NCBI GenBank assembly: GCA_026416455.1
Contig: JAOAFE010000001.1
Location: 186,001 to 250,000, forward strand
Reading direction: 5' to 3'
Source of the DNA: Syntrophales bacterium
GTDB taxonomy: Bacteria > Desulfobacterota > Syntrophia > Syntrophales > UBA8958
Length of the DNA stretch: 64,000 nt
The notes beneath the pieces were generated by a model. It saw only the letters and a list, made by a program, of their open reading frames with translations. It had not been told where the DNA came from and made no database searches. How positions within the stretch are numbered: the first letter of the stretch is position 1; every line of letters begins with the position of its first letter. Shown here piece by piece: positions 1-64,000 of this stretch. The position numbers and the translations under genes are program-made.

Positions 1-869
1 GTACGGGGAAGGAACTGGTGGCCAGGGCTATACATAAAAACAGCAATCGAGCGGGCGGGCCTTTGATTATGGTAAACTGTGCGGCCATTCCCGATACGTT
101 GATTGAAAGCGAACTGTTCGGTTACGACAAGGGGGCATTTACTGGCGCTTTTCGGTCTTACCGGGGAAAGTTTGAGGAGGCAAACGGAGGTACCATCTTT
201 CTTGACGAGGTAGCAGAGTTGTCTTCCACGGCCCAAGCCAAATTGTTAAGAATATTGCAGGAAAAAGTATTTCAGCCTTTAGGGTCTTCGCGGACTATTA
301 AGTCTGATGCCCGAGTTATAGCGGCCACCAATCGCAATCTCGAGTTATGCGTTGCCAACGGATCCTTTCGTAAGGATCTTTATTATCGGTTGAGTGTTTT
401 TCCTATCTATCTACCCCCGCTGAGAGAAAGGGGCAATGACATTATCATGTTGGCCGACTATTTTGTCCTCAAATATGCTAAAGAAACCGGTAAGAATATA
501 CGGAGGATTTCGCCTGCGGTGATTGATGCCTTTATGAGTCACTCCTGGCCGGGGAACGTGAGAGAATTGGAAAATTGCATTGAAAGGGCCGTTCTGCTGG
601 CGGAAGGCGATACCATAGAAATGATTCACCTTCCCCCTTCTTTACAAGTTAAAACCCGTGAGGAAAAAACTAAAGATACTGGTAAGTTCCACGCTATTGT
701 ATCTGCCCAGGAGAGGGCTTTGATTATCGATGCCCTAAAGGAGTTTAATGGTAACCAAAGCATGGCAGCTCGATCCCTGGGCCTTACGAAGAGAATCATT
801 CAATACAAGATAAAAAAACTGGGCATCGACGCTGATCGATTTCGCCGAAAAAAATCCCCAACAGCTTAA
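1..869 (+). CDS. sigma-54 dependent transcriptional activator (3' part only)
   Basis: The gene runs in from the left edge; the reading frame is open from base 3 and gives 288 residues. It starts inside the Walker A loop ([11 protein letters not shown]) of the sigma-54 interaction AAA+ domain. The sigma-54 contact loop GAFTGA is near residue 46, and Walker B (GGTIFLDE) and the R-finger region ([17 protein letters not shown]) follow. The last 45 residues form a Fis-type helix-turn-helix ([19 protein letters not shown]). The N-terminal sensory part (receiver, GAF or other) is outside the window, so the input signal is unknown. A sigma-54 promoter lies 109 bases beyond the stop, in front of the glutamate synthase genes, so regulation of nitrogen assimilation is a reasonable inference (NtrC- or NifA-like role). 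The family call is secure; the exact subtype is not. Confidence 0.93.
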
Positions 870-898
870 TACAATTTTGTTTTCGTTAGTCGATATTC

Positions 899-914
899 GG
901 TACATATTTGTACC
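899..914. promoter_or_regulatory. 16-bp palindrome, candidate activator (enhancer) site
   Basis: GGTACA-TATT-TGTACC is a perfect 6-bp inverted repeat with a 4-base spacer. Its centre lies about 97 bases before the expected start of the downstream sigma-54 promoter, a usual distance for an enhancer-binding protein. The 8-mer ATATTCGG occurs on both sides of it (from 893 and from 917). It does not match the classic NifA (TGT-N10-ACA) site, so the identity of the binder is inference. Confidence 0.45.
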
Positions 915-946
915 CATATTCGGGTCTAAATATGGTGATCTCATTG

Positions 947-964
947 CAACATGCCGTAATGTTG
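947..964. promoter_or_regulatory. inverted repeat CAACAT-N6-ATGTTG, candidate operator
   Basis: A perfect 6-bp inverted repeat with a 6-base spacer lies between the first palindrome and the sigma-54 promoter, centred about 48 bases before the expected transcription start. It could be a second protein-binding site. The evidence is symmetry and position only. Confidence 0.3.
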
Positions 965-977
965 AATCATTTTAATG

Positions 978-993
978 TGGCATGAAAATAGCT
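978..993 (+). promoter_or_regulatory. sigma-54 (RpoN) promoter
   Basis: TGGCAT-GAAAA-TAGCT matches the -24/-12 pattern TGGCAC-N5-TTGCW. GG is at 979-980 and GC at 991-992, with the required 10-base interval between the two dinucleotides. Transcription would start near 1003-1005, about 37 bases before the chosen glutamate synthase start at 1042. The activator gene just upstream and the palindromes at 899-964 fit sigma-54 control of the operon. Confidence 0.72.
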
Positions 994-1041
994 TGTCTGG
1001 GTCCAGGCGGCGGAAGTCGCCCCATGTTGGGAGGACGAGGA

Positions 1042-2160
1042 ATGTGTCGTTTGATTGCAATTACGAGTCTGGAGCCTATCAGCCCTATGGTAGCCATCAG
1101 GGCATTGAATGTCATGAAGGAAGGGCATGATGGTTCCGGTATGGGTTTGTATCTAACCGATTTAGGGGGTTTGTTTGAATCATATAAAGGATTGCCGATA
1201 CTATCGGGAATTTTTTCCTTTGAAGGATTGGAAGAATTGGACCGATATATGTCATCTCAGGGTTTTTCTGTTCGCTATAAATTATCTTTTTCTCCGGTCG
1301 GTGATCCACCAAAGGGTACCCCAAAAAGAGATAACTATTCGATTATAGTTTATGATTATCCTCCCTCTTGGGTGTCATTGAGTCAAGAGGAACGGGAAAA
1401 CCGGTTAATGATGGAACAGCTTTTTCTGAGAAAAAAAGGTGAGCAAGATGACTCGATGCATATATTTAGCTTTTGGCCTGATTGCGTGATGATCAAAGAA
1501 GTAGGTGATCCCATGGAGTTAGCGGATTATCTCGGATTGGAGGGACGTGAGGAACTAAAGGCCCGTGTTATCATGGCTCAAGGTCGTCAAAATACTAATT
1601 ACGCCATAAACATTTACGCCTGTCATCCCTTTTTTATTCAGGGATATGCGACGATGACGAATGGTGAAAATACGGCTTTTGTTCCCATCCGGGAATTTTT
1701 GACCTCGAGAAACTTCCCCGGTTATATAGGCTATCAGTCGGACTCGGAGGTATTCACTCACATCCTCCATTTTACCCATAAGTTTCTGAAAAAAGGGTTA
1801 GCTACGTATAAGCATATCATTACTCCTTTGAGTGATGAGGAAATAGAACGACATCCCAATCGCGACGAGTTGAGGATGCTAAAACATGTATGCCGGCCTT
1901 TGATTATAGACGGTCCCAATTGTGTGATCGGCTGTCTTCCCGATAAAACGATGTTTATGGTCCAAGATAGTAAGAAATTGAGACCCGGCGTTGTGGGAGG
2001 GATGCCAGGTATGTTTGCCTTTTCGTCGGAAATGTGCGGTCTGGATGCCGCGATACCGGAGAGAGATAAAAGTAAAGATTTCCAGCCGATGAAATACGAT
2101 ACAGTGGCCGTATCCGCTAAGAGAGATGAGGTGATGGTATGGAGCCAGTGGGAAAAATAA
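1042..2160 (+). CDS. glutamate synthase, class II glutamine amidotransferase subunit
   Basis: This 372-residue protein is the glutaminase part of a split (archaeal-type) glutamate synthase: it would release ammonia from glutamine for the FMN subunit encoded next. The start chosen here is ATG 1042, preceded by GGAGG at 1030-1034. It gives MCRLIAIT, so Cys2 becomes the N-terminal nucleophile expected of Ntn-type amidotransferases once Met is removed. The longer frame from 982 would start inside the sigma-54 promoter and would bury the cysteine. The body carries features of the GltB1-like family (conserved GHDGSGMG near residue 31 and a GGMPGMFAFSSEMCGLD stretch near the end). It overlaps the next gene by 22 bases, which suggests coupled translation. 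Confidence 0.85.
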   Translation: MCRLIAITSLEPISPMVAIRALNVMKEGHDGSGMGLYLTDLGGLFESYKGLPILSGIFSFEGLEELDRYMSSQGFSVRYKLSFSPVGDPPKGTPKRDNYSIIVYDYPPSWVSLSQEERENRLMMEQLFLRKKGEQDDSMHIFSFWPDCVMIKEVGDPMELADYLGLEGREELKARVIMAQGRQNTNYAINIYACHPFFIQGYATMTNGENTAFVPIREFLTSRNFPGYIGYQSDSEVFTHILHFTHKFLKKGLATYKHIITPLSDEEIERHPNRDELRMLKHVCRPLIIDGPNCVIGCLPDKTMFMVQDSKKLRPGVVGGMPGMFAFSSEMCGLDAAIPERDKSKDFQPMKYDTVAVSAKRDEVMVWSQWEK

Positions 2161-3761
2161 CACCTTCTTCTTTGAGCCCGTACGATCTTCCGTGGCGGGT
2201 TTTGTGGGATAAAGAAAAATGCACCCTTTGCGGTCGCTGCACGGCTGTCTGCCCCGTAAAAGCGATTGAACTGGGAGTTCATAGGAAGAGACTCCTCTCG
2301 GTACCATTGAATCTGACGGAGAAACCAGGACAGGTGTTTACTGTTTACCATGGAATAGATCAGAAAACCGATCCCGCCTACGCGTGTATCGGCTGTGCCA
2401 TGTGTGAGCTTGTTTGTCCTAACGGAGCGATAAAACCGATTAGAAGTCGGGATATAGACAAGCTGCGCTTTCATATAAATCAAGGGGGCAACCCCCGCCG
2501 ACGAGGGGGAAGGCGTAATGACGCAAGGAGTGTCCTGGATGAGATTAAGTTCATTCGCATCAGTATGTTGACCGATCCCGCCCTCGATGCAGGTAGACAT
2601 GAATTTGAATTACGCACCCTATTAGGCAGAATTCTACCGGCCGAAGAGCTTGACCAATACGAGTGGATTCCACCGGTCAGGGAGATTTATCCCCTCATCA
2701 TCGGTGGTATGTCCTTTGGTGCCCTTTCTCCCACCATGTGGGAAGGCATCCAAATGGGGGTAGCTTATTTGAATGAGGAAAAGGGACTACCCGTGCGGGT
2801 AAGTACTGGAGAAGGGGGTTGCCCGCCCCGGCTACTTCGTTCTCGTTTTCTTAAGTACGTCATCTTGCAGATCGCGAGTGGTTACTTTGGGTGGGACGAA
2901 ATTATCAGGGCCTTACCGGAGATGAAGGAGGATCCCTGTGCCATCGAGATTAAATACGGTCAGGGGGCAAAACCGGGTGACGGTGGACTCCTTATGTGGC
3001 ATAAAGTAAACAAGCTTATTGCGGCAATCCGTGGCGTTCCCCAGGGGGTCAGCTTACCCAGCCCACCGACCCACCAGACGAAGTACTCTATCGAAGAGTC
3101 CGTCGCTAAGATGATTCAATCCATGTCAATGGCCTGGGGCTTTCGAGTACCCGTTTACCCCAAGATTTCAGGCACCAGTACTGCCCTGGCCGTCCTCAAC
3201 AATCTTGCCCGGAATTCCTATGCCGCCGCCTTGGCAATCGACGGAGAAGATGGAGGAACGGGGGCTGCGTATAACGTATCCCTTGACCATATGGGTCATC
3301 CAATTGCGAGCAATGTGCGGGATGCCTATTTGAATCTAGTGAAAATCGGGAAGCAGAATGAAATACCTATCATTGCTGCTGGAGGGATAGGGAAGAATGG
3401 GAATCTGGCGGCTAATGCAGCGGCCCTTATTATGCTAGGGGCTAGTGCTGTACAAGTGGGAAAGTATATCATGCAAGCTGCAGGCGGCTGCTTGGGGGCA
3501 GAAAATGACCGCTGTAATATCTGTAATATAGGTCTTTGTCCGAAAGGCATCACATCTCAGGATCCCAGGCTTTACCTCCGTCTCGACCCGGAGAAGGTAG
3601 CCGAAAGAATCGTGGACCTTTTTTTAAGTTTTGATACTGAGCTCAAGAAGATCGTTGCCCCCCTGGGAAGATCGACGTCGCTCCCCATCGGGATGTCCGA
3701 TGCCCTGGGCATTAGTGATAAGAACGCGGCCGAAAGGCTCAGTATCAAATATGTGGTTTAG
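2139..3761 (+). CDS. glutamate synthase, FMN-binding central subunit with ferredoxin domain
   Basis: This 540-residue subunit would aminate 2-oxoglutarate with the ammonia delivered by the preceding amidotransferase. Two [4Fe-4S] motifs open the protein (CTLCGRCTAVCP from Cys28 and CIGCAMCELVCP from Cys83). The glutamate synthase FMN barrel follows from about residue 180 to 500, with PLIIGGMSFGALSP, IKYGQGAKPGDGG, GEDGGTGAA and IIAAGGIGKNGN. A cysteine cluster CNICNIGLCPKGI around residues 459-467 corresponds to the 3Fe-4S ligands of large glutamate synthases. The amidotransferase and GXGXG domains of bacterial GltB are encoded by the flanking genes, so this is the modular form. The electron donor could be ferredoxin or the pyridine-nucleotide module in the next gene. 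Confidence 0.92.
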   Translation: MEPVGKITPSSLSPYDLPWRVLWDKEKCTLCGRCTAVCPVKAIELGVHRKRLLSVPLNLTEKPGQVFTVYHGIDQKTDPAYACIGCAMCELVCPNGAIKPIRSRDIDKLRFHINQGGNPRRRGGRRNDARSVLDEIKFIRISMLTDPALDAGRHEFELRTLLGRILPAEELDQYEWIPPVREIYPLIIGGMSFGALSPTMWEGIQMGVAYLNEEKGLPVRVSTGEGGCPPRLLRSRFLKYVILQIASGYFGWDEIIRALPEMKEDPCAIEIKYGQGAKPGDGGLLMWHKVNKLIAAIRGVPQGVSLPSPPTHQTKYSIEESVAKMIQSMSMAWGFRVPVYPKISGTSTALAVLNNLARNSYAAALAIDGEDGGTGAAYNVSLDHMGHPIASNVRDAYLNLVKIGKQNEIPIIAAGGIGKNGNLAANAAALIMLGASAVQVGKYIMQAAGGCLGAENDRCNICNIGLCPKGITSQDPRLYLRLDPEKVAERIVDLFLSFDTELKKIVAPLGRSTSLPIGMSDALGISDKNAAERLSIKYVV

Positions 3762-3773
3762 AGGTAATATTCG

Positions 3774-6107
3774 ATGGAGTTCCGACCAACGATAGTGATC
3801 GAAGGTGTTAGAGATGGACGTAGATTAGACTCTCGCCTGCTGGAAGAGGAAATTCAAGCGGCAGTAGAAAAAGGCCACCGGTGTATAGAAGTGCATGCTC
3901 ATGGCCAACATGGAATCGGTGGACGCCTATGGCGAGCTAAGGGAGAAGAAGTGTTCGTGCGCATTCTCGGGTCCCCCGGCCAACGGGTGGGTTCGATGGG
4001 ATTTCCCAATACCAAAATTGAGGTGATGGGTCCCTCTTCAGATGACGTCGGATGGCTTAATGCGGGGGCGGAGATAATTGTGCATGGTCATGCCACCAAC
4101 GGCGTGGGCAATGCCATGGCTCAAGGTAAGATTTATATCGCTGGAGATATTGGTGCCCGGGGCATGACTATGACGAAGCATAACCCCCGCTTCGCCCCGC
4201 CGGAACTGTGGGTTTTGGGTAGCGTGGGAGATTTTTTCGCCGAGTTTATGGCGGGAGGTATTGCCGTAATCTGCGGCCATGGAACGGTAAGAAAAGAAAA
4301 TGTGTTAGGCTATCGCCCCTGTGTCGGTATGGTGGGGGGAATGATATATTTTCGCGGACCTCACGGGGGTTACAGTGAAGAGGACGTCCGACTGACGGAA
4401 TTGACCGATGACGATTGGGAATGGCTCAAGAAGAATCTAAAAGGATTTCTGCGAGCCATAAATCGTTCTGATCTTTACGGAGAACTGACCAAGAAAAGGA
4501 AAGAATGGCGGCTATTAATTGCCCGCAAACCTTACGAAAAGAATGGGCAAAAAGTACGAAACATGGCGCGATTCCGAGAAGAGGTATGGGAGAAAGAACT
4601 TGGTCGGGGTGGCATGTTGGGCGACCTCATTAATATTCCTCGTGGTTCGATCGATGTCATAGCCACGGGAGAAATGAGGCGGTATGTCCCCCTTTGGGAA
4701 AATGGAAAATTCCTCCCCCCCTGTCAAGTCGCATGTCCGTCGGGAATTCCAGTTCGCCAAAGATGGGCCCTCATTCGTTCAGGCAAATGGGAAGATGCCA
4801 TCAATCTTGCCCTCTATTATACACCGCTACCGGCCACCGTGTGTGGCTTCCTTTGCCCCAATTTATGTTTGCAAGCCTGTACCAGGTCGGTCGAAAACCT
4901 ACCCACGTTAGACCTTCCCGCTTTGGGGCGGGCATCTCTCGAGGCGAAGGAACCGAAGAGAGCTTCGGAGACGGGGAAGAAGATTGCCATCTTGGGAGGC
5001 GGTCCGGCCGGTCTCTCCCTCGCTTGGCATCTCTGGCTGGCAGGACATGATCCAGTTATCTACGAAAGAGAGCAAGAGGTGGGAGGAAAGATAAGAGAAG
5101 TCATACCTAAAAGTAGAATACCCGACGAGGTTTTACAGCACGAACTCATGCGAGTCATGGAAAAAGTGAGGGTGATTACCCTCGGTAATAAAATAAACGG
5201 GAGGTTACTTCAGCAATGGAAGAGGGTATATGAGTTTATCGTCATCGCCATCGGGGCTGGAGTCGGCAAGAAGATTCCCATCCCCGGCAGTGAAAGAGCT
5301 CTTACGGCCTATGAGTTTTTACGTTTAAGCAAGAAAGACATGATCACGGTAGGAAAAAAGGTGGTTGTAATAGGTGCGGGGAATGTGGGATGCGATGTAG
5401 CGTGCGAAGCCTTTCGTTTAGGGGCGGAGAGTGTCGTTCTGGTGGACATTCAAGAGCCGGCCTCTTTCGGTGAGGAAAGGAAAAAGGCGGAAAAACTGGG
5501 TGCGCGGTTCATTTGGCCCCGAGTGGCGAAAGCCATCACGGAGGAAGGAGTGGAACTGACGGAGGGAGAGCTATTACCCGCTGATATGGTAGTTATGGCC
5601 ATTGGGGATGTGCCTGACGTCTCTTTTCTTCCACCGGAGATAAAACGTAATGGTCCATTCATAGCGGTTGATGAAAGGTACCGGACGAGCGATCCTATGA
5701 TTTACGCCATTGGAGATTCAGTGCGCCTGGGCTTGATTACCGATGCCGTAGGGGCGGGAAAGGTGGTGGCCGAGGACATAGATAGGAGGTTGAGAGGGAA
5801 AGAAGATGTAGTCGATGTGATTAAGCCAGTGGTGGAAAAATCCCGGATAAAACTGGCCTACTACGATCCTCTAACTACTTTGAGCGATTTAGATGCCTGC
5901 GCCCTCCAGTGTAGCTCCTGTGGCCTTTGCCGTGATTGTCATATGTGCGAAACTATTTGTCCGAGAGGGGCAATTTCGAGGCGGGAATTAGATGGTGGAG
6001 ATTATGAATATGTGGTAAATGATGAAAAATGCATCGGTTGTGGTTTTTGCGCAGATGCCTGCCCCTGTGGAATTTGGCAGATGAAGGAAAATTATCCTTT
6101 AGAATAA
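3774..6107 (+). CDS. glutamate synthase GXGXG domain fused to NAD(P)H oxidoreductase (GltD-like)
   Basis: A 777-residue fusion. Residues 1 to about 230 are the GXGXG beta-helix of the glutamate synthase large subunit (repeated GI/GAR/GHGT glycine turns). From Cys317 comes the Fer4_20-type Fe-S domain of the small subunit (CQVACPSGIPVRQ). Two Rossmann folds then bind FAD (ILGGGPAGLSLAW near 405) and NAD(P)H (VVIGAGNVGCDVA near 533). The C-terminus adds two further Fe-S motifs (cysteine-rich stretch from Cys709 and CIGCGFCADACPCGI near 754). It would carry electrons from NAD(P)H to the FMN subunit upstream. It lies 12 bases after that gene, in the same operon. Joining the GXGXG domain to the small subunit is an unusual partition of this enzyme. 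Confidence 0.9.
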   Translation: MEFRPTIVIEGVRDGRRLDSRLLEEEIQAAVEKGHRCIEVHAHGQHGIGGRLWRAKGEEVFVRILGSPGQRVGSMGFPNTKIEVMGPSSDDVGWLNAGAEIIVHGHATNGVGNAMAQGKIYIAGDIGARGMTMTKHNPRFAPPELWVLGSVGDFFAEFMAGGIAVICGHGTVRKENVLGYRPCVGMVGGMIYFRGPHGGYSEEDVRLTELTDDDWEWLKKNLKGFLRAINRSDLYGELTKKRKEWRLLIARKPYEKNGQKVRNMARFREEVWEKELGRGGMLGDLINIPRGSIDVIATGEMRRYVPLWENGKFLPPCQVACPSGIPVRQRWALIRSGKWEDAINLALYYTPLPATVCGFLCPNLCLQACTRSVENLPTLDLPALGRASLEAKEPKRASETGKKIAILGGGPAGLSLAWHLWLAGHDPVIYEREQEVGGKIREVIPKSRIPDEVLQHELMRVMEKVRVITLGNKINGRLLQQWKRVYEFIVIAIGAGVGKKIPIPGSERALTAYEFLRLSKKDMITVGKKVVVIGAGNVGCDVACEAFRLGAESVVLVDIQEPASFGEERKKAEKLGARFIWPRVAKAITEEGVELTEGELLPADMVVMAIGDVPDVSFLPPEIKRNGPFIAVDERYRTSDPMIYAIGDSVRLGLITDAVGAGKVVAEDIDRRLRGKEDVVDVIKPVVEKSRIKLAYYDPLTTLSDLDACALQCSSCGLCRDCHMCETICPRGAISRRELDGGDYEYVVNDEKCIGCGFCADACPCGIWQMKENYPLE

Positions 6108-6122
6108 AAGATAGGAGGCAAT

Positions 6123-8297
6123 ATGAGGAATAATAAAAGGTCTTCCATAGCGTCAGAAAGGGACTACAAAGTAGAAAAGGAAAAGTCCGTACCTGTTTCG
6201 GAGTATTTCGGCGAGAACACATTCAATCTCAAAGTCATGAGAAAGAAGCTGCCGAAAGATACGTATAGGAAAGTTTTAGAGGCGATAAATGAGCAGGGGG
6301 TTTTGGATATAGAAACGGCGAATATTGTGGCCCACGCGATGAAGGAGTGGGCCATAAGCAAAGGAGCTACCCATTTTGCTCACTGGTTCCAGCCCATGAC
6401 GGGGGCGACAGCGGAAAAACACGATGCCTTCATAGAAGTGATCGGACCGGGAGAGGTGATCGAGAGGTTTTCCGGACGCCAGCTCGTACAGGGTGAGCCC
6501 GATGCCTCCAGTTTCCCCAGCGGCGGTATCCGGACTACCTTCGAAGCCCGGGGTTACACGGCTTGGGATATAGCGTCCCCCGCTTTTATTAGGCATAACG
6601 GCATTTCTACTACCTTGTGCATACCAACCGTTTTTATCTCCTATAACGGTGAGGCCCTAGATAAGAAAACTCCCCTTCTAAGATCTTGTAAGGCGTTGAG
6701 CAAAAGCGCCGTCGACATGCTCAAGCTTCTAGGAGTGGAGGGGGTTAATCGTGTTTACTCTACTTTAGGGCCTGAGCAGGAGTACTTCCTCATCGATGCG
6801 TCTTTTTATCACCAGAGAGAGGATCTCGTCCTATGCGGTAGGGCAGTGCAGGGTGCACCACCGGCCAAAGGACAAGAGTTAGAAGATCAATATTTTGGTA
6901 GCATCAAAGAGCGCATTTCTTCTTATATGCACGATGTGGAGGAAGAGCTTTTTAAGCTAGGTATTCCCGCAAAAACGAGGCATAATGAAGTGGCCCCGAG
7001 TCAGTTTGAAATAGCCCCCTTGTTTGAAGAGGCCAATCTCGCGGTTGATCATAATCAGCTGGTTATGGATACTATGAAATTGGTAGCCAAAAAGCATCGC
7101 CTCGCTTGTCTCTTGCATGAAAAGCCCTTCGCCGGCGTGAATGGTTCGGGAAAACACCTCAACTGGTCCCTGGCGGATAACCGGGGAAACAATCTTCTGA
7201 ATCCGGGAACTACGCCTCAGGATAATATTCAATTTCTTGTTTTCTTGATTGCGACTGTGCGGGCCGTCTATCGGCATGCAGACCTTCTTCGGGCGTCCGT
7301 GGCTGGATATAGCAACGATTTTCGCCTTGGAGCCAACGAGGCACCTCCCGCTATCATCTCCGTGTTTTTAGGAGAGCAGCTCACGAAAATCTTGGAGGAT
7401 ATTGAAAAGGGAAGGGTGACGAAGGCAACAGATAATGCCATTATCGATCTCGGTATATCGACTTTGCCCATTCTCAGTCGGGACAATACGGATAGAAACC
7501 GAACTTCACCTTTTGCCTTTACGGGAAACAAATTTGAGTTCCGCGCCGTTGGATCTTCCCAGTCCATATCTTTCCCCACGACGGTGCTCAATACGATTGT
7601 AGCTGAAAGTTTGGACGAGCTGGCGGCGAAAATAAAGGCCATGAAAGGAAAGAATGTAAATCAGGCCGTATTCGACGTTATCCGAGAAGAAATTAAAGAA
7701 ATAAAACCGATACTCTTCAATGGGGATAACTACAGTAAGGAATGGGAGAAAGAGGCAGCCAGGCGTGGTTTGCCAAATGCTAAAACCACACCAGAGGCTT
7801 TAGAGGCACTGGTTTCTGAGAAGGCAATGAATCTTTTTTCCCGTTACGGCGTTCTCACTCCTGTGGAACTAAAATCCCGCTATCTCATTCATCTTGAACG
7901 GTATATTAAAGATATGGAGATAGACGTAAAGTGCTTGCACAATTTAATCATGGGACACGTGGTGCCGGCGGCGGTTAATTATCTGCAAAAACTGGCGGAT
8001 GCGTTGATAAAGTCGAAAGAAATTTTGGGAACGGGAAAAGAACTGTCCAACTTAGAACAGCTAATGAAAAAAGTGAATAGTGGTTTGAATAAGTGTCTCG
8101 AATTGGATAGGGCAATGATGGAAGACCTCTCGAAGGCCGAGTCGATAGAAGACGAGAAAGAAAAAGCCTTTGCCCTCTGTCGGAAAGTAAAGGAGAAGAT
8201 GAGCGATCTGCGCGCCTATGCTGATGAGTTGGAGACTTATATTCCCGATGAACTGTGGACCCTCCCGAAATTCTGGGAGATGTTATTCATCAGTTGA
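6123..8297 (+). CDS. glnN: glutamine synthetase type III
   Basis: 724 residues, the length of the large type III (GlnN) enzymes and far longer than type I (about 470). It makes glutamine from glutamate, ammonia and ATP. Visible family signatures are GPEQEYFLID (metal-binding region), HNEVAPSQFEIAP, GVNGSGKHLNWSL, RLGANEAPPAIISVF and the long alpha-helical C-terminal tail typical of GSIII. The start ATG 6123 has AGGAGG seven bases upstream. It follows the three glutamate synthase genes by 15 bases, so the complete GS-GOGAT cycle is encoded in one transcription unit. A hairpin at 8327-8359 follows the stop. Confidence 0.95.
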   Translation: MRNNKRSSIASERDYKVEKEKSVPVSEYFGENTFNLKVMRKKLPKDTYRKVLEAINEQGVLDIETANIVAHAMKEWAISKGATHFAHWFQPMTGATAEKHDAFIEVIGPGEVIERFSGRQLVQGEPDASSFPSGGIRTTFEARGYTAWDIASPAFIRHNGISTTLCIPTVFISYNGEALDKKTPLLRSCKALSKSAVDMLKLLGVEGVNRVYSTLGPEQEYFLIDASFYHQREDLVLCGRAVQGAPPAKGQELEDQYFGSIKERISSYMHDVEEELFKLGIPAKTRHNEVAPSQFEIAPLFEEANLAVDHNQLVMDTMKLVAKKHRLACLLHEKPFAGVNGSGKHLNWSLADNRGNNLLNPGTTPQDNIQFLVFLIATVRAVYRHADLLRASVAGYSNDFRLGANEAPPAIISVFLGEQLTKILEDIEKGRVTKATDNAIIDLGISTLPILSRDNTDRNRTSPFAFTGNKFEFRAVGSSQSISFPTTVLNTIVAESLDELAAKIKAMKGKNVNQAVFDVIREEIKEIKPILFNGDNYSKEWEKEAARRGLPNAKTTPEALEALVSEKAMNLFSRYGVLTPVELKSRYLIHLERYIKDMEIDVKCLHNLIMGHVVPAAVNYLQKLADALIKSKEILGTGKELSNLEQLMKKVNSGLNKCLELDRAMMEDLSKAESIEDEKEKAFALCRKVKEKMSDLRAYADELETYIPDELWTLPKFWEMLFIS

Positions 8298-8326
8298 TTT
8301 CTGACCGATTACCGTGGTAGTAAGAA

Positions 8327-8359
8327 AAAGGCGGGGTAAAAGACTTAGTTCCCGCCTTT
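8327..8359 (+). terminator. hairpin after glnN (possible terminator or attenuator)
   Basis: AAAGGCGGG (8327-8335) pairs perfectly with CCCGCCTTT (8351-8359) across a 15-base loop. The sequence that follows is AT-rich (AATTTAATTAA) but not a clean T run. It may end or weaken the GS-GOGAT transcript before carA. Confidence 0.5.
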
Positions 8360-8386
8360 AATTTAATTAACCGTGAGGCAAATTGT

Positions 8387-9532
8387 ATGCCGTTTTTGAA
8401 GACCGAGAGGAAAGCGATAATCCTTTTGGAAGATGGTAGCGTTTGGCGGGGAAGTGCCTTTGCTGGATCCGGCGAGGCAGTGGGCGAGGTCGTATTCAAT
8501 ACGAGCTTAACGGGCTATCAGGAGGTGTTGACAGATCCGTCTTATAAGGAACAGATCGTCGTTATGACCTACCCTATGATAGGGAATTACGGAATAAATG
8601 ACGAGGATATGGAATCTGATGGCATTTACCTCGAGGGATTCATCGTGAAAGAATACCATGATCGTCCCAGCAATTGGCGGAGCAAACGCACTTTAAGGGA
8701 GTTCTTGGAAGCGGCGGGCAAAATTGGAATCGAAGGGGTAGACACCCGGGCTATTACGAGACGTTTGCGCATCTACGGGGCTATGAGGGGGATAGTGTCG
8801 ACGGACGATTTGGATCTTAGTTCTCTAAAGAGGAAGTTAGACCAATATCCTGGGCTTATCGGTCGGGATCTCGTCCGCGAGGTCACATGTCGTAAACCGT
8901 ATGTGTGGTTTAATGGAGCCCGGCGTTCAATGAATGGTTGGCCGGAAGGGAAAAAGTTCAAGGTGGCCGTTATCGATTGTGGGGTCAAGTTCAACATCTT
9001 ACGTATGTTGGAGGAGCGGGGATGCGGGGTCATGGTGTTTCCGGCTTTTACCTCGGCCGAGGAGATACTTTCCTATGAACCCGATGGAATCCTTCTTTCT
9101 AATGGGCCTGGAGATCCCGCAGCTTTACCCTATTTAGTCGAGACGACCCGCCGCTTACTCGGACGGCTGCCCATCTTCGGGATATGCCTGGGGCACCAGA
9201 TCATGGGGCAGGCTATGGGAGGAAAAACGGAAAAATTGAAGTTCGGTCATCACGGGGTGAATCAGCCGGTTAAAAATGATCTTACCGGTCGCGTTGAAAT
9301 CACATCTCAAAATCACGGTTTTGTCGTCTTGCCGAGCTCAGTTCGTGAGCGTTGCCATGCGACCCATGCTAATTTAAACGATAATACTTCGGAAGGACTC
9401 TTCTACCCGCATCTGAATGCCCTGAGTGTGCAGTATCATCCGGAAGCGTGTCCTGGTCCGCATGATGCAAGCTACCTCTTCGATCGCTTTGTCAGTATGA
9501 TGAAAGGTAAAGTGAATGATCTTAATAATTGA
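8387..9532 (+). CDS. carA: carbamoyl-phosphate synthase small (glutaminase) subunit
   Basis: 381 residues, the normal CarA length. It hydrolyses glutamine and feeds ammonia to CarB for pyrimidine and arginine synthesis. The N-terminal CarA domain ([17 protein letters not shown]) and the class I amidotransferase domain are both clear, with the nucleophile Cys near residue 267 in GICLGHQ and the HPEAC catalytic histidine/glutamate near the end. The gene overlaps guaA by 17 bases. CarB is not adjacent but follows guaA, so guaA has been inserted between the two subunit genes. Confidence 0.96.
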
Positions 9533-11045
9533 TTTCGGCTCTCAATATAATCAACTCATTGCCAGGAGAGTGAGGGAACATCAGGTTTACTGTGAAATCG
9601 AGCCGCCTACCATAGACCTAAAGCGTGTGCAGGAGATGGCGCCGGAGGGGATTATCCTTTCCGGAGGGCCGGCCAGCATTTATGCCGAGGGAAGTCCACA
9701 AGTGGATGCCCGTATTTTTGCCCTTGATATTCCAATACTTGGCATCTGTTACGGCTTTCAATACCTTGTGCATGCCTTGAGAGGCGAAGTAGCAGCGGCG
9801 TATAAGAGAGAATACGGTTTTGCCGAACTCTCAATAAAAGAAAATTCACCACTCTTTGAAGGGGTTGCCAGACAGACAACCTGTTGGATGAGTCATGGAG
9901 ATGAGGTGAAAAAGTTGCCACCGGGATTTCGCATTACCGCCTCAACGGCCAATACGGAGATTGCGGCGGCCGAGGATGAAAAAAGGCATATCTACGGGCT
10001 TCAATTTCATCCCGAGGTGGTCCACACTCCCGAGGGCAAGAAAATGATAGCAAACTTCCTCTTTAAGATCTGCCGCGCCCGGCCGAACTGGACAATGAAG
10101 ATCTTTGCGGATAGGGCAGTGGAGGAAATCCGGAATCAGGTGGGAGATGGTAAAGTAATACTGGGATTAAGCGGTGGGGTGGATTCTTCTGTAACTGCCG
10201 TTCTCATTCACCGTGCCATAGGAGAGAGACTTACCTGCATTTTTGTAGATAATGGGCTCCTGCGCCAGGATGAGGCACAAACGGTTTGGAACGTTTACCG
10301 ACGTCATTTTCACATGAATCTTAAGTTGGTGCGGGCCGGTAAGACCTTTCTTTCCCGATTGAAAGGCGTCGAGGATCCGGAAAAGAAAAGGAAGATTATT
10401 GGGCACACGTTTATTGAGGTCTTTGAGAAGGAGGCAAAAAAAATAAATGGAGTGAAATTTTTAGGCCAGGGTACGCTTTATCCCGATGTAATTGAATCTC
10501 GCTCGGCCTTCGGTGGGCCGAGCGCTGTAATCAAATCTCACCACAATGTTGGTGGTCTGCCTAAAAAGATGAAGCTGACCCTGGTTGAGCCACTGAAACA
10601 TCTGTTTAAAGATGAAGTGAGGGCTCTGGGATTGGAGTTAGGCATTCCAGAAGAGATGGTGTGGCGTCAACCATTTCCGGGGCCTGGATTGGCAGTAAGG
10701 GTTATTGGAGAAGTCACGGAAAAGAGGCTTGCCATTCTTCGCCAGGCCGATCAGGTGTTTCTCGACGAAATTAGGGCCGCTGGTCTGTACCGGGAATTGT
10801 GGCAGTCATTTGCCGTTCTTCTGCCTATAAAAAGCGTGGGTATTATGGGAGACCAACGTACCTATGAAAATATCATCGCCCTGAGAGCAGTAAAGAGTGA
10901 AGATGCCATGACGGCTGATTGGGCTCGCCTGCCCCATGAATTGCTGGCCCGCGTATCAAATAGAATCATAAATGAAGTTCGGGGAGTAAATAGGGTGGTT
11001 TACGACATAAGTTCCAAGCCCCCCAGTACCATCGAGTGGGAATAA
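9516..11045 (+). CDS. guaA: GMP synthase (glutamine-hydrolysing)
   Basis: 509 residues, standard length. It converts XMP to GMP with glutamine as the amide donor. The class I amidotransferase domain comes first ([15 protein letters not shown]; nucleophile in [16 protein letters not shown]), then the ATP-pyrophosphatase domain with the PP-loop [11 protein letters not shown] near residue 216, and the C-terminal dimerisation domain ending in [11 protein letters not shown]. The start overlaps the end of carA by 17 bases and the stop is three bases from carB, so the three are very likely cotranscribed and partly coupled. Confidence 0.97.
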
Positions 11046-11048
11046 AAG

Positions 11049-14000
11049 ATGCCGAAAAGAAGTGATCTGAAAAAGATAATGATTATTGGTTCCGGTCCGA
11101 TCATCATCGGTCAAGCATGTGAATTCGACTATTCCGGCACTCAAGCCTGTAAAGCCTTGAAAGAAGAAGGATTTGAAGTGGTACTCATTAACTCCAATCC
11201 GGCGACCATCATGACGGATCCAGAGATGGCCGATCGAACCTACATAGAGCCGATAACACCCGAGGCAGTGGCCAAAGTAATTGCAAAAGAAAGGCCCCAT
11301 GCCCTCCTGCCCACTTTAGGAGGACAGACAGGTCTGAATACGGCAGTTTCTTTAGCTGAAGCCGGTGTTTTGGATCGGTATGGGGTGGAATTAATAGGAG
11401 CCTCTTTAGAAGCCATTAGAAAAGCGGAAGACAGGGAACAATTTCGAAAAGCGATGGAACGTATCGGACTCAAGGTCCCTAGAAGTGGTTTTGCCAGGTC
11501 CTTAAGAGAAGCCCAGAAGATATCGGAGATCATAGGTTTTCCCCTTATTGTTCGTCCCTCCTTCACTTTGGGAGGAACCGGTGGAGGGGTGGTATTCAAC
11601 CGAGAGGAGCTGGAAGTAATTGCTAAAGCTGGTCTCGATGCGAGCATCATTCATGAGATCATGTTGGAAGAATCCGTTATCGGTTGGAAGGAATACGAGT
11701 TGGAAGTGATGCGTGATCGGGCCGACAACGTAGTTATCATCTGCTCCATTGAAAATCTGGATCCTATGGGGGTTCACACGGGGGATTCGATTACCGTGGC
11801 ACCGGCCCAAACGTTGACGGATAAAGAGTATCAAGCAATGCGCGATGCGGCGATTGCTATAATGAGAGAGGTAGGCGTAGAGACGGGTGGCTCCAATGTA
11901 CAATTCGCCGTCAACCCCAGGACGGGCGAAATGGTCGTAATAGAAATGAATCCTCGTGTTTCTCGTTCGTCTGCTTTGGCTTCTAAGGCAACTGGTTTCC
12001 CCATTGCCAAGATAGCCGCCAAGCTGGCTGTGGGCTATACTCTAGATGAGATTCCTAACGATATAACCCGGGAAACGATGGCTTCCTTCGAGCCAACCAT
12101 AGATTATGTGGTGACGAAGATACCGAGATGGACGTTCGAAAAGTTTCCTGGAGCTCAAGACTATATCACGACCTCGATGAAGTCTGTGGGAGAAACGATG
12201 GCTATTGGTCGCACATTTAAGGAATCTCTTCAAAAGGCAATTAGATCACTAGAAATAGGTCGTTTTTCGCTTCTGGCCACTGTTCCTCCCACGGTTGAAG
12301 ATCGGACGCAGTTTATAAGAGAGAAAATACGCCGACCGAACTCGGAGAGGATCTTCTGGATAGCGACGGCACTGAAAGAGGGATTTACAGTAGGAGAAAT
12401 CCACGACTTATCAGGTATCGATCCGTGGTTCTTGTATCATATCGAGGAGATCGTCAGGGCAGAAGAGATTATCTCCCAACATCCAATGAAGGGGGAAGTT
12501 CTTGCCGAAGCGAAGACGTGGGGTTTTTCCGATCGGCGTCTGGCCGAGCTTTGGGGGGTAAAGGAAAACGAGATCAGAAAGTTGCGAGAAGAATATAATA
12601 TCTATCCCGTATACAAGCTCGTCGATACTTGTGCCGCTGAATTTGCCGCCTACACACCTTACTATTATTCCACCTACGAGCAGGAGAACGAGGTGGAGAC
12701 AGATCCCCACCCAAGGGTTGTAATCATCGGAGGGGGACCTAACCGTATTGGGCAAGGAATTGAATTTGATTATTGCTGTGTCCATGCCTCCTTAGCTTTG
12801 AGGGAGGAAGGGTATGTAAGCATAATGGTGAACTCCAATCCCGAGACCGTCAGTACGGACTATGACACCTCCGACCGTCTCTATTTTGAACCCCTTACCT
12901 TGGAAGATGTCCTACACGTCATAAGGCAAGAGAGGCCAATGGGCGTTATCGTTCAATTTGGTGGTCAGACTCCTTTAAATCTCGCTCGTGGACTGGCAGA
13001 GGCAGGCGTACCAATTCTTGGCACTTCACCGGACGCCATCGATCGAGCCGAGGATAGAAAAAGGTTTCAGGAAATAATCAATCGCATCGGCCTCAAACAA
13101 CCGGAAAACACGACGGCTTTGACAGTGGAGGAAGCACTGCGGGAGGCACAAAGGCTCGGATTTCCTTTAATCGTACGCCCATCTTACGTGCTTGGTGGGC
13201 GGGCGATGGAAATTGTCTATGATATGGATAGCCTCAGAAGGTACATGGAGAGGGCGGTTCAAATTTCCCCTGGTTTTCCCGTTCTTATCGATAAGTTTTT
13301 AGAAGATGCCATAGAAGTAGATGTAGATGCTATAAGCGACGGGGAGACGACGATTGTCGCCGGGATCATGGAACATATCGAACAGGCCGGTATCCATTCA
13401 GGGGACAGCGCCTGTGTTCTCCCCCCCCGTACCCTTCCTTCGGATATCGTCTCTCTCATAGAAAGGCAAACAGAAACGATTGCCTCCGAGCTTGGTGTCG
13501 TCGGTCTTATCAACATTCAATACGCTATCAAAGATGGTGAATTGTACGTTTTGGAGGTCAATCCTCGGGCTTCCAGGACGGTTCCCTTCGTGAGCAAGGC
13601 GACGGGGATACCCTTGGCGCGTCTTGCCACAAAAGTCATGTTAGGGAAGAAACTACGGGAATTGGGATTGAAGGCGCCTTTAGTGCCACGTCATATATCC
13701 GTCAAGGAAGCGGTCTTCCCCTTTTCCCGTTTTCCCGAAGTCGATATTCTTCTGGGTCCAGAGATGAGGTCAACGGGAGAAGTGATGGGCATCGATTACT
13801 CCTTTGGTCTCGCCTATGCGAAGGCCCAGCTGGCGACGGGCTTTAAATTGCCCGTTAAAGGCAACGTTTACATAAGTGTCCATGATGGAGACAAAGAGAA
13901 AATAGTACCCGTTGCTCGCGAGTTTGTGCGGCTGGGTTTCAAACTATTAGGGACGAAAGGAACGGCCCGTTTTCTCAATCAGATGGGGATCCAAGTGTTG

Positions 14001-14270
14001 CCTTTGAACAAGATTTCCGAAGGCCGACCGCATGTGGTGGATTTTATAAAGAATGGAGAAATCCAACTCATGATTAACACGAGTCGGGGTCGGAGGTCTT
14101 CTGCAGATGGTTATCAGATAAGGAGGGCGGCGATCGTATACAATATACCTTACACGACGACTATTGCCGGTGCTCATGCTATATGCGAGGCCATTTCTTC
14201 TTTGATTACGTCCGGTTGGGAGGTGTGTCCTCTGCAGGACTATTATGAGGTCGGAAAGGACAGGTCTTAG
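11049..14270 (+). CDS. carB: carbamoyl-phosphate synthase large subunit
   Basis: 1073 residues, the usual CarB size. It phosphorylates bicarbonate and carbamate using ammonia from CarA. Two homologous ATP-grasp halves are visible ([17 protein letters not shown] at the start of the first, [17 protein letters not shown] at the start of the second), each with the ELGVxGxxNIQ-type core. The C-terminal methylglyoxal-synthase-like regulatory domain (about residues 930-1073) would bind allosteric effectors. It sits directly after guaA and five bases before purF. Confidence 0.97.
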
Positions 14271-14275
14271 TTTTT

Positions 14276-15676
14276 ATGGTGTATTTTGGCCATCCAAGGC
14301 ATGAATGTGGTGTCTTTGCCGTTTATGGTCATCCAGAGGCGGCTAGGGTTACCTATTTCGGCTTGTTTGCCCTCCAGCATAGGGGACAGGAAAGCGCCGG
14401 AATAGTAACCACTGACGGATGCGATGTCAGAGAGCACAAAGGTATGGGACTGGTGTCGGAGGTCTTTAAAGAGGAAGTACTCTCCAAAATGAAAGGTCAC
14501 CTGGCAATCGGTCACGTTCGCTATTCCACAACCGGCTCTTCCACGCTGGCCAATGCTCAGCCTTTTGTGGCTCATCATGGGAGAGAGTACTACGGTATTG
14601 CCCATAACGGTAACCTGGTAAATGCCTTGGAGCTGCGCCGGCATCTCGAGAAAAGAGGGTCGATTTTTCAATCGACCATGGATACGGAGATTTTTATCCA
14701 TCTTATGGCTTTACACCTGAAAGAGGGTCTGGAAGGGGCCATTATCAAATCTTTTTCCCAGGTTTCGGGGGCCTATAGCCTAGTTATGCTGACGAAGAGA
14801 GAGATAATCGCCGCCCGCGATCCCTTCGGTTTCAGGCCTCTATCTTTAGGACGCATTAACGGTGGTTGGGTGATAGCATCTGAAACCTGTGCCTTTGATT
14901 TGGTGCAAGGCGAATTTATAAGGGACATAGAACCCGGGGAAATATTAATCATCGACGAAAATGGGGTAAAGAATATAGGTTTTTTGTCTTCGCCTAGAAA
15001 GGCAATGTGTGTCTTTGAGTTGATTTATTTTTCTCGTCCCGATAGCAACGTTTTTGGCCGTAACGTTTATTCTTGTCGCAAAGAGCTGGGATTCAATCTA
15101 GCAGAAGAATACCGTCCAGATGTTGATCTTGTAATGCCCTTCCCTGATTCGGGGAATTATGCAGCTTTAGGTTTTGCCCAGCGAAGTGGCATCCCCTTTG
15201 AAATGGGCATGATAAGAAATCACTATGTGGGCAGAACTTTTATCCAACCGACCCAATCGGTGAGGGATTTTGGGGTGAGGGTAAAACTCAATCCTGTTCT
15301 ATCGCTTCTTAAGGGAAAGAGGATTGCTATCGTTGAAGATTCCATTATTAGGGGCACGACGAGTCAAAGTCGCATCAAAAATCTGAGGGAGAGGGGGATT
15401 AAGGAGATACACCTGCTTGTGAGTTGTCCTCCGACCCGCTTCCCTTGTCCATATGGTATCGATTTTTCGTCTCGAGGAGAGTTGATCGCCGCTCGGCAAG
15501 AGAGAGTGGAGGACATTGCTCGTTTCATCGGGGTCGACCACCTTTACTATCTCTCCCTTGATGGTATGGTTAAGGCTACGGGACTGAAGAAAAGCGATCT
15601 TTGTCTGGCATGCTACACGGGAGAGTATCCCATTCCCTTGGTGCAAGAATCAGACAAATTCTGTCTGGAAAGATAG
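14276..15676 (+). CDS. purF: amidophosphoribosyltransferase (Fe-S, propeptide type)
   Basis: 466 residues; first step of de novo purine synthesis, PRPP plus glutamine to phosphoribosylamine. The N-terminus has a ten-residue propeptide before Cys11 (HECGVFAVYG), as in the Bacillus-type enzyme where cleavage exposes the catalytic cysteine. The PRPP-binding signature is IAIVEDSIIRGTTS. Cysteines in MCVFEL, FPCPYG and DLCLACYTG fit the four ligands of the oxygen-labile [4Fe-4S] cluster of that type. It is the last gene of the first plus-strand run; a new promoter follows at 15701. Confidence 0.96.
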   Translation: MVYFGHPRHECGVFAVYGHPEAARVTYFGLFALQHRGQESAGIVTTDGCDVREHKGMGLVSEVFKEEVLSKMKGHLAIGHVRYSTTGSSTLANAQPFVAHHGREYYGIAHNGNLVNALELRRHLEKRGSIFQSTMDTEIFIHLMALHLKEGLEGAIIKSFSQVSGAYSLVMLTKREIIAARDPFGFRPLSLGRINGGWVIASETCAFDLVQGEFIRDIEPGEILIIDENGVKNIGFLSSPRKAMCVFELIYFSRPDSNVFGRNVYSCRKELGFNLAEEYRPDVDLVMPFPDSGNYAALGFAQRSGIPFEMGMIRNHYVGRTFIQPTQSVRDFGVRVKLNPVLSLLKGKRIAIVEDSIIRGTTSQSRIKNLRERGIKEIHLLVSCPPTRFPCPYGIDFSSRGELIAARQERVEDIARFIGVDHLYYLSLDGMVKATGLKKSDLCLACYTGEYPIPLVQESDKFCLER

Positions 15677-15700
15677 TTAATCAAGATTCCAATAATATAC

Positions 15701-15727
15701 TTGACAGGGAACAAGTCTTCCTATAAT
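15701..15727 (+). promoter_or_regulatory. sigma-70-type promoter for the kor-hdr run
   Basis: TTGACA (15701-15706) and TATAAT (15722-15727) are both exact consensus hexamers, though the spacer is 15 bases, two short of optimal. They lie in the 82-base gap between purF and the first kor gene and would separate the redox cluster from the nitrogen cluster. Confidence 0.55.
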
Positions 15728-15758
15728 CCAGCCGTAATTTTATGACCGGGAGACGAGA

Positions 15759-16043
15759 ATGAGGTTCTGGCGACGGCCCTTAGACATGCCGCCCGTTAAG
15801 TTGAGTCGGGGTGAGGTCATCATTTTGCCCGAGAGATGTAAAGGTTGTGGTTTCTGTATTGCTTATTGTCCTCGGGGTGTTCTCGCCCTCTCTGAGGAAT
15901 TTAACAAAAAGGGCTACCATCCTCCTTACGTGAAGGAGGCGGATAAATGTGTGAATTGTCATTTTTGTGAAATAATATGCCCGGAGTTCGCCATTTACTC
16001 GATAAATTTGTTTGAGAAAGAAGGAGAAAAGGCGGGTGCGTGA
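15759..16043 (+). CDS. korD: 2-oxoacid:ferredoxin oxidoreductase delta subunit (2[4Fe-4S] ferredoxin)
   Basis: 94 residues with two [4Fe-4S] motifs, CKGCGFCIAYCPRG from Cys27 and CVNCHFCEIICPE from Cys64. This is the electron-transfer subunit of four-subunit 2-oxoacid oxidoreductases. The next three genes encode the alpha, beta and gamma subunits in the order D-A-B-C known for 2-oxoglutarate:ferredoxin oxidoreductases. ATG 15759 has a GGGAGACGAGA ribosome site; ATG 15786 is an alternative. The cluster would reduce an external ferredoxin while making an acyl-CoA. Confidence 0.88.
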   Translation: MRFWRRPLDMPPVKLSRGEVIILPERCKGCGFCIAYCPRGVLALSEEFNKKGYHPPYVKEADKCVNCHFCEIICPEFAIYSINLFEKEGEKAGA

Positions 16044-17202
16044 TAAAGCAGTAGAAAAAGGCATCTATTTCATGAACGGGGATCATGCCTGCTGCGAGGG
16101 TGCCATTGCGGCGGGGTGTCGTTTTTTTGCCGGCTACCCCATTACCCCTGCGACAGAGGTGGCGGAGAGAATGTCGATACGTCTGCCCCAGGTGGGGGGA
16201 ATATATATACAAATGGAAGACGAAATTGCATCGATGGCCGCCATTTTAGGAGCCAGTTGGGGTGGAGTGAAGGCCATGACGAGTACCTCCGGACCGGGAT
16301 TTTCTCTCATGATGGAAAATATTGGTTTGGGGGTATGCACCGAGACGCCCTGTGTCATATGCAATGTCCAAAGGGCAGGTCCCAGCACAGGGCTTCCTAC
16401 TAATGTAGCACAAGGTGACATGATGCAGGCCCGATGGGGTTCTCATGGTCACTATGAGATTATTGCTCTGTCTCCCTCCAGTCCGCAAGAGATGTTCGAT
16501 ATGACTATTCTGGCGTTTAACTTAAGTGAAGAATACCGGATTCCCGTTCTTATTATGGCCGATGAAGTAGTGGGTCACATGAATGAGAGGGTGGTGATTC
16601 CGGACATAGAGGAAATAGAAATTGTGAACCGAGCCAAGCCTCATGCTCCCCCCGAGGGGTATTTGCCTTACCGACCGGGGCCCAATGGGGTGCCTATCTT
16701 ACCTAATTGTGGGGATGGTTATAGGATCCATGTAACGGGTCTTACCCACGATGAACGCGGTTATCCGGTGATGACGGCCGATGCTCAGGCCCAGATGGTG
16801 GAGCATTTGGTAAACAAAATCGTCCTGAATCGGGAAAAGATAATTAAAACGACGTCTTTTTATCTTGACGATGCGGAGGTCGTGGTCATCTCTTATGGAA
16901 TAACGTTCCGATCGGCTCGCAGTGCCGTGGAGCAAATAAGAGAAGCCGGCGTCAGGGCAGGTTTGCTCAAGCTCGATACGGTTTGGCCCTTCCCCGAAGA
17001 GTTGGTCAGGTCTCTGGCGAGGAATGTGAAAGCCCTTGTGGTAGCAGAGATAAATTTAGGCCAGATGGTAAGGGAAGTGGAAAGGTGTGCAGCGGGAAGA
17101 TGTCGTGTTCACCTCGTACCCCATCATGGCGGGGCAGTCATAAGGCCAGAACGGATAATTGAGGGAATAAGAGCCGCTTTGAAGAGGAAGAGGAACAGAT
17201 GA
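16036..17202 (+). CDS. korA: 2-oxoacid:ferredoxin oxidoreductase alpha subunit
   Basis: 388 residues from GTG 16036, which is nine bases after AGGAG and overlaps the end of korD by eight bases; the in-frame ATG at 16012 would give a longer overlap and a charged extension. The protein has the pyrimidine-binding (PYR) domain of the PFOR family, with FFAGYPITPATEVAE near residue 33 and TSTSGPGFSLM near 83, followed by the transketolase C-like domain II. Conserved KorA features favour 2-oxoglutarate as substrate, but 2-ketoisovalerate-type enzymes have the same layout, so the substrate remains inference. Confidence 0.9.
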   Translation: MRDKAVEKGIYFMNGDHACCEGAIAAGCRFFAGYPITPATEVAERMSIRLPQVGGIYIQMEDEIASMAAILGASWGGVKAMTSTSGPGFSLMMENIGLGVCTETPCVICNVQRAGPSTGLPTNVAQGDMMQARWGSHGHYEIIALSPSSPQEMFDMTILAFNLSEEYRIPVLIMADEVVGHMNERVVIPDIEEIEIVNRAKPHAPPEGYLPYRPGPNGVPILPNCGDGYRIHVTGLTHDERGYPVMTADAQAQMVEHLVNKIVLNREKIIKTTSFYLDDAEVVVISYGITFRSARSAVEQIREAGVRAGLLKLDTVWPFPEELVRSLARNVKALVVAEINLGQMVREVERCAAGRCRVHLVPHHGGAVIRPERIIEGIRAALKRKRNR

Positions 17203-18065
17203 GAGGTAAAAAAAGAGAGCTTCCAGGCCACCCTATGGACCGTTTGTTAAGGGTGGATCGCATACCCCACATTTGGTGTTCCGGTTGTGGTATCGGGACG
17301 ATCTTTGGTGGTGTACTCGCTGCCATACAGAAGTTAGACATCGATTTGAACAAGTTGGCCATGGTTTCCGGTATCGGATGCACAGGTCGAATGGCGGGTT
17401 ATATTAAGGTAGATTCATTCCACACTACCCACGGTCGGGCTATTCCCTTTGCCACGGGCCTCAAACTGGCCCGTCCGGATATCAAAGTCATCGTTGCCTC
17501 CGGTGATGGAGACCTCTTTGCCATTGGTGGTAATCATCTGATTCACGCCGCCCGCAGGAATATTGATATGACGGTCATATGTGTTAATAATCTGAATTAC
17601 GGGATGACGGGCGGTCAACAGGCTCCCAGTACGCCACTGGGGTTTAAAACGACTACTACCCCTGAAGGATCGCCAGAAGAACCTTTTAACTTTTGCTATC
17701 TGGCAGCTGCCTGTGGGGCTGTTTACGTGGCCCGGTGGACGGCTCTTCATATAAGACTCCTTACTAACTCGATTGCCGAAGCCCTGCAAAAAAAAGGATT
17801 TACTTTCATAGAGATCCTGTGTCCTTGCCCGTCCGTCTTTGGTCGCAGAAACAAGATGGGTAATGCGTTAGAAACGCTTAAATTGTATCACGATCGATCG
17901 GTTATAAAAAACGAAATAGATCCCAAGGAAGCAGGCATCGACTTGTTTGGCGAGATCGTAGTGGGTAAGTTCGTAGACCGCGAGCGTCCTACCTTCATTG
18001 ATTATTACCGGTCGATTGTATGTCATGAAACTCCGGAAGATAACGTCATCAGGATAGCAAGATGA
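17199..18065 (+). CDS. korB: 2-oxoacid:ferredoxin oxidoreductase beta subunit (TPP-binding)
   Basis: 288 residues. It binds thiamine diphosphate: GDGDLFAIGGNHLIHA followed by NNLNYGMTGGQ is the GDG-N motif that ligates Mg-TPP. N-terminal CSGCGIG and the later CPCP carry cysteines typical of the family. Start and stop overlap both neighbours by four bases (ATGA), so korA, korB and korC are translationally coupled. With the alpha subunit it decarboxylates the oxoacid and makes the CoA thioester. Confidence 0.92.
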   Translation: MRGKKRELPGHPMDRLLRVDRIPHIWCSGCGIGTIFGGVLAAIQKLDIDLNKLAMVSGIGCTGRMAGYIKVDSFHTTHGRAIPFATGLKLARPDIKVIVASGDGDLFAIGGNHLIHAARRNIDMTVICVNNLNYGMTGGQQAPSTPLGFKTTTTPEGSPEEPFNFCYLAAACGAVYVARWTALHIRLLTNSIAEALQKKGFTFIEILCPCPSVFGRRNKMGNALETLKLYHDRSVIKNEIDPKEAGIDLFGEIVVGKFVDRERPTFIDYYRSIVCHETPEDNVIRIAR

Positions 18066-18634
18066 AAAAGAGAGAACGGCGAATTTTTTTCACCGGTTTT
18101 GGTGGACAGGGTATTGTTATGGCTGGTGATATTTTGGGGAGGGCCTCTGCCATTTATGATGGGAAGCACGCCACAATGACGCAAAACTATGGACCGGAGG
18201 CCAGGGGTGGCGCTTGCTCCAGCCAGGTTATAATAAGTGATGAGGAAATATTGTATCCATATGTAGATAGGCCCGAAATCCTCATCTGCATGAGTCAGGA
18301 AGGGTACACGAAGCATGTTAAAAACCTCGTCGATGACGGTACGCTGATTTGGGATGAAGATCTCGTGCGCCCGGGTAAGGGGAATAAGTCTTGGAACATC
18401 CTGCGGGTTCCTGCCACCCGTATTGCCGAGGAGATGGGACACAAGATGATGGCCAATATCGTCATGCTCGGTTTCTTAACCGCTGTAACCGGGGTCGCTT
18501 CGGCCGATGCCGTGCGTCAAGCGATTAAGGACTCTGTGCCACCAGCCACGGTAGAGGCAAATATGAAGGCCTTTGAACGAGGTATGGAATACGGGCAGGC
18601 GGTACTCAAAAGTCGTTCTAAGGGCAACGGATGA
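18062..18634 (+). CDS. korC: 2-oxoacid:ferredoxin oxidoreductase gamma subunit
   Basis: 190 residues, typical size. The N-terminus TGFGGQGIVMAGDILGRA and the following NYGPEARGGAC are signatures of the POR gamma (CoA-handling) domain. It completes the KorDABC set. It overlaps korB by four bases and the following large flavoprotein gene by four bases, so the flavoprotein is made together with the oxidoreductase and not merely nearby. Confidence 0.93.
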   Translation: MKKRERRIFFTGFGGQGIVMAGDILGRASAIYDGKHATMTQNYGPEARGGACSSQVIISDEEILYPYVDRPEILICMSQEGYTKHVKNLVDDGTLIWDEDLVRPGKGNKSWNILRVPATRIAEEMGHKMMANIVMLGFLTAVTGVASADAVRQAIKDSVPPATVEANMKAFERGMEYGQAVLKSRSKGNG

Positions 18635-21600
18635 TAAATAATTCACCGAATAAGATTCCTCAAGCGGCTGTTCTTCTGCTCGGAGCCGGCTACGGAGCCA
18701 TTAAAGCGGCGCAAGATATGGCCGAAGCAGGGAAACCCTTGATTTGGGTGACGCGGGCTCCTCACTTTTTAGAAGTGCCTTTGGGAAAGGCAGCCTTCAC
18801 GGAATGGCCAGAGGATTTAAACTTCCAGTTTAGACCTCTATATCTAAGAGTTACGCGCCATCCTTTGGTAACGGCTTTGACGCGCACGCATGTGGAGTCC
18901 ATCGTAAGGGAAGGTGAAGGCTACCGAGTGACCTTAATACAAGAGTCTCCATTTGTCGATTACGATCTATGTACAGGTTGTGCACGCTGCATGGAGGTAT
19001 GTCCTCTCAAAGATACAACGTCGCCACCCCTCAAGAGAACTCCCCCCTACTGTCCTTCCCGGGCTCTTGATCTTGACAAAAGAAAGAAGGCTCCGTGTCG
19101 GGAGGCGTGCCCCCTAGGGGTGAATGCCCAGGCGTATATTGCCTTAATCGCAGCCGGGAGGTTTTCCGAGGCGCTGGAAGTTATCAGAAGAGATAATCCT
19201 CTACCCGGGATATGTGGGAGGGTATGCCATCATCCCTGTGAGGTGGCCTGCCGCCGGGCGGATGTAGACGCGGCGGTGGCCATTTGTGAACTAAAAAGGT
19301 TTGCCGCCGATTGGGAACTTAAAGCAGGAAAGAGGCCAACTCTTCCACCTGCAGGTCATAAAAGACAAGAAAGGGTAGCGATAGTGGGCTCCGGTCCCGC
19401 TGGGCTTTCGGCGGCTTATTTTCTCGCGCGGGAAGGCTTTAATGTTACCGTTTTCGAAAAGGAGTCCCAACTGGGCGGTATGTTAAGAATCGGTATCAAC
19501 GCCTTTCGTCTGCCGAGAGATATATTGGAAATGGAGATTAAGGCGATTGAAGAATTAGGAGTCGAATTTAAGACGTCCTGTCCTGTAACGAACGTGGAAG
19601 AGCTCTTTGAAGAAGGTTATAAAGCCGTTATCCTTTGTCTCGGTGCCCATCGTGACCTCAAACTGGGCATACCTGGCGAGAATTTGCCCCAAGTTATGGG
19701 GGCCGTGGAGATGCTGAAACAGGTAAATATGGGTAGTTTGAAGAAGCTGGTAGGCAGGGTGGCCGTAATCGGAGGAGGAAATTCTGCCATCGATGCGGCT
19801 CGGGCGGCGCTACGTCTTGGGGCAGAGGAGGTTACTATTTTTTATCGTCGCGAAAAGGGGGATATGCCGGCCCTGGCGAAAGAGATACGGGAAGCGGAGG
19901 AAGAGGGAGTTAATTTTACCTTCCGCACGGCACCCGTGTCGATAAGAGGTACGTCTACCGTCGAGGCCGTTGAATTCATAAGGATGGAAATGGGAGAACC
20001 GGATGAAAGCGGGCGGAGGAGACCGATTCCCGTCGAGGGATCGCAGTTTCTGTCGCAAGCTGATTACGTAATTGTCGCCATTGGTCAGGAGACAGACTGG
20101 TCTTCTTTGGGCGGCGAGTTCCGGTGGAAGGATGACCGGGGGCGTATTGTATGCCTTAATGGTATGATGACTGGTCGGCCTGGCCTGTTCGCCGCGGGAG
20201 ATGTCGTGACCGGCCCGGGAACGGTAGTTGAGTCTATGGCGCAGGGGAGGAAAGCGGCTGCGGATGTAGCTGATTATCTTTTGGGTATCGAGGTCAGGGA
20301 AAATGAGGTCACATCTTTTCCCGGGGCCGATTATAAAGAAGTTCCGAAGGTAACAGAAAAACTCGAGAGGGTCGAGGCGCGTTCACGGGAACCACATCTG
20401 CGAGTCAAGGACTTTTCTGAAATTTCTCACGGCTTGAGTGAAGATGAGGCGATTTACGAGGCCAAAAGATGTATTCAATGTGCCGTCTGCTGCGAGTGCT
20501 TGGCTTGTGAGGAGGTTTGTCGCTCCATTGGGGCGATCGATCATACCCGCCTGCCCCGTACTATTTCTTTTTACGCCCCGGCTATAGTCGTGGCAAGGGA
20601 AGAGGAACTTGCGGATAAAAAGATGCTCAGCGAAAAGCAGGTGCATTATATAGGTAGCTTCAACGAGGCTACGGATATTGTTAACGTTCTGATGGCCGGT
20701 TCGGCGGCGGCAGGTAGAGCCATAATGGACACCCCCTCCTTCGGAGAAAGGAAAAAAGGGAGTAGGAGAACTCGCCTTTTCCAAGGCGATGAAAGAAAGA
20801 TAGGGGTTTTTATCTGCACTTGTAATGGCACGATGGCGCCCACTTCTGTGTTGGAGAATTTAACACATTTGGCGAGCCTTATGCCGGGGGTAGAAAAAAG
20901 TGCTCTCGTTTTTTCTGCTTGTCATCCCCAAGGGGCGGAGCAAATAGCCCGAGAAGTAAGAAAAAATAAGCTGGGAAGAAACATTTTGCTTTCCTGCGCC
21001 TGTTGCCCTCTCGAATTCCAGTGTATATCCTGTAATGACCAACGCAACCGAGTGCGATTGCATCTTTTCAATAGGTTAGGACTCGACCGTAGCCGATTTG
21101 AGATGGTCAACATGCGGGATGGTTTGGGTTACGGTATGTGGTCGGATAATAGAATGTTGGCTCGTGCACGGGACTTATTGAGGGAATCCTATTTTCGCCT
21201 CCAATTTCTCGGTCCTCTCCAGGAAGGTCAAACGAGTTTGGGTAGATCTGTTTTGATCCTCGGTGGTTCAGAGGTGGGAATAATATGTGCCCGTATTCTT
21301 GACCTCCAGGGATTTCGTGTTCGCCTCGTCCATCGGTGTCGTATAAAAGGTGAAGAATTGCCATCCGACGTGGCCCGGCGGTCTTTAACGGAGGTTGAGG
21401 GTCAAGGTGTGGAAAATATATCCGAAGCGATCGTATGGGGTATTAAAGGTCATCTGGGTAATTTCGAAACCCGTCTCGAGATAGAAGGAAGAAAGAGAGT
21501 GCTCAACTCAGATATTGTATGTCTTACGGATTTGCACCTTCTACCTCTGGCCATCCCCGAAGGCACTTTCGGCTTGAAAAAATTTTATCGCTACAATTTT

Positions 21601-21999
21601 GCCTTCTTCAATACACCTCAAATAGGGCTTTACCGCGTTATGCCGCGCACTTTAAAAAGGGTGAGTGCAGGCCAAGCAGGAGCAGCTTTGGCTGCTCATG
21701 TCGCGTCGGCTGCCGCTGAGGCTTATCTGAAGGATCATGAATTGAGTCCGAGGGTAGACGAAACGCGATGCCGTGGCTGCGGTAGATGTGTAGAAATATG
21801 TCCTTTTAGGGCTGTAACTTTCAAAGCCAATAGTTTTGGTTTTTACACCGCTCAGGTCCTTCGCTATAACTGTGTGGGCTGCGGTGGATGTGTGGGTAGA
21901 TGCCCCGTAACGGCGATGGATATGCCTTATTTTTCCAATCGATTCCTCGATGATATCGTGCCCTTTATCTTCGAGGGGGGAAAAGAGCCGTGTCGGTAA
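18631..21999 (+). CDS. GltD/NfnB-like flavoprotein fused to HdrA-like N-terminal domain and ferredoxins
   Basis: 1122 residues. Order of parts: a Rossmann-like start (LLLGAGYGAIKAAQD near 16) without a complete flavin domain; a [4Fe-4S] motif CTGCARCMEVCP at Cys114; a Fer4_20 domain from Cys156 (CREACPLGVNAQAY) as in glutamate synthase small subunits; FAD and NAD(P)H Rossmann folds (IVGSGPAGLSAAYF near 251, VIGGGNSAIDAARA near 379); a cysteine cluster from Cys614; a thioredoxin-like HdrA N-terminal unit (IGVFICTCNG near 723, then LLSCACCPLEFQC); and two terminal [4Fe-4S] motifs (CRGCGRCVEICP, CVGCGGCVGRCP). It could exchange electrons between NAD(P)H and the Hdr proteins that follow. The architecture is a composite and its partner is inference. 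It overlaps korC by four bases and the next gene by ten. Confidence 0.85.
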   Translation: MINNSPNKIPQAAVLLLGAGYGAIKAAQDMAEAGKPLIWVTRAPHFLEVPLGKAAFTEWPEDLNFQFRPLYLRVTRHPLVTALTRTHVESIVREGEGYRVTLIQESPFVDYDLCTGCARCMEVCPLKDTTSPPLKRTPPYCPSRALDLDKRKKAPCREACPLGVNAQAYIALIAAGRFSEALEVIRRDNPLPGICGRVCHHPCEVACRRADVDAAVAICELKRFAADWELKAGKRPTLPPAGHKRQERVAIVGSGPAGLSAAYFLAREGFNVTVFEKESQLGGMLRIGINAFRLPRDILEMEIKAIEELGVEFKTSCPVTNVEELFEEGYKAVILCLGAHRDLKLGIPGENLPQVMGAVEMLKQVNMGSLKKLVGRVAVIGGGNSAIDAARAALRLGAEEVTIFYRREKGDMPALAKEIREAEEEGVNFTFRTAPVSIRGTSTVEAVEFIRMEMGEPDESGRRRPIPVEGSQFLSQADYVIVAIGQETDWSSLGGEFRWKDDRGRIVCLNGMMTGRPGLFAAGDVVTGPGTVVESMAQGRKAAADVADYLLGIEVRENEVTSFPGADYKEVPKVTEKLERVEARSREPHLRVKDFSEISHGLSEDEAIYEAKRCIQCAVCCECLACEEVCRSIGAIDHTRLPRTISFYAPAIVVAREEELADKKMLSEKQVHYIGSFNEATDIVNVLMAGSAAAGRAIMDTPSFGERKKGSRRTRLFQGDERKIGVFICTCNGTMAPTSVLENLTHLASLMPGVEKSALVFSACHPQGAEQIAREVRKNKLGRNILLSCACCPLEFQCISCNDQRNRVRLHLFNRLGLDRSRFEMVNMRDGLGYGMWSDNRMLARARDLLRESYFRLQFLGPLQEGQTSLGRSVLILGGSEVGIICARILDLQGFRVRLVHRCRIKGEELPSDVARRSLTEVEGQGVENISEAIVWGIKGHLGNFETRLEIEGRKRVLNSDIVCLTDLHLLPLAIPEGTFGLKKFYRYNFAFFNTPQIGLYRVMPRTLKRVSAGQAGAALAAHVASAAAEAYLKDHELSPRVDETRCRGCGRCVEICPFRAVTFKANSFGFYTAQVLRYNCVGCGGCVGRCPVTAMDMPYFSNRFLDDIVPFIFEGGKEPCR

Positions 22000-22424
22000 A
22001 AATCCTCACCATCTGCTGCAACTGGAGCCCTTGGGCCTGTCTGAATCAGGCACAGATGGCAGGTTTTGTTTTGCCCGAGAATCTGAAGGTCATCCGTGTC
22101 ATGTGTATAGGCCGCATTAATCAGGCCCTCATTTTGAAGGCCTTCGAGTTCGGGGCGGATGGAGTGCTCCTACTTGAATGCCATGATGAAGACTGTCGCT
22201 ACGGGCCGGGACCGGCTGTAGGACACGGAAATGTGCAAAGAGTAAGAAAACTGCTCGATCTCTTGGGTATCGATCAACATCGGTTGGTTGAAAAGAGCTT
22301 TGGCGCCCATGAAAAGACGGAACTTGCACAGGCCATAGAGGATTTTGCTGATACCATAGAGCGCCTAGGACCCATCACTCAAAAGGAAAGAAAGGCTGAT
22401 CATTATGGTGGATGTGAGACTTGA
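21990..22424 (+). CDS. MvhD/FlpD-like hydrogenase iron-sulfur subunit
   Basis: 144 residues from GTG 21990, with a G-rich ribosome site (AGGGGGG) about ten bases upstream. Family features are the N-terminal CCNWSPWACLNQAQ, VIRVMCIGRI, and ECHDEDCRYGPG, matching the delta subunit that passes electrons to HdrA in methanogens (there with one [2Fe-2S] cluster). No hydrogenase genes are nearby, so here the donor is more likely the flavoprotein encoded just before it, with which it overlaps by ten bases. It also overlaps the HdrCB-like gene by 20 bases. Confidence 0.88.
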   Translation: MSVKILTICCNWSPWACLNQAQMAGFVLPENLKVIRVMCIGRINQALILKAFEFGADGVLLLECHDEDCRYGPGPAVGHGNVQRVRKLLDLLGIDQHRLVEKSFGAHEKTELAQAIEDFADTIERLGPITQKERKADHYGGCET

Positions 22425-23568
22425 TGGGCTCGTTAAGAACAAAGGACTTTTCCAGTGCCTAGAATGCGGTAAATGTGCGACCTCCTGTCCGAGGTGTATG
22501 TCTGGGAAAGAGTATTCACCCCGACTCCTGGCCCATAAGGTAATAGCAGAAAGAGAAGACGAAGCCTTTATAGAAAATGCCGTCTGGGAGTGTCTCACCT
22601 GTGATCTATGCAGTGAGCGATGCCCTTCTGGGGTCGATTTCAGCGGATTTGTGATAGAAATGAGGACTCTTCTGGCGGAGACGAAGGGATTAAAAGGCTA
22701 TCGGGCCCACGATGGGGCTGTTCACTCTTGGATGAGAATGATGACCGTCCCGGAACTCAAACAGAATCGCTTAGGATGGATTAATGAAGATCTGAAGGTG
22801 AGCTCGACGGGAGAAATAGCCTACTTCGTGGGTTGTGCACCCTATTTTGACGTCTTCTTTTCAGGTATAGAGGTAAACACCCTGGCCATTTCTAGAGACA
22901 GTGTTCGAATTCTTAATTTCTTCGATGTGGAGCCCGTAGTATTGGCCGATGAGCGATGTTGCGGACATGATCTCCTTTGCACGGGCGATCGAAAGAATTT
23001 CGAAATTCTATGTCGCCTTAACTACGAGGCGTTTAAGGATGCAGGGGTAAAGGAGATCGTCTTTTCGTGTCCCGAATGTTATTACGTTTGGAAAGAGTTC
23101 ATGCCACAGGTGTGTAAGGGATTCGATTTGAAAGTAACCCTTCTTTTGGACCTTATCGAGCGGGAGGTAAACCGAGGGGGTATGACGTTTTCCCCCTTTA
23201 GTCGGCGGGTGACTTATCAAGACCCTTGTCGCCTGGCGAGAATGGTGGATAAGGTAGAGGTGCCTCGTAAACTGCTCAGAATGATACCCCAATTGAGACT
23301 CGTAGAGATGGAACACTTTGGACACGGTGCCGTATGTTGCGGCAACAGCGCTTTCATTAACTGTGATGCTTATTCGAAATTTATTCAGATTAAAAGACTG
23401 AAGGAAGCGCGTGCGACCAAGGCACAGATGATGGTTACTTCCTGTCCCAAATGCATGATTCACCTAACCTGCGCCATGAGAGACAAGGTGAGGGGGGGAG
23501 AATGGAATATGGAATTGGTGGATATACACACAATCCTCGCCCGCGAAATGGGCTGGTTTAAAGGATGA
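22405..23568 (+). CDS. HdrD-like (HdrC-HdrB fusion) heterodisulfide reductase-type subunit
   Basis: 387 residues. The first 90 are HdrC-like with two [4Fe-4S] motifs (CLECGKCATSCPRC and CLTCDLCSERCPSG). The rest holds two CCG domains: DERCCGHD with FSCPECYYVW, then YQDPCRLAR, AVCCGNSAF and SCPKCMIH. In HdrB the two CCG domains carry the non-cubane [4Fe-4S] clusters that split a disulfide. No membrane segment is visible, so the protein is cytosolic. It overlaps the MvhD-like gene by 20 bases. The substrate could be a disulfide or another two-electron acceptor; nothing in the sequence fixes this. Confidence 0.87.
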   Translation: MVDVRLDGLVKNKGLFQCLECGKCATSCPRCMSGKEYSPRLLAHKVIAEREDEAFIENAVWECLTCDLCSERCPSGVDFSGFVIEMRTLLAETKGLKGYRAHDGAVHSWMRMMTVPELKQNRLGWINEDLKVSSTGEIAYFVGCAPYFDVFFSGIEVNTLAISRDSVRILNFFDVEPVVLADERCCGHDLLCTGDRKNFEILCRLNYEAFKDAGVKEIVFSCPECYYVWKEFMPQVCKGFDLKVTLLLDLIEREVNRGGMTFSPFSRRVTYQDPCRLARMVDKVEVPRKLLRMIPQLRLVEMEHFGHGAVCCGNSAFINCDAYSKFIQIKRLKEARATKAQMMVTSCPKCMIHLTCAMRDKVRGGEWNMELVDIHTILAREMGWFKG

Positions 23569-23597
23569 GTAAGCGATAAAAAAGTAAGGAGTAGCGT

Positions 23598-26033
23598 ATG
23601 GCAAAAAAGGCGATGAGCGATAGTCCACGCATAGGGGTATACGTTTGTAAATGCGGTTCCAATATTGGGGCTACAGTGGATTGTGCGGCCGTGGCAGAAT
23701 ATGCATCCACTCTCCCCGATGTTGTACATGCTGTCTACCAGAGTTATACTTGCTCAGAGCCCGGGCAGGAACAGATTAAGAAAGATATCAAAGAGTTCAA
23801 CTTAAATCGAATCGTCGTTGCCTCCTGTTCGCCGCGCTTGCACGAACCTACCTTTAGGAATTGTCTGAAAGAAGGGGGTCTCAATCCGTATCTTTTAGAG
23901 ATGGCGAATATTCGTGAACAATGCTCTTGGGTCCATGCCTTGGAACCAGAGGCGGCGACGAAAAAAGCCAAAGATTTAGTACGGGCAGCGGTGGCAAGAA
24001 CATCCCGGCTTGAGGAAAAGACGGAATTAGAAGTTCCCGTGAATCAATCAACTCTCGTCATCGGAGGGGGAGTGGCAGGTATTCAAGCCGCCCTCGATTT
24101 GGCTGATGCCGGTCATAAAGTTATAATCGTGGAGAAGAATCCCAGCATTGGCGGGATTATGGCCCAACTCGATAAAACCTATCCCACGATGGATTGTTCT
24201 ATTTGAATATTGGGGCCGAAAATGGCGGATGCCGGTCGGCATCCTAACATTACACTCCTTACCATGAGTGAGATAAAGGAGATCACAGGCTTCGTAGGTA
24301 ACTTTCGGGTACGGGTCCTTAAACGGGCAAGATATGTCATAGAAAAAGAATGTACGGCCTGCGGCGAATGCGCGAAGGTGTGTCCGGTGGTTGTCCCCGA
24401 TGAGTTCAACATGGGATTGAGCACCCGTCGGGCTATCTATTCTCCCTTTCCTCAAGCTGTGCCCGCGGCCTATGTCGTGGATATAAATCATTGCCTCGGG
24501 CATAACCCCATCATCTGCGGTCGCTGTCTGGAAGTATGCCAAAGACGTTGTATAGATTTCTCCATGAACGATGAGGAGTTGACCTTTGAGGTAGGAACGA
24601 TCATCGTAGCTACGGGAGCGCAGCCGATTGACCCTACTCATCTAGATGAATACGGTTATGGACGCTTTGAAAACGTCCTTACGAGCATGGAGTTGGAAAG
24701 ATTGATCAATGCAGGCGGACCAACGAAAGGCGAGGTGATTCGCCTTTCCGACCACAAACGCCCCCAATCGGTGGCTTTCATCCAGTGCGTTGGTTCCCGG
24801 TCCACTCACCGCGGTCATCCTTACTGTTCCAATATCTGTTGCATGAACACGATAAAGAGTGCCATCATGCTCAAAGAGCATTATCCTGAGATGGAGGTCA
24901 AGGTTTTCTACATCGATATTCGTGCCTTTGGGAAGGGTTTTGAAGACCTCTTTCGCCGGAGCAAAGCCTTAGGAGTGAGGTACATAAGGGGGCTGCCTGG
25001 CTCTATTCATGAGAATGCGGAGACTAAAGATCTAATACTTACGGTAGAAAACACGGCCACGAATGCTTTGGAAAAACATGTGGCCGAGCTTGTGGTTCTC
25101 TCGATTGGCTTAGAACCACCAGAGGATATAAAGGTGCTTCAGGAAATGTTGGCCCTCCAAAGGAACGCCGATGGATTCTATCTAGAGGCCCATCCTAAAC
25201 TTCAACCGGTCGACAGTGCTTCTCGAGGCATATTCTTTGCTGGATGTGCGGAGGGACCGAAAGACATTAAGGATTCCGTGACCCAGGCATCCGCTGCAGC
25301 TGCCCGGGCCATGAGACTCATGGCTCCGGGTGTGATTAAGGTAGAAGCCCTCACGGCTATTGTCGACGAGTCAAAATGTACGGCTTGCGGATTATGCGCC
25401 CGTGTTTGCCCTTATCGGGCGATCGTAGTGGACCCGAAAACAAAGATGCCCGCGAAGGTAACCCAGGCCGCTTGTGCTGGATGTGGGAACTGTGCGGCTG
25501 AATGTCCTCAAGATGCCATTGAGATGAGTCATTTTACCGACGAGCAGATAGAATCCCAGATAGATGCCATCCTCGCGGAGGATCCGATGGAAAAGGTATT
25601 AGTCTTTGCCTGTAATTGGTGTTCCTATGCTGGGGCAGATTATGCCGGCGTGTCTCGTCTCATTTATCCCGCTACTAATCGCTTAATTAGGACTATGTGC
25701 TCGGCGAGGGTAAGTGAAAAGTTTGTCTGGCGAGCCTTTGCTCGGGGAGCACCGGTAGTGCTCGTCTCCGGATGCCATATCGGTGATTGTCATTATATTA
25801 ATGCCAATCATTGGACGAAGAGGCGGGTGGAGCGGATGTGGAAAAAGATGGAGCGCTTAGGTTTAAGAAGGGAGCGCTTGGGTCTTGAATGGGTAAGTGC
25901 GGCGGAAGGCATGAGGTTTCAGCAAATTATGACGGAAATGGAGCGGATTCGCTCGACCGTGACACCGGAAGAGGTGAGGCGGACAATGGAAATCTTGGCC
26001 CAGGAGAAGGTCACGGGAGGTAACCAGAAATAG
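23598..26033 (+). CDS. hdrA: selenocysteine-containing HdrA fused to MvhD (UGA 24204 read through)
   Basis: One gene of 811 residues with an in-frame TGA at 24204-24206 read as selenocysteine 203. Both sides are in the same frame and together give a continuous HdrA: N-terminal [16 protein letters not shown] motif [13 protein letters not shown], then [16 protein letters not shown], where relatives have Cys at the U position. Next come [12 protein letters not shown] near 254, the HdrA cysteine cluster ([13 protein letters not shown]), two ferredoxin motifs (near 594 and 628) and a C-terminal MvhD domain from about 665 ([22 protein letters not shown]). HdrA is the flavin-based bifurcation subunit. 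A SECIS-type hairpin follows the TGA. An AAGGAG ribosome site precedes ATG 23598. Gene finders will split this into two ORFs (23598-24206 and 24210-26033). Confidence 0.9.
24204..24251 (+). promoter_or_regulatory. bacterial SECIS element and Sec codon of hdrA
   Basis: The TGA at 24204-24206 is followed after 20 bases by a perfect 7-bp stem, GGATGCC (24227-24233) with GGCATCC (24238-24244), closed by the tetraloop GGTC. The loop GGUC is the same as in the E. coli fdhF SECIS, where the G and U contact SelB. A short lower helix is possible (AATG 24221-24224 with CATT 24248-24251). The distance from UGA to the apical loop (27 bases) is within the known bacterial range of roughly 16-37. Confidence 0.85.
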
Positions 26034-26042
26034 GCAGGGAAA

Positions 26043-26891
26043 ATGATGGATATAGTGCTCGACGGTAAGACTCTTGCCCGACAAATTGAAGAGGAATTGA
26101 AACCTCGGGTAGAAAGGTTGAAAAGGGAAAGGGGAATAACCCCCATTTTGGCTACTATTCTCGTGGGTGATGACCCCGCCTCAGCTACTTATGTACGTAT
26201 GAAGGGCAATGCATGCGAACGGGTAGGGATGGAGTCTCTTCGGATCACATTACCGTATGAAACGACCACAGAAGAACTCTTAAACGAGATAGAAAAGCTA
26301 AACGATCATCCGCTCGTTGCGGGAATTCTCTTACAGCATCCTGTACCCCACCATATAAATGAACGGGCCTGTTTCGACCGCATAAGCCTGGATAAGGATG
26401 TCGATGGGGTAACGAGTTTGGGTTTCGGCAAGATGGCCCTTGGAGAAAAGGCGTTCGGTGCTGCCACCCCTACGGGCATCATGAGATTACTGGCCCATTA
26501 TGGAATTTCAGTGGAAGGCAAGAATGCCGTTGTAGTCGGTAGAAGTCCCATCTTAGGCAAGCCGATGGCCATGATGCTTTTGAATGCCCATGCGACGGTT
26601 ACTATCTGTCATTCTCGGACGAAAGATCTTCCGGATATAGTAAGTAAGGCCGATTTAGTGGTAGGCGCAGTGGGGAAGCCTGAATTCATCCGGGGAGAGT
26701 GGATCAAAGATGGGGCAATCGTCATCGATGCGGGTTATCACCCGGGGGGGAAGGGGGATATCGAGCTTTCCGCCGTCATCGGCAGGACTTTAGCCTATAC
26801 ACCCGTTCCCGGTGGTGTGGGACCGATGACAATTGCCACCCTAATTTCACAAACGGTAGAGGCCGCAGAAAAGGCTTGGCATAGGAGATAA
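26043..26891 (+). CDS. folD: bifunctional methylene-THF dehydrogenase / methenyl-THF cyclohydrolase
   Basis: 282 residues, normal FolD length. It interconverts 5,10-methylene-THF and 10-formyl-THF with NAD(P). Motifs present: [14 protein letters not shown] with the catalytic lysine, [11 protein letters not shown] (usual LPLP-type loop), [19 protein letters not shown] and the C-terminal [13 protein letters not shown]. The loop usually reading PCTP is ATPTG here, a variant also found in other family members. ATG 26043 is followed at once by a second ATG at 26046; either could serve. It lies nine bases after hdrA, tying one-carbon metabolism to the Hdr genes. Confidence 0.95.
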
Positions 26892-26893
26892 AC

Positions 26894-27631
26894 ATGAAGG
26901 TAACCGTAATCGGTTGTGGAGATGCCTTCAGTACGGGTGGGAGGTTTCATTCCTGTTTCCATCTCGAAGGGGAAAGAATAAACATACTTATCGATTGTGG
27001 TGCTTCATCCCTCGTCTCTTTGAAGATGCGCCACGTCTCTTTGAATGACATTCAAGCCATAGTTATCTCCCATTTTCATGCGGATCACGCCGGTGGGGTG
27101 CCTTTTTTCCTCCTCGATGCCCATTACATTTCCCGGAGAAAGCGTCCTCTTACAATAGCGGGGCCAAAGGGCATCATGGGTTGGTTTGAACGGGCTATGG
27201 AGGCCAGCTTCCCCGGTTCGTTGCGCCATCACTTCCACTTTGAACTGTCTCTGGTGGAGTTAGGGCCTTTCGAAACGAGAGATTTTGGGTATTTCCAGGT
27301 CTCATCGTATCTCGCAGAACATGGGGAACCGGGTGGGCTCGCCTATGCCTACCGTATAATGGCTGAAGGGAAATCAGTGGCCTATACAGGGGATACGGCT
27401 TGGACGGACCGTTTGATCGACGCCGCCGGAGAGGCGGATCTCTTTATTGCTGAGGCTTACACTTATGAACCGGCGGGAGGCTTTCACCTTGATGTCATGA
27501 CCCTAATCGAAAAGTATGCCCTCATAAAACCCCGCCAGATGGTCTTGACCCACATGGGTGCGGAGGTACTGGATCGGGCCTTCTTTCTGCCTTTTAAGCC
27601 CTTGGACGATGGAATGGTAATTGAGATATAA
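26894..27631 (+). CDS. metallo-beta-lactamase-fold hydrolase
   Basis: 245 residues. The zinc-binding motif HFHADHAGG is near residue 59, followed by later ligands in AEHGEPGG, YTGDTAW and LTHMG. This order matches the RNase Z-like branch of the MBL superfamily, which includes nucleases and phosphodiesterases; which activity it has cannot be read from the sequence. It starts two bases after folD and is the last gene before the terminator at 27632, so it is probably part of the kor-hdr-folD transcript. Confidence 0.85.
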   Translation: MKVTVIGCGDAFSTGGRFHSCFHLEGERINILIDCGASSLVSLKMRHVSLNDIQAIVISHFHADHAGGVPFFLLDAHYISRRKRPLTIAGPKGIMGWFERAMEASFPGSLRHHFHFELSLVELGPFETRDFGYFQVSSYLAEHGEPGGLAYAYRIMAEGKSVAYTGDTAWTDRLIDAAGEADLFIAEAYTYEPAGGFHLDVMTLIEKYALIKPRQMVLTHMGAEVLDRAFFLPFKPLDDGMVIEI

Positions 27632-27662
27632 AAAGCCGGCCGCCGAAAGAGCGGCCGGCTTT
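27632..27662. terminator. bidirectional rho-independent terminator
   Basis: A perfect 12-bp stem, AAAGCCGGCCGC (27632-27643) with GCGGCCGGCTTT (27651-27662), around a 7-base loop. It lies exactly between the stop of the plus-strand hydrolase (27631) and the stop of the minus-strand transporter (27667), and the A/T ends give a short T run in each direction. Confidence 0.88.
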
Positions 27663-27666
27663 CCCA

Positions 27667-28899
27667 TCAACCCTTTTTCGGTTGCTTCAGGAAAAATACG
27701 GCAATCACTATGCCTACCACAGCGAGAATGGCCGTGGGATAGAAGGCAAAGCTGTAAGATCCGAAGGTATCTTTGGCCTGACCAGAAATGATACCGCCCA
27801 GGATGGCGCCTAATCCGTACGCGAGGAAGACGAGTCCGTAATTTTTCGCATAATTTTTCACCCCGAAAAATATGTTCGTTGCCGTCGGGGCAATAGCGAG
27901 CCAACCACCCAGACAGAGCCAGAAGCCGATAAAGCACGCAACGTAAAGACCTAGAGAGCCCTCTCCAGCGGCCAACATCCCGAGGGAAGAAAGAAGGATG
28001 ATAATGTAAGAAATAATAGCTGCTCCTTTCGGGGAGAGTTTATCGGTGAGCACCCCAAAGAGCGGTCGGCCTACACCGTTAAAGATGGCAAACACGCCTA
28101 CGAGGGTAGCCGCCGTTGAAGGACTGATTTTGATGATCTCCTGCCCTACGGGGCTGGAAATACCGATCGCCATCAACCCTGCCAGACAACCGATGACGTA
28201 ACAGAGGAATAGACCGTAGAAGGTGGAAGTCTTGGTCATTTCCTTCAGGGTGAAGTCTATCGCTCCGGCCGCACTACCGGCAGCAGGTTTCCAACCGGCC
28301 GGTGCCCATCCCTCTGCCGGGTAGCGGAAGGGAATAAAGCAGATGCATATGACGATAAGAAAAGCAAGTCCCAAGGCAAAGAAAGCGTACATCGGTCCGT
28401 GGGCCGAGATAAGAGCGGAGGCGACATTGGCCGAAACGAAGGGAGAACCACCGAAGCCCGCCAGCGTAAGGCCCAGGGCCAAACCTCTTTTGTCGGGAAA
28501 CCATCTGCCCGCCACCGCTAGGGGTACTCCGTAAGCAAGGCCAACTCCGCTGCCCCCCAAAATTCCGTATGATATGGCCAGCATGAAAATGCTGGAAGAT
28601 TGACTTGCGAGCATCCATCCCGCGCCCACAACGATCCCACCTAAAATACCCAGGTTTCTAGGACCCAACTTGGCTATTATCTGACCACCTACGAAGACGA
28701 AAATAGCAAAGAATGCGAGGAACAGCATGAACGGAAGTTGGACTTCCGTGGCGCTGATGTTGAGAAGATTTCTCAACGGTTTAGCAAAGACACTGTAGGC
28801 ATAAACACTACCCAAACAAATGTTGATGATGAAGCCGAGGACAATGAACAGCCATCGTCCCGCTTCTGCTTTCATGCCGAAAACCCTATCTTTTTCCAT
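27667..28899 (-). CDS. MFS transporter, OxlT (oxalate:formate antiporter-like) family
   Basis: 410 residues with about twelve hydrophobic segments in two groups of six, joined by a cytoplasmic loop near residues 190-215. The opening hydrophobic stretch (WLFIVLGFIINICLGSVYAYS) and the domain layout resemble the oxalate/formate antiporter group, which carries small carboxylates across the inner membrane. The substrate is not fixed by the sequence; monocarboxylate or dicarboxylate exchange is the likely class. It is the last gene of a minus-strand set after mobA and the small protein at 29544, though a gap of 59 bases leaves room for its own promoter. Confidence 0.85.
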   Translation of the reverse strand: MEKDRVFGMKAEAGRWLFIVLGFIINICLGSVYAYSVFAKPLRNLLNISATEVQLPFMLFLAFFAIFVFVGGQIIAKLGPRNLGILGGIVVGAGWMLASQSSSIFMLAISYGILGGSGVGLAYGVPLAVAGRWFPDKRGLALGLTLAGFGGSPFVSANVASALISAHGPMYAFFALGLAFLIVICICFIPFRYPAEGWAPAGWKPAAGSAAGAIDFTLKEMTKTSTFYGLFLCYVIGCLAGLMAIGISSPVGQEIIKISPSTAATLVGVFAIFNGVGRPLFGVLTDKLSPKGAAIISYIIILLSSLGMLAAGEGSLGLYVACFIGFWLCLGGWLAIAPTATNIFFGVKNYAKNYGLVFLAYGLGAILGGIISGQAKDTFGSYSFAFYPTAILAVVGIVIAVFFLKQPKKG

Positions 28900-28958
28900 A
28901 AGAGCCCCCTTATTTTTTTATAAATCAGGCGAAACGTAAGATAAATGGCCTTTTTTTG

Positions 28959-29537
28959 TCAAGTGGAGAAACGTTCAATTGCTTCCAAATCGGCTGGCCG
29001 GTTTAAATTAAAGAAGATCTTCTCCGCCGGTTCGAATTTGTTGATTTCATCCATTTCAATTATTCTCTTTTTTCCGGCGGGAAAAAAACCTGTTATCTTC
29101 AGCTGGTCTTCCTTTAATAGTTTTTCAATACGATGGATCAGGCGGCGGGAATAGATTGCGTGAAGTGGTTCCAACCCTCCTAGCGAACGGGGCACAACTA
29201 TATCGTAATTATTTGCCGTCTCCATCATATACCTCATAAAATCGGCATTGAGAAACGGCATGTCGCAAGCAACAACGAATACCTGTTCCGAAGACGCAAA
29301 AAAAAGACCCGTATAAATGCCCATGAGAGGTCCCTTTCCCTTCTCCAAGTCAGTTACGACGTAGACATCCAAATCCAAATACTCCTCTGCCTCTTGGGTA
29401 ACTAAAATCGTTTCTTCGAAAAGGAGATTACAGATACGAACGGTACGATCTATGAGCCTTTCCCCCCTTATCTGGAGAAAGGCCTTATTCGTTCCCATGC
29501 GGGTATTCTTGCCACCTGTGAGGATGACTCCTGTCAC
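28959..29537 (-). CDS. mobA: molybdenum cofactor guanylyltransferase
   Basis: 192 residues, the usual MobA size. It attaches GMP to molybdopterin to form the bis-MGD cofactor used by formate dehydrogenases and related enzymes. The nucleotide-binding start is VILTGGKNTRMGTNKA, and CDMPFLN carries the metal-binding aspartate. It lies six bases after the gene at 29544. Presence of a bis-MGD pathway agrees with an anaerobic organism using molybdenum or tungsten enzymes; none of those enzymes is in this window. Confidence 0.9.
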   Translation of the reverse strand: MTGVILTGGKNTRMGTNKAFLQIRGERLIDRTVRICNLLFEETILVTQEAEEYLDLDVYVVTDLEKGKGPLMGIYTGLFFASSEQVFVVACDMPFLNADFMRYMMETANNYDIVVPRSLGGLEPLHAIYSRRLIHRIEKLLKEDQLKITGFFPAGKKRIIEMDEINKFEPAEKIFFNLNRPADLEAIERFST

Positions 29538-29543
29538 TTATTC

Positions 29544-29879
29544 CTATTCACCGGGGATCACGATTTTGGGTTCCTGCTGGGCCTCGTTGATCATATCGCG
29601 CACCGTTCTTTCCACCGCATCGGGCAACATATTCGCCGCTTCGTCTAAAGTATTGGCTTCGCTGATCACGCAGTGGATTGGAATAGGCCCACTGGGAGAC
29701 ATAAGTTGTACCATGCCGGTAAAGATGACTGATCGCGAATTATCCTCCGTTCCATCGGCATGGACGGGGGTGAGTTTTCTTATCTGTGCGTAGTTCAGGT
29801 CGGTGAAGGTCTCTTCTCGGTAAAGGTTGGATTTATTGATCGTGACATCTGTGTACCTGGGTCCGGTAATTGTTTCCAT
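29544..29879 (-). CDS. conserved small cytosolic protein of unknown function
   Basis: 111 residues, no signal peptide or membrane segment, acidic C-terminus. I do not recognise a characterised domain. The sequence reads as a compact alpha/beta protein: a beta-rich first half (residues 1-70, including SVIFTGMVQLMSPSGPIPI) and one amphipathic helix (LDEAANMLPDAVERTVRDMI). The start ATG at 29879 has GGGAGG ten bases upstream and a plausible promoter further up. It is the first gene ahead of mobA, so a link with cofactor or metal metabolism is possible but only by position. Confidence 0.75.
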   Translation of the reverse strand: METITGPRYTDVTINKSNLYREETFTDLNYAQIRKLTPVHADGTEDNSRSVIFTGMVQLMSPSGPIPIHCVISEANTLDEAANMLPDAVERTVRDMINEAQQEPKIVIPGE

Positions 29880-29956
29880 GTGTGGAAAACCTCCCTTCAG
29901 TTGTTTATGGAAAAAACACTACCGGCCAGGGCTGGCAGCGTCTTTACCTGAAGATT

Positions 29957-29985
29957 TCTCTACATCGGATTACTCTTCCGGTCAA
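29957..29985 (-). promoter_or_regulatory. sigma-70-type promoter for the 29544-mobA set
   Basis: On the minus strand, TTGACC (29985-29980) and TAGAGA (29962-29957) are separated by 17 bases. They lie about 80 bases upstream of the small-protein start at 29879. The leader between contains a short inverted repeat GCCA-GGGC-TGGC. Confidence 0.4.
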
Positions 29986-29999
29986 TCTATTATTTCATC

Positions 30000-30029
30000 T
30001 TGATAAATGAGACGATTTGGGGATAGAAA
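30000..30029 (+). promoter_or_regulatory. weak candidate promoter for the phenylacetate-CoA ligase set
   Basis: TTGATA (30000-30005) and TAGAAA (30024-30029) with an 18-base spacer lie about 33 bases before the ligase start. The match is partial; the position in the divergent gap is the main support. Confidence 0.28.
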
Positions 30030-30061
30030 ATTTGTCTACTATCGGTGAGTAAGGAGGCAGG

Positions 30062-31366
30062 TTGGAGTCCATGTTCTGGGAAAGGGAAATTGAGACATTA
30101 GAACGAGAAGAACTAGAGAAACTTCAGCTCAAGCGACTCAAGGCGACGATAAGAAAAGCAGCTAAATCTCCCTATTATGCGCGTGTTTTTTCGGAGATGG
30201 GCATCAAAGCGGAGAAAATAAAGTCTCTGGCCGATGTTAAGCATTTACCCTACACGACGAAGGATGATCTCCGCAAACAGTGGCCTTACGGATTGGTTGC
30301 CGTCCCAAGGGAGAAGCTCGTGCGTATGCATTCTTCGTCGGGAACGACAGGGAGGGCCACAGTTGTTTTTCATACGGCGAAGGACATAGATAAATGGACC
30401 AATTTGCTGGCCCGTTGTATGTACATGGTCGGGCTGAGGAAGACGGATGTCTTCCAAAATATGATGACCTACGGTCTTTTTACCGGGGGGCTAGGATTTC
30501 ATTACGGAGCTGAAAGGATCGGTGCCTTAGTAATACCGGCCGGAGCAGGAAATAGTAAGCGTCAGATTCAACTTCTTTTCGACTTCGGGACCACGGCTAT
30601 TCATGTCATTCCGAGTTATGCCATGCATTTGGCGTCAGTTTTCGAGGAAATGGGTCTCGACCCTAAAAGCACCCAAGTGAGAATGGCCTTCATCGGGGCG
30701 GAGCCTCATTCGGAAAAAATGAGACAGAGGATCGAGGAAATATATGGGTTCAAGGCCTATAATTCATATGGACTATCGGAAATGAATGGCCCGGGGGTTG
30801 CCTTTGAATGTCCCTATCAAAACGGTATGCACATTTGGGAGGATAGCTTTCTGGTCGAGGTCATAGATCCGAAGACTTTGGAACCGGTACCCGAAGGAGA
30901 GCAGGGTGAGTTAGTGATGACGACTTTAACCCGGGAAGGAATGCCGATTATTCGTTATCGGACGAAAGATTTAACCCGCATTATTTCTGGTCCATGTCCC
31001 TGTGGTCGTACCCACCGCCGCATAGAGCGCATTATGGGGCGTACAGACGACATGCTCATCGTCAAAGGAGTAAACATTTTCCCCGTGCAGATAGAAAAAA
31101 GGCTTCTTGCCGTCCCAGGGGTGGGGAAGAATTTTCTTATCATACTGGAAAGAGAGGACTATAATGATTCTATGACGGTCAAGGTGGAGGTGGAAAGGCA
31201 ATACTTCCAGGGTGATTTGGGACAGCTGGAGAAGCTGAGGAGAAAAATAACAGAGGAATTGAAAAGCGAAATTCTTGTTACTCCCAAAGTGGATCTAGTC
31301 GAACCCGATAGCCTTCCAAAATCGGAAGGAAAAGCGGTTAGGGTAATCGATAACCGAAAGGAATAA
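30062..31366 (+). CDS. paaK: phenylacetate-CoA ligase (AMP-forming)
   Basis: 434 residues, standard PaaK length. It activates an aryl acid such as phenylacetate to the CoA thioester via an acyl-adenylate. The P-loop-like AMP motif is SSSGTTGRATVV near residue 92; YNSYGLSEMNGPG and the C-terminal RTDDMLIVKGVNIFP are family signatures. TTG 30062 sits four bases after AGGAGG; the ATG at 30071 gives the family-typical N-terminus MFWE and is a good alternative. The next gene is an ACT protein, a pairing common in anaerobes that ferment aromatic amino acids through indolepyruvate-type oxidoreductases. Confidence 0.92.
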   Translation: MESMFWEREIETLEREELEKLQLKRLKATIRKAAKSPYYARVFSEMGIKAEKIKSLADVKHLPYTTKDDLRKQWPYGLVAVPREKLVRMHSSSGTTGRATVVFHTAKDIDKWTNLLARCMYMVGLRKTDVFQNMMTYGLFTGGLGFHYGAERIGALVIPAGAGNSKRQIQLLFDFGTTAIHVIPSYAMHLASVFEEMGLDPKSTQVRMAFIGAEPHSEKMRQRIEEIYGFKAYNSYGLSEMNGPGVAFECPYQNGMHIWEDSFLVEVIDPKTLEPVPEGEQGELVMTTLTREGMPIIRYRTKDLTRIISGPCPCGRTHRRIERIMGRTDDMLIVKGVNIFPVQIEKRLLAVPGVGKNFLIILEREDYNDSMTVKVEVERQYFQGDLGQLEKLRRKITEELKSEILVTPKVDLVEPDSLPKSEGKAVRVIDNRKE

Positions 31367-31381
31367 AGGGGAGGGAATGAT

Positions 31382-31807
31382 ATGATAGCAGAGCAAATTT
31401 CTGTCTTTGCCGAAAATAAACCGGGTAAGCTGGCCGCCGTGACCAGGGTACTCGCGCAGGAAGGCATCAACATACGGGCGACGACGATTGCTACCTCCGA
31501 TACGTTTGGCGTCATCAATTTAATGGTCGATAAGCCTCAAAAGGCTCTTGAAGCGCTTGGAAAGGCAGGTATGTTGGTGAAGACAAGGAAAGTATTGGCA
31601 GTTTTGATTCCCGATCGACCAGGGGGGTTGGATCGTTTGGCCCAGACTTTGGCTGTAGCCGAAATCAACGTAAACAATGCCTACGGATTCGTCTTGGAGA
31701 AAGGGACGCAGGCGGTCTTTGTTGTAGATGTGGATCAGCTAGAGAAGGCAGAACAGCTCCTGCAAGCCGAAGGGTTCACCACGGTGGGGCCGGAGATTCT
31801 CGAATAA
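31382..31807 (+). CDS. tandem ACT-domain protein
   Basis: 141 residues comprising two ACT repeats (residues 1-70 starting QISVFAENKPGKLAAV and 71-141 starting AVLIPDRPGGLDRL). ACT domains bind amino acids and regulate enzymes; free-standing pairs next to paaK are well known, and are thought to sense aromatic amino acids or their products. The ribosome site GGGAGGGA is eight bases before ATG 31382. It lies 15 bases after paaK, in the same operon. Confidence 0.9.
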   Translation: MIAEQISVFAENKPGKLAAVTRVLAQEGINIRATTIATSDTFGVINLMVDKPQKALEALGKAGMLVKTRKVLAVLIPDRPGGLDRLAQTLAVAEINVNNAYGFVLEKGTQAVFVVDVDQLEKAEQLLQAEGFTTVGPEILE

Positions 31808-31824
31808 CGGGAAAGGTAGATTAA

Positions 31825-32256
31825 ATGGGTGAAAAGAAGAAAAACTTTGCCGATAAACATCCATCCTCGATCGTGCTTGATGAGGCTTTAGTGAAAACCA
31901 TAAGGGGAGAGGCCACAGAGGGGGCCTTCCCTTGTTCACAGGCAGAGAAACTGGCGCGGGATTTGTGTATTCCCATGATGGAGATCGGACAGGCCCTCGA
32001 TATTTTAGGGATCAAAATTGTTTACTGTCAGCTAGGGCTCTTTGGGTTTCCAAACCAGGGTCGGGTTGTTCAGCCAGCGCCGGCGGTGGCACCGGCATTA
32101 GCCGAGGCAATTAAAAAGGGTCTCGTTTCCGGAAAGCTTCCCTGTAAAGTGGCGTGGGATATTGCGGAAGAGTTCAGAATCCCGAGAATAGAAGTTGCTT
32201 CGGCGTGCGAATGTCTAGAGATAAAAATAAAGCCCTGCCAACTCGGGGCCTTTTGA
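31825..32256 (+). CDS. cysteine-containing tandem-repeat protein of unknown function
   Basis: 143 residues, no signal or membrane segment. Two copies of a unit of about 52 residues make up nearly all of it (roughly residues 20-75 and 90-143). Each unit reads: helix, then PC, then A-x-x-(I/L)-A with I-P-x-x-E-(I/V), ending in a beta-like I-K-I and CQLGxF. Both cysteines (PC and CQLG) are kept in both copies, and two further cysteines are present. The helical core resembles a helix-turn-helix, and the conserved cysteines suggest metal or thiol chemistry. I do not recognise a named domain. It follows the ACT gene by 17 bases. Confidence 0.75.
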   Translation: MGEKKKNFADKHPSSIVLDEALVKTIRGEATEGAFPCSQAEKLARDLCIPMMEIGQALDILGIKIVYCQLGLFGFPNQGRVVQPAPAVAPALAEAIKKGLVSGKLPCKVAWDIAEEFRIPRIEVASACECLEIKIKPCQLGAF

Positions 32257-32272
32257 TGCTGAGTTAGGGTGC

Positions 32273-32968
32273 TTATGCAACGTCTCTTAACAAGACGTCG
32301 ATTATTCTGCCCATCAGTTCGGCATTTCTCTTTGCCCCCGATACAACCTCTTCCATCGAGAGGGGGTGCTCGACGATACCATTGGCATAGTTATCAATAG
32401 AGCAGATGGCGGCATAGGGGAGATTAAGTTCTGATGCGCAAATGGCCTCTGATGCCATCGTCATCCCAACTACATCTGCCCACTGGGACATGAGCCTTAT
32501 CTCCGCCCTCGTCTCGAACCTAGGTCCCCAGGTCTGCCAGTAAACACCTCTGTTTATCACGTGTCCCCCGCAGGCCATGGCGGCTCTCACGAGGGTGTCC
32601 CTTAAGGTATCATCCAGCTGAGGCGTTACGTGCTGACATTCGCGCGAGAAAACAGTGGGATTTGGGCCCCAAAAGATAAAGTCATGGGGCACAATGAGCG
32701 AGCCGGGTTGTAATTCTCGTTTCAGAGACCCTGTAGAGTTGACGGCGATTACCTTTTCTACCTCCAGGGCTTTGAGGGCCGAAAAGTGAGCGGCATGGTT
32801 GATTTGGTGAGGAAGCACGTAGTTATTAGGATCTAAACCGTGGCGGGGAAGAAACACCCATCGGTGTGCGATAACTACAGTGACCTTGCCGTAAGGCGTT
32901 AAGACAGTTTTCTCTTCCCCTTGAGCCGAGATGGGAATGGTTCCGGAGATAATGGCCAATTTCGGCAT
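32273..32968 (-). CDS. S-methyl-5'-thioadenosine / purine nucleoside phosphorylase family protein
   Basis: 231 residues from ATG 32968, which has AAAGGAG nine bases upstream. An open frame reaches 33076 but would run through the promoter region and adds no family sequence. Motifs of the PNP/MTAP group are visible: IISGT near the start, FLPRHG, NSTGSLK, GPRFETRAEIR and the MTMASEAICASEL active-site stretch. It would cleave methylthioadenosine or a purine nucleoside with phosphate. It faces thioredoxin divergently and its 3' end meets the repeat-protein gene with a 16-base gap. Confidence 0.85.
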   Translation of the reverse strand: MPKLAIISGTIPISAQGEEKTVLTPYGKVTVVIAHRWVFLPRHGLDPNNYVLPHQINHAAHFSALKALEVEKVIAVNSTGSLKRELQPGSLIVPHDFIFWGPNPTVFSRECQHVTPQLDDTLRDTLVRAAMACGGHVINRGVYWQTWGPRFETRAEIRLMSQWADVVGMTMASEAICASELNLPYAAICSIDNYANGIVEHPLSMEEVVSGAKRNAELMGRIIDVLLRDVA

Positions 32969-32996
32969 TTTTGTTGCTCCTTTAGGTACGGCGTGA

Positions 32997-33025
32997 TGGA
33001 TAACACAGCTGATGGGTCTTGTCAA
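32997..33025 (-). promoter_or_regulatory. promoter for the nucleoside phosphorylase gene
   Basis: On the minus strand TTGACA (33025-33020) and TATCCA (33002-32997) are 17 bases apart, about 30 bases upstream of the ATG at 32968. It is back to back with the thioredoxin promoter. Confidence 0.45.
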
Positions 33026-33040
33026 AAGAGCGATTTGAAT

Positions 33041-33070
33041 TTGACTTTCCACTGTGATGTGCGATACAAA
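33041..33070 (+). promoter_or_regulatory. promoter for trxA-bamD
   Basis: TTGACT (33041-33046) and TACAAA (33065-33070) with an 18-base spacer, ending 27 bases before the thioredoxin ATG at 33098. Confidence 0.45.
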
Positions 33071-33097
33071 GGGCATAAAATTTTGTGGGAGGGAGAG

Positions 33098-33436
33098 ATG
33101 GGAGAGAGTGTTTCCGTTTTAACGGATGAAACCTTTGATAAAACTATTGAACTGGAGCAAAAGCCGGTCCTGGTAGATTTCTGGGCTCCTTGGTGCGGTC
33201 CTTGTCGGGCTTTAGCACCGGCGGTGGAAGGAATAGCGCAGGATTACGCTGGTCGACTTGCCGTCTATAAGATTAATGTGGATGAGAATCCTAAGACGGC
33301 GTCTAAGTTGGGGATTAGGAGCATTCCGACTTTGGTCCTTTTCAATCGAGGGATGGTAGTGGATAAGATGGTGGGGTTGGTGCCCCAAGAGCAGCTCGAA
33401 GCCTTCGTGAGGAAGGTGTTGCCAGCCGAGGGATGA
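33098..33436 (+). CDS. trxA: thioredoxin
   Basis: 112 residues from ATG 33098 with a GGGAGGGAGAG ribosome site. The longer open frame from 32921 runs antisense into the phosphorylase gene and has no thioredoxin sequence. The redox site WCGPC (Cys33, Cys36), the DFWAPW lead-in, and the cis-proline RSIPT are all present. It reduces protein disulfides in the cytosol. Its stop overlaps the bamD start by four bases. Confidence 0.95.
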   Translation: MGESVSVLTDETFDKTIELEQKPVLVDFWAPWCGPCRALAPAVEGIAQDYAGRLAVYKINVDENPKTASKLGIRSIPTLVLFNRGMVVDKMVGLVPQEQLEAFVRKVLPAEG

Positions 33437-34158
33437 AAACGCGGGTCTTATTGTCCATATCACTCGCCGTGATTTTCTTGACTTCCGGTTGTGCGTGGAT
33501 TGACAATCTTATAAGTGGAAGACAGAAAGTTAAGAATGATCCCGTTGCCCTTTACCAGGCGGGAGTGGAAGCGTACAATCGGGGTAGATACAGCCGGGCA
33601 GTGGAGTATTTCACGAGGGTAAAGGAGAGATTCCCTCTGCATGAGCTCGCCCTAATGGCAGAAATAGGATTGGCAGACTCCTACTTCAGTGATAAGGATT
33701 ATGCTAATGCGGAACTGGCGTATACGGACTTCTTGAACCTCCATCCTACTCATGAATACATACCTTACGTTATGTATCAGATTGGTATGTGCCATTACAT
33801 GAATATGTTGTCCATCGACCGCGATCAAACGGCGACTGTAAGGGCAATCAAAGAATTCGAGCAGGTAATTGCCCGTTTCCCGACGAGTAAATTCGCAGTG
33901 ATGGCGGAGGAAAAATTAAGGGAATGCCGGAAGCGCATGGCGGCCAAAGAGTTTTACGTGGGACGGTTTTATTTTAGACAGGGGCAATACCAAGCGGCGG
34001 TAAAAAGGTTTGAGTATCTTCTCACTCACTACGCAAATTTGGGGTACGACTATCAGGCGAGGGTATTTTTGGAAGAGTCCAAGAGGAGGTTGGCTCAAGC
34101 CAAAGCCAAGTCTCCCGATAAATTGGAAGGGCGCATCATCCCTACACCAGAGAAGTAA
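33433..34158 (+). CDS. bamD: outer-membrane assembly lipoprotein BamD
   Basis: 241 residues. A signal peptide with lipobox LTSGC puts the lipidated cysteine at residue 20, and the tetratricopeptide-like helices that follow (ALYQAGVEAYNRGRYSRAVEYF, then FLNLHPTHEYIPYVMYQIG) are those of BamD/YfiO. It works with BamA in inserting beta-barrel proteins into the outer membrane, so the cell is diderm. The start overlaps the thioredoxin stop by four bases. The 3' end overlaps the opposing kinase gene by 17 bases. Confidence 0.92.
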   Translation: MKTRVLLSISLAVIFLTSGCAWIDNLISGRQKVKNDPVALYQAGVEAYNRGRYSRAVEYFTRVKERFPLHELALMAEIGLADSYFSDKDYANAELAYTDFLNLHPTHEYIPYVMYQIGMCHYMNMLSIDRDQTATVRAIKEFEQVIARFPTSKFAVMAEEKLRECRKRMAAKEFYVGRFYFRQGQYQAAVKRFEYLLTHYANLGYDYQARVFLEESKRRLAQAKAKSPDKLEGRIIPTPEK

Positions 34159-35701
34159 AGATCTCATTCATAATTGCGTCCCGGGGTTGGGAGGTATCAA
34201 TGGAGATGAGAAATTCACTCCAAGGGGTAAGGGGGTCCATCTTTTCGCGTTGCTTAAGGTAGATTTCCCATCGGCCGTCCGAGGCCTCACCGACGCGCCC
34301 CAGGCGTTCGGAAAGCCTAGTCTTTACCGTTTCTTCTGGGCAATGGCAATTTAAAAGATAAAAAGAGGCGCCGTATCTTCTTGCTATTTTCAAGGCCTCT
34401 TCACGTTCACTATCGCGCGTATGGGTGGCGTCGAGAATCACCGATTTTCCCTTTCTTAGGGCTTCTTCTGCCCTTCTTCTTGCTTCTTCATATGTACGAC
34501 GGGACATTTCGGGAGAGTAGATACCCTCTCCAAATGGTTCATATCGGTGCTCTTCCGGAGGAAGGCCGGCAAGTTCTTTTCTTATAACGTCGGTTTGGAT
34601 AAGTTGGGCCCCCAATCGGCGAGCAAGCTCTTGAGCAACGAAGGTCTTCCCCGTTCCCGTGAGTCCCACCATGGTCATTAGGACAGGTGTCCTGCGACCG
34701 GTTGCATACCGATGAGAAAGGGCAAAGTAGCGACGAGCTATTTTCTCCGCTTGCCTTCTTTCCTCCTCCCTTATGGCGGAATCGTCCAGCCGGAAACTAA
34801 TGACCTTACCGCGTACATAGGCATAATAGCAGCGATAGAAATCGTGAAGGACCCGTACTCCCTGGTCTTGAGAGAATTCCATATAAGCCTCGACAAATTG
34901 CTCGGCATAGGCAGGGTATCCGTTGAAGTCGAAATCCATGGCGAGGAATGCCACTTCTGCAGCTACGTCGCTGAAACGGAATCGCTCATTGAATTCAATG
35001 CAGTCGAAGATAGTGATTTCATCGCTAACGCAGATATGTTCAAGATGGAGATCTCCATGACAATCGCGGATGCGGTGGTTTTTTATGCGCTCCCAAAAAT
35101 AGGCCTCTCTGTCTTCGAGGAAACTGAGGGAGTACTTTTCTATGGAGGCGTACTGATCGGCACTTATGGTTTGACCGATATACTTCTTTGTTTGAGCAAA
35201 GTTTTCTTCGTGATTGTATCTGATCACATCCGGTGCTCCCATTTCGTCCACCTTTCCCCCTGTCTCCGCCTGAAGGTGGAACTGGGCCAGCAAATGCGCA
35301 ATTCTGTCTATGATTCGGGAGTCGAATTCGGGGTTGGCTATCAAACGCTTTAGCATCCCCTCCTCTGGCAGGCGCTTCATGTGAACTGCGTACTCCACGA
35401 TTTTACCCTCTTCCCCCAATGAAATGCGCCCCCTTTCATCCAGCGTGATCGGTGTCACGTCGAGATAAATGTGAGGGGCTAGGCGACGATTCAAACGCAA
35501 TTCTTCTTCGCAGAAAAATTTTCTCTTCTCCAGGGTCGTGAAGTCAAGAAAACCGAAATCAACTGGTTTTTTTATTTTGTAGACCTCGTTTCCAAGGATA
35601 AGCAAATAGGAGATGTGAGTTTGAATGAGCCTTCTTTCTTCGGCAGAGAAAGGGACAAGATATCTGTTCGTAAGGGCGTCTACGATTTGTTTTTGCTCCA
35701 T
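34142..35701 (-). CDS. aminoglycoside-phosphotransferase-like / P-loop kinase fusion
   Basis: 519 residues from ATG 35701, which has GAGG seven bases upstream; a TTG at 35719 would add six residues. The first 330 residues form a protein-kinase-like APH fold: YKIKKPVDFGFLDF carries the lysine, HGDLHLEHI the catalytic loop and FDCIEFN the metal aspartate. The rest is a zeta-toxin/AAA-type kinase with Walker A GLTGTGKTFVA near residue 348 and ILDATHTRDSERE. Fusions of this layout are widespread in bacteria but their substrate is not established; drug resistance should not be assumed. Confidence 0.86.
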   Translation of the reverse strand: MEQKQIVDALTNRYLVPFSAEERRLIQTHISYLLILGNEVYKIKKPVDFGFLDFTTLEKRKFFCEEELRLNRRLAPHIYLDVTPITLDERGRISLGEEGKIVEYAVHMKRLPEEGMLKRLIANPEFDSRIIDRIAHLLAQFHLQAETGGKVDEMGAPDVIRYNHEENFAQTKKYIGQTISADQYASIEKYSLSFLEDREAYFWERIKNHRIRDCHGDLHLEHICVSDEITIFDCIEFNERFRFSDVAAEVAFLAMDFDFNGYPAYAEQFVEAYMEFSQDQGVRVLHDFYRCYYAYVRGKVISFRLDDSAIREEERRQAEKIARRYFALSHRYATGRRTPVLMTMVGLTGTGKTFVAQELARRLGAQLIQTDVIRKELAGLPPEEHRYEPFGEGIYSPEMSRRTYEEARRRAEEALRKGKSVILDATHTRDSEREEALKIARRYGASFYLLNCHCPEETVKTRLSERLGRVGEASDGRWEIYLKQREKMDPLTPWSEFLISIDTSQPRDAIMNEIFTSLV

Positions 35702-35841
35702 GGATGCCTCTTGTTCCAAAGTGGCTGCGCTGAGGTGTGCTTACCACATATGGGATAGGCGCAGCAAAGCAAAAATTAATTGATTGAAAAAAGGTGTCGA
35801 TAAATATATGTAGTCGAAAGAAAAAATATGCCTCTAGTTCC

Positions 35842-36444
35842 ATGAAAAAAAAGCAGTGGGTATATTTTCTCATTATCTGGCTGGGCGTAATCTTCCCCCC
35901 TTCCTCGATGGGAGCGGACATTAAATTTCCCACTTTCGGGACGGGTGAAAGAGAAATCATCGTCTTTACCGATTATTTTTGCCCTCCCTGTCTGAAGATG
36001 GAAGATGAGCTCGCACCAGCCCTCGAAAAAATTCTTTCTACCTCTGCCTGGAAGGTGACCTTCGTCGATATCCCAGGTCACCGTGAGACCTCTCTGTTTG
36101 CCAAATATTTTATTTTCGCCGTGCAGAAGGGAAAGGATTATAGAAATGCCCTACTGGCGCGGAAGACCCTCTTCGATTTAGCCCGTAGGGGGAGCAAGTA
36201 CACCGGAAAAGATATCGAAACGGCGTTCGGCAAAGAGGGAATAAAGTTTTCCTATGTGGATCCTTGGCCTGTCTATAATGAATGGAACCGATTGATCGAC
36301 ACCTTCAAGATTAGTGGTACCCCAACGTGCGTGCTGGTAGAGGGTAAGACAAAGAAGGCCGTCTTCGATGGCTCGGCTGAAATCAGGAACCGACTTCTTC
36401 CTCTCATGGCAGAAGGTTCGACTAAGGGAAAGAGGGAAAAATAA
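35842..36444 (+). CDS. periplasmic thioredoxin-fold (DsbA/DsbC-like) protein with CPPC
   Basis: 200 residues from ATG 35842. The start was chosen because MKKKQW followed by a hydrophobic stretch and SSMGA gives a classical signal peptide; a GTG at 35794 would put a long tail in front of it. The mature part opens with IIVFTDYFCPPCLKME, a thioredoxin-fold CxxC active site, and ends with a cis-proline motif (SGTPTCVLV). The insertion between is helical, as in DsbA-like proteins. It probably handles disulfides or metal delivery outside the inner membrane. It lies divergent from the fusion kinase and 17 bases before the flavoprotein gene. Confidence 0.82.
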   Translation: MKKKQWVYFLIIWLGVIFPPSSMGADIKFPTFGTGEREIIVFTDYFCPPCLKMEDELAPALEKILSTSAWKVTFVDIPGHRETSLFAKYFIFAVQKGKDYRNALLARKTLFDLARRGSKYTGKDIETAFGKEGIKFSYVDPWPVYNEWNRLIDTFKISGTPTCVLVEGKTKKAVFDGSAEIRNRLLPLMAEGSTKGKREK

Positions 36445-36461
36445 AAAAAGGGAGTAACCAT

Positions 36462-37832
36462 ATGGACATTCTAATTCTTAACGGTAGCCCCAAGGGTGCA
36501 GAGAGCGTAACCATGCAGTATGTAAATCTCTGGCAAAAGAAGGCACCGACCCACTCCTTCACCATTTTGAACGTAGCGCAGCAGATAGGTAGGTATGAAA
36601 AAGGGGAGGGATTCGATGAATTGGTATCTCGGTTGGACAAGGCCGAGGGTGTGGTCTGGGCTTTCCCCCTTTATTATTGTCTCGTTTGTTCCCAGTACAA
36701 AAGATTTATAGAATGTTTGTTTGAAAGAGGATGGGGAGAACACTTTCGGGGAAAGTACGCGGCGGCTCTTTCTACATCAATTCACTTCTACGACCATACG
36801 GCCCACAATTACATTCGGGCGATAAGTGAAGATATGGGCATGAAATTTTACTCTTCCTTTTCCGCTGACATGGACGATATGCTAAAAGAGCGGGAGCGGG
36901 GCATGTTCCTTAAGTGGGGTGAGGATTTCATCGCTGCCATAGAAAGAGGAGCGCCCATCGAAAGGTGGACGGCACCCATCACGTACGAACAGATGTCCTA
37001 TGAGCCTGGGGATGTAATTTCTAAAGTGGATCCGAAGGGGAAGAAAATCCTCGTCCTGGTAGATTCGACAGATGAAAGTTCAAACGAAGCGAAGATGGCC
37101 GAACGTTTTGCCCGGTCTTTTTCTTCTTCTGTAAATATAGTTCGCCTTCAAGATGTACCCATGAAAGGTGGCTGTCTCGGCTGTATGGAATGTGCCTTTG
37201 ACAATGAATGTATCTATAATGACGGTTATCGAGATTTCTTCGAAAATGTTGTGCGCGTAAGTGACGTCGTGGTTTTTGTGGGCGCCATCAAAGACCGTTA
37301 CCTCTCTTCCCGATTCAAAAGATTTCTCGACCGCAGTTTTTATAACGGTCACACCCCGGCCTATCGGGGGAAACAGGTGGCTTACATCCTGTCAGGTCCC
37401 TTCCGTCAGAATGCGAATCTTCAGGAGATCCTCCAAGGGCAGACGGAAATCTCCGGAGGGCATCTGGCGGGGGTAGTGACCGATGAGGCGAAAGAAGGTA
37501 AAATGATCGATGCCTTGCTCGATGATCTGGCTCAGAGGCTCGTAGATTATGCCTCATCGAACTACGTTCGACCGATGACCTTTCTCGGTGTCGGGGGGCA
37601 TAAGATCTTTCGCGATGAGATCTTTTCTCGCTTGAGATTTCCCTTTCAGGCGGATTACAGGTTCTATGAAGAGAATGGCCTTTTCGATTTTCCTCAGAAG
37701 GACACGCGTTATCTCGAATTTGGGGAGAAAATGACCGCCCTAATTCAAGACCCCGAGATACGTAAGCAGGTAAGAAAGATGCTAAAGACGGAAATGCTAC
37801 GCAGTTATAAAAAAGTGGTGGAAACCAAATGA
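36462..37832 (+). CDS. tandem flavodoxin-fold NAD(P)H-dependent oxidoreductase (iron-sulfur flavoprotein-like)
   Basis: 456 residues containing two flavodoxin-like units: the first starts ILILNGSPKGAES (residue 3), the second ILVLVDSTDESSNEA (near 192). Only the second keeps the cysteine motif GGCLGCMECAFDNEC near 230, which resembles the compact Cys motif of archaeal iron-sulfur flavoproteins. The protein would bind FMN and shuttle electrons in the cytosol. A GGGAG ribosome site precedes the ATG. The stop is one base from the start of the PAS-kinase gene, so the two are surely cotranscribed and probably coupled in translation; a redox-sensing role is possible. Confidence 0.83.
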   Translation: MDILILNGSPKGAESVTMQYVNLWQKKAPTHSFTILNVAQQIGRYEKGEGFDELVSRLDKAEGVVWAFPLYYCLVCSQYKRFIECLFERGWGEHFRGKYAAALSTSIHFYDHTAHNYIRAISEDMGMKFYSSFSADMDDMLKERERGMFLKWGEDFIAAIERGAPIERWTAPITYEQMSYEPGDVISKVDPKGKKILVLVDSTDESSNEAKMAERFARSFSSSVNIVRLQDVPMKGGCLGCMECAFDNECIYNDGYRDFFENVVRVSDVVVFVGAIKDRYLSSRFKRFLDRSFYNGHTPAYRGKQVAYILSGPFRQNANLQEILQGQTEISGGHLAGVVTDEAKEGKMIDALLDDLAQRLVDYASSNYVRPMTFLGVGGHKIFRDEIFSRLRFPFQADYRFYEENGLFDFPQKDTRYLEFGEKMTALIQDPEIRKQVRKMLKTEMLRSYKKVVETK

Positions 37833-37833
37833 A

Positions 37834-40800
37834 ATGAAAGAAAGAATGCTCCCTCTAATCCAAATCCTTGAGGGAATGGCGAAAGGTAACGATATTCAGC
37901 TCATTCGGATGGGGGACCTTGCAGAAGAGTTAAGACCTTTAGGGGAAGCTCTCAACCAAGTCCTAAGAAAATTTGTCTCTCCGGGAGAGAAAACTCACGT
38001 AGATGAGCGCCTTCAGTCTGTATTCGATCGCATGCGGGAGGCGTATGTGGAAACGGACCTCACCGGTCGTATTCGATTTTTCAATCCTTCCCTCGTGCGA
38101 AATTCGGGATACGAACGAGAAGAACTAATGGGGATGAGCTTTGATCAGCTCATCGATGAAAAAGACGTCCCCTGGGTAGTAAGGAAGGTGCTTCATGTGA
38201 TATCGACCGGCCAGCCATGCCGTGATTTAGAATTCACCGCCCGGCGAAAAGACGGAAGTCTCTTCCCCGTCGTTGCCCATGTGGATCTGGTATACGGAGC
38301 GGACGGCTCCCCCGATGGGATTTTTGGGACTTTGAGAGACTTGTCTCCCGTAATTCAGGCGGAAAGGGAGCGGGTTCGGTTGGAAAAACATTACCGGGAG
38401 GTCCTTGATGCTCTTGATGAGGCCTATTTAGAGTGTGATTTGCGTGGTAATATTACTTATGTCAATGATACCGCCTGCCGCATTCTTAGATTAAGGCGAG
38501 AAGAGTTCATCGGTCAAAATTTTCGTCAGTTCCTGCCTCCCACCTCGGCGAAGAAGCTGAGAAAAATCTTTGGTGACATTTACGAAACCGGTAAACCGGC
38601 CATGTTTGTCGATTTCCCCGCCATCCTCGAGGGGAATGAAGAGAGAATTTTCGAAATCAAGGCGGCTTTGCTTAAGGACGATGAGGGCAAACCCATCGGC
38701 TTTCGTATTCTTACCTCCGATGTGACGGAGTATCGAAAAACTCAGCATGCCCTGATGGAAAGTGAGCAAAAGTACCGCATGATCGTTGAAAACATGAGCG
38801 AATCCATATGGACGATGGATTTGAATCTCCGCCATACGTACCAAAGCCCCTCAGAAGTGAAGATGACGGGTTATACACCAGAGGAGATATTGCAGGTGCC
38901 CATTGAACAGATGCTCCCGCCGGCATCTTTAGAACGCGCCTGGGACGTTTTAACAAGGGCATTGGAGGCAGAACGGGAAGGGAAAACGGTTCCTCAGGAA
39001 CCTTATAAGATGGAAATCCAGGTGCGCCGGAAAGACGGCTCTCTCATCTGGGAAGAGGTGGCAGCTACCTTCCAGCGAGACGAGGAGGGAAAACCGATCG
39101 GTCTACTATGTGTGGCGAGAGACATTACAGACCGAAAGAGACTGGAGGAGGAACATGAACACGTCCGACGTGCCCTGGAAGAAAGCGAAAAAAAATTACG
39201 ACTCATAATAGACAACCTGGGGGAGGCCATTTGGCTCTTCGATCTCGACCTAACCAACGAAGAGATGATTAGCCCCGGCGATTTGGCCGTCACGGGATAT
39301 ACACCGGAAGAAATATACGCCATGCCCATAAACGAATTTCTCCTGCCTGACTCATTTGAGCTTGGCATGAAAGTCCTTGAAGAGGAGTTAGCTAAGGAGC
39401 AGAGTGGAGAGCCGATAGACCCCATCCGGACGCGAACGCTGGAAGTAAAACTTCGCCGCAAGGAGGGGGGATTTATCTGGTACGAGATAAAGGCCCGGTT
39501 TTTGAGGGATGAGAACGGAAAGCCGACAAAAATTCTGCTTGTGGGTCGCAATATAACGGATAGAAAACAGGCGGAAGAAGCGTTGGAAAATAGCGAGCGA
39601 AAATATCGGATGATTGTGGAGAATATGTACGAATCCGTTTGGTCTCTGAGTCTGGACCTAAAAACGAAAAACTACATAAGTCCTTCAGAAGTGTCCATGA
39701 CCGGTTATACGCCCGATGAAATTGTTGACATGCCCTTAGAAGAACTCGTATTGCCCGATTCTCTGGAATTGGGGAAGCAGATTCTCGCCGAAGAATTAGC
39801 CAGAGAAGAAATCGGAGAGGTCGTAGACCCTAACCGATCGAGAACGTTTGAGATAAAACTGAAACATAAAGACGGCCATATCGTCTGGGAAGAAGTGACC
39901 GCTACCTTCGAACGGGATAAAGAAGGAAGGCCTACAGGCATTTTGCTGGTTGGCAGAGATATAACGGAGAGGAAGAAGGCAGAGGAAGAAAGGGAAAGAC
40001 TGGAGCGTCAGCTCATCCAGGCCCAAAAGATGGAAAGTGTAGGACGTCTGGCCGGAGGCATTGCCCACGATTTTAACAATGTGCTGGCCGTCATCCTAGG
40101 GACGGTGGATGTGCTCAAGATAAAGCTTCCTCCCATCGATGCCCTCTTTAGCACAGTAAAGGAAATAGAGCAGGCCGCCTTACGGGCGCGGGATATTACG
40201 GCCCAACTTCTCGCCTTTTCCCGGAAGCAGGTAGCGGAGCCTCGGGTGATAAAGATCAATTCCGTAATCGAACGTATGGCCAAGAATCTGTCTCGTCTGA
40301 TCGGTGAAGACATTTCAATTTCCTACCATCTGGACCCAACTCTCTGGCCGGTCAAGATAGATCCCATCCAGGTCGAGCAGGTGGTTATGAATATTGTGGT
40401 CAACGCGAGGGATGCTATGCCGGAGGGAGGGAGACTGACCATTGAGACGACCAATGTGGTGCTCGATGACGAATACTGTCAACAACACCTTGGCTTTCGG
40501 GCGGGGGAGTATGCGCTCCTCAGTATCAGCGATAATGGAACGGGAATCCCCCCCGATGTGCTCCCTTACATTTTCGATCCTTACTTTACGACCAAAGAGC
40601 CGGATCGAGGGACGGGCCTCGGGTTGGCTACCGTCTACGGCATTGTGAAACAGAATGAAGGCTATGTGAATGTATATAGCGAGCTGGGCCAGGGTACGAC
40701 CGTAAAGATCTACCTGCCCCGCTCCCGGGAAGAAGTGAAGGAAGAAGAGAGGGTGAAAGAGCCCATCTCTCTACAAGCCCCCTATCGGGTTTTGGTGGTG

Positions 40801-41148
40801 GAAGATGACGAGGCCGTTTTGGACATCACCGTTCAGATGCTAAAGCTCCTCGGTTGTGACACCTGGGCTTTCTCTTCTCCGGAGAAGGCATTAAAGTTTT
40901 TGCTCCAGAGCGGAAGAGAGGTAGATATCGTTATTACCGATGTCATCATGCCGGGAATGACGGGGAAAGAACTAATGGAACGGGTTAAACAAGTGAGGCC
41001 AGAGGCGTCTTTTATTTTTATGTCCGGCTATACGGCCAACGTCATTGCCCATCATGGAATTCTCGAGGAGGGCATCATCTATCTTCAAAAACCATTCACC
41101 ATCGTTGACCTATCGGCCCGCCTCAGCCAAGCTATGAATCAAGGGTAG
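37834..41148 (+). CDS. hybrid sensor histidine kinase with five PAS domains and receiver domain
   Basis: 1104 residues, no membrane segment, so cytosolic. After a short lead (1-65) come five PAS units at about 66-180, 185-305, 306-435, 440-575 and 580-710. Units 3, 4 and 5 are very alike (each with TGYTP-(E/D)-EI and an R(D/N)ITDRK- or RDITERK-type end) and look like a recent tandem expansion. The dimerisation domain has phospho-acceptor His745 in GGIAHDFNN; the ATPase domain has NIVVNARDAMP and DNGTGIPP; the C-terminal receiver has phospho-acceptor Asp1036 in ITDVIMPG and a terminal KPFT lysine. The output response regulator is not adjacent. Confidence 0.92.
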   Translation: MKERMLPLIQILEGMAKGNDIQLIRMGDLAEELRPLGEALNQVLRKFVSPGEKTHVDERLQSVFDRMREAYVETDLTGRIRFFNPSLVRNSGYEREELMGMSFDQLIDEKDVPWVVRKVLHVISTGQPCRDLEFTARRKDGSLFPVVAHVDLVYGADGSPDGIFGTLRDLSPVIQAERERVRLEKHYREVLDALDEAYLECDLRGNITYVNDTACRILRLRREEFIGQNFRQFLPPTSAKKLRKIFGDIYETGKPAMFVDFPAILEGNEERIFEIKAALLKDDEGKPIGFRILTSDVTEYRKTQHALMESEQKYRMIVENMSESIWTMDLNLRHTYQSPSEVKMTGYTPEEILQVPIEQMLPPASLERAWDVLTRALEAEREGKTVPQEPYKMEIQVRRKDGSLIWEEVAATFQRDEEGKPIGLLCVARDITDRKRLEEEHEHVRRALEESEKKLRLIIDNLGEAIWLFDLDLTNEEMISPGDLAVTGYTPEEIYAMPINEFLLPDSFELGMKVLEEELAKEQSGEPIDPIRTRTLEVKLRRKEGGFIWYEIKARFLRDENGKPTKILLVGRNITDRKQAEEALENSERKYRMIVENMYESVWSLSLDLKTKNYISPSEVSMTGYTPDEIVDMPLEELVLPDSLELGKQILAEELAREEIGEVVDPNRSRTFEIKLKHKDGHIVWEEVTATFERDKEGRPTGILLVGRDITERKKAEEERERLERQLIQAQKMESVGRLAGGIAHDFNNVLAVILGTVDVLKIKLPPIDALFSTVKEIEQAALRARDITAQLLAFSRKQVAEPRVIKINSVIERMAKNLSRLIGEDISISYHLDPTLWPVKIDPIQVEQVVMNIVVNARDAMPEGGRLTIETTNVVLDDEYCQQHLGFRAGEYALLSISDNGTGIPPDVLPYIFDPYFTTKEPDRGTGLGLATVYGIVKQNEGYVNVYSELGQGTTVKIYLPRSREEVKEEERVKEPISLQAPYRVLVVEDDEAVLDITVQMLKLLGCDTWAFSSPEKALKFLLQSGREVDIVITDVIMPGMTGKELMERVKQVRPEASFIFMSGYTANVIAHHGILEEGIIYLQKPFTIVDLSARLSQAMNQG

Positions 41149-42553
41149 CAGTAAAACGGCGCCTTTTTTCTGCATACCAGGCCAGGTTTTTCATCGCCCG
41201 CACGGCGTGGAGGTGATCATCGAGTACGGGAATACCCATCTCCTTCATTTTAGAGATCGCTTCCTTCGTCTGGTCGGTGGGGTGGAACACATGGACCGTG
41301 ACCACGATGAGTTTTTCCGTGGCAGTGTAAACGTCAATAATGTCTCGGGAGATGACAGAGGCGCTGAAATCGGTCAGGGCCGTGTTGACGGCTATCATGT
41401 CGAAACTGTGATCCATTACAAGAGCCCGTAGGCATTTCCCCAACATATGAGGGTCCGAGCCCAGCACGGAGGTCATATCAACGGGATTGGCGGCGGAGCC
41501 GAAGGGAGGGAGGAAACGGGCAATCTGCCGTCTTGTCTTTTCTTCCATTTCCGGCACTTCCAGCCCCCATTCTTCTAATTTATCTGCCATAAAAACGCCG
41601 GCTCCACCGGAGACGGAAAGTACAGCTACTCTCCTACCCCGAGGTAGACGACGGGCCCGATGGACCTCTACGAAGGACGTAAGTTCTTTGAGAGATTCTA
41701 TGCGGATGATTCCTACCTGCCGGAAGAAGGCATCGTAGATCGCGTCTTCACCCGCAATCGAGCCCGTATGGGAATAAGCAGCCCGGGCTCCAGCTTTCGT
41801 CTTTCCCAGTTTGATCATTAAAATGGGTTTCCCCCGTTCTAGGGCCTGGAGGGCGGCGTAGCGTAGTTTTCGTCCGTCCTTTGCTCCCTCCAAGTAACCT
41901 CCGATGATTTCTGTCTCTCGGTGGTAGCGAACCATATACTCAAGGAAGTCGGCAAATTCCGTATCGGCCTCGTTTCCCACACTGACGAAGGAGCTAAAAC
42001 CGACTCCCTCTTCTACCGCCTGGGAGTAAATCATAGCGCCGAAGGCACCGCTTTGGGTAATGAACCCCAGCGTCATGGGATGGACTGGTTCGATGTCCAC
42101 AATATTGGCGAAAGATGCCATAACCGAAAGGGGCAAATTGACGATCCCCACGCAGTTAGGTCCCAAAAGTCTTATATTTAGGATTTTTGCCTTTTCCCTC
42201 AGCTCTTCTTGAAGCTTTCTCCCTTCCGGCCCGATCTCCGCGAAGCCGGAGGTAAAAATCACGGCCACCTTTACCCCTTTACGACCCGCTTCATCCAATA
42301 CCGACAGAACTCCCTGGGCGGGTACACTGATGATCACCATGTCAACATCGCCCGGTACCTCGATCAGGGATGCATAACAGGTTAGACCCCTCAGCTCCCC
42401 GTATTGCTTGTTGACGGGAAAGATTTTTCCCGGAAATCCTCTCTTCAGCAGGGCATTTAAACAACGTCCTCCAGGTTTGGTGAGATCCGAAGACGCACCC
42501 ACGAGGGCAATAGAGCGGGGCTGAAAAAAATAGGATAAATCACTGTCGGACAT
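41132..42553 (-). CDS. ADP-forming acyl-CoA synthetase alpha-subunit-like protein
   Basis: 473 residues, matching the alpha part of the ADP-forming acetyl-CoA synthetase family. The CoA-binding Rossmann domain starts with RSIALVGASSDLTKPGG, followed by succinyl-CoA-synthetase-like ligase domains with LLGPNCVGIVN, FITQSGAFG and the phosphohistidine loop SHTGSIAGEDAIYDA. The ATP-grasp beta part is not in the same polypeptide and no gene for it is next door, so the protein either pairs with a distant subunit or uses the domains in another acyl-CoA reaction. Its 3' end overlaps the preceding kinase by 17 bases; it is divergent from the second kinase. Confidence 0.87.
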   Translation of the reverse strand: MSDSDLSYFFQPRSIALVGASSDLTKPGGRCLNALLKRGFPGKIFPVNKQYGELRGLTCYASLIEVPGDVDMVIISVPAQGVLSVLDEAGRKGVKVAVIFTSGFAEIGPEGRKLQEELREKAKILNIRLLGPNCVGIVNLPLSVMASFANIVDIEPVHPMTLGFITQSGAFGAMIYSQAVEEGVGFSSFVSVGNEADTEFADFLEYMVRYHRETEIIGGYLEGAKDGRKLRYAALQALERGKPILMIKLGKTKAGARAAYSHTGSIAGEDAIYDAFFRQVGIIRIESLKELTSFVEVHRARRLPRGRRVAVLSVSGGAGVFMADKLEEWGLEVPEMEEKTRRQIARFLPPFGSAANPVDMTSVLGSDPHMLGKCLRALVMDHSFDMIAVNTALTDFSASVISRDIIDVYTATEKLIVVTVHVFHPTDQTKEAISKMKEMGIPVLDDHLHAVRAMKNLAWYAEKRRRFTATLDS

Positions 42554-42668
42554 GCTGAAACCCCTCCTTCCTGCTTGCGCCTCTCATAGTCGATTTTTTC
42601 TTCCCTGTCGATACCCTATTGATAATTTCCCTCTCTGTGGTAGAAACTATCTCGAAGGAGGGACCGCA

Positions 42669-44600
42669 ATGGAAAAAGAAGATTTACTGGAAGAAATCAA
42701 TCGCCTCCAGAAAGTCATCACCGAGCTAAGGGCAAGCGAAGGAAGATACCGAAAATTCTTGGAAGACTTGCCGGATGGGTGTTTTGAGATCGACTTAAAG
42801 GGTCGCTTCACCTTCTGCAATGAGGCCCTCGCATCTTCGAAGGGATACAGTAGGGAAGAATATCTCCAGCTGACACCGGAGAAGCTATTTCCTCCCGAGG
42901 AATTGCAGCGGGTCATGGAGGTATTCCAACGGGTTTACGAAACGGGGAAACCCGAACCGGCCATAAGTTATAAGATGTTTTGCCGAGATGGCTCCGTGAG
43001 AGTGTATGAGATGTCCATCTCCCTTATCCGGGATGAGAAAGGGCAGGCGATGGGCTTTCGCGGTATTTGCCGGGATGTGACGGAAAGGGAGAAGGTGGAG
43101 GCAGAAAATGTCCTCTACCGGGAGTTCATCGAAAACATTGACGACGGCTGTTGGGAGGTGGACTTACGGGGAAACTATACATACCTTAATCGGGCCGCAG
43201 CCCACCGACATGGATACACGCCTCAGGAGCTGATAGGCAAGAACTTCGGCCATCTCATGCGCCCCGAAGAGGTTAAGAGGGTGAGAAAAGTCTTCAGTGA
43301 AATATATCGTACCGGCACCCCCGGCTTTGTTAGCGATTACGAGGTATTAGGCAAAGATGGAGATATCCATTACCTCGATGTATCGGCGACACTGATCCGC
43401 GATAAAGACGGAAAACCCGTAGGCTTTCGGGGTGTAAGCCGAGATGTGACGGAGAGAAAGAGGCTCCAGGAACAGATGATACGATCCCAGAAGTTTGAGG
43501 CCATTGCCACCCTTGCCGGGGGTATTGCCCATAGTTTCAACAACATCTTGATGGGTATTCAAGGACATGTGGACCTCATGCTCATAGAATCAGAGGAGGG
43601 TAGCGAAACGTATCAGCGTCTAAAGGCGATCGAAGGGCAGATTAAGAATGCCGCCGAACTTACGAAACAACTTCTCACCTATGCCCAGATCGGGCGTTTT
43701 GAGATGAAGGTTTTGAATCTCAACGTCATCCTTGACCGAATCGCCTCCCTCGTTTCCCTCACGAAGAAGGCGATAAGAATAAAAAGAGATTTTGCCCCGG
43801 ACCTTTTTTCCGTCAAGGCCGACACTGGTCAGATGGAGCAGGTGTTTATGAATCTATTCATCAACGCCTGGCAGGCTATGCCCGGTGGAGGCGTCATCAC
43901 CCTCAAAACGGAAAACGCTTACCTTGCGCCTGCCGAGGCGGTCAAATACGGAGTTAAAGCAGGCAACTACGTAAAGGTGACGGTGGCCGACACGGGGCTG
44001 GGCATGGATGCCGAAACCTTGTCGCGCATTTTCGACCCCTTCTTTACGACGAAGGAAGTGGGGCAGGGTACCGGATTGGGTTTGGCGGCGGTCTACGGGA
44101 TCGTAAGGAAGCACGGAGGGATAATAGATGTAAGAAGTGCACCCGATCGGGGTACGACGTTTATGATCTTTCTGCCTGCCGTGGAGGAAATGGTGGAAAA
44201 ACGAGAGGAAACCGGGGAAGAGAAAAGAGGAAAGAAAAAGATACTGGTCGTGGATGATGAGGCCATGGTTGCTCAGGTGACAACGGCCATGCTTAAGGCC
44301 TTGGGGTATGAAACCCTTACTGCCCGGTCGGGGGGGGAAGCGGTTAGGATATTCCGGGAGCATAAGGATGAAATCAGTCTCGTGATCATGGATATGACCA
44401 TGCCCGAGGGAGGGGGTGTGGCGGCCATAGGTAAGATCAAGGCCTTTGATCCTCAGGTGCACATAATTGCTATGAGCGGCTTTGCCCTTGAGAGGGAGGC
44501 GAGGACCCTTTTAGAGCAGGGAATGATTAAGGACTTCTTGCAAAAACCATTTCGTCTTGACGATTTGTCTCAAGTGGTAAGAGACGTGTTGGCCCAATAA
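42669..44600 (+). CDS. hybrid sensor histidine kinase with two PAS domains and receiver domain
   Basis: 643 residues from ATG 42669, which has AAGGAGGG about six bases upstream; an open frame reaching 42552 has no family sequence and a coding start within the neighbour's start. A coiled-coil lead (MEKEDLLEEINRLQ) precedes two PAS units (about 18-145 and 146-265). His288 in GGIAHSFNN is the phospho-acceptor; NLFINAWQAMP and FDPFFTTKEVGQGTGLGL belong to the ATPase domain. The C-terminal receiver has Asp575 in VIMDMTMPEG and a closing KPF. No membrane segment. It shares its architecture with the kinase at 37834 and is likely a paralogue. Confidence 0.92.
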   Translation: MEKEDLLEEINRLQKVITELRASEGRYRKFLEDLPDGCFEIDLKGRFTFCNEALASSKGYSREEYLQLTPEKLFPPEELQRVMEVFQRVYETGKPEPAISYKMFCRDGSVRVYEMSISLIRDEKGQAMGFRGICRDVTEREKVEAENVLYREFIENIDDGCWEVDLRGNYTYLNRAAAHRHGYTPQELIGKNFGHLMRPEEVKRVRKVFSEIYRTGTPGFVSDYEVLGKDGDIHYLDVSATLIRDKDGKPVGFRGVSRDVTERKRLQEQMIRSQKFEAIATLAGGIAHSFNNILMGIQGHVDLMLIESEEGSETYQRLKAIEGQIKNAAELTKQLLTYAQIGRFEMKVLNLNVILDRIASLVSLTKKAIRIKRDFAPDLFSVKADTGQMEQVFMNLFINAWQAMPGGGVITLKTENAYLAPAEAVKYGVKAGNYVKVTVADTGLGMDAETLSRIFDPFFTTKEVGQGTGLGLAAVYGIVRKHGGIIDVRSAPDRGTTFMIFLPAVEEMVEKREETGEEKRGKKKILVVDDEAMVAQVTTAMLKALGYETLTARSGGEAVRIFREHKDEISLVIMDMTMPEGGGVAAIGKIKAFDPQVHIIAMSGFALEREARTLLEQGMIKDFLQKPFRLDDLSQVVRDVLAQ

Positions 44601-45368
44601 TTAAATCGTGAAGGGTGTCTCGTCCTTGATCTCGGAAAAAATCCATTCGGCTTTCTCCTCCGCCTCGCGGCTACCTTCTACCGCTAGCAAAATGGCCCCT
44701 TCTGCCCCGGCCACACCACCGGCTGCAATGAGGGTGGCACGGGCACCTGTTAAAATTTCCAGCGCCTCAATTTCCGTAATAATTTGGCCGTTCACCGTCA
44801 GATAGCGATGCCCTTTGAGGCCGGAAGCATTCAGACGGCGGGCAATTTCATCCGGATCGGCCAAAATTCTCTTTTCCAAGCCCACGGGAATGATCAAATG
44901 GACGCGACGTCCGATATGGGCCCTTAAGGCTGCCATAATCGTTCCGCCTTGGGGATGACCGATGAGGATGGCCGCTTTCCTTCTTTCTCCATCAATGGCG
45001 TTAGCTCCCTTCAGTATTACATCTCCTTCTTTCAGTTCATCGACGACATCGAAGATCGTCTTGCCTTTTTCCCACACCCCCTGGCGGATGACGACATCCC
45101 CTGGGAAGCCCGACATGTCCGGGAGGGTGCCCGCTTCGGTGCGGGGGCGAGAGGGGGGAAGCACAATACCGCGGAAGAAACGTTGTCGGGAAAATTCTGC
45201 TCCTTGACCGATGGATTTTAATATTTCCTCCGCGCAATAGCCGTTGGTGGTACCGGCTACGATGACGATGGTACCCTGCCTCAAAGCGGACGTAATGGCC
45301 TGGTGAGAGGCAACTGCCCGCGCGATGAGCCTTTTTCCTGCGGCTGGTGTAAGGATAAACTGTTTCAT
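44601..45368 (-). CDS. conserved protein of unknown function
   Basis: 255 residues, cytosolic, no recognisable named domain. The first half (residues 25-60: GTIVIVAGTTNGYCAEEIL) looks like a Rossmann-type or NagB/RpiA-like nucleotide or sugar-phosphate fold. A middle segment repeats DVILKGANAID, and a glycine-rich stretch AAGGVAGAEGAILLAVEG lies near the end. This is suggestive of a binding pocket, but no catalytic motif can be named. The gene ends exactly where the kinase at 42669 ends (44600/44601) and is divergent from dapF. Confidence 0.75.
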   Translation of the reverse strand: MKQFILTPAAGKRLIARAVASHQAITSALRQGTIVIVAGTTNGYCAEEILKSIGQGAEFSRQRFFRGIVLPPSRPRTEAGTLPDMSGFPGDVVIRQGVWEKGKTIFDVVDELKEGDVILKGANAIDGERRKAAILIGHPQGGTIMAALRAHIGRRVHLIIPVGLEKRILADPDEIARRLNASGLKGHRYLTVNGQIITEIEALEILTGARATLIAAGGVAGAEGAILLAVEGSREAEEKAEWIFSEIKDETPFTI

Positions 45369-45491
45369 GGCTTCCTCCCCATTGAATTTGGGACATTTTA
45401 TGTGCTTCTACTCTGTGGGGCAAGTTTTTTCTTAAAATTTTGGTCGAGATGGGCTAATAGAGGTAACCAAACTTCTTTTGGGGTGCAAAAA

Positions 45492-46322
45492 ATGATCGAA
45501 TTTTTCAAAATGTCCGGCAGTGGCAACGATTTCATCTTGATCGACAACCGGGACGGTATGGTGGAGAGAAATTTGGCTGGCCGGTCTTTAGTTGAGTTCG
45601 TGAAAGCTGTCTGTGCCCCACACGTTTCTCTGGGGGCTGATGGTGTTATACTCATCGAGACATCTGATCGGGCCGATTTTTCCTGGCGTTTTTTTAACTC
45701 TGATGGAAGCGAAGCGGAAATGTGTGGGAATGGGGGTCGCTGTGCGGCGAGATTTGCTTTCCTCAAAGGAATTGCCAAAGCCGAAATGACTTTCGAAACC
45801 AAGGCCGGCATCATCGACGCGGAGGTGAGGGATTCGCAGGTTAAGATTCGGCTTCCCGATCCTTCGGGGATGAGACTTTCCGTCACGATCCCACTCGGAA
45901 AGGATTACTTTCAGGGGCATTTTATCAATACCGGCGTTCCCCATACGGTAATTTTCTCCGAAGACCTATCATGCTGCGATGTTAAGGGATGGGGGCGAGA
46001 GATTCGTCATCACGAGTTGTTCTCTCCCGCAGGAACGAATGTTGATTTTGTGAAAATTGTTGATGATCATCACTTAGAAATTAGGACTTACGAGCGGGGT
46101 GTGGAGGGAGAAACCCTCGCCTGTGGTACCGGCTCCGTAGCCGCGGCGCTCCTGTCCGGTGCCATGGGAAAGACCTGTTCCCCCGTAGAGGTCAAGGTAG
46201 CGAGTGGAGAAGTGTTAAAGGTATTTTTTGAACTGGCCGACGATAGGTTTCAGTCGGTATACTTAGAGGGAATGGCGCGAGTTATTTGCGCCGGCGAACT
46301 TTGGGAAGAAGCATACACATAA
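45492..46322 (+). CDS. dapF: diaminopimelate epimerase
   Basis: 276 residues, standard DapF size. It converts LL- to meso-diaminopimelate for lysine and peptidoglycan. The two catalytic cysteines are visible in CGNGGRCAAR and ACGTGSVAA; FKMSGSGNDFILIDN is the family N-terminus, fixing the start at ATG 45492 (GTG 45483 is a close alternative). The open frame back to 45303 is not coding. It is followed after 14 bases by a DapL-type aminotransferase, so the pair covers adjacent steps. Confidence 0.95.
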   Translation: MIEFFKMSGSGNDFILIDNRDGMVERNLAGRSLVEFVKAVCAPHVSLGADGVILIETSDRADFSWRFFNSDGSEAEMCGNGGRCAARFAFLKGIAKAEMTFETKAGIIDAEVRDSQVKIRLPDPSGMRLSVTIPLGKDYFQGHFINTGVPHTVIFSEDLSCCDVKGWGREIRHHELFSPAGTNVDFVKIVDDHHLEIRTYERGVEGETLACGTGSVAAALLSGAMGKTCSPVEVKVASGEVLKVFFELADDRFQSVYLEGMARVICAGELWEEAYT

Positions 46323-46336
46323 GGAGAGGTCTAAAA

Positions 46337-47506
46337 GTGGAAACGGCAGAGAGATTGAAACGCATACCCCCTTATCTGTTTATGGAGTTAAGAAAAAAGA
46401 TCAATCAGGCCAAGGCCGAGGGAGTGGATGTCATCAGCCTGGCCATCGGAGACCCCGTTGAGGCAACCCCACCGGGGGTAGTGGAGGAATTGAGAAGGAC
46501 AGCGGGGGATCCGATCAACCATCGCTACCCCATCGATGAGGAAAAGGGGATGCTTGCTTTTCGGCAAGAGGTGGCAAGATGGTATGTTCGGCGATATGGG
46601 GTTACCGTTGATCCCCAAACGGAGGTTCTCGGACTCATCGGATCGAAAGAGGGTTGTCATCACTTTGTCTTGGCCCGGGTCAATCCGGGGGACGTGGTGC
46701 TCATGACGGATCCCGGTTATCCCGCCTATCGAGCGAGCATCCTCATGGGAGAAGGGGTGCCTTACAACGTCCCCATCTTACCGGAAAATGGCTATCTACC
46801 GGTGCTGGCCGATATACCCACCGATGTGGCCAAAAAGGCGAAGGGCATGTTCTTGAATTACCCGAATAACCCTACCGGTGCGTGCGCCAATAGAAAATTT
46901 CTCTCCGAATTGGTAGAATTCGCCCGTCATTTCGATATTGCCATCTGTTACGACAACCCCTATGGAGAAATCGTTTTCGAAGGGGCCGAAAGACTTAGTT
47001 TCTTATCCGTACCTGGGGCCAAGGACGTAGGAATAGAACTGAATTCCCTCTCCAAACCATTCAATATGTGCGGATGGCGGATAGGTATGGCCTGCGGCAA
47101 CGCCGACCTCATCTCTGCCATCAGCAAGGTTAAGGAAAACACCGATTCGGGCATTTTCAACCCGATCCAATATGCCGCCATCTATGCCTTACGCCACGAA
47201 GAGCCTTTCATTGAAGAGATGTTAAAGATTTACCGACGGCGGAGGGAAAGGGTATTGTCTACCTTGAGGAAGATAGGTATCGATTTTACGCCAGCGCCGG
47301 GGACTTTTTATCTTTGGGTTCCCGTACCAAAAGGCATGACTTCCCTCGAATTCACTAATCGCCTGTTCGATAAAACGGGTATTGTAGTGGCTGCCGGCCC
47401 TGCCTATGGCCAATACGGTGAAGGGTTCATCCGGATATCCTTGACCGTGCCAGATGATCGACTTGAGGAGGCAATGGAGCGAATAGAGAGGGAGTTTGTC
47501 CTATAA
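46337..47506 (+). CDS. dapL: LL-diaminopimelate aminotransferase-type PLP enzyme
   Basis: 389 residues from GTG 46337 (AGGAGAGG upstream); the longer frame overlaps dapF. It is a fold-type I aminotransferase: GSKEGCHH, NYPNNPTG, and the PLP lysine in NSLSKPFNMCGWRIG. The start ERLKRIPPYLFMELRK and DVISLAIGDP match the DapL branch, which makes LL-DAP directly from tetrahydrodipicolinate, and its place right after dapF supports that. A general aspartate aminotransferase is the alternative. Confidence 0.86.
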   Translation: METAERLKRIPPYLFMELRKKINQAKAEGVDVISLAIGDPVEATPPGVVEELRRTAGDPINHRYPIDEEKGMLAFRQEVARWYVRRYGVTVDPQTEVLGLIGSKEGCHHFVLARVNPGDVVLMTDPGYPAYRASILMGEGVPYNVPILPENGYLPVLADIPTDVAKKAKGMFLNYPNNPTGACANRKFLSELVEFARHFDIAICYDNPYGEIVFEGAERLSFLSVPGAKDVGIELNSLSKPFNMCGWRIGMACGNADLISAISKVKENTDSGIFNPIQYAAIYALRHEEPFIEEMLKIYRRRRERVLSTLRKIGIDFTPAPGTFYLWVPVPKGMTSLEFTNRLFDKTGIVVAAGPAYGQYGEGFIRISLTVPDDRLEEAMERIEREFVL

Positions 47507-47517
47507 AGGGGCCTTAA

Positions 47518-48549
47518 ATGGAAATCGGAGTCGTAGGCTTACCGGGAAGTGGGAAAAGTACCATCTTTGAGATAATGACGGGCGTGAAAAGTCGCGACCT
47601 TCATACGGAAATTTGCGTTCGAGGTTTGGCCAATGTGCCCGACGAGAGGCTTTTACACTTAGGGGAAATTTATCGACCACCCAAGATCACCCCGGCCAAA
47701 ATTACCTTTGTTGACGTTCATGCGACGGGGGAAAAGGCGTGGAATACCTTGAGGCAACATCTAAGTGGAACTGATGGCTTGCTTCACGTCATCGATGGGT
47801 TCACCACCGGCGAGCTCTCTGACCTGGTGAAGGCGTATCGTAAATTGGAAGATGAATTTATTATTTCCGATTTGCTTGTCGTAGAGAATCGTTTGGATCG
47901 CCTGAGCAAGATGTCGAAGGTAGCCTTCAAACCCGTAGATCGCATTCAGATGGAAGTGCTTCCGCGCATTAAAGAAGGATTAGAGCAGGGAAGGGCCGTA
48001 AGAGATATGGATTTAACGGCGGATGAGGTTCATGCACTGAGAAGTTTTTCCTTTTGGACAATTAAGCCGCAACTTGTAGTGCTTAACATGGGAGAAGGTA
48101 TCGAGCCTCCCATCGGTCATTTTAAGGTGGAAACCAACACTTCTTCAGAAGTAATGGGTATTTGCGCCGAGGTAGAGGCGGAGATTTTTTCTTTACCACC
48201 CGAGGAGAGGCGGGATTACATGATTGCCATGGGAATTGTGGAACCAGCCTTTAACCGCATCATCCGAGAATCGTTTCGCCTCCTCAAACAAATTTCTTTT
48301 TTTACTCTGGGAGACGAGGAGGTGAGGGCATGGATGGTGCCCGAAGGTACGAAAGCCCCTCAAGCGGCGGGAACCATTCACAACGATTTTGAAAGGGGTT
48401 TTATAAAGGCCGAGGTGGTTAATTACGAGGAATTCGTTGCCTGTGGGGCTGAAATGCAAGCGGTAAGGGCAAGGGGAAAGCTAAGATTAGAAGGGCGCGA
48501 TTATATCGTAAAAGACGGTGATATCATCACCTTTAGGTTCCATGTCTGA
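47518..48549 (+). CDS. YchF-like P-loop NTPase (divergent), with DUF933/TGS C-terminus
   Basis: 343 residues against about 363 for YchF. Walker A is GLPGSGKST in place of the family's GLPNVGKST, and the usual switch II sequence is replaced by VDVHATG. The C-terminal part is normal for YchF: EEVRAWMVPEGTKAPQAAG, IHNDFERGFIKAEV and a final DGDIITFRF. The nucleotide-binding NxxE motif may be NMGE. This may be a specialised paralogue of the ribosome-associated ATPase. It lies between dapL and bioB with 11-12 base gaps. Confidence 0.83.
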   Translation: MEIGVVGLPGSGKSTIFEIMTGVKSRDLHTEICVRGLANVPDERLLHLGEIYRPPKITPAKITFVDVHATGEKAWNTLRQHLSGTDGLLHVIDGFTTGELSDLVKAYRKLEDEFIISDLLVVENRLDRLSKMSKVAFKPVDRIQMEVLPRIKEGLEQGRAVRDMDLTADEVHALRSFSFWTIKPQLVVLNMGEGIEPPIGHFKVETNTSSEVMGICAEVEAEIFSLPPEERRDYMIAMGIVEPAFNRIIRESFRLLKQISFFTLGDEEVRAWMVPEGTKAPQAAGTIHNDFERGFIKAEVVNYEEFVACGAEMQAVRARGKLRLEGRDYIVKDGDIITFRFHV

Positions 48550-48561
48550 GGTGGGAAAAGC

Positions 48562-49593
48562 ATGGACATAGGGAATAAATTAAAAGAGAAATGTTTGGCG
48601 GGATCGGATATCACGGCAGAGGAAGCGCTACTTCTTTTTGAAGAGGCGACCGAGAGGCCCTACTACATAATAGCCTTAGCTGCCGACATCAGGGAGCATT
48701 TCCATGGAAAAAAAATCAATCTCTGTGCCATCGTTAATGCTAAATCGGGTCGCTGCTCAGAGGATTGCGCCTTCTGTGCCCAATCAGCCCATTATCGGAC
48801 GGGGGCCCCCGTTTTTCCCTTAAAAAGCGCCGAGGAGATAGCAAAAGAGGCACAAATGGCGGTTCAAGCCGGGGCGGAAATGTTCGGAATAGTTACGAGC
48901 GGTAAGAAATTGAGGCGGGAAAAGGAATGGGATGAGATATTAAGGGCCGTAGAAATGGTCAGTCGGTTGGGTCTTAAGCCATGTGCCTCCTTAGGGGTAC
49001 TAGAGCCAAAGAGGGCGAGACAACTTAAAGAGGCCGGTCTCTTTCGTTACCATCACAATCTGGAGACGGCAAGAAGCTTCTTTAGTCGCATATGTACCAC
49101 CCACTCGTACGAGGAAGATGTAGAGACGATAGTGATAGCGAAAGATGCGTCCCTCAGTGTGTGTTCAGGGGGCATTATCGGCATGGGAGAAAACATTTCT
49201 CATCGGATTGAACTTGCCCTGACCTTGAGGGAGTTGAAGGTAGATTCGGTACCCCTCAATTTTCTAAATCCCATCAAAGGCACTCCTCTCTATCGTTTGA
49301 ACCCGCTGCCACCTTTGGAATTGCTTATTACCATCTCGGTGATGAGATTTCTTCTGCCCGATCGGGACCTGAGGCTATGTGGTGGTAAAGAAAAAAATCT
49401 GCGCCAGCTGTTACCTCTCGCCGTCATTGGTGGAGCCAACGCAATCATGACCGGTAACTATCTGACGACGACGGGACGGAATCCCGAATTGGATCATGAG
49501 CTTCTTCGGGATTTAGGTCTCGAGGCAACGAGGGATTTTTGGCCTAACTGTCGATGCAAAACGACGGTTGAAAATGAAGGTAAGATGTCGTAG
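48562..49593 (+). CDS. bioB: biotin synthase
   Basis: 343 residues. Radical SAM enzyme inserting sulfur into dethiobiotin. The SAM-cluster motif is CSEDCAFCAQS near residue 69, preceded by KINLCAIVNAKSG. LETARSFF, PLNFLNPIKGTPL and the C-terminal GNYLTT are BioB signatures. It acts in the cytosol. No other biotin genes are next to it; it precedes fbp by 36 bases. Confidence 0.94.
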   Translation: MDIGNKLKEKCLAGSDITAEEALLLFEEATERPYYIIALAADIREHFHGKKINLCAIVNAKSGRCSEDCAFCAQSAHYRTGAPVFPLKSAEEIAKEAQMAVQAGAEMFGIVTSGKKLRREKEWDEILRAVEMVSRLGLKPCASLGVLEPKRARQLKEAGLFRYHHNLETARSFFSRICTTHSYEEDVETIVIAKDASLSVCSGGIIGMGENISHRIELALTLRELKVDSVPLNFLNPIKGTPLYRLNPLPPLELLITISVMRFLLPDRDLRLCGGKEKNLRQLLPLAVIGGANAIMTGNYLTTTGRNPELDHELLRDLGLEATRDFWPNCRCKTTVENEGKMS

Positions 49594-49629
49594 ACTTCAA
49601 CTTAACAACTATTTGATGGAGATTTAATC

Positions 49630-50574
49630 ATGGGTGAAGGCATAAGTGATTACACAAAGTTTAGCGTTGATCTAAGGCGTCATATGTGGCTTTCCGGTGT
49701 GGACCAGGAATTGAGGCGCCTCATATGGCAGATTGCCGTTACGGGTAAGTATATTTCCGCCAAAATTCACGAATCCAATCGGAAACTGGCCGGAATTAAG
49801 AACATTTACGGAGAGGAGCAGTTAGCTTTAGATCGCAGCTCCGACGAAATTCTGAAAAATCAGCTCAAGTTTTCCGGCTTTGTTCGGGAATACGCTTCGG
49901 AGGAGCAAGATGAGGTGATTCAAATCGGACAGGGTAGTGAATCTTACATAGTAACGGCCGACCCTCTGGACGGGTCTTCTTTAGTGGATACTAATCTCGC
50001 CATCGGCACGATAATAGGTATTCATAAAGCATCGGTTTTTGGACGGGGTCGGGATTCACTCGTAGCAGCCCTTTACATTACCTACGGTCCTCTGATCACG
50101 ATGGTTTATTCGGCCGGTAAGGGTACCCATGAATTTGTCTTAAACCGCGAGGGCGAGTACGTTTTATCAGAAGAAAACATTAAGATGAAAGAAAAGGGTG
50201 ATATCTACAGCTTGGGGGGGTTGCGGAAAGAGTGGACGGAAAAGCATCGTCGTTTCATCGAGGACCTGGAAAGTCAAGGATATAAACTGCGATACAGTGG
50301 CGGTTTCGTTCCCGATATAAACCAAATCCTCATCAAGAGAGGCGGTATCTTTACTTATCCTGCCCTTACCACCAGTCCACAGGGCAAACTACGGCTTCTC
50401 TTCGAATTACAGCCGATGGCGTTTCTGATGGAGCAAGCAGGAGGTATGGCGACAGACGGTAGTACTCCCATTTTAGATATACCTGTAGTCAAACTAAATC
50501 AGCGATGCCCGATCTATATCGGCAGTAAATACGAAGTAGAATCGGCCAAGAAATATCTGGAGGGCGAGGTATGA
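49630..50574 (+). CDS. fbp: fructose-1,6-bisphosphatase class I
   Basis: 314 residues. Gluconeogenic step from fructose-1,6-bisphosphate to fructose-6-phosphate. The metal site ADPLDGSS near residue 117 and the substrate region (YSLGG, YSGGFVPDINQILIKRGGIFTYP) are clear. GGAG is eight bases before the ATG. It overlaps the aldolase gene by four bases, so the two gluconeogenic steps are made together. Confidence 0.95.
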   Translation: MGEGISDYTKFSVDLRRHMWLSGVDQELRRLIWQIAVTGKYISAKIHESNRKLAGIKNIYGEEQLALDRSSDEILKNQLKFSGFVREYASEEQDEVIQIGQGSESYIVTADPLDGSSLVDTNLAIGTIIGIHKASVFGRGRDSLVAALYITYGPLITMVYSAGKGTHEFVLNREGEYVLSEENIKMKEKGDIYSLGGLRKEWTEKHRRFIEDLESQGYKLRYSGGFVPDINQILIKRGGIFTYPALTTSPQGKLRLLFELQPMAFLMEQAGGMATDGSTPILDIPVVKLNQRCPIYIGSKYEVESAKKYLEGEV

Positions 50575-51962
50575 TCTACGTAAATCTGGAAGAGTTAAAA
50601 GATGGAATAAAGGGTGTAATCGGGGTTAAGGAGGAAGGGGTGGATATCCTCGACCATGCCAAGCTGGTTCGGGAGACGGTAGATAACCTTGTCTACACGG
50701 CTGTGTTTTCTCCCGAAGAGGAGGTAAAGATGGCTGCTCGCTGGCTGATCAGGAGATCCGCTGCCGCGAGCGGAATTCTTCTTTCATCTATTCAGGATTT
50801 GTACGATGCTATGGGTAGGGGTGAGGTAGGCGGGTTTACCGTACCGGCCATTAATATTCGGACCCTTACGTACCATGTAGCCCAAACTATATTTCACTCT
50901 ATCATGAAGCTGGAGGCCGGGCCCGTTATCTTTGAAATCGCCCGTTCTGAAATAGACTACACCCGCCAAAGGCCTTCTGAGTATGCGACTTGTGTTTTGG
51001 CCGCTGCTATAAAGGCCAATTATCGGGGACCAGTGTTTGTTCAGGGTGATCATTTTCAGGTAAGTGCCAATCGTTACAGTAAAGATTCGGCCGCCGAGGT
51101 GAAAGCGGTCAAGGACCTCATTTGGGAGGCGATCGAGGCGGGCTTTTATAATATAGATATCGACACGTCCACGTTGGTTGATCTAAGCCAATCCACTGTT
51201 AAGGCTCAACAAAGATTAAATTATACGTTGGCAGCGGATTTTACGGTTATGATTAGAGACTTGGAACCGAACGATATAACTATATCCGTCGGGGGAGAAA
51301 TTGGCGAGGTAGGAGGGAAAAACAGTACTGTCGAGGAACTGGATGCCTTTATGGAAGGATATCGCGAGCAGCTCAATCAGGCGGGTGAAGATCTGAAGGG
51401 CATCAGTAAGATCAGCGTCCAGACGGGTACGACCCATGGCGGTGTGCCCCTACCTGATGGTACGATTGCCAAAGTTAAACTTGACTTTGCCACATTGGAG
51501 GACCTCTCCAGGGCAGCCCGGGAGAAATATGGTTTAGCTGGCGCGGTACAACACGGGGCCTCTACCTTACCGCCCGAAGCCTTTGATAAGTTCCCCGCCG
51601 TAGGCACCGCGGAAGTGCATTTAGCCACGGGATTTCAGAATATTATTTACGATAGCCCTCATCTGCCCACTGATTTGAAGGCCTCCATTTATCGTTATCT
51701 AGAGGAACACCACATCGGAGAGAAGAAAGAAAAAGATACACCCGAACAATTCATCTACAAAACGAGAAAGAAAGGTTTTGGTCCTTTCAAATATGAGATG
51801 TGGCACATGCCGGAAGGAAATAGGCAGGCCATCATGGATGAACTGGAAGGGCAGTTCACTTTTATCTTTGAAAAATTAAAGATCCCGGGGACTCGCGCTG
51901 TATTGGATAAATACATAAAACCTGTCGACGTGCCCGTTGAAGTGCCCCGTGCGCTTGCGTGA
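50571..51962 (+). CDS. class II fructose-bisphosphate aldolase family protein (long form)
   Basis: 463 residues. The zinc-site motif GDHFQ near residue 159 and later VQHGAST are those of class II aldolases, with GTTHGGVP in between; the barrel would condense glyceraldehyde-3-phosphate and dihydroxyacetone phosphate. An N-terminal extension of about 80 residues precedes the barrel (FTVPAINIRTLTY at about 87) and a C-terminal tail follows. The four-base overlap with fbp places it in a gluconeogenesis operon. Some long class II members act on other phosphosugars, so the substrate is likely but not proved. Confidence 0.85.
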   Translation: MIYVNLEELKDGIKGVIGVKEEGVDILDHAKLVRETVDNLVYTAVFSPEEEVKMAARWLIRRSAAASGILLSSIQDLYDAMGRGEVGGFTVPAINIRTLTYHVAQTIFHSIMKLEAGPVIFEIARSEIDYTRQRPSEYATCVLAAAIKANYRGPVFVQGDHFQVSANRYSKDSAAEVKAVKDLIWEAIEAGFYNIDIDTSTLVDLSQSTVKAQQRLNYTLAADFTVMIRDLEPNDITISVGGEIGEVGGKNSTVEELDAFMEGYREQLNQAGEDLKGISKISVQTGTTHGGVPLPDGTIAKVKLDFATLEDLSRAAREKYGLAGAVQHGASTLPPEAFDKFPAVGTAEVHLATGFQNIIYDSPHLPTDLKASIYRYLEEHHIGEKKEKDTPEQFIYKTRKKGFGPFKYEMWHMPEGNRQAIMDELEGQFTFIFEKLKIPGTRAVLDKYIKPVDVPVEVPRALA

Positions 51963-51965
51963 GCC

Positions 51966-52883
51966 ATGGAAGAGGACCTTGGAGCCCATTTAAGCGAAGC
52001 GACCCTGGGGCGCATAAACTTGTTTCGGCAGGTTGATTTCTCGCCCATCTTTGGCATCTTTGACCTGTGTTCAACGGTAAAAATCAAGGCGGGGGAGTTA
52101 CTCCTGCGGGCCGGGGAAAAAAACAACTCCGTTTATATCCTCCTGTCGGGGCGGTTGAGTGTCCATTTCCCTTTTGCGGGAAAAGAGGAGGCCGTCTTTT
52201 TTGTCGAGCCGGGCGAAAGTGTAGGTGAAATGTCCGTTTTAGATCAAGAACCAGTCAGTGCCGATGTCTTTGCCATTGAAGACAGTGTACTTTTGAAAAT
52301 GGATGAAGACATCGTTTGGTCGCTCGTGCACTCTTCTCATGCATTCGCCTGCAATCTTCTTACCCTGCTTACGAGTAGGCTCCGAAGAACGAATTTTCGC
52401 ATTACCGGTCGGGTAATTGATGTTGATGTATTAACAGGGCTTCGCCGCCGGGAGTGGTTTCAAGAGATATTAGCTCGCTATGTAAGACGGGCAGTGGAAG
52501 ACGGAGCTCCCACTTCGATCATCCTGATCGAAGTCGACGAACTCGATGACTTCATAAAAAGAAATGGACGCCACCTGGGGGAGAGGGTACTTTATGTCAT
52601 CGCTTCCACCCTGAAGAACAACCTCCGCCCCTCCGAGCTGGTGGCCCGGTGGGGAGAAAGCGGTTTTGCCGTTTTGCTTCCTCTCACCGGAAAGGAAAAG
52701 GCGAGGACGGTAGCCGTCCGCTTGCATGAAGTTTTAAACCGAGCCTTGAGTTGGGTGCCTACCATTACCATATCAATGGGATTGGCCGAGGAGAGAGAGA
52801 ATCCGTCTCCTTTGGTGCTCGTGGCCGAAGGGGAGGATGCCCTTAAACGGGCAAAACAGATGGGCGGAGGTGTATCCGAATAA
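51966..52883 (+). CDS. cyclic-nucleotide-binding / degenerate GGDEF domain protein
   Basis: 305 residues. Residues 18-135 form a CRP-like beta-barrel (GELLLRAGEKNNSVYILLSGRL, then PGESVGEMSVLD). Residues 155-300 have the GGDEF fold: VDVLTGLRRREWF, and the signature loop reads RWGESGF in place of RYGGDEF, so the cyclase motif is lost. It therefore more likely binds or senses than synthesises cyclic di-GMP. There is no DNA-binding domain. It begins three bases after the aldolase stop. Confidence 0.85.
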   Translation: MEEDLGAHLSEATLGRINLFRQVDFSPIFGIFDLCSTVKIKAGELLLRAGEKNNSVYILLSGRLSVHFPFAGKEEAVFFVEPGESVGEMSVLDQEPVSADVFAIEDSVLLKMDEDIVWSLVHSSHAFACNLLTLLTSRLRRTNFRITGRVIDVDVLTGLRRREWFQEILARYVRRAVEDGAPTSIILIEVDELDDFIKRNGRHLGERVLYVIASTLKNNLRPSELVARWGESGFAVLLPLTGKEKARTVAVRLHEVLNRALSWVPTITISMGLAEERENPSPLVLVAEGEDALKRAKQMGGGVSE

Positions 52884-52893
52884 CCTTCCGCCC
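52862..52893. terminator. possible bidirectional terminator hairpin
   Basis: GGGCGGAGG (52862-52870) pairs with CCTTCCGCCC (52884-52893) with one bulged base. It lies at the tail-to-tail junction of the cNMP/GGDEF gene and metG. No strong T run is present in either direction. Confidence 0.4.
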
Positions 52894-54777
52894 TTACCTA
52901 ATCTTTGCGCCCTTCTGCGGGGTTTGGTCGAAAGAAAGGAGTGTAAGCTTTCCCTCAGGCGTATCGGTCGCAAGCAACATGCCGCGTGACTCGACGCCCA
53001 TGAGCTTGGCCGGTTTTAGGTTGGCTACAACGGCAATGTACTTACCTATAAGGTCAGCCGGATGATAATCTTCGGCGATGCCTGCCACAATAGTCCTCTC
53101 TTCACCAATATCCACGGTAATCTTAAGGAGCTTCTTTGACTTGGGTATGGCCTCGGCATGGACTATCTTACCCACCCGAATGTCAACTCGTTCAAACTCT
53201 TCAAAAGTTATTTCTGGCTTTTGTGTAGTCATCTCTTTGGGTACCTCGTAAGTAACGCGAGGGAAAAGGGCTTCTATTTTCTTCACCGTCCCGTCCCACG
53301 GTTGCTTTCTAAATTCGTTTATGGAGTCGAGATCTTTGAGTTTGGGGTCTTCCACCCCTAAGTGGGATAGAATCTTGTCTGCCGCGTGAGGCATGACGGG
53401 CGAAACCAAGATGGCGATAAAGCGAAGCGACTCAAGGAGATGGTAAATTACGGTTTTGAGTCTAGACCTAGAATTTTCCTCTTTGGCGAGACGCCACGGT
53501 TCTTCTTCGACAATGTATTTGTTCGTGCGGTTAATGAATTCCCATAGGACGATTAATGCTTTATGCAGACTCAGATCTTCAAAGCATTTTTCCACTTCAC
53601 CTTTGGTTCTGACCGCTGCATCTCTCAGGTCGAGGTCCGATGCCGATTCTCCTTCGGGTTGGGGGATGCGACCATCAAAATATTTAATGGCCATCGTTAT
53701 AATCCGACTTACGAGATTACCCAAGTCGTTGGCCAGATCGGAATTCAAGCGGTTCACAAAGGCTTCTTCGTTGAAATTGGCATCGAGACCGAAAACCATG
53801 TCGCGGAGGAGGAAATAGCGAAAAGCATCGAGGCCGTACTTGTCTTTTAGCTCCAAAGGTCTTACGACATTACCGAGTGATTTTGACATTTTGCTCTGAT
53901 CTACGTTCCAGTATCCGTGGACATTGAGATGGCGGTAAGGTTCTATTCCCGCCGCTTTTAGCATCGTTGGCCAGTATACGGCATGGGGCTTCAGAATATC
54001 CTTCGCAATGAGGTGCTGAGCTGAGGGCCAGAAGATTTTGAAGTTTTCCCCTTCAGGATATCCCAGGGCGGAAATATAGTTTATGAGGGCATCGAACCAA
54101 ACGTAGGTGACGTAATTGGAATCGAAGGGTAGTTCTATTCCCCACGTTAGGCGGGTTTTGGGTCTTGATATGCACAAATCTTCTAAAGGTTCTTTTAGGA
54201 AAGATAGGACCTCGTTTCTGTACCTCTCCGGTCGGATGAAATTGGGGTTTTTCTGAATGTAATCTATCAACCAGTCCTGGTACTTGCTCATCCGGAAGAA
54301 ATAATTGCTTTCCTTTCTGAATTCCGGCTCGCTCTGATGATCGGGGCATTTCCCGTCGACAAGTTCTTTTTCTGTGTAGAACCTTTCGCAACCTACGCAG
54401 TAGAATCCTTCATAGTGACCGAAGTAGATGTCCCCTTGGTCGTAGACCTTTTTCAATATGTACTGAACCGTTTTTTTATGGTTTTCATCCGTTGTACGGA
54501 TAAAGTAATCGTTCGTCACAGCGAGTTCAGGCCATAGGGCCTTGAAGAGGGCACTGATCTGGTCCGCATACGCCTGGGGCTCCATGCCCGCCTTGGTGGC
54601 GGCTTCAACAATTTTGTCTCCGTGTTCGTCGGTTCCCGTGAGGAAGAAGGTACGATACCCGGCCAGTCGATAATAGCGGGCAAGCACGTCGGCAACGATG
54701 GTTGTATAAGCGTGCCCAATATGGGGTGGGGCATTGACGTAATAGATGGGTGTGGTGACGTAGTATACTTTCTCCAT
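52894..54777 (-). CDS. metG: methionyl-tRNA synthetase with C-terminal tRNA-binding domain
   Basis: 627 residues from ATG 54777 (one base after the preceding gene's stop; an in-frame TTG at 54786 is less likely). It charges tRNA-Met. Class I motifs are PPHIGHAYT near residue 16 and KMSKSLGN; zinc-type cysteines sit in CVGCERFY and CPDH. The last 100 residues are the EMAP-II/Arc1p-like tRNA-binding domain (FERVDIRVGKIVHAEAIPKS), found in the dimeric enzyme form. It is the last gene of the minus-strand run. Confidence 0.96.
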   Translation of the reverse strand: MEKVYYVTTPIYYVNAPPHIGHAYTTIVADVLARYYRLAGYRTFFLTGTDEHGDKIVEAATKAGMEPQAYADQISALFKALWPELAVTNDYFIRTTDENHKKTVQYILKKVYDQGDIYFGHYEGFYCVGCERFYTEKELVDGKCPDHQSEPEFRKESNYFFRMSKYQDWLIDYIQKNPNFIRPERYRNEVLSFLKEPLEDLCISRPKTRLTWGIELPFDSNYVTYVWFDALINYISALGYPEGENFKIFWPSAQHLIAKDILKPHAVYWPTMLKAAGIEPYRHLNVHGYWNVDQSKMSKSLGNVVRPLELKDKYGLDAFRYFLLRDMVFGLDANFNEEAFVNRLNSDLANDLGNLVSRIITMAIKYFDGRIPQPEGESASDLDLRDAAVRTKGEVEKCFEDLSLHKALIVLWEFINRTNKYIVEEEPWRLAKEENSRSRLKTVIYHLLESLRFIAILVSPVMPHAADKILSHLGVEDPKLKDLDSINEFRKQPWDGTVKKIEALFPRVTYEVPKEMTTQKPEITFEEFERVDIRVGKIVHAEAIPKSKKLLKITVDIGEERTIVAGIAEDYHPADLIGKYIAVVANLKPAKLMGVESRGMLLATDTPEGKLTLLSFDQTPQKGAKIR

Positions 54778-54778
54778 G

Positions 54779-55570
54779 TTACGCAAGTTCCCTTATCTTG
54801 ATTGTTTTTATCTCTCCATTTTCCATTTCGAGAGCTATTTCTTCTTTCAAGACATCCTGACGTATTACCTTACCTTGGCCAAAGGGTGTGGTGATAATTT
54901 TCCCACATTTCGGCATGTTTTTCTTCAGCTCTTGGTAGGTTTCGTATTCGAACGCCAGGCAGCACATAAGTCGACCACAGAGGCCTGATATTTTTTCCGG
55001 ATTTAAGGCCATGTTCTGTTCTTTTGCCATTTTTACGGATACGCGGTCGAGGTTTTGTAAGAGAGTAGCACAACACACTTCTCGGCCGCAGATACCGAGG
55101 CCTTTTAATATCCTGGTTTCATGACGGGCTCCGATTTGCCTCAATTCAATGCGGGTGCGATATTTTTGTACGAGGTCTTTCACCAGCTCGCGAAAATCGA
55201 CCCTATTTTCGGCCGTGAAGTAGAAGATTATCTTGCTTCGATCAAAGAGATACTCCGTAGCCACGACTTTCATAGGTAGCCCCCGGCTCTTTACCCTTTC
55301 CTTACAAAACTCTTGAGCCTGTCTCTCTAATTCTTGGTTTTCTTCCAGGGTGTTCATGTCATCTTCGTTGGCGATACGTAAGACAGGTTTTAATTCCTCG
55401 GCGCTTTGATCGTCTTCTAGCTCTTTGATATCCGTTACCGTGTAGCCAAAGACAATTCCTTGATCCGTTTGGCAAATGACGGCCATCCCTTTTTTCAATG
55501 GAAGATCTCCGGGATCGAAGTAGTAAATCTTCCCTTCCCGTTTGAATTTGACCCCGATCGCTTTAGCCAT
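54779..55570 (-). CDS. ricT: PSP1-domain protein, RicT/YaaT-like
   Basis: 263 residues. The PSP1 domain carries ICGREVCCATLL and GLCGRLMCCLAFE, with the paired cysteines typical of the RicT/YaaT family. In Bacillus RicT is part of the Fe-S-containing Ric complex acting on RNA maturation; in other bacteria the role is less clear. It sits between holB and metG, an order also common in other bacteria (tmk-holB-ricT-metG), so the function call rests on both domain and neighbourhood. Confidence 0.88.
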   Translation of the reverse strand: MAKAIGVKFKREGKIYYFDPGDLPLKKGMAVICQTDQGIVFGYTVTDIKELEDDQSAEELKPVLRIANEDDMNTLEENQELERQAQEFCKERVKSRGLPMKVVATEYLFDRSKIIFYFTAENRVDFRELVKDLVQKYRTRIELRQIGARHETRILKGLGICGREVCCATLLQNLDRVSVKMAKEQNMALNPEKISGLCGRLMCCLAFEYETYQELKKNMPKCGKIITTPFGQGKVIRQDVLKEEIALEMENGEIKTIKIRELA

Positions 55571-55582
55571 CCCTTCTTTACC

Positions 55583-56563
55583 TCAAGGAAAAGATAAACT
55601 AAACAGTGAGGCGTCCAAAGTCAACGATTTATTTGCGTTCAGTTCCAGATCTAGTTGGGCTTGTGTTAGGGTTTGGATGTTTAAAAGGATTTGTCGGGGA
55701 GAGAGCTGGTGCGCCAGGATTCTTATTATTTCTAAAAAATCGACGTTGGCAATACCTTCTGTCGACCCCGTTTCTTTAAGCCATAAGGCATCCCTAAATA
55801 AGGTGGTAAGAACGGTCAATTTGTCTTCAAGCTCCATTTTTTCTTGCGAAATGAAACGACTTAAGATTAAGGGTGCCAGGGCTTTGCTCTTTATGGCCGA
55901 TGTAAGGGCATGATGCATTTCTTCTCGAAATGAAAAGTATTCGTCATTGGCAAGGGAAAGGGCTTTGCTTATGCGGCCGTCGGTACAGGCTGCAATGATC
56001 TCGGCCTGCTCTCTAGAGAGTTTAGTCTGATCCAGGAGGAAACGGGTAAGTTGGCTTCTCGCCAAAGGAGAAAAAGCAATGAGCTGCGAGCGAGAGATGA
56101 TCGTTGGGGGGAGTCTATAAGGCCGAGCCGTAATAAGTAGGAAGAAATTGCCTGGCCTTGGCTCTTCAAGCGTCTTCAGAATAGCATTGGCCGCCGGCTC
56201 ACTCATGTGATCTGCTTCGTCGATTATTACTACCCGGCGGAGGCCTTCTAGGGGATGAAGGGTTGTGGCCATGATCGCATCTCTGATGTCTTGAATTTTT
56301 ATGGTCGCAACCGTGGGGGAAATAATGACGGTATCCGGATGGCTACCCTTCATGGTTCTTTCGCAGGTAGAACAATGGCCACAGCCTGCACCTTCCTCTG
56401 ATGACGGGCAAAGGAGGCTGGCGGCAAAAGAAAGGGCAACCGTTCTTTTGCCAATTCCCTCGGGCCCGCAAAAGACGTAGGCATGGGCTATCTTTTTCGT
56501 TGAGACCACGTGTTTGAGGAAGGCGATTTGCTTCTCATGACCGTAAATGTGATGGTAGACCAT
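55583..56563 (-). CDS. holB: DNA polymerase III delta' subunit
   Basis: 326 residues. Clamp-loader AAA+ protein: Walker A region FCGPEGIGKRTVA, zinc cysteines CGHCSTCERTMKGSHPD, and IIDEADHMSEPAANAILKTLEEP as Walker B and sensor region. The ATG at 56563 lies inside the end of tmk (29-base overlap), a usual arrangement for tmk-holB. It loads the sliding clamp at replication forks. Confidence 0.93.
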   Translation of the reverse strand: MVYHHIYGHEKQIAFLKHVVSTKKIAHAYVFCGPEGIGKRTVALSFAASLLCPSSEEGAGCGHCSTCERTMKGSHPDTVIISPTVATIKIQDIRDAIMATTLHPLEGLRRVVIIDEADHMSEPAANAILKTLEEPRPGNFFLLITARPYRLPPTIISRSQLIAFSPLARSQLTRFLLDQTKLSREQAEIIAACTDGRISKALSLANDEYFSFREEMHHALTSAIKSKALAPLILSRFISQEKMELEDKLTVLTTLFRDALWLKETGSTEGIANVDFLEIIRILAHQLSPRQILLNIQTLTQAQLDLELNANKSLTLDASLFSLSFP

Positions 56564-57191
56564 AGCCTTTTTCCCGACAGAGTTTTTCTACGAGCGCCAT
56601 TACTGTTTTGTGGACTTGAATTACGTCTCGCGAGGCATTTACAACATGGAATCGTTTTGGTTCCCTTTGGGCCAGTGTCAAGTAACCACGGCGAACGCGA
56701 TGGTGGAAATCCCTGTCTTCCCTTTCAAACCGATCGCATTCCCCGTTCCTCGCTTTTAGCCTTAAGAATCCTTCTTCTACCTCTAGGTCGAAAAGAAGGG
56801 TCAGATCTGGATAGAGGCCGCTCGAGATGAAGGTATAAATTTTCCTAATCGCTTCTACCTCTAGGCCTCGTCCATACCCCTGATAGGCGATCGTGGCATC
56901 CAGGAATCGGTCGCAGAGGACCATTTTCCCGGCCGCGAGGGCAGGTATGATTACGTTTTTTACATGCTGGGCCCGGTCGGCCATGAAGAGAAGTAACTCC
57001 GCCTCCGGACAAATAGTCACGTTGTTTTTTCCCAGCAGGATTTCCCGGATGCTTTTCCCTAAGTCTGTACCACCAGGTTCAGCCGTTACTAGAACGTCGT
57101 AACCTTTCTCCGTGAGGGATTTGGCCGCTAAATTAAGTTGGGTGGTTTTTCCACATCCCTCGATACCTTCAAAGGTGATGAAAAGCCCCAT
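56535..57191 (-). CDS. tmk: thymidylate kinase
   Basis: 218 residues. It phosphorylates dTMP to dTDP. P-loop FEGIEGCGKTTQ, the EPGGTDLGKSIR substrate motif and DRFLDATIAYQGYGRG lid region are all present. It is preceded by the small ferredoxin gene (six-base gap) and overlaps holB. Confidence 0.95.
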   Translation of the reverse strand: MGLFITFEGIEGCGKTTQLNLAAKSLTEKGYDVLVTAEPGGTDLGKSIREILLGKNNVTICPEAELLLFMADRAQHVKNVIIPALAAGKMVLCDRFLDATIAYQGYGRGLEVEAIRKIYTFISSGLYPDLTLLFDLEVEEGFLRLKARNGECDRFEREDRDFHHRVRRGYLTLAQREPKRFHVVNASRDVIQVHKTVMALVEKLCREKGYGLPSHLRS

Positions 57192-57197
57192 TTTAGT

Positions 57198-57398
<201 letters not shown>

Positions 57399-57416
57399 TC
57401 ATGGGAAAGGTCTTTT

Positions 57417-57638
57417 TTATGCCGACCTCACTTCTTTTACTTCTGGAACTTCCTGTTTTAGATACCTCTCTATGCCGTTCTTCAACGTCATCTGTGACAT
57501 GGGGCACCCCCGGCAGGCACCGGTAAGTTTAACCGTGACGATTCCGTCTTCGGTAACATCGATGAGTTCCACGTCGCCTCCGTCCGCCTGAAGATTGGGC
57601 CTTATTTTAGATAGGGCATCGCTGACTTTTTCCTTCAT
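57417..57638 (-). CDS. NifU-like C-terminal domain (NFU) protein
   Basis: 73 residues, the stand-alone NFU domain. [18 protein letters not shown] holds the CxxC that carries a transient [4Fe-4S] cluster for transfer to client proteins. It is encoded next to a ferredoxin and three genes from ispH, both Fe-S proteins, which fits a role in Fe-S delivery. The upstream AGGAGG is clear. Confidence 0.92.
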
Positions 57639-57652
57639 TTTTCAAACCTCCT

Positions 57653-58249
57653 TTAGTGGGGCATTTCGTCGAGCATCTTTTTGGCCAGGCTGGTGGCTAC
57701 ACTTTCCAATTTTGGGGCGAATAGGGAGTAAGATTCATCTATGTGGTGGCTTCCTTTCCACATGATCTTGCCCGTCTTGGCTTCAACTAACCTGAGACTC
57801 AGCCCTACTTTTGCTATTTTTTTGTTACCTTCCTTCGAGTAAAGCCAGTAATCTACGCTTCCTAAAAGGATGGCATCTACTCGGGCAATCTCACCAAGCC
57901 GATGGCTGAGAGCGGGGTCTGAAAAATTTACCATCTTTAGCTTGGTGGTGTAATCGACGGCTGTGCGACGGAATTCCTCGTTGGACTTTAACATGACTTT
58001 CATGCTCTCGCCAGCCACGATGTCTTCAAACCATTTTCGCTCCGCAAGGATGCCGGCAATAATCATGTCTATTGTCTCTCTTGCCTCTTCATACGGTCCC
58101 ACCTCAAGGGGTAGGACGGCCAGTCTCTTCGGTTTAAAATCTTTCGCCGCCGGGTCTAACTGGGAATATCTGATGCCGCCGCAACCGATAATTACGGCCG
58201 CGCACAAAAACACAACCAATGTAATCTGGTAAACCCTTTTCCTTCTCAT
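57653..58249 (-). CDS. predicted outer-membrane or periplasmic lipoprotein
   Basis: 198 residues with a signal peptide and lipobox IIGC giving the lipidated Cys at about residue 23. The mature part (LAVLPLEVGPYEEARETIDMII, RVDAILLGSVDYW, LRLVEAKTGKIMWKG) resembles the GNA1162/CsgG-like family that often assists envelope assembly. Exact function is unknown. It lies between ispH-ubiA and the NFU gene; membership of the same run is by orientation and short gaps. Confidence 0.78.
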   Translation of the reverse strand: MRRKRVYQITLVVFLCAAVIIGCGGIRYSQLDPAAKDFKPKRLAVLPLEVGPYEEARETIDMIIAGILAERKWFEDIVAGESMKVMLKSNEEFRRTAVDYTTKLKMVNFSDPALSHRLGEIARVDAILLGSVDYWLYSKEGNKKIAKVGLSLRLVEAKTGKIMWKGSHHIDESYSLFAPKLESVATSLAKKMLDEMPH

Positions 58250-58266
58250 ACACCCTCCTTAATTTC

Positions 58267-60006
58267 TTATCTCAGCTGATTCCACAACATCCAGCCCACC
58301 GTGCCCAGGCCTGATAAATAGTAACTTAACTCGAGCAAACCCTCCTTATTCAACCCCGAAAACTGTGGTTTCCTAACATAAAGCCAATTGCAAATCCATA
58401 GGTAAAATATGACGGGGGTGAGGAAAAGGGACAAACTTGAGGTCCAGCCGACAAAGTGTGATGTAACGAGCAATATAAGGAGGATCAAGGCAACGACGTT
58501 TATAAGACGATTGGTTAGTTTTGATCCTATCAAGACGGGAATGGTTTCCCGCCCGATGAATTTGTCGCTTTGGATGTCTTGCAGATCGGAAATGATGGAG
58601 CGCAGAAAGACTAATCCAGAGATAAAGACAATCGGCAAGATGGGTCCTTCCGGTGAATTGTCCGCAGAGACAAAAGGTATAACCGCGGTTACGGTCGCCC
58701 AGGCTAGGGCCATAACCACGTTTTTAGAACCTGGAATGTCGCGAAGGCTCCTGAATTTCCAGCGGCGGGGTAATAATTTTACTGTATAGAGCAACCCTCC
58801 TGCCAGGAGAGCGATGAGTATCGATAGGGCTAAAAAACCTAAAAGGGAGCTAAGCAATATTGAGGTGACGAGAGAAAAAAAAGCTATCCATAAAAGCGTC
58901 TTTTCCCGACGGCGATACATTTCTTCTCTGAAGGAGCCTATGATGGTGCTTGCCTCCCGATCGATAAATCGGTTAATGGTGTGCATGGAAAAAACGTACG
59001 TTGAGGCCACGGAGAAAAAGATCACGGAAGGAGCTATTCCTCCCCATAAACATGCTGTAAAGGTGAGAATGCCGGCACCGAGAGCGGAAAACAAGTCCGT
59101 TTTGACTGCCCATCTCCATGTCCTATACAAAAGATGGATCATGTTTTGTCGACGTGAATGGGTCATGGCAATGGCTTCTATTACCCGCTCTATGATCCAG
59201 TTCGGTGTTGATGCGCCCGCTGATATGCCTACGTTATCAACCTTTCTGATCTCATTAAAGGGTAGTTCATCGGCCGTTTCCACATGATGAACCGGTTTCC
59301 CCGCTCGGGCAGCAAGGGTAGCCAGATGACGTGTGTTCGCACTATTTTTCCCACCTACGATGATGGTCATATCCATCTCATGAGCCAATTCCGCTACCTC
59401 TTTCTGTCGCATTTCCGTCGAATCGCAGATGGTGTCGAAAACGGTGGCGTGAGGGAATCTTTGTTTGATGGCCGAAACGATCGAGGCATACTTTTCATGG
59501 TTTTGTGTCGTCTGTGAAACGACGCATATGAGACTATGGGCGGGAATGTTTTGCACCTCTTCTAAACTATTTATGACCCATCCTTTCTCCCCCGCGTACC
59601 CTAGGAGTCCCCTCACCTCTGGATGTGCTCGGTCGCCAAAGATAACGACCAGATAGTTTTGAAGGGCAAACTTTTTTATAATGGCCTGCACATGTCCTAC
59701 TCGTGGGCAGGTGGCATCAACTATCTTTAATCCCAGCTCTTTTAGGCGGTGCCTTTCGACGGGAGAAATGCCATGGGCACGGACGACGACGAGGGATCCG
59801 GCAGGAAGTTTTTTCAAATCTTCTTCGTTCTCAATAGAAACGATGCCTCTGCGCTTCAGTATTTCTACTGTCTGAGGGTTATGGATAAGAGGGCCATAAG
59901 TATATATGTTTCCATTTTCTTTATGGCGGGCGAGGTCTAAGACCATATCGACGGCCCGTTTAACACCCATGCAGAACCCAGCTGAGGGGGCAATTTTTAT
60001 GGGCAT
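58267..60006 (-). CDS. ispH: IspH (HMBPP reductase) fused to UbiA-like membrane prenyltransferase
   Basis: 579 residues. The first 285 are a complete IspH, the last enzyme of the MEP pathway: the three Fe-S ligands are Cys12 (SAGFCMGVKRA), Cys100 (DATCPRVGHVQ) and Cys194 (TICDSTEM), and SAGASTPNW closes the domain. The rest, 290 residues, is a polytopic membrane domain with the two UbiA aspartate-rich motifs: NRFIDRE (Asn345, Asp349) and DLQDIQSDKFIGRETIP (Asp474 to Asp481), plus the family's YTVKLLPRR and ALAWA segments. The frame is continuous with no stop. The second domain would attach a prenyl chain to an acceptor; which acceptor is unknown. Confidence 0.9.
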   Translation of the reverse strand: MPIKIAPSAGFCMGVKRAVDMVLDLARHKENGNIYTYGPLIHNPQTVEILKRRGIVSIENEEDLKKLPAGSLVVVRAHGISPVERHRLKELGLKIVDATCPRVGHVQAIIKKFALQNYLVVIFGDRAHPEVRGLLGYAGEKGWVINSLEEVQNIPAHSLICVVSQTTQNHEKYASIVSAIKQRFPHATVFDTICDSTEMRQKEVAELAHEMDMTIIVGGKNSANTRHLATLAARAGKPVHHVETADELPFNEIRKVDNVGISAGASTPNWIIERVIEAIAMTHSRRQNMIHLLYRTWRWAVKTDLFSALGAGILTFTACLWGGIAPSVIFFSVASTYVFSMHTINRFIDREASTIIGSFREEMYRRREKTLLWIAFFSLVTSILLSSLLGFLALSILIALLAGGLLYTVKLLPRRWKFRSLRDIPGSKNVVMALAWATVTAVIPFVSADNSPEGPILPIVFISGLVFLRSIISDLQDIQSDKFIGRETIPVLIGSKLTNRLINVVALILLILLVTSHFVGWTSSLSLFLTPVIFYLWICNWLYVRKPQFSGLNKEGLLELSYYLSGLGTVGWMLWNQLR

Positions 60007-60745
<739 letters not shown>

Positions 60746-60759
<14 letters not shown>

Positions 60760-62638
60760 GACTAAGAATCCTTCTTGCTGCCGAGATGATGCCCATTGTG
60801 TCTACCCCGTGGTCTCGGCGTTGTTCCTCCGGCGTTGCGTGTTCGACAAACACATCACCCACACCTAAACGACATATGCGTATGTCCGTGATGCCTTCTT
60901 CGGCCAAGAGCTCTAAAACAGCGCTCCCGAATCCGCCATTTAAAACATTTTCCTCCACCGTGACTAGGCATTTGACCTTTTCCGCCGTCTCTACGAGGAG
61001 TTTGCGATCTAACGGTTTCACGAAGCGGGCATTAATGACGCGGGTAGAGATCCCCTCTTCGGCCAATTTTTCTGCTGCCATCAGGGCCTCGTAAACAGGA
61101 GGGCCAAGCGCCAAGATAGCAAGATCGTCTCCGTCTCTTAAGATTGTGCCTTTCCCAATATCCAGTTGTCTTAAAGGAGTATTCATGTCCACCCCTCGAC
61201 CGTAACCCCGAGGATAACGGACGGCCACCGGGCCAGGGCTATAAATGGCCGTCTTTAGCATGTGCCGTAGTTCATCTTCATCCGCTGGTGCCATAATGAT
61301 TATTCCGGGGACCGCCCTTAAGTACGAAAGATCGAAGAGACCCTGGTGTGTAGCCCCGTCTTCTCCTACGAAACCGGCCCGGTCAAGGGCGAAAACAACA
61401 TGTAACTTTGCTAGGCAGACATCGTGGATAATCTGGTCGTAAGCCCGCTGCAAGAACGTCGAATATATGGCAACTACTGGGATGAAGCCCTCACGCGCCA
61501 AGCCAGCCGCAAAGGTAACACCGTGTTGCTCCGCAATTCCCACATCAAAAAAGCGTTCCGGTAACGTGCGGGCGAAGGCATCAAGTCCTGTGCCGAGGCT
61601 CATAGCTGCTGTGATCGCGACGATCCGGTTATCTTCCTGTGCGAGCCTAAGAAGTGTTTCTCCGAACACCTGTGTGTATGTGGGCGGTGAGGAAGGAGGT
61701 CTTTCCGCTATTTTTCCCGTTTCGAGAGAGAAGGGAGGGGTGCCGTGAAATCGTTCTGGTTCTTGTTCGGCATAGGGATAGCCTTTTCCTTTTTTCGTTA
61801 CTACATGCAACAGGATCGGGCCGGGAAATTCCTTGACATTTTCCAAGGTACGAATGAGGTGGTCAAGGCGGTGCCCATCTATTGGGCCTACGTAGGTGAA
61901 GCCGAGGTCTTCGAAGAGGGCACCGGGAAGAAACATGTTTTTTAATGCTTCTTCTATCTGTCGGATGAATTTCACCATGGATTCTCCGACGACAGGGGTG
62001 CTAAGGAGAAGATGTTTCAGCTCCGCCCTTACCTTGCGGGCTTTTTCCCCCGTCATGATGCCGCTCAAGTACGCGCTCAAGGCACCGACATTGGGTGAGA
62101 TGGACATTTCGTTATCGTTCAAGATAATGATGAGATCCTCTTTCCTATAACCACTCCAGTTCATACCTTCGAAGGCCATGCCCGCTCCCATGGAACCATC
62201 CCCTATAATGGCCACTATTTTGTGTTTTTCCTTCTTGAGTTTTCGGGCTTCGGCCAGTCCTGAGGCAACAGAAATGGACGTGCTACTGTGACCTGTATTA
62301 AAGACATCGTACGGGCTCTCCTCCATGCGGGGGAAGCCACTGATGCCGCCTTTCTGCCGCAAAGATGAAAATTTTTCCCGTCGGCCGGTGATGATCTTGT
62401 GGGCATACGCTTGGTGACCCACATCCCAGATAACCAAATCTTCCGGGGTGTTGAAGACATAATGCACGGCTAGTGCCAGTTCTACCGCCCCGAGGGAGGA
62501 TGCAAGATGTCCTCCCGTTTTAGATACGGTCTTCGTTATCAGCTCTCTTATTTCATTTGCCAGTTGAGATAGGGCACCAAGATCGAGGCCTCTTATATCT
62601 TTTGGATCCGATATGTTCTCTAAAATGCTCTTCGTCAT
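60746..62638 (-). CDS. dxs: 1-deoxy-D-xylulose-5-phosphate synthase
   Basis: 630 residues, normal length. First step of the MEP isoprenoid pathway: pyruvate plus glyceraldehyde-3-phosphate to DXP, TPP-dependent. GDGSMGAGMAFEGMN with NDNEMSI is the TPP site; the transketolase-like central domain (DVGIAEQHGVTFAAG) and C-terminal domain (GVGDVFVEHA) are complete. It starts one base after the ispA stop, so the two are coupled. Confidence 0.96.
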
Positions 62639-62639
62639 T

Positions 62640-63539
62640 TCAATACTCTCGCTCCATTACAAAAGTAGCCAAATGTCTTAAGGGGTCAGCTTTTTCATCA
62701 AAGCAACTCAATGCCTCAAGGGATTTTAGCACTTCCTCTTCCAACCTTCTTTTCGATTCATCTAACCCGAGCATGAGTGGAAAGGTTGATTTACCTCTCG
62801 AGGCATCACTGCCCGTATTTTTTCCCATGAGCTTCTTGTCTCCTACGACGTTTAGGATATCATCGGCGATTTGGAAAGCTAACCCCAGATGGTCGCCATA
62901 GGTGCCGAGAGCCGAGATTTCGTCTTCTTTTCCTCCGCCGAGAAAGGCTCCACTGGTCACGGAGACCCTGATCATAGCGCCTGTTTTTTTTTCGTGCATC
63001 CTTTTGAGGTCGGCCAGGGTAAGCTCCTTTCCTTCCGATTCTACATCCATGACTTGGCCGCCTACCATACCGGTTATACCGGCGGCTTGCGCCATTTCGT
63101 ACATCACCTGCAGGTATTTTTCGGCTTTGCTTCGATGAATAAGTCCTGACTGGGCCACAATGGCAAAAGCTTCCGTCAGAAGAGCGTCCCCTGCTAAGAT
63201 GGCCATTGCTTCTCCGAAAACCCGATGACAGGTCGGCCGGCCACGTCTGAAATCATCGTCATCCATAGCGGGCAGATCGTCATGGATGAGAGAGTAGGTG
63301 TGAATGAATTCAAGGGCGCAGGCGACGGGGAGTACCGAATCGATTTCTCCTCCCACTGCTTCCGCTCCTGCCAAACACAGGATGGGTCTTATTCTCTTAC
63401 CTCCCGCCAGGAGGCTGTATCTCATGGCCTCAATTATCGTATTGGGGGCACGGACAGGAGCCGAAATCATAAATTCGAGCCTTTCATCTATCAGTGCTTT
63501 TCTTTCCCTTAGATAGATAAAAAATTCCTCTCTATTCAT
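62640..63539 (-). CDS. ispA: farnesyl/geranyl diphosphate synthase family prenyltransferase
   Basis: 299 residues from ATG 63539; the frame open to 63584 overlaps xseB too far and adds only a basic tail. Both aspartate-rich motifs are visible: DDLPAMDDDD near residue 84 (first DDxxxxD motif) and QIADDILNVVGD near 218 (DDxxD-like second motif). It condenses IPP with DMAPP or GPP. The stop of xseB overlaps the start by eight bases. With dxs and ispH in the same run it supplies the prenyl diphosphates. Confidence 0.94.
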   Translation of the reverse strand: MNREEFFIYLRERKALIDERLEFMISAPVRAPNTIIEAMRYSLLAGGKRIRPILCLAGAEAVGGEIDSVLPVACALEFIHTYSLIHDDLPAMDDDDFRRGRPTCHRVFGEAMAILAGDALLTEAFAIVAQSGLIHRSKAEKYLQVMYEMAQAAGITGMVGGQVMDVESEGKELTLADLKRMHEKKTGAMIRVSVTSGAFLGGGKEDEISALGTYGDHLGLAFQIADDILNVVGDKKLMGKNTGSDASRGKSTFPLMLGLDESKRRLEEEVLKSLEALSCFDEKADPLRHLATFVMEREY

Positions 63540-63774
63540 CTTTTTCCGTTTTTTCTTCCACGAAAGGCGTAAAGGTAATCTCACCTTCTTCGTTTTTTAT
63601 CAGCATCTCCACTTTTCTTTCCGCTTCTTCCAGTTTCTTTGTGCAAATGCGCACAAGCTTGACTCCCTCCTCGAAGGCTTTCAAAGAATCTTCTAAAGAT
63701 AAATCTCCTCGCTCCATAATTTCTACTATTTCTTCTAGCCTTCTTACAGCGTCCTCAAACTTTTCTTTCGCCAT
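63532..63774 (-). CDS. xseB: exodeoxyribonuclease VII small subunit
   Basis: 80 residues, typical length. FEDAVRRLEEIVEIMERGDLSLEDSLKAFEEGVKLV is the XseB family core (shown here as a continuous helical hairpin from residue 6 to 41), followed by a charged C-terminus. With XseA it makes a single-strand-specific exonuclease. It overlaps ispA by eight bases and lies one base after xseA. Confidence 0.93.
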   Translation of the reverse strand: MAKEKFEDAVRRLEEIVEIMERGDLSLEDSLKAFEEGVKLVRICTKKLEEAERKVEMLIKNEEGEITFTPFVEEKTEKDE

Positions 63775-63775
63775 C

Positions 63776-64000
63776 CTATTCCACCTCCTTGACCTGGGCA
63801 GTGATATACCCCTTGCACAATCTTATTCTTACGTGCTCCTCCAGATATACCGTTCGGGCGTCCCGTATGATCCAGCCTTCTGGAATCTTCGTTGTTATGC
63901 TGTATCCCCGTTCGAGGGTGGCCAGTGGGCTCAAGGTTTCCAGTAATTGACTGATACTTGCGAGGCGCTGCTTCCATCCGTGGAGCCGATGGAGCATCGA
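63776..64000 (-). CDS. xseA: exodeoxyribonuclease VII large subunit (C-terminal end only)
   Basis: The gene runs in from the right edge of the window; only the last 74 codons are present. ATLERGYSITT is the C-terminal RGYxI-type motif of XseA, and position directly before xseB supports the call. The catalytic and OB-fold parts are outside the window. Confidence 0.85.
   Translation of the reverse strand, partial: SMLHRLHGWKQRLASISQLLETLSPLATLERGYSITTKIPEGWIIRDARTVYLEEHVRIRLCKGYITAQVKEVE

Follow-up and report, generated by a model that had tools for sequence, protein, structure and literature searches.

Selenocysteine (Sec)-containing HdrA proteins have been described in archaea, deltaproteobacteria and clostridia since 2006 (Zhang et al. 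2006, PMC1794560), and both HdrA1 and HdrA2 of Desulfobacterium autotrophicum contain Sec (PMC2702500). A 2026 review notes Sec for the NF040770 (HdrA2) family, in the form of a CxxU motif (PMC13188914). Archaeal Sec-HdrA genes are reported to be mis-annotated by gene callers (PMC12054007). The hdrA2 gene reported here lies in the window, the 64,000-nucleotide stretch of Syntrophales DNA that was analysed, and is well supported as a further example of Sec-HdrA, in print since at least 2006. Judging from the accessible parts of those sources, it resembles the bacterial Sec-HdrA genes (PMC1794560, PMC2702500) in carrying Sec and in lying near MvhD/FrhD-type genes, and it differs from them in being fused to MvhD and in standing behind korABC, HdrL-like, MvhD and HdrD-like genes. 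With NF040770 HdrA2, as outlined in the available text on that family, it shares an above-cut-off profile match and an MvhD extension. Archaeal and Asgard Sec-HdrA share the family and the Sec residue, but in the available portion of the Asgard report the SECIS element is placed in the 3' UTR (PMC11227280), whereas that of the window gene lies just after the UGA. Methanosarcina acetivorans HdrA2 is described, in the material available, as working with F420 and CoM-S-S-CoB, whereas the partners of the window protein are proposed from the neighbouring genes. The methanogen HdrA chains 5odc, 8rvu, 9sfi and 7bkb stop short of the MvhD part, unlike the window protein.

The hdrA2 gene occupies positions 23598..26033 of the forward strand and, with read-through of a TGA, encodes a single 811-residue HdrA-MvhD fusion selenoprotein. 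Two open reading frames, 23598-24206 (202 aa) and 24210-26033, share one frame, as the preliminary description had stated, and the TGA at 24204..24206 (+), residue 203 of 811, is the sole interruption of 23598-26033; the stop codon of the gene is TAG. An ORF listing in which UGA was treated as a stop cut the gene in two, which is the mis-annotation by standard tools that had been predicted. The product matches the NF040770 profile over residues 11-792 with 1215.1 bits (cut-off 1100) and has an MvhD/FlpD domain at its C-terminus (residues 667-782, 144.4 bits). The TGA stands in for the second Cys of a DCSxC motif. Of the 35 Cys columns of the protein, 29 keep Cys throughout the 104 aligned rows, a count from which the Sec column is absent since it was masked. 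Other in-frame TGAs in the window (48547, 51960, 55583 and 20383) were judged by eye to mark the end of a neighbouring gene or a chance frame.

A bacterial-type SECIS hairpin with a 7-bp stem and a GGUC loop was located 20 nt after the TGA, at 24227..24244 (+), where the preliminary description had proposed it. The two arms, GGAUGCC (24227-24233) and GGCAUCC (24238-24244), enclose the loop at 24234-24237. RNAfold gave the identical helix (z -2.39), and 4 of 200 shuffled sequences were equally stable. For a sequence that encodes ADAGRHP with the local codon usage, and with G-U pairs allowed, a 7-pair stem would arise by chance with p ~0.029, and a 7-pair stem together with a GGTC loop with p 0.005. 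The hairpin of this single sequence alone is therefore modest evidence. It is the comparative evidence, with TGA in 80 of 80 relatives and a hairpin that accompanies Sec and not Cys in close relatives, that takes it far beyond chance. We take the GGUC loop to resemble that of E. coli fdhF, and the window stem lacks the bulged U known from that element, which counts against the match. A search of the window with Infernal returned no Rfam family above its gathering score, so this check, which had been suggested for the hairpin region, lent no support. A covariance model of the hairpin was also run against the window's own genome. It scored 67.1 bits at the HdrA site, 13.3 bits on the reverse strand of that site and 12.9 bits at one other match, and no further site of exactly this hairpin type scored well in that genome.

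A scan of GTDB genomes yielded 176 relatives, and the best 80 of these by similarity to the query (L010-L089) were fetched. TGA was found at codon 203 in all 80 of the fetched homologues. Altogether, 105 distinct loci were compared, 96 with TGA and 9 with Cys at this position; six duplicates, the paralogue or neighbour pieces without the motif (L100-L102, L104-L106) and L135, which has a TGA and too little upstream DNA, were left out. These 9 Cys homologues, together with the Cys of 5odc, 8rvu and 7bkb, bear out the earlier claim that the TGA occupies a Cys position of HdrA. The tree, from which L103 was dropped, requires two changes between Sec and Cys. An HdrA match at an E value of 1e-150 or better was found in 113 of 198 genomes sampled from the window's phylum, and the close Cys homologues among the sampled genomes are uninterrupted genes. 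Sec-HdrA had been assigned to some methanogens and some deltaproteobacteria. This occurrence is indeed known, but the range was drawn too narrowly, as record titles in the tree table name 15 phyla, with 44 of the 104 rows carrying no group and with titles of metagenome-assembled genomes (MAGs) not proving origin. Five genomes of the window's own family or order (G157, G182, G030, G067 and G130) are without a close copy; two have no match at 1e-150 and three have only a 43-44% identical HdrA. The records nearest by identity include Desulfarculaceae, which may be read as loss or transfer. Separately, G000:C33:168297-173160 (L100-L104) holds a frame of 1475 codons that contains two HdrA parts and precedes MvhD. 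The DCSAC motif belongs to the first of these parts, and only the second gave a match to the N-terminal domain, an arrangement resembling the split described for ANME HdrAs.

The hairpin was compared across these loci. With G-U pairs counted, the 96 TGA loci form 7 stem pairs in 89 cases, 6 in 6 and 5 in 1, and the GGTC loop is present in 95 of the 96. The 9 Cys loci encode a similar peptide and form only 3-5 pairs, none of the nine reaching 6. One of them, L110, shares 72% identity with the window protein and falls inside its 13-row clade, and it has Cys and no hairpin. Among close relatives, the hairpin thus accompanies Sec and is missing where there is Cys. Within the stem, covariation was observed at column pair 32-39 of alignment A1 (65 of the 80 loci L010-L089 plus the window), which is CG in 30, UA in 29 and UG in 6 of 65 distinct rows. 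The covariation score of this pair was 0.156, compared to 0.083 +/- 0.010 for shuffled alignments, and none of 500 shuffles scored as high; slid controls gave 0.000-0.076. Two other measures were less extreme, the number of pairs changed on both sides being reached in 13 of 500 shuffles and the number of further pair types in 29 of 500. Pair 32-39 couples an Ala/Val codon at +9 with a synonymous Arg codon at +11, a coupling that is not explained by selection on the protein. Each side of the pair changed 21 times on the tree. Across 16 independent pairs, the partner differed in the same way in 12.5, in the opposite way in 0 and not at all in 3.5 (means; median p 0.00024). The codons at +8 (GAT), +10 (GGT) and +12 (CAT) are invariant in all 96 TGA loci, with no change on the tree, compared to 27-48 changes at each of ten other conserved Gly codons. 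In the Cys loci, GGT occurs at +10 in 1 of 9 and CAT at +12 in 9 of 9. The SECIS hairpin just past the UGA is under structural selection.

These comparisons bear on whether the locus could instead be two genes, or a case of programmed termination, that yields a 202-residue N-terminal protein with a restart at the TTG at 24210. There is indeed a TTG-started ORF at that position, and termination at UGA generally competes in part with Sec insertion. However, the break would fall inside one CxxC motif, between its two residues, the close Cys homologues run uninterrupted through it, and the hairpin shows both synonymous constraint and covariation. We consider this reading very improbable.

A second alternative is that another suppressor tRNA decodes UGA as Cys or Trp. 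Such recoding is found in a few bacteria. Against it, the upstream gene at 22405-23568 terminates with TGA, which shows that TGA does not generally code for an amino acid here, and close relatives have the hairpin only where they have UGA. Moreover, the genome (2.1 Mb in 44 contigs, 95.8% complete) encodes the whole Sec machinery that the preliminary description had asked for, each component above its family cut-off: tRNA-Sec (77.9 bits; ARAGORN anticodon tca, i.e. UCA), selA on the window's own contig (517.5 bits), selB (374.1 bits) and selD (382 bits). Decoding as Cys or Trp is on these grounds more improbable still than two genes. The same genome has three further TGA genes of selenoprotein type. 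Its selD has a TGA at a Sec-type site (G-U-ACK), an above-cut-off FdhA has a Sec-type TGA in HCARL-U-HSVTVAGL, and so does another FdhA-type match that scores under the family cut-off, in HQARI-U-HSPTVPAL (G000:C22:145062-147735; L140, L142-L144). The search also counted a TAA in this second match and divided it into pieces, so the gene may be broken or frame-shifted. Within the phylum, tRNA-Sec was detected in 180 of the 198 sampled genomes. It was found in 22 of 24 genomes with a listed TGA copy (>=60% identity) and in 7 of 9 with only Cys copies, the classes being taken from listings by stop count and G164, whose match misses the site, being omitted; since nearly all of the 198 genomes carry tRNA-Sec, this co-occurrence does not discriminate. 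Two genomes, G118 and G137, have a TGA-HdrA and no tRNA-Sec match, for which draft gaps or stricter filters are the likely cause.

A pseudogene or sequencing error, which might be suspected from one in-frame stop in a draft assembly, is in effect already refuted by the relatives, as the identical TGA is present in 80 of 80 other assemblies, 607 stop-free codons follow it, and the invariant Cys columns and the covarying hairpin are preserved. The preliminary conclusion of one 811-residue selenoprotein, rather than two genes or a pseudogene, is upheld by a TGA and hairpin conserved over about 100 loci and by the complete machinery. In the preferred reading, SelB:Sec-tRNA would be recruited by the hairpin 20 nt past the UGA and Sec would be inserted at residue 203; the product would be an HdrA of 811 residues with MvhD as its C-terminal domain. 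Sec insertion itself is what we infer from these data. The explanation as a whole, one selenoprotein gene with hairpin-directed Sec at residue 203 and an HdrA-MvhD product acting in an Hdr complex, we hold to be highly probable.

More distant HdrA genes were compared at 40 loci of 43-51% identity, 20 counted with TGA and 20 without. The motif was found in 28 of them, 15 with TGA and 13 with Cys, and the other 12 yielded none. None of the 15 distant TGA loci has a stem of the window type, as they form at most 4 pairs at the corresponding place. All 15 have another hairpin near the UGA, scoring 16-19 compared to at most 15 in the 13 Cys loci, and beginning 16-19 nt downstream of the first UGA base. 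Eight are of the type GGATGAC-GGA-GTCATCC, five of a GGATGGT type and two of other types. The loci with these other hairpins, which lie nearer the UGA and some of which have AGGT or AGGTTG loops, are L148, L149, L151, L153-L162, L164 and L165. Of the 13 distant Cys loci, 9 lack any 5-bp stem; as a counter-example, two of the 13 (L147 and L185) form 6 of the 7 pairs where the window has its stem. Because the scoring scheme was designed once the first results were known, the distant comparison is supporting evidence only. It suggests that several different SECIS solutions may have arisen at one Sec codon.

The codon preceding the UGA (24201..24203, +) is ATT in the window and ATA in 76 of the 96 close Sec loci, compared to ATA in 0 of the 9 Cys loci. 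Elsewhere in those stretches, ATA accounts for 120 of 821 Ile codons. The Ile codon at -1 changed 9 times on the tree, compared to 24 and 30 times for two other conserved Ile codons; one Gln codon likewise changed only 9 times. Against a signal at this position, the codon is ATT in the window, encodes Ala in the distant Sec loci and reads ATA at one distant Cys locus (L152). An AUA codon acting as a 5' context signal for UGA decoding is possible.

What Sec203 may do in the protein was considered from solved structures. Matches to methanogen HdrA chains fall between residues 3 and 661 of the window protein, and residue 203 aligns with Cys197 of 5odc, in agreement with the alignment check that had been proposed. 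The residue is Cys in 5odc, 8rvu and 7bkb and X in 9sfi, where it is probably Sec; our search for HdrA Sec197 or structure 9SFI in the literature found no paper. In the accessible part of the structural report, HdrA Cys197 is an iron-sulfur ligand donated in trans across the HdrA dimer (PMC9012536), and in that of a second study the N-terminal HdrA clusters are placed on the input path (PMC12350162). By its alignment to Cys197, the selenolate of Sec203 would sit on the cluster of the partner HdrA. The window protein retains the conserved N-terminal Cys set along with Sec203, and together these would be consistent with a symmetric homodimer. Our proposal, to which we give slightly less than an even chance, is that in this bacterial Sec-HdrA clade the Sec203 selenolate ligates the partner's N-terminal cluster, so that selenium would tune an electron-transfer cluster of a bifurcating enzyme instead of serving as a catalytic redox residue, and that UGA decoding would depend on the hairpin together with the conserved AUA that precedes the UGA. 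As a side observation, no DCSxC motif was seen in the translation of the HdrL-like gene at 18631-21999, so that this protein could in principle accept a Sec ligand from a neighbouring HdrA.

The genes around hdrA2 point to an Hdr complex. All lie on the forward strand. Directly upstream of the hdr genes are korABC-type 2-oxoacid:ferredoxin oxidoreductase genes (16012..18634), followed by a 1122-aa HdrL-like GltD/HdrA-part fusion (18631..21999; HdrA-like stretch at residues 723-903), a separate MvhD/FlpD subunit (21990..22424; Pfam FlpD, 116.7 bits) and an HdrD-like protein with 4Fe-4S and CCG domains (22405..23568; Pfam CCG and Fer4_8), a likely partner subunit. The window thus combines conserved Fe-S Cys residues in HdrA with adjacent HdrD-like and MvhD genes. 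Among 109 homologous loci, many of them incomplete, an HdrD match was found at 82, an MvhD match at 75, partly from HdrA's own C-terminus, and an HdrL-like match at 22. At Cys loci L128-L134, korB-korC adjoin HdrA instead. From this gene order we infer that HdrA would carry the FAD and form the core of a soluble Hdr complex, in which the HdrD-like, MvhD and HdrL-like proteins would be further subunits. Through flavin-based electron bifurcation or confurcation, the complex probably links the ferredoxin of the adjacent 2-oxoacid:ferredoxin oxidoreductase to NAD(P)H and to a disulfide or some other acceptor. Its electron donor and acceptor are guesses from the neighbouring genes.

Gene callers that treat UGA as a stop split this gene, and an energy-conserving complex may be overlooked in MAGs in the same way. 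In the matched sets of Sec and Cys loci, similar peptides are encoded with and without the hairpin, a clean evolutionary control for a bacterial SECIS. Should Sec203 prove to be an iron-sulfur ligand across subunits, the role of selenium in such a cluster could be studied in HdrA as a natural system.

Follow-up and report, generated by a model that had tools for sequence, protein, structure and literature searches.

The window (the whole stretch of DNA analyzed, 64,000 nucleotides of a Syntrophales bacterium contig) carries on its reverse strand the gene run ispA-dxs-tlyA-ispH/ubiA-lipo-tmk-holB-ricT-metG (52894-63584, (-)), of which tmk, holB, ricT, and metG were named by reading translations. 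The gene under study and its nearest neighbors are the following.

62640..63584, (-): ispA-type short-chain prenyl diphosphate synthase (NF045485 farnesyl diphosphate synthase, 380 bits vs a cut-off of 275)
60746..62638, (-): dxs, first enzyme of the MEP pathway (Pfam; gene order)
60007..60759, (-): tlyA-type rRNA methyltransferase gene, the upstream operon neighbor (TIGR00478, 237.6 bits; gene order conserved in the order)
58267..60006, (-): IspH-UbiA fusion gene (ATG start, one open frame, 579 aa, conserved in the order and the phylum)
57653..58249, (-): downstream gene with a lipoprotein-like signal peptide (no Pfam match; position conserved throughout the order)

That IspA and Dxs are encoded just upstream, as an earlier note on this DNA had claimed, was borne out by the family matches. 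The run from ispA to metG is conserved in most of the Syntrophales genomes examined, but not in the wider phylum. The ispA-dxs linkage, too, is confined to the order; elsewhere in the phylum, the fusion persists without it. There, the fusion is flanked by genes for Dus, RadC, ParB, GlyS, ATE, an SRP54-type GTPase, a glycosyltransferase, or a transposase, that is, by unrelated housekeeping genes without a shared theme, and no clue to an acceptor was found among these neighbors. The product of the downstream gene (57653-58249) is a short protein for which only a sub-threshold, LpoB-like match was obtained. Elsewhere in the window, a large flavin/Fe-S oxidoreductase and FlpD (MvhD-type) proteins are encoded in one cluster (18631-26033, (+)), which suggests heterodisulfide-reductase-like electron-transfer machinery, and two large multi-PAS hybrid histidine kinases lie near each other (37834-41148 (+) and 42552-44600 (+)).

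Within the fusion gene, two domains and a junction were delimited.

59170..60000, (-): IspH (LytB) domain, residues 3-279 (Pfam PF02401 (LYTB), E 1.1e-92, 310.6 bits)
59971..59973, (-): codon of Cys12, Fe-S cluster ligand position (Cys in 81/82 fusions)
59707..59709, (-): codon of Cys100, Fe-S cluster ligand position (Cys in 82/82 fusions)
59425..59427, (-): codon of Cys194, Fe-S cluster ligand position (Cys in 82/82 fusions)
59095..59169, (-): junction between the domains, residues 280-304 (in frame and without a stop, here and in 74/80 named loci)
58378..59025, (-): UbiA-type membrane domain, residues 328-543 (Pfam PF01040, E 1.2e-13, 51.4 bits; cut-off 34.2)

The open reading frame at 58267-60006 (-) contains no internal stop, and the in-frame fusion of IspH to a UbiA-type domain proposed in the earlier note was confirmed, as a single frame of 579 aa holds both Pfam domains above their cut-offs. 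Sequencing error or a missed stop as the origin of the fusion has a vanishingly small probability; no frameshift or missed stop was found near residue 285, and this reading was rejected because many independent genomes carry the same continuous, uninterrupted frame. The full in-frame fusion was recovered at 74 of the 80 independent named loci; at the remaining six, the frame ran off the contig start (four), was full but fell under the coverage filter (one), or was interrupted by an N-filled scaffold gap (one). An AlphaFold2 model built from 50 fusions (mean pLDDT 86.2, pTM 0.77) recovered both folds, and a Foldseek search run on this predicted model identified IspH and UbiA as separate domains.

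The fusion is also present in other genomes. In the family to which the organism belongs, it was found in 9 of 11 genomes with the full-length protein as query (45-52% identity besides self; frames uninterrupted except one split on its contig). A search with the UbiA half gave a match at E <= 1e-3 in 135 of the 149 genomes of the order; two of these were weak matches to another UbiA, leaving 133 clear members at about 40-53% identity. In the phylum, 132 of 345 genomes carried it (family profile, E <= 1e-10), many families being represented. Named matches came from Syntrophus, Smithella, Syntrophaceae, and other Deltaproteobacteria, which suggests that the order sampled is Syntrophales or one very close to it. 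In one genome of the set (G447, L265 5861-8263), a frame of 800 aa places 252 residues without a Pfam match ahead of IspH-UbiA, which may be an additional domain or result from a start called too far upstream.

The fusion is thus real, conserved, and of a kind already published. Rao et al (2015) described 47 such "Rosetta stone" proteins, the UbiA part being classified as PT_UbiA_5, and left the function of this part unassigned, separate UbiA/MenA being present (PMC4746011). Their full-length fusion could not be expressed, and they suggested a UbiA part that holds IspH at the membrane and consumes the downstream products of IspH (PMC4746011). The main idea of the earlier note, a membrane-anchored isoprenoid assembly point, repeats this proposal. 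The protein studied here agrees with the published ones in its N-terminal IspH with three cysteines, its C-terminal UbiA-type domain, its origin in the Deltaproteobacteria, and the separate MenA. It differs in two respects. All fusions were reported to occur in sulfate reducers, and two DxxxD repeats were stated for the UbiA part (PMC4746011), whereas motif I is altered here and this genome, together with several relatives, lacks a dsrA match. Specifically, no dsrA match was found in the present genome (96% complete) or in the fusion genomes G001, G002, G009, G012, G014, G015, and G084, but it was found in the fusion genomes G020, G126, G128, G186, G202, G185, and G347. Because several fusion genomes are without a dsrA match, the fusion is, judged from gene content, not confined to sulfate reducers, and the published generalization needs widening.

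IspH catalyzes the last step in making isoprenoid building blocks, the conversion of HMBPP to IPP/DMAPP. The IspH domain exceeded the curated cut-offs (PF02401, 310.6 vs 24.5 bits; TIGR00216, 293.5 vs 187.85 bits), and its predicted fold matched 3dnf_B with a target-normalized TM-score of 0.87. The description of the IspH half in the earlier note as intact, with three Fe-S cysteines, held, Cys12, Cys100, and Cys194 being kept in 81-82 of 82 fusions. The fused IspH is also the only one of the organism (a single match in a genome of 2.1 Mb, 96% complete). In three genomes of the same order (G095, G024, and G052), no IspH match was obtained, despite a listed completeness of 100% for G095; gaps in the assemblies or a different route to isoprenoids would explain this. 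The IspH-RPS1 fusions of Firmicutes and other anaerobes are similar in that IspH is fused at its own C-terminus, and the IspH part of PRK00087 was indeed the top NCBIfam match by E-value for the 579-aa protein. The score was, however, 318 vs a cut-off of 624, only model positions 1-282 were covered, and S1 repeats are lacking here.

Across the genomes of the order and phylum searched, no stand-alone member of the fused UbiA subfamily was found. Near-complete profile matches all lay in frames of >=565 aa, the sole exception being a protein of 287 aa (G023). It was rejected as a stand-alone homolog because it belongs to another UbiA type: the match (26%) covers part of the domain only, and its motif I, NRLTDVEED, keeps the Asp lost in the fusions. 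Partial profile matches were located at contig ends where inspected (G259, G334, G224, G377, and G307 were left out of this inspection). Apparently split or short fusions in G077, G068, G074, G108, G085, G133, G053, G089, and G417 turned out to be contig-end truncations, and an apparently broken one in G146 to be an N-filled gap. Among the short cases, only one true unfused IspH remained, in G021, a genome of the same order (99% complete). There, the operon is intact and IspH, at the conserved operon position (L248 9678-10586), stops shortly past the equivalent of residue 284; the lipoprotein-like gene starts about 50 bases past this stop, and no member of the fused UbiA subfamily was found elsewhere in the genome. 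Judged from this one draft assembly, IspH can be kept in its usual operon place after loss of the UbiA half.

The earlier note had also seen in the membrane half both UbiA aspartate motifs. This held in part: motif II is intact, whereas motif I departs from the consensus at two of its three Asp positions.

58948..58983, (-): altered first Asp motif, residues 342-353, H342-x-x-N345-R346-x-x-D349-x-x-x-S353 (alignment with MenA, MqnP-like, UbiA, and CyoE proteins and across fusions)
58564..58587, (-): second Asp motif, residues 474-481, D474-x-x-D477-x-Q479-x-D481 (conserved across 82 fusions)

That the membrane half has UbiA relatives is nevertheless clear from the PF01040 match above its cut-off and from the predicted UbiA fold. 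The predicted helical bundle, of roughly nine helices, extends to residue 578 in the AlphaFold2 model, and Foldseek returned 4od5 (E 5.7e-4, TM-score 0.69) and 4tq3 (E 7.1e-4, TM-score 0.59; both scores target-normalized and for the predicted model), which are UbiA homologs with bound prenyl diphosphate. A sequence-profile search of the PDB with the UbiA half gave no match. Relative to the motif I consensus NDxxDxxxD, N345 and D349 are kept, whereas R346 and S353 occupy the other two positions; the DxxxD of motif II (D477 and D481) is intact. In AfUbiA, two Mg2+ are bound via N68 and D72 of motif I and D198 and D202 of motif II, and alanine changes at these ligands impair or abolish GPP binding; in EcMenA, the equivalents of these ligands and of Tyr139 are required for function (PMC4106721). 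In the alignment, AfUbiA N68, D72, D198, D202, and Y139 match N345, D349, D477, D481, and Y407, all of which are present in the 579-aa protein.

Across the fused family, the metal site may be re-built: a near-invariant His precedes the motif I Asn by one turn, the second Asp is variable, the third Asp is largely lost, and motif II has an extra acidic residue. The third Asp of motif I occurred in 32/32 comparison proteins but in only 2/35 fused halves. Position 349 was Asp in 7 of the 48 Syntrophales fusions, Asn in 27, Ser in 7, Gly in 4, and Thr in 2, whereas it was Asp in 31 of the 34 fusions from the phylum outside Syntrophales. H342, three residues ahead of N345, was found in 48/48 Syntrophales fusions and in 33/34 fusions from the rest of the phylum, but in none of the comparison proteins. 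Because it lies on the same face of the helix, H342 is a candidate metal ligand. D481 was present in 82/82 fusions and Q479 in 79/82, and position 474 was D or E in all. K/R428, W436, R469, D/E474, Q479, and E487 are specific, or nearly so, to the clade of fused halves. Y407, G485, and D481 are invariant across the 82 fusions and six more residues (H342, W436, R469, Q479, E487, and T488) are conserved at 95-100%, so the membrane half is under strong selection. The residue pattern of the metal site argues for a changed active site and against decay. Because D72A abolishes GPP binding by AfUbiA and the EcMenA equivalent loses function (PMC4106721), many relatives without Asp349 should not work as ordinary UbiA enzymes.

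For the phylogeny of the UbiA half, the fused halves were combined with E. coli UbiA, MenA, and CyoE, with both further UbiA proteins encoded in this genome, and with 20-odd UbiA proteins from related genomes. In the first tree, the fused halves grouped together with 100/100 support apart from one row in the wrong frame (L239); in a quick tree without this row, they were exclusive (support 0.78) and on a long branch. The UbiA half thus belongs to a clade of its own, apart from MenA-, MqnP-, UbiA-, and CyoE-type proteins. No curated NCBIfam UbiA model reached its cut-off with the 579-aa protein, the nearest, weak matches being PRK13591 (an uncharacterized prenyltransferase) and DGGGP-synthase-like models. 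The protein therefore could not be placed among the MenA, MqnP, or UbiA quinone prenyltransferases, as it neither clustered with the references nor reached a cut-off. Compared with the UbiA-superfamily prenyltransferases (AfUbiA, ApUbiA, MenA, MqnP, and DGGGP synthase), the fold and the positions N345, D349, D477, D481, and Tyr407 are shared here, whereas the separate clade, the lost third Asp of motif I, scores below every curated NCBIfam UbiA cut-off, and the clade-specific H342, K428, R469, and E487 set the fused family apart.

A role in quinone synthesis, which the earlier note had considered, is disfavored by these data. The genome encodes a separate MenA (contig C41, above the TIGR00751 cut-off) and a second MenA-like protein (contig C9); the gene for the latter (L075 14904-19538, G000 contig C9) has an AhbD/NirJ2-like radical SAM gene on one side and GlpC/GlpB-like genes on the other. 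MqnP-like or MenA-type genes also occur in other fusion genomes, and G002, from the same family and 97% complete, carries the fused UbiA only and no other UbiA gene. Because MenA is separate, because other fusion genomes have their own MqnP- or MenA-type genes, and because G002 has the fused UbiA alone, a quinone role for the UbiA half is unlikely. The UbiA fold and weak matches of a few family members to MenA-type NCBIfam models would agree with a MenA- or UbiA-like prenyltransferase of the quinone pathway placed beside its own C5 supply. Nevertheless, with the fused halves forming their own clade, and with the products of IspH being C5 whereas MenA uses long prenyl diphosphates, this assignment is highly improbable.

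The reading we prefer, with a probability of roughly 0.6, is that of a bifunctional, membrane-anchored IspH, the UbiA half of which is predicted to bind a prenyl diphosphate and to act on a non-quinone acceptor. The cytosolic N-terminal half would reduce HMBPP to IPP/DMAPP and, because the genome has no other IspH, would serve the whole cell. We infer that the most likely ligand of the C-terminal UbiA half in the membrane is a prenyl diphosphate, held by N345/D349, D477/D481, and Mg2+; any catalysis by this half would use the prenyl diphosphate on an acceptor other than a respiratory quinone precursor. The putative benefit of tethering would be that the fusion sets a 1:1 ratio and keeps IspH at the membrane, whereby the C5 supply step and the prenyl-consuming step in the membrane would be co-produced. 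The bifunctional reading is favored by both domains exceeding their cut-offs, the sole IspH, the wide occurrence of the fusion, the lack of a stand-alone subfamily member, the strong conservation, the folds of the model, the AfUbiA-type residues, and the separate MenA. Arguing against it are the low frequency of Asp at position 349 in Syntrophales (7/48), the missing UbiA half at the same operon position in G021, and the neighbors outside the order, which give no hint of the acceptor.

In the majority of Syntrophales members, N, S, G, or T replaces the metal ligand D349, with the other cavity-type residues invariant. This would also fit the main rival, in which the UbiA half serves as sensor and anchor, not as catalyst; it would bind prenyl diphosphate and regulate or localize IspH. 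In animal cells, HMG-CoA reductase is bound by the UbiA-family protein UBIAD1, which controls the degradation of the reductase and thus regulates an enzyme of the isoprenoid pathway (PMC9314443); the UBIAD1-HMGCR structure 8djk was among the Foldseek matches, and the domain was always joined to IspH in the genomes searched. In both cases, a UbiA-family protein is physically tied to a reductase that supplies isoprenoids, but UBIAD1 and HMGCR are separate proteins of the eukaryotic mevalonate pathway, which makes this an analogy only. A pure anchor would not need the invariant catalytic-type Tyr407 and D481, D349 is retained in 31/34 members outside the order, and UBIAD1 is also an enzyme. A purely sensing and anchoring role is thus unlikely, though it deserves consideration.

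The extra acidic residue of motif II bears on another alternative, namely, a role of the UbiA half as an intramembrane terpene synthase of the UbiA type instead of as a prenyltransferase. The motif II of the fused family, [D/E]xx[D/E]xQxD, resembles the QDxxDxxxD carried as motif II by UbiA-type terpene synthases (Tps1A and relatives; PMC9835599) in having an acidic residue three before the canonical Asp, and this residue (474) is mostly missing in MenA/MqnP-type proteins. In the terpene synthases, motif I reads NxxxG/AxxxD and its last Asp is required (PMC9835599), whereas the corresponding Asp (353) is lost in most fused members. In the present protein, motif I ends in S353 and motif II is SDxxDxQxD, so that the motifs of these enzymes are not matched. 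As there is also no terpene cluster around the gene, a terpene synthase appears improbable.

Beyond the bifunctional reading preferred here, we tentatively consider, as a doubtful but possible extension, that the UbiA domains linked to IspH form a branch of their own in which the metal site has been re-built. This branch may perform a prenyl reaction new among UbiA enzymes, or may sense prenyl diphosphates to control IspH, in either case only when joined to IspH.

The presence of the fusion is in itself not news, and its interest lies in the product of the UbiA half. Judged by the literature searched, four points go beyond what had been published: motif I is altered, stand-alone forms were not found in the genomes searched, the fusion also occurs outside sulfate reducers, and one genome shows a natural loss of the UbiA half. 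Most of the order and more than one third of the phylum genomes sampled keep a putative prenyl-using membrane activity joined to an isoprenoid supply enzyme, and the altered active site together with the natural loss in G021 makes the function of the UbiA half directly testable.
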